Of a stretch of 30,277 bases of DNA, positions 1 through 30,277 are shown piece by piece. This DNA comes from a virus. The DNA lies in the IMG/VR virus record IMGVR_UViG_3300025652_000338, positions 1 through 30,277 of that record, one strand, 5' to 3'. The position numbers were made by a program, and so were the translations under genes. Below the pieces are notes generated by a model. It was not told where the DNA came from, made no database searches, and was given only the letters and a program-made list of their open reading frames with translations. The first letter of the stretch is position 1; each line of letters opens with the position of its first letter.

Positions 1-2
1 TG

Positions 3-1052
3 CCGATACCGCCTGCACAGTACAATCAGAGCCTGTATCAACGCACGTTTAGCATACTACGCTTGTACTTTAATCAGCTAGATGAGCACCTGCGCCAAGA
101 CCTAGGCGACACTACTATCAATGGTGACCTTACTGTTACAGGTGGGATTACCGCTGGCGCTACTACAGTTAACGGCGCTCTTACTGCTACTAACGACTAC
201 CACCAGTTTAGATCAACAAACACTAATGCCAATACAATGCCTCTTATTGAGGTGTTTAGGGATAAAGAAATAACGGGTGGGGTTAGTAGCTCTAGCCCGC
301 TAGGTGGCTTTGTTTTTACTGGGCAGAACGAAGACGGTAGGAAAGTATCTTACGCTTCGTTTAAAGCCAATATTTCTAACAGCTCAGACGATGGGGAGCA
401 AAAAGCCTCTTTAGTATTTACTGTAGCTGACGGCAGCGGTGCAGTTGACCCATTTACTGATTACACTAATGATAGTTTCCAAAGTGGTCACTCAATAGCA
501 TTAAACATTAATGCGGACTTCTGCATAACCACTGGGTACTTACGCTCAGACGTAGCGGAGTTAAAGTTAGGTGCAAAACAAGCAATAAAAGATAGCGGAC
601 AGGCTTTTAATGACCAAAGCACTTACGACCTACATATGCCTGAAGGTAACCGCGCTAAAGTTATAAGTATTGGTGGTATAGGGCCAAACGATGCTTGGAT
701 TTCAGCAAATCGATCTGTAGCCCAAATGATACAGCACCGAGGGCAGAACATGATCGTAGTAGCAGGCGGAGCACTTGAATTTGAATTACCTGCCTGTGCA
801 GCATCCGAAGATATTAGTACAACTACTTGCAATATAGGCGACATTTTCCAGATAAGTAATGCTGCTGGCGGTGCATTAACTATAGACAGAGATGGTAGTG
901 GTACAGCCCAAACGGTATACTATTTTCCTAGCTTGACGCTTACTCCGTTTACTAATAACCCCACGTTAGCTGTTGGTGGTACTATGATGCTACAGGCAGT
1001 AGCAGCTAATGTTTGGATGGTGTTTAACGACTCAGGATTATCAGATGCCTAA
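3..1052 (+). CDS. Tail fibre-like structural protein, 5' partial
   Basis: The reading frame is open to the left window edge, so the gene starts outside; 349 codons are visible. The TTG at 63 is not a convincing start because the codons before it encode QYNQSLYQRTFSILRLYFNQLDEH-type sequence, in the style of the conserved N-terminal region of phage fibre/structural proteins (a pattern I recall, not searched). Next comes NGDLTVTGGITAG, a Gly/Thr beta repeat typical of phage tail fibres, then a long Thr/Ser/Asn/Gly-rich stretch and a C-terminal part rich in short beta-like segments. No catalytic motif, signal peptide or membrane segment is visible. Its stop overlaps the start of the chaperone-like gene (ATGCCTAA), as expected for a fibre and its assembly factor. 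Likely role: host recognition or attachment at the virion tail. The fibre assignment rests on style and context. Confidence 0.6.
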   Translation, partial: PIPPAQYNQSLYQRTFSILRLYFNQLDEHLRQDLGDTTINGDLTVTGGITAGATTVNGALTATNDYHQFRSTNTNANTMPLIEVFRDKEITGGVSSSSPLGGFVFTGQNEDGRKVSYASFKANISNSSDDGEQKASLVFTVADGSGAVDPFTDYTNDSFQSGHSIALNINADFCITTGYLRSDVAELKLGAKQAIKDSGQAFNDQSTYDLHMPEGNRAKVISIGGIGPNDAWISANRSVAQMIQHRGQNMIVVAGGALEFELPACAASEDISTTTCNIGDIFQISNAAGGALTIDRDGSGTAQTVYYFPSLTLTPFTNNPTLAVGGTMMLQAVAANVWMVFNDSGLSDA

Positions 1053-1305
1053 CGTACAAGATTTACTAAATAGTGGCGACTTTGCCGCCGCTTTAGCCGC
1101 AGCCGCAGAAACTTATGTAGGTAAGATGCGTAGAGTAAGAAAGGACTTGTTGCAGGAATGCGATATAACCCAACTTGCTGACGCACCTCTTACAGACGCT
1201 GAGAAAGCGGAGTGGGCTACCTATAGACAGGCTCTACGCGATATGCCGATAACAAACGCATCTGCAACCACATACGAAGAAATTACTTGGCCTGAAAAAC
1301 CTTAA
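1045..1305 (+). CDS. Phage tail assembly chaperone-like protein (86 aa)
   Basis: I place the start at ATG 1045, inside the last codons of the fibre gene, instead of the longer frame from 1009, because the protein then begins MPNVQDLLNSGDF and the starts and stops overlap as elsewhere in this phage. The pattern RRVRKDLLQECD, a short Asp-rich spacer, then AEWATYRQALRDMP matches what I know of the Phage_tail_APC family (small chaperones encoded next to tail-fibre genes): an R..RD.LL motif followed by W..YRQaLRD.P. Small, soluble, no membrane segment. Probable role: folding or attachment of the adjacent fibre protein. The family call is from motif memory and has not been searched. Confidence 0.7.
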   Translation: MPNVQDLLNSGDFAAALAAAAETYVGKMRRVRKDLLQECDITQLADAPLTDAEKAEWATYRQALRDMPITNASATTYEEITWPEKP

Positions 1306-1318
1306 CTAGGAGCGCAGT

Positions 1319-1777
1319 ATGGAACTTGTAGACGGTACAAAAGAACAGCGGCCCCACCCAGAAATCGTTATGGGGGCTATGGAAAACGCGGGAATGAGGG
1401 AAGAAGAAACCCTACAAAAGTTCCTTGCCTACGCGCTACACCCTAACATGACGCAAGTACAAGTTAACAACACCGTGTTTATGTACCTCGCAAAAGAAAT
1501 AGATAAAGAGATGGAGGCGGTGTCCTCCGTGTTTAATTTAGAAGCTGTGGATAGTTTACCTAACACACTATTAAAATTCTTAGGCCGGATGCAGAAACGT
1601 GGTATGGCAGCGGTTACTATAACTACCATAGACCCTAACGTGTTTAGGGCGTTTGTTAAGGTACAACCGTTTCTAGGAAAAAGCGGGGCCAAGGCTGGAA
1701 TATGGCAACATAAAACTAAAAACAAGTTTGTAGGCCGAGTAATATTTGGGGATAAGAAACTAGAGGTGGAGTTGTGA
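1319..1777 (+). CDS. Unknown 152-aa phage protein
   Basis: ATG at 1319 is preceded by AGGAG (1308-1312) at good spacing, and the ORF sits between tail and internal-protein genes on the same strand, so it is a real gene. I do not recognise the family. The N-terminal half is helical-looking and acidic (EIVMGAMENAGMREEETLQKF, then EIDKEMEAVSSVF); the C-terminal third is basic with short beta-like stretches (WQHKTKNKFVGRVIFGDK). There is no signal peptide, transmembrane segment or cysteine cluster. Position suggests a small virion or assembly protein, but nothing in the sequence proves this. Its stop (TGA 1775-1777) overlaps a GTG that opens a 16-codon ORF leading to the next gene. Confidence 0.75.
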   Translation: MELVDGTKEQRPHPEIVMGAMENAGMREEETLQKFLAYALHPNMTQVQVNNTVFMYLAKEIDKEMEAVSSVFNLEAVDSLPNTLLKFLGRMQKRGMAAVTITTIDPNVFRAFVKVQPFLGKSGAKAGIWQHKTKNKFVGRVIFGDKKLEVEL

Positions 1778-1824
1778 GTGTAGCCGTGCTAAATAGTAGC
1801 CCAACAAAAAGGCAAGAAATGTAA
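1774..1824 (+). CDS. Possible 16-codon coupling ORF
   Basis: GTG at 1774 overlaps the upstream stop (GTGA), and its own stop TAA (1822-1824) overlaps the ATG of the 3363-aa gene (TAATG). The frame reads M/V-SVAVLNSSPTKRQEM. Both junctions have the form of the coupled junctions used elsewhere here, so ribosomes could move from the 152-aa gene to the giant gene through it. An AAGG-type Shine-Dalgarno for the giant gene lies inside it. It is equally possible that the peptide has no function and that the frame is chance. No family can be assigned. Confidence 0.3.
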   Translation: MSVAVLNSSPTKRQEM

Positions 1825-4800
1825 TGGGATTATTCGATTTTAACCCACTTGACCCGCTTGGGCTTGGGGATGATATAACCAACCCGTTAGGGCTAGATTT
1901 CACCATTCCCGACGCTCTTGCTGAGGTTTTAAAAGACGAAGTTGAGAAAAATCACGATTACTTTTTTCATGGTGGACTTGACGATGATATAAACTGGCAC
2001 ATAGATAAAGTAGCCGAGGAAATAACCGACCCTGCCTACGAATACCAGAAAGCTATGTTTCAATCGTTCGCAGACGATCCATATTACGGCATAGCGATGA
2101 TACTCGCGTATATATTTTTTCCGCCGGCGATACCTTATATACAAGCGGCAAAAGCAAAGTCTGACGGTGCGACGTGGAAAGAAGCTGCTATAGTAGGCGC
2201 TAAGTCGTACGTGGCGGGTAAATTCGGGGGCTATTTTGGGGATACCGTTGGTGCTACAGTTGGGGGTTACGTTGCTTCCGGGCTTGCAGCCGCTGGGGCG
2301 AGTGCTGCGGTTACTGCTACTACAACTACTATTATAAGTAACGCTATCTCTGCCGGGCTAGCTCAAGGCACAGTAGAAGTTATTTCTGGGGAAAGTTTTA
2401 CTGACGGTTTTACTAGTGGTGCTTTAGGTAGCCTCGTAGCGGCGGGTACTCAATCAGTGTTAGGGTACGTAGAGACTAAGTTACCCAACGGATTAAAATA
2501 CCAAACACAAGCTAGAAATGCCGACGGCCAGATAGTAGACGCGAGTGGTAGAAGAGTATACGAATCCAAGGCTGGCACTGGGGCTAAAGGCCCCGATGAT
2601 ATTACAAAATTAGTGACGGATAATGGGGTAGTAAGAAAGGCCGCAGAAGTTTTTAAAACGTTTCCTCCTGTAGTTCAAGAGATGATTGCTGTTGGCATAA
2701 CAGCCGAGCTGCAAGGCAAAGAAGTAACTCCCGAAATGATGTATGGGGTAATGGCAAGAACGCTTATCACTACCGAAGTTGTTGGCGCTACCATGAATAA
2801 GATACCCGGCGTAGACTTCAATACCGCAAAGGGGCAAAACTTCTTACCCTTCCTCACAGCACAAATACAAACAAGTATTGTACAAGCAGCTTCTATGGGG
2901 CTGAATGAGGAAAGTGGGTACTTAGCTGGGCAGAACTTACTAGCCGCCTTTGAAAACTATGGCAGCACGATGGGGTTCGATAGCCTGTTTGAGTTTGTAG
3001 AAGACACCGATGCAATGCAGTCGATACTGGGGGCGGTGGACGCCCTTACAGGAAAAACAGACGCAGCCGAAGCAGCGGCGGAGCTGGCCCAAGCAGCTTC
3101 TAACGAGTTCGGCGGTGCCGTATCAGATATTAACGATATAGCTAACGGGCAAAACGACCTATATAATGAATACCTAGCAGCAAGAGAAGTGTACGAGGAA
3201 AGTGGGGGCCAAGCGTTAACAAATGCACGCGCTAGATGGGAAAGTAGTTTTGATGAAGAAGGGAATTTAAAATCTGAGGGGCTTGACGACGACTATCCTG
3301 CTACTCAAGGATTTACTAGCTTTGAAGATTACTACCAAACGCTAGCAGCTACACAAGGTTACCCATCTATAGCACAATTAAAAATTTCTAAGGGTTCGTT
3401 GGAAAAAATAGAGACTGAGTTTCTAAGCTACGTAAACAAGAACTCGGCTAGACTAGAAGAATTACGCGATCTTACTAAACAAGCTACGTTTACTACACTT
3501 ACCCCCGAACAAGCGGAAACAACGGACGCCGCGAGACTTGAAACAGTAGTCAACCCCTTAGATGGCACTGAAACGTACTACCTACTAGAAAATGGGCAGA
3601 GGATAGTAGAAACCCCGGGCGGGGAGTTATTTACTAATTTTCAAGACAGCTACGGGGTCTTCCAACAAACCCAAGCTGATATGCTGACAGACCTTGATTA
3701 TATAGAGGAACAGGTAATAGCCGGGCTTACCCCAGAAATACAACGGGATTTAGTACTACTAACAAACCCTTCTTTTGATGATGCGTACTACGAAGCAAAA
3801 TATGGGGATCAGTTTGAAGAGGGTATGGACTCGTTTGCACACTTTACTGCTGAGGGTGCTAAAGAAGGTAAGTTTGTAAGCCAAGGGCAAGCAGACGCGT
3901 TTGAAGCGCAAGCCAAAGAGCAATTTAGGCTACAGGTAGCCGAAGAGTTATCCGCCGGTAACGGTATGGGGTACTTAGCCAACGTAAGATCAGACGCTAC
4001 AGCGAAAACAAACTTTGACGCCGACGTAGATGCAATGTGGGAAGCGAACTTCTACGACGAGTTCGACAACTTCCAAAGTTATAAGTTTGAGACTCTCCAA
4101 TTCTTAGACCAAGACGGGAATCCTACGAGCGAAGCGTACTCAGATGTCCCGCTGTACAGAGGTGGGTTTGAAAGAGTACAGAATGACTACGTACGTAAGG
4201 TACCTGATGCGTGGTCGGGTATGGCTACTACGGTTGCAACGGGCATGAACTACTACGACCCGAATGAATTTGACTTCATGGATGCGGAATACGCAAGACA
4301 GGCGTTAACTACAGCAGCTCTTGATGATTTTAACACTGCCGAGCTAGCCAACATATTATCTGGTGGCGGTGTTGCGTTTGGGCAAAGCGGGCGGTTAGAG
4401 TTCGTAACCGCAGCTACAGATGGGGACAACAAGTTTTCTATGTTCGACCCAGTTACAGGCGAGTCTAATTACCTAGTAGACGGCCTTAGTTTTGACTACT
4501 TAAAAGAGGTTGATAATAGGTCTTACTTACAAACAACCGCTGATCTGTTTAGAGCGTTTGGGGACAGGGTAGGTGCTAGCGCTGATGCGTACAATGCAGA
4601 TAAGTTAGTAGCCGTTGAAATAGAACAATTACTAGCTGATGGTATTGTAGACCCTGCTACGGCTATTGCTATTAATATCGGCTACATCAACAACCAAGCT
4701 ACTTTAGCCATTGCCGAAGGGTTAACAAACGCTGGCATGTACCTCGTTGACGGGGCTGTAGCTCAGTTTGACCCAGATAACCCTTACGGCTTATTAGACT

Positions 4801-7800
4801 GGAGTGACGAAGGGGTCACTGCAAAGTTTGATATGTGGAAGGCGGCTGGAGAGAATTTAGAGAAGACAATAAAACAACTACCTCAAGATACTGTACAAGC
4901 TGGCAAAACTACTGGCTCACTAGCGTTACAAGGCGTAGCTGAGCTAGGCCAGTCATTCTTAGGTATGGCACGTTTTATAGGTAATAACCCAGCAGACCTA
5001 CCTGCGTATCAATTCTTAGAAGACATGATAGCTCTCGGCGAAGATTGGAAGAGCGACGACTGGAAAGCCGGTGCAGCTAATCTATCTGCTAATCTCGAAG
5101 CAAGAGGTGTAGATGACCCTAATACCCCAGAAAATGAAGCCATATGGGGGACTATGCAGGTTATAGGGGGCGCGTTCGCGGATAACCCTATAGAGTTCTT
5201 AGGCGAGGTGATATTTAAAGAAGGTATTCAAGAGATAATCCCACTTATTGTTGGTGGCGGTGTAGGGTATGTAGGAGGTCACCTTGGCGCTAAATTAGTA
5301 CAAAAGGAACTAAGCGAAAAGTTTGCACGTAATTTAGGGTTTGCCGCAGGCGTAAGTTTAGACATCGCCGAAAGTGCTGGCGGTACAGTGGAAGGTGCTT
5401 ACCAAGACGCCTACGATACAATACTCGCCTCTTTAACAGAAAAAAACTCTGAGACTGGGTATTCCACACAACAAATGGAGATAATGGCCGACCACTATGC
5501 ACAAGATATAGCGGTCAAGAACGGTATGTACGCTGCTATGGCTACTTCGGCCTTGATGTTAGCAGGTGGTGCCGCGTTAGATAAAACCGTTTTCGGAACT
5601 TTTGGGTCTGCGAAAATAAACCAAGAAGCGTTTACAGCTTGGGGTACGAAATTAAGCGGCGCTATGGCAACCGCAGGTAAGGAATCTATATCGGAGTTCG
5701 TTGAAGAGTTTGCTATAAATGACCATTTGGAAGGTATGCTTTATGATTGGGACGACACTCGTAATGTAACAGGTAACAACTGGTTTGCAGGTACTATGGG
5801 TGCTGTTATAGCTGGCCCTGTAACTGGCACTATGGCTGCTTTTATGCAGCCTAACCCTGACGCTGCTGCTATTGGTTTTACAATCCCAGATTTTGCAACC
5901 GCTTCGGGTACACGACAGTTCGCCTCTACAGGCAACACGGAAGCAGATTTACTAATCCAATTTAACCCTAATATAGCTGCCGCTGTGTACGGCAATTCCC
6001 CTACATTAGAGGCGGATTTAGATGCTTTAGGCGTTAACTATGGGGTGTACAGTGCGTTGGGGGATGCTGCAAACGATCCAGACTTTACAGGTAACCCGCT
6101 ATCAGTACCTAACCCTACCACGGAAATAGGTAGGCCCACCGTTGTAGAGCCTGACTTTACTAATTTTCCTGCGGCTGAAGCGGCTGACAATAACTTACAC
6201 TACGATGTTACCACTGATATTACTTACCGCTTTACTAACGGTACTTGGGATGCACGCGGAGCCGGTAATAATATTATCGACACGGGTGCTGAGCTTATAG
6301 AAGCACCTGCGTTTATAAGTAGCACCCCCACCGGGTCGGTTAACACTGGCGTATTTACCGACCCAGTTACTGGCATGCAGTACCTTGTCGAACAGCACTT
6401 AAACAGTGGGATAAAAAGACGTGTATATACGACAGTTTACGCGATAGCTAGCAATGCGCCTACTGGGCAAGAACTAGCTGACATAGCTCGACGTGAGTAT
6501 AATGAAGTTAGAGGTGAGGGTAGTGTGTCGTGGGTAGATTCTGTAATTGATCTTGCGACTACCACCAGTGGCGCTATATCTGGGTACAGAAGCGCAGAAT
6601 TTAGTACCCTAAACGACTTACTAAAAACGGCTAACCTATATAGCGATATGCTTAGCAACAATGTAAGCATCGAAGCAAGATCAGACGGCCTACAAAATGT
6701 AGCCATACCCGTGTATATAAAGGTTATGCAAGAACTAATCCCACAGATTAACAGAGAACGGGCGCGCTTAGGAATAACAAGTGAAAACGACACGTTTGAC
6801 GAAAACTTTTTCGGGGGGGCTATACCCTCAGCTTATTCTTTTGGTACGGGCCTTAGAGCCGAAGATAATGGTGCGTCCCGCCGAATACAGAGTTGGATAC
6901 TTGGCGAAGACGATAATAGAAATCTAACTTTAGACAGCTTCATGGACGTAATGTACCCTGATGGTGTAGTAGGTGATGGCAGCGGTAACTATATAGCTAA
7001 ACCAGAACTTCCTCAGGTACTTATAGACGTAACGAGTGAGGAAAATGAAGTAGCCCGCCTTCAGGCGTTGCAAGACGAGTATGAGGAGAAATTTGACAAC
7101 GCCGTGATGGATGCTAACTACGCGGGGGATGAGGACGAAGCAGCGCAAGCGCTAAATAGGGTTTCGTGGTGGAGGGAGCAGAAGGCTGCAAACCCTGCAT
7201 TGATAGCCGCCGCACAGGAAACTTTAGCCCAGCAGCGGGAAGCAGCCGAGGCCTCAGAGCTAAAGGCATTGGAGTACTTTAGGTTTAGGGCTGTAGAAAA
7301 TGGCTGGACTGTAGGCGATACAAATAGCTACATCCTACGTAATGGGCGGGACATAGTTGACTCGTTTGATACTATGTTTGATGGGGGCGGTGCGTTTAAC
7401 GAAGGGCAGTTCGATAACGTCTATGTCAACAACACCGACGCAAGCAAGAACTTCGCCAATATAGACGCGTCACCGAAACTGTCTCTTAACCAATTTAAAG
7501 ACATTTTAATTAAAGATAACGGACTTAGTGAAGCTGAGTACTACGCTTCTTTAGGGCCATCTCTGGGTACTACAAGGGAAGAACAAGACGCCAACATAAA
7601 AGCGTACTACTTAGATGCAATACACGACCCTAACAATTTAGACGCGTTTGGTAACCCTGTTGTAGGGCTAAGGGCTGATTCCCCACAAATTACTGACTAC
7701 GTAGAAGGTATAATAAATACTGAAGCGGAAGTAATTGCTGCGTATAAATCGGAGTTTGGGCAAGACTACGTTCCTACAGAAGAAGAGATAGCTCAGTACA

Positions 7801-10800
7801 TGGGGCTTACGTTCAGCCTAGATGGAGACGGTAATAGGGTAGATGATAACCCGCTAAGCGCCTTATATGACGAATTTACCTCTAAAAGTGACACCGACAA
7901 TATTATAAAATCGCTTGGCTATAGTAAACACGTCGGTAATAGCGGCGTAGTATTTGTTAGCGACAGCGACGGCACCAGAATAAGCGCAGATATTCTTTAT
8001 GGTGTTGTAAACCCTAGAAAAACCGCAGAGGAAAACACAACCGAATTAACGGAGTACCTGCAAAGACAAGCTGATGACACTAGCGATGATACTGCTGATG
8101 ACACTAGCGATGATACTGCTGATGATACTGCTGATGACACTGCTGATGATACTGCTGATGACACTAGCGATGATACTGCTGATGACACTAGCGATGATAC
8201 TGCTGATGACACTAGCGATGACACTGCTGATGACACTAGCGATGATACTGCTGATGACACTAGCGATGATACTGCTGATGACACTGGCGATGATACTGCT
8301 GATGACACTGGCGATGACACTGGCGATGATACTGCTGATGACCCAGTTGATGACACTGGAAAAATCTACTTTGAAGAAGGTAGGCATTTTAATGCCATAA
8401 TGGCCGCCATGAGAGACGCAGGGTACACGGGGACTATTACCAGCGCTGACCTCCTCGCTTTTTACTATACTGTACCTGACCTCCGAGACGTTGGCTATAT
8501 TAACCATGCGGATATGCTTAGTTGGTTAAGCGCCAACAAAGGATTTACAGGAGAATTTCCTCCCGAACCCGAACCCGGCCCCGGTTTTACGTACTTTAGC
8601 GAAACTGAAATACGTACCTTAGTAACTAATAAAGTTAACGCTTTAGGTGCCACACTTCCGCCTGCTAAACGTCAGGATTTAATAGATACCTACACGAACC
8701 AGCTTCTTGGTATAGAGAACGTTAGGAAAGAGGACGGGGAAGAAGGGTTTACGGAATCCGAGTTTACCGACTATTTACAGGTCATAGTCACGGGAGAGGT
8801 AACAAAACGTACCGATACTATAAATGCGTTTGGGGACTACAGCTATACCGAAGGAGAGATTGCCGATTACCTAAACAACAATGCGGGTATAGCTGCATAC
8901 TTAGAACCTAAGCAGTACACACTTGAAGAGGCTAAAGCTGATTTAGCTGCTGAGTTAGGTATAAGTGTTGGTGATATAGACGAAGAAACTTACGGTGTTT
9001 ACCTAAACAGTCTAGTAGATATGACCGGCGCTAGAACTGATGCACAGGGTGAAGATAAAGTACAAGGCGATATAACTAGTGAACAGGACGTAGAAAACTA
9101 CTTATCAGACTACGCGTTAGGTGAAGACTTTAGCTTTGACGGCTTAACAGGTTTAGGCGTTGACCTTGATACAGCTACGGCTGATTACAAAGCAGATAAC
9201 GAAACCATAGAGGAGACAACAGCTAGATTAGCAGCAGAAGAAGCAGCTAGAGTAGCAGCAGCACAAAAACGTACCGATACTGAAGCTGCATTTGGTGACT
9301 ATAACCCTAACGAAGATGAGGTTACTGCTTACTTAAACAACAACGAAGGTATAGCTGCATATGTAGACAATAATACTATTACTGAAGCTGAAGTTAAGCA
9401 GTCGTTAGAAGATCAGGGTTTTGATGTACCAGAAGGTTTTGACTACACACAGTATACGGGTAAGAAACCGCAAGCAAACTTAGATACAGCTACCCAAGCA
9501 TGGCGTGACGCTAATACCGTTACTGAAGCTGAGGTTAAACTTGCCTTAGAAGCTGAAGGGTTTACCGTACCAGAGGACTTTAACTACGATGCGTTTACTG
9601 GGAAAAACAAACCTGACACAGGGATAGAAGGTCAAGTAGACACATACTTAGAACCTAAACAGTACACACGCGAAGAGGCTAAAGCTGATTTAGCTGCTGA
9701 GTTAGGTATAAGTGTTAGTGATATAGACGAAGAAACTTACGGTGTTTACCTAGACAGCCTAGTAGATATGACCGGCGCTAGAACTGATGCGCAGGGTAAT
9801 ACCAAAATACAGAGTGATATAACTAGTGAACAGGACGTAGAAAACTACTTATCAGACTACACGTTAGGTGAAGACTTTAGCTTTGATGGTTTAACAGGTT
9901 TAGGTGTTGATTTAGACACTGCGCTAGGTGAGTTTAAGGCTGCCAATAGAACTACTGAGCAGAACGAACTCGCGGCAGACTTAGATGCCGCAGGGTGGAC
10001 AGGCGCTTCTGATGCCGACATAGCCGCGATACAGGGCTTAGACTCCGCTGGGCTTACCGCGTGGGTAGCTGACAGACAGTTTACTGAGCAGCAAGCCATT
10101 GATGCGTTAGCTGAACAAGGTATAACCGCAGACCACCCGCAGTTCCAGAGTTTAGTTGACCAGCTAGTAGTAGACAAAGGCGACGCAGGTACACCTACTA
10201 CGCAGGGTGCATTGGTAGACAGCCCAGAAGACACGCTGATAGATCAGTACATAATCACGCAGGATGAAATAGACTTTGCATTTGGCGGCTATCCAGACTT
10301 TGACGCTACTGGAGCACCAGATTTTACTGGTGTTATAGACGAGAGCACGTTAGCTAGTACTGTTAGTGAACACGTAGGGAACAACTACGTCACTACTACG
10401 CAAGCACGTGAGGCGCTAAATGGCATAGATGGTATAGATGCGCTAGCAGTAGATGATACTACTGGCGAGTACGTCATAACTGATGCCCAGCTTACTGAAA
10501 TGGGACTCGTTGGGCAGTACAACCCAGCAGACCTAGGCACTAAAATAGACGGCGCTACTGTAACAGAAGATGAGATAAACGAGTATCTAGTTACTCAGGG
10601 GTTTGACCCAGCCGTTGCGGGTACGTTCCCAACAACAATTAGTACTGACACCGCCGAGAACATAACTGCGCAGTACCGTGACGATAACGAAGTTACCTAT
10701 GATGAAATACGTCAAGCCCTAGCTGATGAATTAGGCGTTCCTGTTGAGAATTTATTCGATGAAAATAATGACCCATTGTCGGGGTATTCAGACGCCGAGC

Positions 10801-11915
10801 TAGCTCTTGTATACACTCAAGGCACAAACGTCCCTCAATCTGGCCTCGCCGGTGAGATAGCAGGAAATACTGACACGGGCACAGACCCAAGAGTTGGCGA
10901 TATAATAGATGCGTTCGGCACGCAGGGCACTACTACCGCAGGGGAAGATGGGATACTTGGAACCGAAGACGATGTAGTCGTATCGGCAACTGGTATCTAC
11001 GGTATTATCGATCAAGTCGCTCAAGGTGTTTTAACCAACGAAGAAGCTATTGCCGCGTTACAAGGGGCAGTTGGTGTACCCGCTACGTACGGCGAAGATG
11101 GCGTTACTGTCCTTACACCTGCAACTGGGATATACGCTCAGTCAGGAGAAGGTGTTAACGCTGACGTACTACAAGCTATAAATGCTGTGTACGACTACGT
11201 AGGCCAAGCTGACTTCGCTTCCAACGATATGGTACAAGAAGTAGCTAATATACTTGGCAAGCCCGCCGAACTGGTCACCCAAGAAGATATAGATGCCGTT
11301 AACCAAATGGTTGTGGATAACACTGCGGCTGGGTTAGCTGGAAATGAAGTAAATTATGACGCTAGGTACGACCTAAACAACGATGGAACTGTTAACTATT
11401 TAGACGACCAACTGTTTAACGAGCTGTATGCAGGAGAAGATTCACAGTACAACACGTATGTACAAGGTATTGATCCTAATTCCGTGTTTGCAGACACTGG
11501 CCTTTTTGGTACAGTAGCGTATGATAGGGAGCAAAACAGACTGTCTGATATTGCACTGCAAGAAGAAATTGATACGCAGGCTGCAATTGACGCACAAATA
11601 GCTCAGGATATTAATACCCAGATAGCTACTAACGCACAAGCGCAGCAAGATGCAGAAAAACGTTCTTTATTGTACGCCCTAGTGGCAGATCAAGGTAACA
11701 AACCCGCTGCTCCTGAGCCGTATGTAGCGCCGTTTAAACAAAGATACAACTGGGAATCAATTTTCTCAAGCGAACAAGAAGAGTCCGACCGTGGAAGAAT
11801 ATCTCCTTATGGTGGGTATAGTCCAGAACCGGAACAAGGTACTAAAGCAGCCGCAACTGGCGGCCTTATAACAGACGAATCAGATGAACTACTAGCTATG
11901 CTAGGGGTAGAGTAA
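1824..11915 (+). CDS. Giant internal/ejection-type virion protein (3363 aa)
   Basis: One uninterrupted frame of about 10 kb. N-terminus: MGLFDFNPLDPLGLG, a membrane-like stretch at about residues 88-107 (IAMILAYIFFPPAIPYI), then a Gly/Ala-rich region to about 210. A second Gly/Ala-rich membrane-like part lies at about 1136-1341. In between, at about 648-690, is one FD..YY...YG...HF...G..EGK unit like those in large secreted proteins. Residues 2084-2179 are 24 Asp-Asp-Thr-X repeats. Residues about 2328-2700 hold duplicated modules; more diverged 'T..E....L...G' modules follow to about 2900. A dockerin/EF-hand-like loop, D3183-x-N-x-D-G-x-V-x-x-x-D3194, lies near the end. The C-terminus carries AATGGLI (3343-3349). 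The layout resembles proteins packed in the head and ejected with DNA. I see no RNA-polymerase or lysozyme motif. The function is inferred from size, context and membrane-like segments; no family hit is claimed. Confidence 0.8.
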   Translation: MGLFDFNPLDPLGLGDDITNPLGLDFTIPDALAEVLKDEVEKNHDYFFHGGLDDDINWHIDKVAEEITDPAYEYQKAMFQSFADDPYYGIAMILAYIFFPPAIPYIQAAKAKSDGATWKEAAIVGAKSYVAGKFGGYFGDTVGATVGGYVASGLAAAGASAAVTATTTTIISNAISAGLAQGTVEVISGESFTDGFTSGALGSLVAAGTQSVLGYVETKLPNGLKYQTQARNADGQIVDASGRRVYESKAGTGAKGPDDITKLVTDNGVVRKAAEVFKTFPPVVQEMIAVGITAELQGKEVTPEMMYGVMARTLITTEVVGATMNKIPGVDFNTAKGQNFLPFLTAQIQTSIVQAASMGLNEESGYLAGQNLLAAFENYGSTMGFDSLFEFVEDTDAMQSILGAVDALTGKTDAAEAAAELAQAASNEFGGAVSDINDIANGQNDLYNEYLAAREVYEESGGQALTNARARWESSFDEEGNLKSEGLDDDYPATQGFTSFEDYYQTLAATQGYPSIAQLKISKGSLEKIETEFLSYVNKNSARLEELRDLTKQATFTTLTPEQAETTDAARLETVVNPLDGTETYYLLENGQRIVETPGGELFTNFQDSYGVFQQTQADMLTDLDYIEEQVIAGLTPEIQRDLVLLTNPSFDDAYYEAKYGDQFEEGMDSFAHFTAEGAKEGKFVSQGQADAFEAQAKEQFRLQVAEELSAGNGMGYLANVRSDATAKTNFDADVDAMWEANFYDEFDNFQSYKFETLQFLDQDGNPTSEAYSDVPLYRGGFERVQNDYVRKVPDAWSGMATTVATGMNYYDPNEFDFMDAEYARQALTTAALDDFNTAELANILSGGGVAFGQSGRLEFVTAATDGDNKFSMFDPVTGESNYLVDGLSFDYLKEVDNRSYLQTTADLFRAFGDRVGASADAYNADKLVAVEIEQLLADGIVDPATAIAINIGYINNQATLAIAEGLTNAGMYLVDGAVAQFDPDNPYGLLDWSDEGVTAKFDMWKAAGENLEKTIKQLPQDTVQAGKTTGSLALQGVAELGQSFLGMARFIGNNPADLPAYQFLEDMIALGEDWKSDDWKAGAANLSANLEARGVDDPNTPENEAIWGTMQVIGGAFADNPIEFLGEVIFKEGIQEIIPLIVGGGVGYVGGHLGAKLVQKELSEKFARNLGFAAGVSLDIAESAGGTVEGAYQDAYDTILASLTEKNSETGYSTQQMEIMADHYAQDIAVKNGMYAAMATSALMLAGGAALDKTVFGTFGSAKINQEAFTAWGTKLSGAMATAGKESISEFVEEFAINDHLEGMLYDWDDTRNVTGNNWFAGTMGAVIAGPVTGTMAAFMQPNPDAAAIGFTIPDFATASGTRQFASTGNTEADLLIQFNPNIAAAVYGNSPTLEADLDALGVNYGVYSALGDAANDPDFTGNPLSVPNPTTEIGRPTVVEPDFTNFPAAEAADNNLHYDVTTDITYRFTNGTWDARGAGNNIIDTGAELIEAPAFISSTPTGSVNTGVFTDPVTGMQYLVEQHLNSGIKRRVYTTVYAIASNAPTGQELADIARREYNEVRGEGSVSWVDSVIDLATTTSGAISGYRSAEFSTLNDLLKTANLYSDMLSNNVSIEARSDGLQNVAIPVYIKVMQELIPQINRERARLGITSENDTFDENFFGGAIPSAYSFGTGLRAEDNGASRRIQSWILGEDDNRNLTLDSFMDVMYPDGVVGDGSGNYIAKPELPQVLIDVTSEENEVARLQALQDEYEEKFDNAVMDANYAGDEDEAAQALNRVSWWREQKAANPALIAAAQETLAQQREAAEASELKALEYFRFRAVENGWTVGDTNSYILRNGRDIVDSFDTMFDGGGAFNEGQFDNVYVNNTDASKNFANIDASPKLSLNQFKDILIKDNGLSEAEYYASLGPSLGTTREEQDANIKAYYLDAIHDPNNLDAFGNPVVGLRADSPQITDYVEGIINTEAEVIAAYKSEFGQDYVPTEEEIAQYMGLTFSLDGDGNRVDDNPLSALYDEFTSKSDTDNIIKSLGYSKHVGNSGVVFVSDSDGTRISADILYGVVNPRKTAEENTTELTEYLQRQADDTSDDTADDTSDDTADDTADDTADDTADDTSDDTADDTSDDTADDTSDDTADDTSDDTADDTSDDTADDTGDDTADDTGDDTGDDTADDPVDDTGKIYFEEGRHFNAIMAAMRDAGYTGTITSADLLAFYYTVPDLRDVGYINHADMLSWLSANKGFTGEFPPEPEPGPGFTYFSETEIRTLVTNKVNALGATLPPAKRQDLIDTYTNQLLGIENVRKEDGEEGFTESEFTDYLQVIVTGEVTKRTDTINAFGDYSYTEGEIADYLNNNAGIAAYLEPKQYTLEEAKADLAAELGISVGDIDEETYGVYLNSLVDMTGARTDAQGEDKVQGDITSEQDVENYLSDYALGEDFSFDGLTGLGVDLDTATADYKADNETIEETTARLAAEEAARVAAAQKRTDTEAAFGDYNPNEDEVTAYLNNNEGIAAYVDNNTITEAEVKQSLEDQGFDVPEGFDYTQYTGKKPQANLDTATQAWRDANTVTEAEVKLALEAEGFTVPEDFNYDAFTGKNKPDTGIEGQVDTYLEPKQYTREEAKADLAAELGISVSDIDEETYGVYLDSLVDMTGARTDAQGNTKIQSDITSEQDVENYLSDYTLGEDFSFDGLTGLGVDLDTALGEFKAANRTTEQNELAADLDAAGWTGASDADIAAIQGLDSAGLTAWVADRQFTEQQAIDALAEQGITADHPQFQSLVDQLVVDKGDAGTPTTQGALVDSPEDTLIDQYIITQDEIDFAFGGYPDFDATGAPDFTGVIDESTLASTVSEHVGNNYVTTTQAREALNGIDGIDALAVDDTTGEYVITDAQLTEMGLVGQYNPADLGTKIDGATVTEDEINEYLVTQGFDPAVAGTFPTTISTDTAENITAQYRDDNEVTYDEIRQALADELGVPVENLFDENNDPLSGYSDAELALVYTQGTNVPQSGLAGEIAGNTDTGTDPRVGDIIDAFGTQGTTTAGEDGILGTEDDVVVSATGIYGIIDQVAQGVLTNEEAIAALQGAVGVPATYGEDGVTVLTPATGIYAQSGEGVNADVLQAINAVYDYVGQADFASNDMVQEVANILGKPAELVTQEDIDAVNQMVVDNTAAGLAGNEVNYDARYDLNNDGTVNYLDDQLFNELYAGEDSQYNTYVQGIDPNSVFADTGLFGTVAYDREQNRLSDIALQEEIDTQAAIDAQIAQDINTQIATNAQAQQDAEKRSLLYALVADQGNKPAAPEPYVAPFKQRYNWESIFSSEQEESDRGRISPYGGYSPEPEQGTKAAATGGLITDESDELLAMLGVE
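8073..8360 (+). repeat. 24-unit 12-bp minisatellite encoding Asp-Asp-Thr-X
   Basis: Exactly 24 tandem 12-base units, GAT-GAY-ACT-NNN, encode DDT followed by A, S or G; unit 23 reads DDPV. Most units fall in pairs, GATGACACTAGC followed by GATGATACTGCT, giving a 24-bp higher-order unit. Unit length is a multiple of three, so the frame stays open after gain or loss. The array lies inside the 3363-aa gene (residues 2084-2179) and makes an acidic, probably extended linker. Confidence 0.95.
8805..9923 (+). repeat. Duplicated protein modules in the giant gene
   Basis: Three kinds of direct repeat are nested here. Type A: 279 bp at 8898-9176 and 9645-9923 (offset 747), 85 of 93 residues identical, starting YLEPKQYT and ending GLGVDLDTA. 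Type B: about 34 residues at 8805 and 9267, starting KRTDT and ending GIAAY. Type C: 31 residues at 9375-9467 and 9516-9608, T[IV]TEAEVK through [YF]TGK. The order is B-A-B-C-C-A, which suggests duplication followed by divergence. More diverged 'T..E....L...G' modules continue to about 10800. Confidence 0.9.
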
Positions 11916-11921
11916 AATATT

Positions 11922-14279
11922 ATGGGTTTAACAACAGATGGCAAAGAAATTACTTTAAGCGATGCGTGGGATAATTTTGGTGGTAGCATCAAAGAGATGG
12001 GCGGTAGTTTCCTTGATTGGGGTACTAGTAAAGACGGTGTTCGGAAGTTAGCTTCTCTAGGGCTGTCCTCTGCTTTTGGTGATGAGCTTGCCCGTAACCC
12101 CGCTAAGGTAGGGTACCAAGGGTCTATCCCAGATTACACCATGGTACGTGAGCGTGTGAACCCCACAGCGTCACGCAACCTCCCAAGAGATGAGCAAGGT
12201 AGACTGGGTTTAGGCGGCGCTAAAGCCCGCCGATTCTTCTCCGATGCTAAATACATAGAAAACGCTGGCGGCCTTAGTGGTAGAGAGAAGACTGCTGCGG
12301 TACTAGGTGAGGATGCAACCCAATACACAAAAGATACCCTCGGCGCACAGTACAGAGACTTGTTGGCTAGCGATAAAGTTTACACCGCTGCCGAACAAGC
12401 AGCTAACCCCACAGAATTAGGCTACACAGAAGACGGGCGTAGGATATTTATACCTGATGAGAAAGCTGCATTCTTAGGGCAAAGAGATCGCGTGGCAGAC
12501 GGTAGTCAAGTGTTAGGTGGCGTTTACCAAGTCCCACAGGTGGAAGACCCAACTACTGGCGAGATGGTAGACGACCCCGCTTATACTTCTTCTCGCAACG
12601 AGGAAGGACTTGATGTTTACTCCGACGGTACCGGCGCTGAGACTCTTGTTGACCCAGTTACTGGACGTCAGATAGAGAGCGGAGCAATGTTTGATGCTGA
12701 CGCTGTTTACGACGACGAAGGTTACGCGACTTTCCGCCCTAACGAAGGTGCTATATTTAACGAAGATGACTATTTAATTGAGACGCTGGGCACACAGCAG
12801 GAAGACAAGTCGTATGACGATACAGGGCGGGAACTTGCAAGTGCAGCCGAGTACTTTACAAATTTAGAAGTCGCACAACAAGATGCGCGAGCACAAGCAA
12901 ACGTGTTAGGTGGTGTAGCTGGCCAAGCAGGAATAACAGGGGCTGCTACTGGTGGCTTGATGCGCTACGCTAACGGTGGTGGTGTTGGGTCGAGATTGAA
13001 AAAATTTGCTAAGGATGTAAGCAACCCTAGCATGAGCGGTATCGGGTTCCTAGATGGGGCTACCGATGGTATGGCTGATGAAGTGCCCGCTACTATAGAA
13101 GGCACTCAGCCCGCTGCGTTGAGCGATGGCGAGTTTGTTATAACTGCTGATGTTGTATCTCATTTAGGTAACGGTAACACCGAGGCAGGTGCTAAGTTAC
13201 TAGAAGACTTTATGAAAGACATTCGTAGAAAACGTACGGGTACTACAGACCAAGGCAAGGAGATAAACGCTAAGCAGGAAGTGGCGGGGCTTGAAAGTAT
13301 GCCAACACGTATGGCCGCTACTGGCGGGCAAATTAAGAAGTTTGAGGAAGGTGGCCCAGTCTCGGGTGTAGACAGTACATTTAGCCCCATAATGGGCGAC
13401 TACTTAACCGATATGTTAGGTAAAGGGCAGGCTGCGGCGAATAACCCGTTTGAAGCCTACGACGGCTACGGTGCTACTTATACGGACATACTTGACGACG
13501 ATGATAACGTAATTGGTTCAGAGCTAGACGAAGCGGGTATATTAACTGCCGGTTCTTCTGCACTGCAAGACCAAGCGTTTACTTCCGCAGGTAACATTGA
13601 TACTCGCGGGTTTGGTGATCTTACCAATGAAGAACTAATGGGCACCCCCAGCGCTACTGGCGAAATAGACGCCTATGGTAATCCTGTTACTGAGGGTGGT
13701 TTAATGAACCCTTTCATCCAAGGTTCTCTTAACCCACAACTACGAGCGGCACAAGAGGAAGCAGCTAGGCAAGAGGCCGAACAGAACATACGCATGACGC
13801 AATCGGGTGCATTCGGTGGTTCTCGGAACGCGATTATGAGTGCTATGCTGGCACGAGATTCGGCGCAGAACCAAGCAGATATTGTGGCGAAAGGCTACAA
13901 CACGGCGTACACTAACGCGCGTGATCAGTTCGGGGAAGACCGTCAGTTTGGTTTAGATACCATACAACAACAAGCTGACCTAGGGCAGACTCAAAGCGAT
14001 ATACTCCAAACTAACATTGATGCTGATAGAACTGCGTTTGAAGATCAACGCGATTACCAAGCTAAGATTCCTCAGTACATGAACGACCTATTACAGTACT
14101 TACCACTTGGCTCTACAGCTAACCAATCGAGTTCGGACAGTGACTTGGCCCAGTTAATAGGTAATACCGGCGCTATTGATGAGATGCTCGGTGGCGAACA
14201 AAGTGGAGGGGCTATTCCAGCCGGATACTCGTTAGGTACTGATGCAAGTGGCTTCCCAACTTTAGTTAGAAATACATAG
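11922..14279 (+). CDS. Virion structural protein with LSDGEFVI and AATGG motifs (785 aa)
   Basis: Starts six bases after the giant gene's stop; the Shine-Dalgarno is weak. The N-terminal 330 residues are acidic and loosely repetitive. AATGGLMRYANGG lies at 341-353, then a region with DEVPATIEG and ALSDGEFVITADVVSHLGNG, a pattern I recall from tape-measure and internal virion proteins of phages, then a second AATGGQIKKFEEGG at 465-478. The C-terminal third (NPFIQGSLNPQLRAA, QSGAFGGSRNAI, KGYNTAYTNARDQFGEDRQFG, FEDQRDYQAK) is a Gln/Ala-rich helical region that I recall from structural proteins of aquatic podoviruses. No enzyme motif or signal peptide is seen. Probable role: internal or connector-associated virion protein working with its large neighbours. 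Confidence 0.7.
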   Translation: MGLTTDGKEITLSDAWDNFGGSIKEMGGSFLDWGTSKDGVRKLASLGLSSAFGDELARNPAKVGYQGSIPDYTMVRERVNPTASRNLPRDEQGRLGLGGAKARRFFSDAKYIENAGGLSGREKTAAVLGEDATQYTKDTLGAQYRDLLASDKVYTAAEQAANPTELGYTEDGRRIFIPDEKAAFLGQRDRVADGSQVLGGVYQVPQVEDPTTGEMVDDPAYTSSRNEEGLDVYSDGTGAETLVDPVTGRQIESGAMFDADAVYDDEGYATFRPNEGAIFNEDDYLIETLGTQQEDKSYDDTGRELASAAEYFTNLEVAQQDARAQANVLGGVAGQAGITGAATGGLMRYANGGGVGSRLKKFAKDVSNPSMSGIGFLDGATDGMADEVPATIEGTQPAALSDGEFVITADVVSHLGNGNTEAGAKLLEDFMKDIRRKRTGTTDQGKEINAKQEVAGLESMPTRMAATGGQIKKFEEGGPVSGVDSTFSPIMGDYLTDMLGKGQAAANNPFEAYDGYGATYTDILDDDDNVIGSELDEAGILTAGSSALQDQAFTSAGNIDTRGFGDLTNEELMGTPSATGEIDAYGNPVTEGGLMNPFIQGSLNPQLRAAQEEAARQEAEQNIRMTQSGAFGGSRNAIMSAMLARDSAQNQADIVAKGYNTAYTNARDQFGEDRQFGLDTIQQQADLGQTQSDILQTNIDADRTAFEDQRDYQAKIPQYMNDLLQYLPLGSTANQSSSDSDLAQLIGNTGAIDEMLGGEQSGGAIPAGYSLGTDASGFPTLVRNT

Positions 14280-14294
14280 AATAGAGCATATATT

Positions 14295-15827
14295 ATGGCG
14301 ATGACAGGTGGTATAGGTAACATGTTGAGCGCAGTGGATAAGACCGCTGGCGTCAATGCTGGTAACCCTCAAAAACTTCAAAGAGAAGTTGGGCAGGGTA
14401 AGAACCAAGATATGGTTAAGGCTCTAGCGTTACAGCAGGTTAAGTCTGACTACGAAGCTGCGGCAAGAAACACTCAAATGCAGATGGAGCAGTCTCCTAA
14501 AAACGTACTACAGCAACGCGAAGATGAAGTAATGAATCTCGCTATGCAACAGGTTATGGGCGATGCTAAGACCGGCCAAGCAGTAAACCAAAAAGCGCAA
14601 GGTAAGGCTCAGCAAGGCATGATGAAGAACGCTTTAGCTCAGCAGCAGCAGCAAGGTGCGCCACAACAAAGACCTCCACAAGGTATAGCCCAACAACAAG
14701 CTATGCCACAAGGTGCGCCAGCGCAAAGTATGCCAAGGTCTGGTATGACACCGATGGGTATGGCTGGGCCAACGCGAAGGGCTGCTACTGGCGGTTTAAT
14801 GCGCTACGCCGAAGGTGGTTCGGTAGAGGAAGAGAAGAAAAAGAGAGGGAAGACAGGCTTTGAAAAAATTAAAGAAAACCCAGTAAAGGGTATTGCAGGC
14901 GCTTTGGGGGCGGTAGCTTTGGCATCCCCTATGGCTAAGGGTGTAGGTTTTGTTGGTAAAAATGCAATGAAACTCGCGCCTAAAGCAATGCGAGGATTAC
15001 GTAGCCTTGGTAGTAAAGCTGTTACTAAACCTAACCCTAACGCTCTACAAGGCGCAACACGTAAAGGTACCCCGTTATCACCTGATCGAGTTGTGTCTCC
15101 TAGCAGAATTGCAGGTACAGCCAGTGCAGGACTATTCGGTGCTGATTACCTAACAAGCCCGCAAGGCGGAGAAGAAGCTCCAGAAGCAGCTCCAGAAGCA
15201 GCTCCAGACGTAAAAGCAATGGGTGAGGGTCTTGGGTCTGTAGGTACTAAACCTAAACCGCCACAACTATCTGCGTTAGAACAACACCGCCAGAATAAAC
15301 CTGAGCTACCACAACAGGCTCCGCAAAACTTTAGCAGTAGGTTTAATACATTCGCTATGAACTTAGCTGATACTCCTCTAACTAGAGCGGGTAGAGCAGT
15401 GCGCGCTGAAAGTGCCCAGAGAGCAGATCAGGAATTTAAACGGGCGCTAGCGGAACGAGAAACGTGGGCGACAGAACTACAGTTACTGACACAACAAGAC
15501 GTAGCTAAAGTTACCAATCTAAAAGACTACGGGATTAAACTCCAAACAATGGCGGCGGGTATAGCCACAACCCTGACTGAGGGTTCGGGTATAGAGAATC
15601 TAAAAATGATGGCGGCGCAAGACCCTGATAATGAGGAACTACAAGCTCGACTAGCTAAAGAAGACCAAGATTTAAAAGACGCTATCATAGGGGCATTAAA
15701 TATGAATGGTCTGTCGGATACAATACAAGAAGTCAATAAAGCGTTAAAGAACTCCCTTGGCATATCCGGCCAAGGCGGGCTAAACTTAAACGCTAAAGAT
15801 GAACAGTTAGTAGCAAACTTCTCATAA
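14295..15827 (+). CDS. Gln-rich virion-associated protein with AATGG motif (510 aa)
   Basis: ATG 14295 follows the 785-aa gene by 15 bases; the Shine-Dalgarno is weak. Residues about 30-110 are helical and Gln/Met/Lys-rich (ALALQQVKSDYEAAARNTQMQ), followed by a Gln/Pro-rich low-complexity tract, then RRAATGGLMRYAEGGSVEEE (163-175 core), almost the same as in the preceding protein. Residues about 195-230 are Gly/Ala-rich and hydrophobic (GIAGALGAVALASPMAKG), possibly membrane-active. The C-terminal 170 residues are helical (FKRALAERETWATELQLL). There is no catalytic motif. The composition and shared motif indicate that it is packaged or assembled with the proteins on either side. The family name is unknown to me. 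Confidence 0.65.
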   Translation: MAMTGGIGNMLSAVDKTAGVNAGNPQKLQREVGQGKNQDMVKALALQQVKSDYEAAARNTQMQMEQSPKNVLQQREDEVMNLAMQQVMGDAKTGQAVNQKAQGKAQQGMMKNALAQQQQQGAPQQRPPQGIAQQQAMPQGAPAQSMPRSGMTPMGMAGPTRRAATGGLMRYAEGGSVEEEKKKRGKTGFEKIKENPVKGIAGALGAVALASPMAKGVGFVGKNAMKLAPKAMRGLRSLGSKAVTKPNPNALQGATRKGTPLSPDRVVSPSRIAGTASAGLFGADYLTSPQGGEEAPEAAPEAAPDVKAMGEGLGSVGTKPKPPQLSALEQHRQNKPELPQQAPQNFSSRFNTFAMNLADTPLTRAGRAVRAESAQRADQEFKRALAERETWATELQLLTQQDVAKVTNLKDYGIKLQTMAAGIATTLTEGSGIENLKMMAAQDPDNEELQARLAKEDQDLKDAIIGALNMNGLSDTIQEVNKALKNSLGISGQGGLNLNAKDEQLVANFS

Positions 15828-15841
15828 CAGGTTAATACCCA

Positions 15842-18800
15842 ATGGCTTCACTAGAACAAGTACATAAGGCGTACGAAAACGCTAAACTTGCAGGCAATGT
15901 GGAAGCCGCAGATAGACTGCAAGCTATCCTGTACAAAGGTATGGGCGTTAGTGCCCCTAAGAAGTTTGAACCTATCCCAGAAGACGATACGGGTATTATC
16001 GGCAACACATTAAAAGGTATTGGCACAGGGGCGGTTGGGTATATTGAATCCGCTGCTCTCGGCGCAGCTACCATGCTGGATGAAGAGGCCGAGCTTAAAG
16101 CCCGTAAAAAGATACAATCCGTAGCTGATAAGTTTACTCCCGAAGGTGGTGATAAAGACTCTAAAGCCTATAACGTAGGGTCGGGCCTCGGCTCTATTCT
16201 TGGTGCAGGTGCAGCTACGTTAGTAGGTGGTGCAGTTGGTGGAGCTAGAGGTGCAATTGCCGCAGGTACCGCCGGTGGTGTTGGAACGCAAGTCGGTGAG
16301 GCGAGTGAACGTGCCCGTGCCGCAGGTGCCACACAAGAACAACGTAACCGCGCAATAACTAGCCCGCTGATTATCGGTGCGGGTTTACTAGAAACCATCC
16401 CCTACCTGAAGGCTGTCGGCAAATTTAGTGCGCCTACTGCTAACAGCTTAAACAAGATGCTTGGCGGCGACAGACAACTCAAAGGTCTACTTGACCGAGC
16501 TAGAAGTGCCGCAACCACTGGTGGTATAGAAGCTGTACAAGAACTTGCCCAGAACACCGCGCAAAACTTAGTCGAGCAAGGGTACAACCCAGACAGAGAA
16601 CTCACTGAAGGTGCTGCTGCGTCTGCCGGATATGGTGGAGCTACAGGTGCTATCTTCCAACTATTTATAGACATACTCCCGGGGAGACGAAGAGGTGCTA
16701 CGCCACAACGTGATGAGACAGGCCCAGAGTCAGAGGCGGATGTACAAGATGAAGTTGCCGAAGGAGAATTTAGTGAAGCAGAAATCCTTGCCGCCCAAGG
16801 AGAACTGTTCGACGACGAAGCCGCACCCATCCCAGAAACTACAACCCCAGTAGTAGAGGTCGAGAAAGAAAAGAAAGAAGCAGCGCCCGAAGCAGCACCA
16901 GTCCAAGGTGACCTGTTTGGTGAGGCAGAGGCAGACGTAGTACCTAAAGCAGCGCCTAAATTAGAAATACCCGCCGAAGCTATCGCCGAAATTAAAGCTG
17001 TGGTAGAAGGAAAGGAACAGGTATCACCTGTAAAAGCCAAAGGAAAACCTAAACGCGCAGACGTCCTAGCGGAAGTAATTAAAGCTAACCCTACCGTTGT
17101 TGATGAAAAACCCTTACGCCAGTTGTTTAGGAAAGCATTAACGGGGGCTGGGTTTACAAGAACTTCCCCCAACAAAAAAGAACAGGCAGCCCTACAAGCT
17201 AGAGCTAAAGGAGCTACGCAAGATGCAGATGTTACAGCACAGCCAGAACCTACCACAACTGAAGCAGGAGGAAGTGGAGCTAGCGTTCTCGGTAATACAC
17301 AAGGTGTGGAATCAGGACGGGAGCAAGTTCAAGACCCCGCCGCAGTTAAGGCATCTACAGCTAGAGGAGTGGAAGTGTCTGATGGAGTCATTGATACGCC
17401 TACTGATAGAAAAGGAAAGCGCAAGGCTACACTGACACGTCCTCCTGTAACTAAGAACGTTGTCGCCCCGGGAACAACCACAAGAGGTACCACACCTAAA
17501 CTTGTTAGTGGCCGTATGGGTGCCGCAGGGCGGATGGAAGAAATCCGTAAGACTGGCTACATAGACGAAGTGCCTGACAGTAAAAACCCTGTAACAGATA
17601 CAGATAGGCAAGCTGTTAAAAATATAGTTGCTATAGGTAAGACTGCTAAGGCCAGAAGAGAAAAAAGTACCGCTGCTAAACCACCCGCTCGTAAGCTACC
17701 TGAAGTAGTGCAGGAATACTTAAAAGATGTTCCTGACCCCATAGACGGGATTATGAACGCTATAAACGATGTAGCAATAGAAACTACAAGACCTGCAAGG
17801 GAAGAGCTAGAAGCCTTAGACCCTACCGTTGCGGGGCTACGAGAAGCTAGAGATGTGGCTTCGGCTGAGAAGACGTTAGCGTGGGCTAAGAAAAATATGT
17901 CCCCAGAAGTCGGTAAGTTTATCGACAAGAAGCTAGCGGATAAAAAGAAAGAGCTAGAAGAAAAGCCTCCTATTGATAAAATGTTAGTAGATGCAGACCT
18001 CAAGGAACGGAGGAGAAACCGCAAACGTAAGCTAGAGAAAAAAGAAGCTCAAGAAGAAGTACTTGACCAAGCACAGTTTGAAAAAGCAGAGGAGCAGCTA
18101 CTCAAGCAGCTAAACGAAGATGTAGACGAGGATAAGCAACAGAAGACCGTAGCGGCGAAAAAAGTCGTAGAATACATGCGTGTTACTGAGGGCTTTAAGA
18201 AGTTTGCTACTCTACCTCCGAAGCCTAAGAAAAGTAAGGCGCAAAAAGAAGTAGATGAAGTAGTAGCAACGCTAGACGAGATAGAAGTCTACGACGAAAT
18301 AAACGATGTTGTTGCGGCTGAGTTAGGTATAGACCTGAACGTAGACAGTTTCGCTAACTTAGGTAAAGACACAGATGCCCTTGTTACAGACCTAACTCCT
18401 GAGATAGTTAAACTACTTGGGGACGGTGACTTAAAAGGTGCAATAGAAGCAGTAGCTAAACTACCTATTACCCCACGTGTTAAAGCTGCTGCGGAAGCAT
18501 TGGCGAACTATGTGGGCGACGCTAAGGTAGTTGTAGTAGATGACAAAACTAATAACGCTGCATCCAAAGAATTTGCGCGGGCGGAAAAAGAATTTAAACA
18601 GAAGTATGGCGAAGATAAAGTACTTAAAGGGTTGTACGTTGCTAGCGACAATGCCTTAGATAATACTATTATCCTCGGCCCTAAAGGGGTTAACGTCCAC
18701 ACGTTACTACATGAAATGACGCACGCAGCGACAGTTAAGGCTCTGACAACCAAAGGCGATCCAATAACCAAGCAGCTAAATAATATATACAAACAAGTTA

Positions 18801-21800
18801 AGGGTACGCTACCTACAGTTTACGGTAGTACCAATTTACTTGAGTTTGTAGCCGAGGCGTTTAGTAACCCAAGTTTCCAAAAAGACCTTTCTAAGATATA
18901 CAAGAAAGACATGACCCTTAGTATGTTCCAGAAATTTGCTAACGCCGTGAATAACTTGTTCCGCCGTATAATGGGTATGTCATTTAAACCTGTATATAAA
19001 GGGGACGAAAACACTTTTAGTGCTCTATCGAAGACCGATGCCCTTATCCTGCAAATACTACAACCCGCTATGGGCGTAAACGAGGGTATAACTCTAGCGC
19101 ACATGTCTACTAAGGAAGGCGTGCAGACGGTTATGGGTAACCTAGGCAAGATACAGAAAGCCTTTAAGCCCATGAGTAAGCCAGACGGCGCTAAGTTCGG
19201 CGACAAGGCTGTAGATTTTGTTACAGGCTCTCCTCGTAAATTAGGAGGCGCATTGCTAGAACTTGCCCCTATGCTAGCCATGGTAGATATAGCCACCAGT
19301 GCTAACGCTAAGCTAGGTAAGATGGCCAAGGCATTAAACGATGCTTTCTTAAAACAACGTGCGGACATAAGAGAGTCGGACAACGACCTTAACGTAATTA
19401 AAGGTGAGTTTGCTAAGTGGGCGGATAAACAAGACAAAGCCACGATAACGCGCTTCAACGATGTAGTGTACAGCTCCACAACTAAGCAGATTGACGTTGC
19501 CGAAAAGAAAGCAAGTGACTACAAAGGCGACGACCTTATCGAGTTCAACAGGCTAAAGAAAGAGTGGGACGCTCTTGGCCCAGACGGACAGAAAGTCTAC
19601 AACGATATGCGTCAGGCTTACAGAAACCAATTCGTTAGACTAAAAGAAGCTATCTTTGGTGACATAGATAAAGCTAGTACCGATGCGAAATCGGCGACGC
19701 AAGTAAAGAACTTGTTGACCAAACGACTATTCGAGAAGACTGAATTATCGGTTTACTTCCCGTTGTTGCGTGAGGGTGAGTATAAGTTAGTGTACCAACT
19801 AAAGACTGACAGAGAGAGTGACGAAGACCAGACACAGGTAGAGATGTTTACTACTAGAAGAGCCATGAAACGTAGAATGGTAGAGGTAGAAAACGACCCC
19901 GAAGTAGTTAAGAATAAGATATATACCTATGAAACGGGCAAGAAGTCTATTAGTGGTGGGGCTGTGGTGCCTCCTACGGCTTTCGTTAACACCATACTTG
20001 TACAGTTAGATGCGGCTGGGGTAGACAAAGAAGTATCCTCGAACATACTTGAGTTGTACATAGATTCACTACCAGAATCAGCTTTCGCTAAGACTATTCG
20101 CAAACGTAAGAACATTGAGGGTTACATCCCCGATGCTTTGTACACGTTTAATAGGAAGGCATACGACATAGGCAGACAAATTGCGCGCCTAAGTAACGCC
20201 TCTAACCTATCGGCTATACAAGGTGAAATAAACGAGTTCGCTAAGCTAGAAGAATCGACCATGCAGGACGACCCTAAACGCAAGGGTAAAGTAAACGCAT
20301 TTAACGACATCGTAAACCAGCTTAACATGCGTGCTAACTACGCTAGAAATCCTAAGACTAATTTACAAGTGTACGCGCAAGCAGTTAACCGCCTTGCATT
20401 TATGTACACCATAGGGTTTAACGCCTCGTCTGCTATTGTCAACATGTCTCAGATACCGCTGTTTATTATGCCTTACCTGAGTGCAGAGTATGGTATGGGT
20501 AACACAGGCAGGGCTATAAAAGACGCAGGTAAACTCATTACTGCGAGTAGTTCGGTACTAACAAAAGAAGGTAAAAAGTTAGGTAAGTCTCTAAAGCGTA
20601 GAATCAACCGTAAAGATGACGTTACAGAAGATATAGAGTTTGAAGGTAAAGCTAGCTTAGAGAACTACTTTATTGCTAGGTACGATAAAGCTACTAACTC
20701 GCATGTCTACGACCTTCGTGACGACATAGTGTTCCCCAATGCCGAGGTTAAAGCGATGGTGGAATCAATACAACCATTAGTACAGGCTGCGGCAGACGCT
20801 AACCAATTAGATCAGTCTGTTATAGGCTCAGAGATTAACGTCGATCAGTCGGGGCAACAACGTGGTATTACGGACAGTGCGACTAGGCTGGGTGCGTGGG
20901 GCTTCCATAATGTGGAGAACTATAACCGACAGACTACGTTAGCTACCACCTACTTACTGGCGCTACGTAAGCTAGAGACGGACAAAGGAAGACCTGCTTC
21001 GGTAGAGGAAAAGCAAGACCTAGCGGCTAAGTCACTGACTAAAACGCAGGAACTTAATGGAGGCTCAGTAAAAGAAACAGGCGCTAGACTAGCGCAGACT
21101 GACGTAGGTAGTGTGGCGTTGATGTATAAGAACTTTGGTATACAGATGTACTACAACATGTTTAAGTCTTTTAAAGTTGCCCTAGACAGGGACAAGAGCT
21201 ACACCAAAGAAGAACGAAAGATCGCAATGAAGCAGTTGGCGGGTGTGCATCTTACCTCGTTGTTCTTCGCGGGTGCTCAGGGCGTACCGATATACGGCGC
21301 AATTAAACTAGTAGCTAACATGTTTATGGATGACGAAGAGGAAGATTGGGATTCGTACGTACGTAGGCACATAGGTGAAGGTTGGTACAAAGGTGCAGTC
21401 ACTAAGTACTCAGGTGCGGACGTGTCTAAACGTGTTTCTCTTGGGCAGTTATTATTTCAGACTAACCGCTATAACCCAGATGCTTCAGTAGAAGAAGATA
21501 TATTCTTTTATCTTGGTGGCCCTGCATGGAGTACGTTCTCAGGAGTAAAACGTGGTATTGAAGACATATATCGGGGTAATTTAGAGCGTGGTATTGAGGG
21601 TATGGTACCTGCGGCATTCCGTAACCTTAACAGGGGTCTTAATAGGTACAACCGTGAGGGTGCGGCAACACGTAGAGGCGACGTTATATACGATGACTTC
21701 AGTGCGGGAGAGCTTGCCGGGCAGGTACTAGGTTTTGCCCCTCGTGACTACGCGTTTAAGCAAGAACAGAACATGATGAGTAAAGGCATCGAACGTAACA

Positions 21801-22087
21801 TAGCAGAGAAACGTTCTACACTACTTAAAAAGTATTACATAGCCAGCCGCAAGGGTGATTGGTATGGGCGTGCAGATGCGATGGGGGATATAACTGCGTT
21901 TAATAAGCGGCACGCTCCTAAGTATGGGACTAAAGTGTTTATTAGCACCGACACCATTGATAAGTCTATGAGACAGCATATGAAGCAGTCGGGCAAAATG
22001 CACAATGGGGTAACTTTAAATCCTTCGCTAGAGGCAGGGTTAAGGATGCAGCAGAACGAATGGGACAAAGGTTGGCAGTTGTTCTAA
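15842..22087 (+). CDS. Large polyvalent-type internal virion protein with HEMTH zincin motif (2081 aa)
   Basis: Starts 15 bases after the preceding stop. Residues 1-30 (EQVHKAYENAKLAGNVEAADR) resemble the AGD/AA-type helix found at N-termini of ejection proteins. Residues about 55-290 include Gly/Ala-rich membrane-like segments (GLGSILGAGAATLVGGAVGG) and GGIEAVQELAQN. Residues about 290-750 are charged, Ala/Pro/Lys/Glu-rich linker with two QG[ED]LF motifs (319, 355). HEMTH at 957-961 with ExxxE at 1001-1005 gives a zinc-metalloprotease-like signature. The rest is largely helical and ends in a region with GADVSKRVSLGQLLF and SAGELAGQVLGFAPRDYAF, in the style of large polyvalent (LPD) phage proteins; the specific LPD number is not claimed. 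Likely packaged in the head and ejected; the protease may process virion or host proteins. Motifs are read directly; the role is inferred. Confidence 0.75.
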   Translation: MASLEQVHKAYENAKLAGNVEAADRLQAILYKGMGVSAPKKFEPIPEDDTGIIGNTLKGIGTGAVGYIESAALGAATMLDEEAELKARKKIQSVADKFTPEGGDKDSKAYNVGSGLGSILGAGAATLVGGAVGGARGAIAAGTAGGVGTQVGEASERARAAGATQEQRNRAITSPLIIGAGLLETIPYLKAVGKFSAPTANSLNKMLGGDRQLKGLLDRARSAATTGGIEAVQELAQNTAQNLVEQGYNPDRELTEGAAASAGYGGATGAIFQLFIDILPGRRRGATPQRDETGPESEADVQDEVAEGEFSEAEILAAQGELFDDEAAPIPETTTPVVEVEKEKKEAAPEAAPVQGDLFGEAEADVVPKAAPKLEIPAEAIAEIKAVVEGKEQVSPVKAKGKPKRADVLAEVIKANPTVVDEKPLRQLFRKALTGAGFTRTSPNKKEQAALQARAKGATQDADVTAQPEPTTTEAGGSGASVLGNTQGVESGREQVQDPAAVKASTARGVEVSDGVIDTPTDRKGKRKATLTRPPVTKNVVAPGTTTRGTTPKLVSGRMGAAGRMEEIRKTGYIDEVPDSKNPVTDTDRQAVKNIVAIGKTAKARREKSTAAKPPARKLPEVVQEYLKDVPDPIDGIMNAINDVAIETTRPAREELEALDPTVAGLREARDVASAEKTLAWAKKNMSPEVGKFIDKKLADKKKELEEKPPIDKMLVDADLKERRRNRKRKLEKKEAQEEVLDQAQFEKAEEQLLKQLNEDVDEDKQQKTVAAKKVVEYMRVTEGFKKFATLPPKPKKSKAQKEVDEVVATLDEIEVYDEINDVVAAELGIDLNVDSFANLGKDTDALVTDLTPEIVKLLGDGDLKGAIEAVAKLPITPRVKAAAEALANYVGDAKVVVVDDKTNNAASKEFARAEKEFKQKYGEDKVLKGLYVASDNALDNTIILGPKGVNVHTLLHEMTHAATVKALTTKGDPITKQLNNIYKQVKGTLPTVYGSTNLLEFVAEAFSNPSFQKDLSKIYKKDMTLSMFQKFANAVNNLFRRIMGMSFKPVYKGDENTFSALSKTDALILQILQPAMGVNEGITLAHMSTKEGVQTVMGNLGKIQKAFKPMSKPDGAKFGDKAVDFVTGSPRKLGGALLELAPMLAMVDIATSANAKLGKMAKALNDAFLKQRADIRESDNDLNVIKGEFAKWADKQDKATITRFNDVVYSSTTKQIDVAEKKASDYKGDDLIEFNRLKKEWDALGPDGQKVYNDMRQAYRNQFVRLKEAIFGDIDKASTDAKSATQVKNLLTKRLFEKTELSVYFPLLREGEYKLVYQLKTDRESDEDQTQVEMFTTRRAMKRRMVEVENDPEVVKNKIYTYETGKKSISGGAVVPPTAFVNTILVQLDAAGVDKEVSSNILELYIDSLPESAFAKTIRKRKNIEGYIPDALYTFNRKAYDIGRQIARLSNASNLSAIQGEINEFAKLEESTMQDDPKRKGKVNAFNDIVNQLNMRANYARNPKTNLQVYAQAVNRLAFMYTIGFNASSAIVNMSQIPLFIMPYLSAEYGMGNTGRAIKDAGKLITASSSVLTKEGKKLGKSLKRRINRKDDVTEDIEFEGKASLENYFIARYDKATNSHVYDLRDDIVFPNAEVKAMVESIQPLVQAAADANQLDQSVIGSEINVDQSGQQRGITDSATRLGAWGFHNVENYNRQTTLATTYLLALRKLETDKGRPASVEEKQDLAAKSLTKTQELNGGSVKETGARLAQTDVGSVALMYKNFGIQMYYNMFKSFKVALDRDKSYTKEERKIAMKQLAGVHLTSLFFAGAQGVPIYGAIKLVANMFMDDEEEDWDSYVRRHIGEGWYKGAVTKYSGADVSKRVSLGQLLFQTNRYNPDASVEEDIFFYLGGPAWSTFSGVKRGIEDIYRGNLERGIEGMVPAAFRNLNRGLNRYNREGAATRRGDVIYDDFSAGELAGQVLGFAPRDYAFKQEQNMMSKGIERNIAEKRSTLLKKYYIASRKGDWYGRADAMGDITAFNKRHAPKYGTKVFISTDTIDKSMRQHMKQSGKMHNGVTLNPSLEAGLRMQQNEWDKGWQLF

Positions 22088-22089
22088 AA

Positions 22090-22128
22090 CTACGCTACAC
22101 CAGTGGAGGGGGGGCTGATGTAACGTAG
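22090..22128 (-). terminator. Hairpin terminator at the convergent junction
   Basis: Arms 22090-22103 and 22115-22128 form a 14-bp stem around an 11-base loop that contains seven Gs on the plus strand. In minus-strand RNA all 14 positions pair (two G.U) and UUUUAG follows, so it fits an intrinsic terminator for the replication operon. On the plus strand the same two positions are C.A mismatches and the following U-run is short, so plus-strand termination would be weaker. It starts three bases past the stop of the 2081-aa gene. Confidence 0.7.
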
Positions 22129-22150
22129 AGTACTTTCTAGGAGAATGATT

Positions 22151-22212
22151 CTGGACTCCAGTGAACACCAATGAACGCCAGTGAACACCAGTGAACACCA
22201 AAACCAACGCCA
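22151..22212. repeat. Tandem 10-bp repeats (iteron-like)
   Basis: Four head-to-tail 10-bp units at 22161-22200: GTGAACACCA, ATGAACGCCA, GTGAACACCA, GTGAACACCA. A diverged copy lies on each side (22151-22160, and 22203-22212 after a 2-bp shift). Period 10 is about one helical turn, so each unit would face the same side of the DNA. The repeats lie between the 58-aa gene's stop and the terminator hairpin. A replication-protein, repressor or recombinase binding array is possible; no function is shown. Confidence 0.75.
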
Positions 22213-22217
22213 ATGTA

Positions 22218-22394
22218 TCATAAAGTCCGCCAAATGCGAACCCCTAAAAGGCCGCTTTCCTCGCGGGTTTTGGTGGTAGTAGACCACCCTTTACTATGCG
22301 TGTATGTAGCCAGTTGGCGCTTAGCTAGTACAGTATTTATACAGGGGATAAACAAGGATGAACCTATTACAAAGGCATCCCAGTTTACCTCCAC
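22218..22394 (-). CDS. Small conserved phage protein, GTG start (58 aa)
   Basis: On the minus strand, 16 bases after the primase-helicase stop, a GTG at 22394 opens a 58-residue frame; GGGG (just upstream) may act as Shine-Dalgarno. The longer frame to ATG 22484 would lie inside the primase gene. The sequence reads EVNWDAFVIGSSLFIPCINT, a Lys/Thr-rich middle, then GLLGVRIWRTL. The pattern of G[SA]S.F.PC followed by a basic helix and a final G..GVR.WR matches small phage proteins I remember as hypothetical, about 55-70 aa long; their function is unknown to me. A compact alpha/beta fold is likely. It is the last gene of the minus-strand operon. The start codon and family are both inferred. Confidence 0.55.
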   Translation of the reverse strand: MEVNWDAFVIGSSLFIPCINTVLAKRQLATYTHSKGWSTTTKTREESGLLGVRIWRTL

Positions 22395-22410
22395 CTTTAC
22401 CCCGTCAGGG

Positions 22411-25251
22411 TTAAGATCGTACGTTCGCAGGATGTAATTCACTAAGCATAACCTCTTCAGGTACACTAGCGTCACAATCGACAATAATACAATCTGCCGG
22501 TGGTAGCTGCATCTGAGTACCTTTCGTGATGCGTACCTTTTTCTTCTTAGCGCCTAACTTGTCTTTCAAGTCCTGCACTAACTGCGTGTAGTTTATTTGT
22601 TGCTTACCACACCATTCCTTTAGTGGTTTAGGTAATAGGTATGCCCGCTTCAAGTCAGTCTCGTACCTACCAACCAACTTGTTAGCACGTGGCATCATGT
22701 CAGGAATAACTAGGGAATCTAATCCGTTATTTTGTTCCCCACCTGATCTGGCAGTACTCTTAATCCAAATCATGCTGTTGAAGTGCTCACTCATGTAATC
22801 GTTTAACATTTGTTCTATAGATACAGACATATCTTCCACCGTTGCTTTGTTTACCCGTAGCTGGTTTATTATCCACTTCTCTACCGATGGTAGATCGAAG
22901 CTAGTCAGCTTTAAATTATTTGATATATGCAACCCTGCTAGAGTCATAGCGGCATGTACCGACCAGAATCGGTTTTCCGCTGTTAGCCCTGCTAGCCTAT
23001 CTACACGAGCCTGCATATCCGCGCATATCTGCTTAACTTCTTCTACGTTGTTCATTACGTACTGTACAAACGGTACGCCCGCCCACCCGTAGTGTTCCGT
23101 TAATGACTTACTAAATACATCCGTTTCTTCCTTGGTACTAAAGTGTACTTTCTTGACGTGGCATTCGAGCACCCTCTGTGCCTCAGCTTTCGGCATATTC
23201 TTTATCATACTGATACGCTCGATAAGGCTAGTGTTCCCCGTAGTAACCGCGAGTAACTGCCAAGCCTCACCTCTGTGGCGTTCTTGGTTAGCCCCGCTGG
23301 TCATACGCCCACGCTGCCTGCCCGACGTTAATTGATATGCTAGGTCTGACAACTCCGCACCGTGTGAGTTAGTTAACTCATCCATGTACAAGGGTAAGTT
23401 ATGGTACATCTCTCCTCTGTTCATTTTGGTGGCGTAAGTGTCCCGCTCTTGGATTAGCAACTCTTCTGGGTTCCCCCATATAGATGCCCCCGCAATCATA
23501 GCGGTTGTCTTACCTAGCCCAGACTCTTTACTGTGTATGTGCATGGCGGCGCAATGCAGCGACGAGAATGGCATGAGTACAGAGCCAAACCCTGTACCTA
23601 GTATGTATTGGTGTAACTCCATACCATCACGGTTATAAAAGTTAACCGTATCTATCCAGCCCTGTAGGTCGCCTTTAGGCTCGAACGCTGGGAACAAACC
23701 TGCGGTCTGCGATGATGGTGGGTTAAACTTCACCTTGTCGGCGTGTATCTCTTGGTTACCCAAGATAAACTTATCCATCTTCTTGTTTGTCCAACCAAAC
23801 TGCCGGTGCGCTTCATCGGCTGCGCTTGCGTTCTGTAGTTCATTTATCCACGTTGTCGTGTATTGCATGAGTTCCTCCACCTTAGTTACTGCGACTCCTC
23901 GCATAGACATTTGCTTTCTAAACTCTTCTCTTGACGTCACCGAAGTGAGCGGCACGGTAAATTCTGATACCCCATCCATAGGTAGGTGTAAGCGCATTAC
24001 AATGGCCTCGCCTAACTCTACATCCTTTAACCTGCGAACAACGTACAGGTCGTTGTGGTATATGGTCTTCTCATCTACGTCACCGTCAGCATTTTTAAGA
24101 CGCATGTAGACGCCACCGTTCGCCCCACGGAAGTAAGGCTTTGGGTATGTCGGTATAACGTATTCTAGTACAGGTGCGTTGGGTAATTCTGTAGCTGGTG
24201 CGTACACCACCTCTTCTTCTGTGGCTTCTTTAAACTTCTTACCTAGTACTACTGGTGATTTTATCTTGCCCCAGTTGGGACAGTCAGGGCATACGCCCGC
24301 GTTGTTCTCGTCGAACGTAGTACAAGTGTACGGCCCTTTAATAAGGTCGAACTTGGCTTGCGTGAGGTCTGGACTATACCCCTCGTGCCCTTTAGATATT
24401 TTGTGCGCTGCTATCTCGCCATCGTTGCAGAACTTAGCGATAGACAAGCCCGCTCGCCACATAGGTTCGCTAGTGCTGTCTTGATCGGTAGCGATGATCT
24501 TTAGCTGTTCACAACCCCGACCCGATTTTGTTTTCATCATGATGTCTTTAAAGCTATTCTCGTTGTTACGTCTCATAGCCTCAGTGAACAAACTGATTGT
24601 CCCATCGTCTTCGGCAGGCACTACAATGCTCGCCATACCGATTACTTTGGCGAAGTCTTCTACTGATACAGGATCGCTATCGCACAACACGTTGACCTGT
24701 ACCTTGGAACCGCCTTTCCAATTGTGCATGGATGGTATGCGTAAAACTCTAGCTGCGTCAGATGTTACCGCTGAATCAGCGCGTAGCCCCATACTTGATA
24801 CCAGTCCCTTGAACTTAGCCGCAACTACTTGCCACTTACGTACAGGCACAGGCTCAGACAATGGCCAGTACACATGTAAGCCGTAACCAGAGTCCACTAT
24901 AATAGGTTTTGGTAGAGAAACTTCTTTACAGAAAGTCTTTAACGCGGCCATAGCTTCTGGCCTAGTAGCGTACTTCTTAACGTCATCCCCTATGTCCAGA
25001 TCAAGAAAGAACGCTTGCACATTCTCTACTAGGTCTGCACTGCGTGAGCCTTTACCGGCAAACGATCCTAGCGCGTAGAACGTATCCCACCCATCAGCAT
25101 CGTAGTCGGTAGCGCTGGCTACCAAGGATTCTTTATCTTTGAAGAATATCTGTTTGCGGTCTTCCCACTGTTTGCCACCATTGCGTAAAGCCAATAGACA
25201 GTAGAAGTTCCCCTCCGCTAATACCTTTTCTAAAAATTCACTCGCATTCAT
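22411..25251 (-). CDS. PrimPol-type primase fused to SF3/DUF927-like helicase (946 aa)
   Basis: I choose ATG 25251 (GGGGGG five bases upstream) over the TTG at 25263. The N-terminal archaeo-eukaryotic primase domain has D84-L-D86 (FFLDLDIG), SGYGLHVYW with H126, and RVLRIPSMHNWK at about 170-179. A Cys-rich region (C247, C275, C310, C321, C324; TCTTF and GVCPDCP) may bind zinc. The C-terminal part is a helicase with Walker A ESGLGKTT (K581), a Walker B-like LYMDELTN, and a region like DUF927/SF3 phage helicases. The last 150 residues are basic (LGAKKKKVRITKG). Role: primer synthesis and unwinding at replication forks, probably as a hexamer with the neighbouring SSB. A terminator-like hairpin separates it from the SSB gene, so its level may be set by read-through. 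Confidence 0.88.
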   Translation of the reverse strand: MNASEFLEKVLAEGNFYCLLALRNGGKQWEDRKQIFFKDKESLVASATDYDADGWDTFYALGSFAGKGSRSADLVENVQAFFLDLDIGDDVKKYATRPEAMAALKTFCKEVSLPKPIIVDSGYGLHVYWPLSEPVPVRKWQVVAAKFKGLVSSMGLRADSAVTSDAARVLRIPSMHNWKGGSKVQVNVLCDSDPVSVEDFAKVIGMASIVVPAEDDGTISLFTEAMRRNNENSFKDIMMKTKSGRGCEQLKIIATDQDSTSEPMWRAGLSIAKFCNDGEIAAHKISKGHEGYSPDLTQAKFDLIKGPYTCTTFDENNAGVCPDCPNWGKIKSPVVLGKKFKEATEEEVVYAPATELPNAPVLEYVIPTYPKPYFRGANGGVYMRLKNADGDVDEKTIYHNDLYVVRRLKDVELGEAIVMRLHLPMDGVSEFTVPLTSVTSREEFRKQMSMRGVAVTKVEELMQYTTTWINELQNASAADEAHRQFGWTNKKMDKFILGNQEIHADKVKFNPPSSQTAGLFPAFEPKGDLQGWIDTVNFYNRDGMELHQYILGTGFGSVLMPFSSLHCAAMHIHSKESGLGKTTAMIAGASIWGNPEELLIQERDTYATKMNRGEMYHNLPLYMDELTNSHGAELSDLAYQLTSGRQRGRMTSGANQERHRGEAWQLLAVTTGNTSLIERISMIKNMPKAEAQRVLECHVKKVHFSTKEETDVFSKSLTEHYGWAGVPFVQYVMNNVEEVKQICADMQARVDRLAGLTAENRFWSVHAAMTLAGLHISNNLKLTSFDLPSVEKWIINQLRVNKATVEDMSVSIEQMLNDYMSEHFNSMIWIKSTARSGGEQNNGLDSLVIPDMMPRANKLVGRYETDLKRAYLLPKPLKEWCGKQQINYTQLVQDLKDKLGAKKKKVRITKGTQMQLPPADCIIVDCDASVPEEVMLSELHPANVRS

Positions 25252-25266
25252 ATAACCCCCCAACCG

Positions 25267-25306
25267 AAAAAATACTACAAGGCGCTAGTGTAAGCCACCC
25301 TGTAGT
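25267..25306 (-). terminator. Intrinsic terminator/attenuator between SSB and primase
   Basis: On minus-strand RNA, ACTACAGGG pairs with CCTTGTAGT (9 bp, one G.U; arms 25298-25306 and 25274-25282), with a 15-base loop (25283-25297), followed by AUUUUUU (A-run 25267-25272 on plus). Stem plus U-run is the usual intrinsic terminator form. It lies 23 bases after the SSB stop and ends 16 bases before the primase ATG, so it would cut primase expression unless read through. Confidence 0.7.
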
Positions 25307-25328
25307 CAAGTTAACAAACGGCTAAAGG

Positions 25329-26051
25329 TTATTCGTCGTCCCAATCATCAATGATAGAACTAAGGTCTTCGTCTTTGGCCTTTGGGGTTGGGCTAGCTTT
25401 CTTCTTAACTACTTTTTTCGGCGTAGGTTCTGGCTCATTAGGCGAAGGTTTGTCGTCGCCAAACACATCAGCGGTTATTTCTTCCATAGACTCTTGGCTA
25501 ACTGCCTCTGCTGCTGGGGCGAACGGGTTATCGTCACCACCCATAGTGAAGCCCTCAACTGCACCGAATGGGTTAGACTTCTGCATCTCTACATACTTGA
25601 TAACCTGTACAGCTTTCAAGCGTAGTGATACGCCGTGGTCACGCATGTTATACGGTACGAATACAACTGCTACGTTAACCGTACTGCCTGTAGTCAACCT
25701 AAAGTCTTCTGGTAACTCAGTACCCTTAGCGTCACATTGCATAGGCTTGTTAGTCAACTCTGCGCCGTACGCGCCTTTCAATTTAGCTTTGCCTACGTAG
25801 AAACCATCGTCGTCTTTAACGAATGGCATCTCTAACTTGGCAGGCCACTTGGCTTCTTTCTTTTCTTGGTACGCTTTAGACATTTCAAGGAACAACGCCT
25901 TGGCTTGGTCTTTGTTCATACGGAATGACATCTCGTATGACGCGCCATCTTCTTTCGGGTCACAAGATACCGAACGGTTCTCGGCATTGTCAAAACGATA
26001 CGTCTGGTTGATACGTGGGTATTGTGCTTCTACATTGTTTACTAAGTACAT
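25329..26051 (-). CDS. Phage ssDNA-binding protein, T7 gp2.5/DUF2815-like (240 aa)
   Basis: I take ATG 26051 (MYLVNNVEAQYPRIN) as start because AGGAG lies seven bases upstream; ATG 26057 sits too close and the frame to 26105 overlaps the previous gene. The protein has mixed beta-like segments, SMPCD/PYNMRDHGVSLRLKAVQVI, then an acidic, low-complexity linker (PSPNEPEPTPKK) and a strongly acidic C-terminal tail, SSIIDDWDDE. An OB-type core plus acidic tail is the known design of T7 gp2.5-type SSBs, and the tail in that family contacts polymerase and helicase partners. Adjacent primase-helicase supports a replisome role. The aromatic ligand positions cannot be assigned with confidence. Confidence 0.75.
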   Translation of the reverse strand: MYLVNNVEAQYPRINQTYRFDNAENRSVSCDPKEDGASYEMSFRMNKDQAKALFLEMSKAYQEKKEAKWPAKLEMPFVKDDDGFYVGKAKLKGAYGAELTNKPMQCDAKGTELPEDFRLTTGSTVNVAVVFVPYNMRDHGVSLRLKAVQVIKYVEMQKSNPFGAVEGFTMGGDDNPFAPAAEAVSQESMEEITADVFGDDKPSPNEPEPTPKKVVKKKASPTPKAKDEDLSSIIDDWDDE

Positions 26052-26061
26052 GCTCATTCTC

Positions 26062-26715
26062 CTAAGAATGGTTTGGGTTATGTTCGTACCCATCGGTAAT
26101 TCCAAAGGGTGACGATCCTACGCTCTGCTCGATAACGAGCAAAGTTATTGCTTCTTTCGTGTCAGGGTGATTCTTAGTCTGACTTACTACGTCTACCTCT
26201 TGCTTGCCCAAGGAACGGACTGGCTTGAAGTAAAGTTTTGGTACGGCGCTGTACTCATCGAAGTACATTTTGGTAACGATAGACGCTGCTTGCGTATTAT
26301 TTTGTGATAACAAACGAACGTATTCTTGCATTGGCATGTTGCCCTTTACAGTTTTACCAAAAATAGAAGTGGCTGGCAACTGAATTTGATAAACTTCATC
26401 TAACTTTTCAGCCGGTGCTACTGCTAATCGTTGAGAAAACCTACAAGCCCTACCATTACTTCCAGATGAACCGCGTACATTTTGCTTGCAGTCCATACAC
26501 CGACGACTCTGTACCTGTTCTTCTGGCACGTCCGCGTCAGGTGTTTGTGTTGTAGACGACCAACACGTTGGTGCTACAGTTTTACTAGGGTCGAAATCTG
26601 CGGCGTAGTATGAACGTGATACGGGTGCCGCGTCTAGTAAAACAACCTCCATACTGTTGTCATAAGCAAACGGTTGCCCCATGAAGTTCCCACCCCGCAA
26701 GCTGATTCGGCGCAT
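26062..26715 (-). CDS. Cys4 (putative zinc-binding) SSB-associated phage protein (217 aa)
   Basis: ATG 26715 directly follows the HTH gene's stop, with GAGGA just upstream; a second in-frame ATG (residue 12, FMGQPF) has its own purine-rich run, so the exact start is uncertain. The conserved-looking core is APTCWSS at 48-54, then C73-x2-C76 (RRCMDCKQN), GSSGSNGRACRF with C91, and a C-terminal part with QLPATSIFG, MPMQEYVRLL, VTKMYFDE and KLYFKPVR. Four cysteines in this layout (C-x21-C-x2-C-x14-C) suggest a zinc site. I recall relatives next to SSBs in phages but know no assigned function. Possible roles are DNA binding or accessory in recombination. Confidence 0.65.
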   Translation of the reverse strand: MRRISLRGGNFMGQPFAYDNSMEVVLLDAAPVSRSYYAADFDPSKTVAPTCWSSTTQTPDADVPEEQVQSRRCMDCKQNVRGSSGSNGRACRFSQRLAVAPAEKLDEVYQIQLPATSIFGKTVKGNMPMQEYVRLLSQNNTQAASIVTKMYFDEYSAVPKLYFKPVRSLGKQEVDVVSQTKNHPDTKEAITLLVIEQSVGSSPFGITDGYEHNPNHS

Positions 26716-26952
26716 CTAAGCGTCCTCATCCACGCTAAGCCCTAAGTGCGCAAGCGTGTTACCTTTCCAGTCATCGGTAGAGGTTCGGCTTAGCATAGCG
26801 TCTTCAACTAAAGGTATCTTAAACCTATAGGTATGGCCTACACTTACGTAGGTGTGCTCAGGTATGTGGCCATTGCGTAGCCACGCTCGAACAGTAGACA
26901 CAGACACCCTAAAGTGTTTGGCTAACTCTTCTATTGTTGCTAGTTGTTCCAT
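26716..26952 (-). CDS. Excisionase/MerR-type HTH protein (78 aa)
   Basis: The start codon shares one base with the preceding stop (TAATG). Residues 5-50 read LATIEELAKHFRVSVSTVRAWLRNG followed by a beta-wing (TYRFK), the standard HTH_17/excisionase winged-helix arrangement with the recognition helix at about 18-28. The C-terminal tail is short and acidic. Such proteins bind DNA as small regulators or recombination directionality factors. No integrase is visible in the window, and the location within a replication operon makes a transcriptional or replication role as likely as excision. Confidence 0.75.
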   Translation of the reverse strand: MEQLATIEELAKHFRVSVSTVRAWLRNGHIPEHTYVSVGHTYRFKIPLVEDAMLSRTSTDDWKGNTLAHLGLSVDEDA

Positions 26953-27347
26953 TACTTTTTCCTCACTGATAATGTGTATTCTGAATCCACGTTAAGCCCC
27001 ATAGGAACTACATCGGGATTTTCTTCTAAGTACTGGCGCATGTTAGTTTGGTTAACACGTTTGTCTAACAGCTCCGGCACTCCCTCTTCTAATATAAACT
27101 TGTGCATGGACTCCCAATCGCTAGTCCAGTACCGTGTCTTAGTGCTACGGTAGAACAAGCCCTCGGCGGTACGTACACTTTCAACACCTTGCTCATCACA
27201 GTATTTAAGTAGTGCGGCTTTCACTGCGTCTAGCTTCTCAGACAATGCTTTGTCTTCTTCTTTGAAGTTGGCCGACAACTCTGACCGCTTGCTACGTATC
27301 TTCTGATACACCCGTACCATCTTGGCCACGTCTAATGGTTCTGACAT
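26952..27347 (-). CDS. Coiled-coil phage protein of unknown function (131 aa)
   Basis: ATG 27347 is preceded by AGGAGG, a near-perfect Shine-Dalgarno displayed in a hairpin loop. Residues about 10-50 form a charged heptad-like helix (RVYQKIRSKRSELSANFKEE, DKALSEKLDAVKAALLKYCD). Residues 55-100 carry VESVRTAEGLFYRSTKTRYW, and the C-terminal part has NQTNMRQYLEENPDVVPMGLNVDSEYTLSVRKK. The layout (coiled coil plus short beta-rich tail) is like the Gp157-type small phage proteins, but that is shape only. It is the first gene after the promoter. Confidence 0.65.
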   Translation of the reverse strand: MSEPLDVAKMVRVYQKIRSKRSELSANFKEEDKALSEKLDAVKAALLKYCDEQGVESVRTAEGLFYRSTKTRYWTSDWESMHKFILEEGVPELLDKRVNQTNMRQYLEENPDVVPMGLNVDSEYTLSVRKK

Positions 27348-27362
27348 AACTACCTCCTAGTT
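27348..27362 (-). promoter_or_regulatory. SD in hairpin loop (possible translational operator)
   Basis: On the minus strand, AACTA-GGAGG-TAGTT gives a 5-bp stem with the GGAGG Shine-Dalgarno as the whole loop, placed directly before ATG 27347. A protein bound here could block translation of the 131-aa gene. The stem is short, so this is a candidate only. Confidence 0.45.
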
Positions 27363-27373
27363 AGTGGACGAGT

Positions 27374-27402
27374 AATATAGTGGTATGTAATGCCCTAGTC
27401 AA
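27374..27402 (-). promoter_or_regulatory. Sigma70-like promoter
   Basis: On the minus strand TTGACT (27397-27402) and TATATT (27374-27379) are separated by exactly 17 bases (27380-27396). The -35 matches TTGACA at five of six positions and the -10 matches TATAAT at five. It overlaps the last codons of the SNF2 gene and would start transcription of the 131-aa, HTH, Cys4 and SSB genes. Confidence 0.75.
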
Positions 27403-28930
27403 GTAGTTCGTTGTAAAGATCGATCATTTTTGTGTGTACGTCTATTCTATTATCTAATAGTGAGTACACACGTTTTTCTACGGCAGAACCTTGTAACTGG
27501 ACGACGGTACATTTGTGGTCTTGTCCTGCTCTGTGTACACGTGCGTTGGCTTGGGCGTATGTTTCCAGTGAAGAAGTTGGCCCCCACCATACGACAGTGT
27601 TTGCAGCGGTCAGGGTCACACCGTGTGCAGCGGACTGCGGTTGTATGACTAACACCTTGGGGTCGTCGGTCTCTTGAAACCGTTTGAATATCTCAGTACG
27701 TTTACTAGCTGGTACATCCCCACGTATAACCTCAGTGGCTATACCGTCATCACGTAGCTTGTCTGTGAGTATGTCAATGACATGTTTGAACGGTACAAAC
27801 ACGAGTATTTTCTTACTCGACTCATCAATTACTTCACGCAGTACTTTGTATCGGTTCTTAATATCAAACTCTAATGTCTCTTTGTCATCGGTGTACACTG
27901 CGCCTGCGCTTATCTGTAGTAGCTTGTTCATGGTAACCGCTGCGTTTACTGCGGTAACTTGCTCGCCTGCCACGCGCATAACGAGCTGATCCTTCAAAGC
28001 CTTGTAATACTTCTTCTGCTGACTTGTTAACTCGACCTCACGCTTAACGTATACCATCGGCGGTAGGTCTAGGCATTCCTCCTTGGTAAACCGTATCGCA
28101 GGTTGTAGTGCGTTGAATACTGTATCAGTAGCTGACTCTTTCGGTGCCCACTTGAATTGCGTAACGCGAACCAATACTTGATCTCGGAACGCACTAAAGA
28201 ACTTAGGTACTGCTTTGGGGTTAACAAGTTTAGCTAGGCCATACGCATCTACTGGGCTTTGTGCGGCGGGCGTACCCGTCATCAGCCACAGCCACGTGTC
28301 TGGTTTAACTACCCTGTTTAGAGTTTTCCAACGGTCGGTCTGCACATTCTTGTAGTGAGTAGCCTCATCTATAATAATGCAGTCGAAGCCCCCATCAGCT
28401 ATGACGTCTTGTACTATCTTCACACCATCGTAGTTAATGATAACGAACTCAGCGCCACCCTCGATTATCTTTCGGCGTTTTGCTTTCGCACCATGCGCCA
28501 CGTCAACTGTTCGGTGCATAGCAAAGGTAAACAAGTCAGCACGCCACGCGCTATCCATAATTGACAGTGGGCATATAACTAACACGCGGTTGATCTTGCC
28601 TTGTCTCATCAAGTAGTCAGCCGCCCATATTGCGCTGGCTGTCTTACCTGTGCCCTGCTCATTGAAACAGAACGCACGGCGGTTCATAGTCAAGAACCCT
28701 GCTGTCTTCTTCTGGTGGTCAAACGGTTCGTACTTACCTGTCCACTCATACCTACCCTCAATAGGTGATGGCGCGTTGATCTTCATGTTACGTAAAGCCT
28801 TGGCCTCGTCTAGTCCCCAACTAACCGCTACTGTGTTAGGGGCGACTTCCTTACTCCTAGGTATAACCTCGGTGACTTGCTTAGGGTTACGCAGTTTAAG
28901 TAGTATGGCTTTGTTATCTAAAATTCTCAT
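27395..28930 (-). CDS. SNF2-type DNA helicase/translocase (511 aa)
   Basis: Starts with ATG directly after the stop of the 69-aa gene. Walker A EQGTGKT at 91-97, DEATH box at 188-192 (motif II), MTGTPAAQSP at 217-226 (motif III), GVTLTAANTVVWWGP at about 437-451 (motif V), and ARVHRAGQ at 463-470 (motif VI) appear in the right order for SF2/SNF2 proteins. Length fits the compact phage SNF2 family. It probably moves on double-stranded DNA or clears bound proteins during replication or recombination; remodelling of nucleosomes is not relevant here. The DEAD-box alternative is less likely because of the HRAGQ motif. Confidence 0.9.
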   Translation of the reverse strand: MRILDNKAILLKLRNPKQVTEVIPRSKEVAPNTVAVSWGLDEAKALRNMKINAPSPIEGRYEWTGKYEPFDHQKKTAGFLTMNRRAFCFNEQGTGKTASAIWAADYLMRQGKINRVLVICPLSIMDSAWRADLFTFAMHRTVDVAHGAKAKRRKIIEGGAEFVIINYDGVKIVQDVIADGGFDCIIIDEATHYKNVQTDRWKTLNRVVKPDTWLWLMTGTPAAQSPVDAYGLAKLVNPKAVPKFFSAFRDQVLVRVTQFKWAPKESATDTVFNALQPAIRFTKEECLDLPPMVYVKREVELTSQQKKYYKALKDQLVMRVAGEQVTAVNAAVTMNKLLQISAGAVYTDDKETLEFDIKNRYKVLREVIDESSKKILVFVPFKHVIDILTDKLRDDGIATEVIRGDVPASKRTEIFKRFQETDDPKVLVIQPQSAAHGVTLTAANTVVWWGPTSSLETYAQANARVHRAGQDHKCTVVQLQGSAVEKRVYSLLDNRIDVHTKMIDLYNELLD

Positions 28931-29140
28931 CTATAGGTCTAAAAGCGATACGATTGTTTTCATTGGCCCCGCCACCGATTGGTAATCATCTGCACCATGG
29001 CCAAAAAAGATTCTAGTAGCGTAGCTCTCGTTGCCATTGCTCCGTTTAATATGCATTGGCTCCATGTATAACACGTTGTCTAAATTTACTAGTATTGTTT
29101 TGCGGTCGTCGTATCTCGTTAAAAGTATAAACTTGCTCAT
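28931..29140 (-). CDS. Small phage protein, weakly FlbD-like (69 aa)
   Basis: The start overlaps the previous stop by four bases (ATGA), with GGGGG as Shine-Dalgarno six bases upstream. Sequence: FILLTRYDDRKTILVNLDNVLYMEP, a short loop, then ATRIFFGHG and a terminal helix-like MKTIVSLLDL. The alternating hydrophobic strands in LTR...VNLDNVLYMEP recall the small FlbD-type fold, which suggests a compact beta protein. I cannot assign a function. It is encoded directly before the SNF2 helicase, with no gap. Confidence 0.6.
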   Translation of the reverse strand: MSKFILLTRYDDRKTILVNLDNVLYMEPMHIKRSNGNESYATRIFFGHGADDYQSVAGPMKTIVSLLDL

Positions 29141-29391
29141 GTCTTACCCCCTGATTTATAGTTACGTGCTCGGTTCTTACTACTACTTTCTACCTTGTAC
29201 CCATCAGCATTCGACCCGCCATTGGCTAGCGACTTGTTGTGCGATATGTCTTTACCTTTACGTTTCTTGTACCCGTGCTTCTTATCGAACGCACGTCTAG
29301 CACGCTGTCGTTCCATACGTGCTCTGTGTTCTTTACTACCTACTGGCGCGTTTTTCTGCGGCTTTCGGTCTTTCGGATTCTTGTACGGCAT
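29137..29391 (-). CDS. Small HNH-like protein (84 aa)
   Basis: ATG 29391 lies within the 3' part of the 50-aa gene in another frame; AAGG is eight bases upstream. The N-terminal half is highly basic (RMERQRARRAFDKKHGYKKR). The C-terminal part has DISHNKSLANGGSN, then SSSKNRARN, matching the D-I-x-H-N, GGSN and N-R positions of compact HNH endonucleases, but with no zinc-binding cysteines. The lone H and N could act in a betabetaalpha-metal site. It may be a nicking nuclease or DNA-binding protein of this operon. The HNH call rests on these motifs only. Confidence 0.65.
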   Translation of the reverse strand: MPYKNPKDRKPQKNAPVGSKEHRARMERQRARRAFDKKHGYKKRKGKDISHNKSLANGGSNADGYKVESSSKNRARNYKSGGKT

Positions 29392-29488
29392 CTGCCTTAT
29401 CCTCTTTTGGTTTATTAAAGATACGGTCGAACTCTGAATTGAACCGCTCCGTATCTGCTGTTGGTCGTCTTCTACTACCTTTACCCAT
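29336..29488 (-). CDS. Small basic phage protein (50 aa), overlapping HNH gene
   Basis: ATG at 29488 shares a base with the stop of the nuclease gene (TAATG) and is preceded by GAGAGGG. Translation gives MGKGSRRRPTADTERFNSEF, then a Lys/Glu/Ala-rich tail ending in TAG at 29336-29338. The last 56 bases overlap the start of the HNH-like gene in another frame. Very charged, no structure visible, no recognised family. Coupled junction and good ribosome site argue that it is translated. Confidence 0.65.
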   Translation of the reverse strand: MGKGSRRRPTADTERFNSEFDRIFNKPKEDKADAVQESERPKAAEKRASR

Positions 29489-30162
29489 TACCCTCTCCCG
29501 TTATGTGGACACTCTAATACGTCACACCATGCTCGGCACAACCCGCTTGGGTTAGCGTTCCACACGTTGCTATCAGATGCGATCACCATTTGTTTATACT
29601 TACCTACATACTTTTCAGTTAACGCCCGCTGGTCGTCAGTGCGTGTGTACCTACTCCTGATAAGGTCTTTAGACACGACAAACAACAGGCCACCTTTCAC
29701 CACCTCTATTTCTGGGAAGTGTTTCCACACTGCTAAAGCCATAAGCTCTAGCTGTCCCTTGTCTGCGTACCGTGCCGACTTACCTGTCTTGTAGTCCACA
29801 ACCCACGCTAACTTCTTGTCATGGTCTACTATAATTAGATCGGCTATACCTCTGAACCATACATCGTCATCTCTGAACCCGCATGGCTCTAGGTTAGCTG
29901 TTAGCCCTAGCTCGTACTCGCACAGCTTCTCCCCTTGGATGCGGTTAAGTGCATCGAGTGAAGGTTTACAGTAGTCGTACTTCTTAGGTAGTGGCTTGTT
30001 GTCACGTATGTACTCCTCACACGCAAGGTGTACGTCAGTGCCGTAGCGCATAGCGTCAGTTTCTTTCTGCGGATATTCTTTTAATATCTTCACATGGTAA
30101 AACTGCTTGGGGCATGTCTCGAACGCTTTAAGTTTACTAAACGACCACGGTGCTATGCTCAC
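29488..30162 (-). CDS. PD-(D/E)XK nuclease, Cas4/RecB-like (224 aa)
   Basis: GTG at 30162 is the start; it overlaps the upstream stop as GTGA. Core motifs are in order: FETCPKQFYH at the N-terminus, GTDVHLACEEY (H45), GIADLI (D108), VVDYKTGK (D123, K125) and GQLELMALAV (Q137), the RecB/Cas4 layout. C17 at the N-terminus and C209, C213 and C218 near the C-terminus resemble the arrangement of Fe-S forms in this superfamily, though the spacing is not the classic one. Length is close to Cas4 (about 200 aa). Probable role: exonuclease in phage recombination or end processing, next to SSB and helicases. There are no Cas genes around it. Confidence 0.85.
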   Translation of the reverse strand: MSIAPWSFSKLKAFETCPKQFYHVKILKEYPQKETDAMRYGTDVHLACEEYIRDNKPLPKKYDYCKPSLDALNRIQGEKLCEYELGLTANLEPCGFRDDDVWFRGIADLIIVDHDKKLAWVVDYKTGKSARYADKGQLELMALAVWKHFPEIEVVKGGLLFVVSKDLIRSRYTRTDDQRALTEKYVGKYKQMVIASDSNVWNANPSGLCRAWCDVLECPHNGRG

Positions 30163-30277
30163 AATAAGTAATCCTCTAAATCATTAGTTCGGTGTTGGTG
30201 GTCTTCTATCGCCCGCCGTTGCTCTATCGTAAGGTTAGATGATGTTTTGTTAAGGTACCTATCCCTACCTTTCTTTT
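30159..30277 (-). CDS. C-terminal part of a small phage protein
   Basis: The frame is open from the right window edge to TGA at 30159-30161, giving 38 residues that begin KKGRDRYLNKTSSN and end HRTNDLEDYLL. The stop overlaps the GTG start of the nuclease (GTGA), which matches the other junctions. Basic near the start, acidic at the end, no domain recognised. The rest of the gene lies outside the window. Confidence 0.6.
   Translation of the reverse strand, partial: KKGRDRYLNKTSSNLTIEQRRAIEDHQHRTNDLEDYLL

Follow-up and report, generated by a model that had tools for sequence, protein, structure and literature searches.

The capsid targeting sequence (CTS) of phage T4 is N-terminal, about ten residues long and cleaved by gp21. 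It is all that the T4 internal proteins share, and it loads them into the prohead core (PMC3012670). The ejection proteins gp7, gp20 and gp16 of P22 are recruited into the procapsid via the scaffold, and gp7, once processed by host OpdA, starts KGGKG (PMC8402733). The gp16 'molecular tape' of T7 stitches gp15 (PMC8954989), and the A-x-E motif of the SPN3US prohead protease gp245 recurs in many internal proteins (PMC10052503). Even in P22 and T7, the way ejection proteins enter the procapsid and the means by which they assemble in order as they exit are open questions.

The locus described here, in a window of 30,277 nucleotides (the whole stretch analysed, a 30-kb virus record, G000), encodes a series of ejection-type proteins, most of them bearing a short glycine-based motif (Table 1). 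As with the T4 CTS, one short motif is common to otherwise unlike proteins, which here would be internal to the virion; unlike the CTS, it lies inside the chains, at domain ends or, in the 3363-aa protein, at the C-terminus, and searches of the sister phage and ten further long relatives detected neither an S78 nor a ClpP prohead protease. It also resembles prohead protease motifs in recurring in several proteins, and differs from them in the same lack of a detected S78/ClpP protease, in being missing from capsid, portal and scaffold, and in the conservation of both its flanks. P22 offers a set of neighbouring ejection proteins, comparable to the present set by synteny only, whereas PMC8402733 describes no shared motif and no sequence homology to the proteins of the window was found; for the 510-aa protein, homology to gp7, gp20 or gp16 was not found by sequence or by fold. 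In T7 one ejection protein docks on another through an extended segment, but that tape spans ~70 residues and is not common to several proteins. Siphophage tape measure proteins contain a GG-x-x-GPGTG-SDSIPA-LSxGEF segment that is homologous to the SDGEFV element of the window and likewise preceded by GG; there the element belongs to the tape measure, whereas here the [IV]..[FY]..GG motif is mostly in another protein family.

Table 1. Ejection-type module of the window: genes, motif copies and associated elements
Feature	Position	Strand	Description
3363-aa virion-type protein	1824..11915	+	ORF; module position -1; C-terminal tail contains motif copy 1
Motif copy 1, C-terminal tail AATGGLITDESDELLAMLGVE	11850..11912	+	Residue 3343; distinct element, almost unchanged in the sister phage
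785-aa protein	11922..14279	+	N-terminal part, SDGEFV (tape-measure-like) element and FGGSR domain
Motif copy 2, AATGGLMRYANGG	12942..12980	+	Residue 341 of the 785-aa ORF; N-terminal of the TDGMADEVPA..SDGEFV element
SDGEFV element, DGMADEVPAT..LSDGEFVITADVVSHLGNG	13047..13244	+	Common to siphophage tape measure proteins
Motif copy 3, AATGGQIKKFEEGG	13314..13355	+	Residue 465 of the 785-aa ORF; junction of SDGEFV and FGGSR domains
510-aa protein, third ejection-type protein	14295..15827	+	Directly upstream of the giant; 39-member alignment
Motif copy 4, AATGGLMRYAEGG, continues SV	14781..14819	+	Residue 163 of the 510-aa ORF; protein motif identical in the sister phage
2081-aa giant 'polyvalent'/DarB-like protein	15842..22087	+	LPD39 and HEMTH zincin-type site

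A similar gene order (SDGEFV, FGGSR, a protein of ~300-650 aa and a large last protein) is found in MinM2, HTVC027P, 023Pt_psg01, DSL-LC04, ctpbd312 and Caulobacter RW, and the last protein is annotated as a DNA transfer protein in DSL-LC04 and as a transglycosylase in ctpbd312. Lytic-tail, transglycosylase or endolysin families match 2 of 38 third proteins. From synteny, homology and such domains we infer that these are ejection proteins, located in the virion, packaged and ejected. The giant matches Pfam LPD39 (35.5 bits, cut-off 27) and the DarB-like antirestriction family of PHROG (1.2e-42), and its HExxH site reads HEMTH; with an LPD domain and a zincin-like HExxH site, it is a polyvalent protein as PMC5512222 uses the term. 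The SDGEFV element has 80 relatives in viral contigs, and its profile matches solved tape measure proteins (8zdo/8zdq, E 1.4e-14; 8rk3, 3.7e-6), which links the proteins of the module to siphophage tape measure proteins. The 3363-aa protein has no Pfam or PHROG matches; the 510-aa protein is unmatched in PHROG and Pfam, and in PDB by sequence and by fold, a fold search with its model giving nothing below E 0.001 in PDB or BFVD. Sequence searches for solved relatives of the full 785- and 510-aa proteins gave chance matches only, and the structure model of the 785-aa protein, built from nine sequences, was uninformative (pLDDT 39).

AATGG occurs in frame exactly four times among the proteins of the window, at the residues where the first-pass annotation had placed it; 2000 within-protein shuffles gave a mean of 0.063 copies and a maximum of 2, and the longer AATGG[LQ][MI] occurs four times, against none in shuffles of the three proteins concerned. 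The further claim that these proteins otherwise share no visible sequence holds for the 785- and 510-aa proteins, because the motif and its immediate flanks are their sole strong similarity in a four-protein comparison by short-word BLAST (E 8e-7 and 0.004). The spacing to the aromatic residue, given as x-x-[YF]-x-x-GG for three of the copies, is not constant, being GG-LM-R-Y in copies 2 and 4 and one residue longer, GG-QI-KK-F, in copy 3. With a profile of homologues from the ~500-aa protein family, copy 2 reaches 25.5 bits, copy 4 reaches 25.2 and copy 3 only 5.0; copy 1 receives no score, and nothing notable turns up in the remaining proteins of the window, the giant included. Copies 2, 3 and 4 belong to one motif, [MFYA]A-x-GG-[IL]-[VMA]-x(0-2)-[FY]-x-x-GG. 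Copy 1 is a related but separate C-terminal tail, with GG and an amphipathic ...LLxLLG end, and equally position-specific. Proteins at position -1 range from 299 to over 3300 aa and often end A-x-GG-x-[IVL]...[DE]-[LI]-[LI]-x-[LI]-[LI]-G; the corresponding regular expression matches 21 of 80 of them and none of 1211 proteins elsewhere, the tail in the window being a near miss. What had been taken for four copies of one motif is therefore better described as two related, position-specific elements.

A sister phage on a 64-kb contig (L001/L002; G001) encodes homologues of the 785-aa protein (79% identical) and the 510-aa protein (76%). Copy 4 keeps its protein sequence there (AATGGLMRYAEGGSV), and copy 1 is almost the same. 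Copies 2 and 3 read ATGGKVMKYNNGG and FANGGQVKKFQEGG, retaining GG, the hydrophobic residue, the aromatic residue and the second GG but not AAT, which makes the exact letters one form of a broader pattern. The exact DNA pattern for AATGGLM was found in only three contigs, including the sister phage and L097, where the motif again precedes a GPGTVTSDSIPG element; on this count, too, AATGG is a local variant, and what is conserved is the core A-x-GG-hydrophobic...aromatic-x-x-GG.

The broader pattern is concentrated in a few neighbouring genes. In 93 phage loci, the regular expression A.GG[ILVMFYQ].{1,3}[YFLM]..GG occurs 37 times in SDGEFV proteins (expected 0.32) and, in the four genes that follow, 8, 32, 10 and 1 times (expected 0.24 altogether), or 88 times in these five positions together, where ~0.6 would be expected. 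Position -1 has a single occurrence (expected 0.2), and the 754 other proteins of the same loci have none (expected 0.34). An unbiased scan of viral contigs for DNA encoding MA.GGIV.[FY]..GG returned at least 83 in-frame matches; among those listed, about 81 lie in the third (~500-aa) protein, recognised by its size, a preceding LPAPN-type segment and its neighbouring genes, one in an SDGEFV protein and one in a tape-measure-like protein (L122). Since 38 of the matches listed are in loci with no recognisable SDGEFV gene, their assignment to the third protein rests on size, LPAPN-type segment and neighbours. In bacterial and archaeal genomes totalling 257 Gb, the same DNA pattern was met in only eight stretches. 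Five of these belong to GLUG-like repeat proteins, one belongs to a transporter, one does not fall in a kept ORF and one is in the same viral module. The strict motif is missing from L025, from L070 and from the third proteins of HTVC027P, Caulobacter RW and ctpbd312; gp79 of a cultured relative, pelagiphage HTVC103P, carries RAATGGLMKMSIGG. Searches of open-access full text by motif strings found no paper describing it. The motif is real, widespread and position-specific; its function we infer. Neither a random frequency in unrelated proteins nor a loss of position in homologues was found, as the locus counts, the viral and cellular scans and a 39-member alignment of third proteins make clear: the tag is well above chance, keeps its position in homologues and is essentially confined to the ejection-protein module.

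The first-pass annotation had suggested a packaging, docking or cleavage signal in ejection-type proteins, an interpretation that is partly supported. The reading that we favour, with about an even chance, is a short linear docking or encapsidation tag that would work in the manner of the T4 CTS, carried by ejection-type proteins of many aquatic, podovirus-like phages. The shared CTS of the T4 internal proteins, the scaffold-mediated entry of the P22 ejection proteins and the gp16 tape of T7 are precedents for it. In flexible linkers and at domain ends, the motif would bind one common partner, which might be the scaffold, the portal or core, or another ejection protein, and through this partner the set of ejection proteins could be loaded together into the procapsid, stitched together in the ejection conduit, or both. 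Variants of the motif covary between the proteins of one phage (p 0.003-0.015, partly confounded by relatedness), as a common partner would lead one to expect. More tentatively, and rather doubtfully in this full form, A-x-GG-[IV]-x-x-[FY]-x-x-GG may be an undescribed encapsidation/ejection tag that loads and orders several unlike ejection proteins alongside a giant injected polyvalent protein. If so, the tag attached to other proteins could send them into the virion, and a short, near-invariant tag in phages with giant injected anti-host proteins would offer one small target to mutate or to fuse to a reporter. The motif can also serve as an annotation signature for families that are unnamed in Pfam and PHROGs.

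The placement of copy 3 bears on both docking and cleavage. The 785-aa protein is encoded by a fusion of two genes, which most relatives keep apart. In 70-odd split relatives, ..INPNKFLPA or a similar sequence closes the SDGEFV protein and a new gene follows, and in nine of nine fused proteins (those of the window, L001, L025, L042, L043, L045, L050, L055 and L067) the GG motif starts within a few residues of the split point, in degenerate form in L050. Some split FGGSR proteins (L032, L047, L056, L066 and L072) carry a half motif, M..[FY]..GG, at the N-terminus; the element is therefore kept at domain ends, whether the genes are joined or not. Random placement would account for this less well than a docking tag or a processing site does. 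As a location, a gene-fusion junction is just as apt for a cleavage site or a linker as for a docking tag.

The main rival is proteolytic processing, in which the GG motif would be cut in maturation or on entry, whether by a host peptidase or by the giant's own zincin. Such processing would separate an N-terminal propeptide from the 510-aa protein, SDGEFV from FGGSR, and a 15-residue C-terminal peptide from the 3363-aa protein. It seems unlikely to us, although a polyprotein site would be expected just where fused proteins carry the motif and relatives split their genes, the linker around copy 4 is predicted to be disordered and accessible, 48 of the 52 giants scored have an HExxH site, polyvalent proteins have been proposed to undergo zincin processing (PMC5512222), and the OpdA cut of P22 gp7, with its new start KGGKG, is a precedent (PMC8402733). 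The giant itself has no motif, nor have the portal, scaffold-like and capsid proteins of the sister phage; the conserved core covers both GG pairs and the aromatic residue and is wider than the usual P4-P1 sites; and half motifs remain at the N-termini of proteins that are already split. A prohead protease site, one option of the first-pass annotation, is not borne out: the sister phage and ten long motif-bearing phages yielded no S78 or ClpP-type protease (0 of 11 records, many of them possibly incomplete; a portal control was found in 9 of 10). A search for the T4-type S77 protease had no match in the sister phage, nor in control genomes. As for the giant's zincin as a candidate enzyme, its co-occurrence with the motif looked suggestive in a strict count (37/11/4/6); with the relaxed motif and uncut giants (46/3/2/1), it was not significant (p 0.22).

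The evidence weighs against a passive role as a flexible linker or hinge, in which a Gly-rich spacer with no partner would be kept for extension and refolding through the portal. Such a spacer would suit the setting, as it would suit domain boundaries in general: AlphaFold2 (38 sequences) predicts an N-terminal helical domain (residues 7-118) and a C-terminal one (323-487) in the 510-aa protein with a low-confidence stretch between them, copy 4 falls within a stretch of pLDDT below 50 (154-319) and is thus predicted to sit in a disordered linker, and the 40 residues ahead of the motif, which starts at residue 82-166 in the various third proteins, are enriched in P, Q and G. What a passive spacer would not keep near-invariant is an aromatic residue, V/I and three glycines amid so much divergence. 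Of 39 aligned third proteins, all but that of the sister phage are only 12-23% identical to the 510-aa protein, and the only invariant columns are Met1, G166, G167 and G174, the latter three being glycines of the motif; position 171 is F or Y in 37 and position 169 is V, M or I in all 39. In a leave-one-out test, the best profile match exceeded 30 shuffles in 36 of 38 third proteins. Nor would a spacer be expected to be of one motif class in proteins of a single phage that are otherwise unlike; we consider this reading improbable. A near-invariant island within a disordered linker is what marks a short linear motif.

The composition GG-I-V-x-F-x-x-GG resembles that of membrane-perturbing peptides, and the motif might accordingly be a membrane- or periplasm-active peptide whose glycine/hydrophobic segments insert in, or line, an envelope conduit after ejection; the two third proteins that match transglycosylase or endolysin families indicate that the protein may act at the envelope. 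The hydrophobic run, however, is just 4-5 residues long and tolerates charged residues inside, and the same motif class also lies beside the SDGEFV element and at domain junctions, which leaves such an activity with little probability.

Common descent without function, with the motif left over from a duplicated or shared coding sequence that recombination carried between neighbouring genes, is disfavoured and very improbable: copies 2 and 4 of the window have several codons in common, and the coding DNA of copy 4 matches that of the sister phage base for base over the motif in proteins only 76% identical, but the copies otherwise differ in their codons, and the motif is the most conserved feature of the protein in many divergent phages.

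Outside the module of neighbouring ejection-type proteins, the only clear occurrence of the motif among the matches listed in the unbiased scan of viral contigs is WMARGGIVGFDRGGVLPPG, which lies in a tape-measure-like protein encoded on a viral contig of 109 kb. In Pelagibacter phage HTVC103P, RAATGGLMKMSIGG, MATGGLMNMPPF and the SDGEFV element are all present in gp79, the gene for which is flanked by those for the portal and capsid proteins; thus, the tape-measure-like protein of HTVC103P lies within the head-gene block.

Several other features of these phages were observed. Midway in the giant virion-type 3363-aa protein, the window has a low-complexity DDTADDTS/DDTGDDT repeat where the sister phage (G001) has a GGDT repeat instead, and from this sequence comparison the tract appears to be fast-changing. 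The SDGEFV and FGGSR proteins of spring-water phage ctpbd312 are unusually rich in cysteine, with runs of CC/CCSC. Many relatives (loci L035, L038, L039, L041, L046, L048, L049, L051 and others) have, inserted directly behind the SDGEFV gene, a protein of ~135-145 aa that by eye resembles a GNAT-type acetyltransferase; a gene of similar size (131 aa) is also present in G001. Three consecutive small basic proteins of G001 (117, 245 and 172 aa) possess a common C-terminal tail, KGGKVRG-x-G-x-A-KxGVRKCKMR, which is a second shared tag within this phage, beyond the range of the window. Looser GG/basic versions of the tail are found in two small proteins flanking the trio.

Locations of the features in the window and in related phage loci (L numbers)
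Feature	Location	Strand
Tape-measure-like protein with motif, 109-kb contig	L122:1356-3179	-
3363-aa protein, window	1824-11915	+
Counterpart with GGDT repeat, G001	L001 from 5516	
SDGEFV and FGGSR proteins, ctpbd312	L008:16109-21993	-
131-aa gene, G001	L226:2083-2478	
gp79, HTVC103P	L006:26674-27969	-
Basic proteins with common tail, G001	L226:14470-16084 (~52.5-54.1 kb of G001)	-
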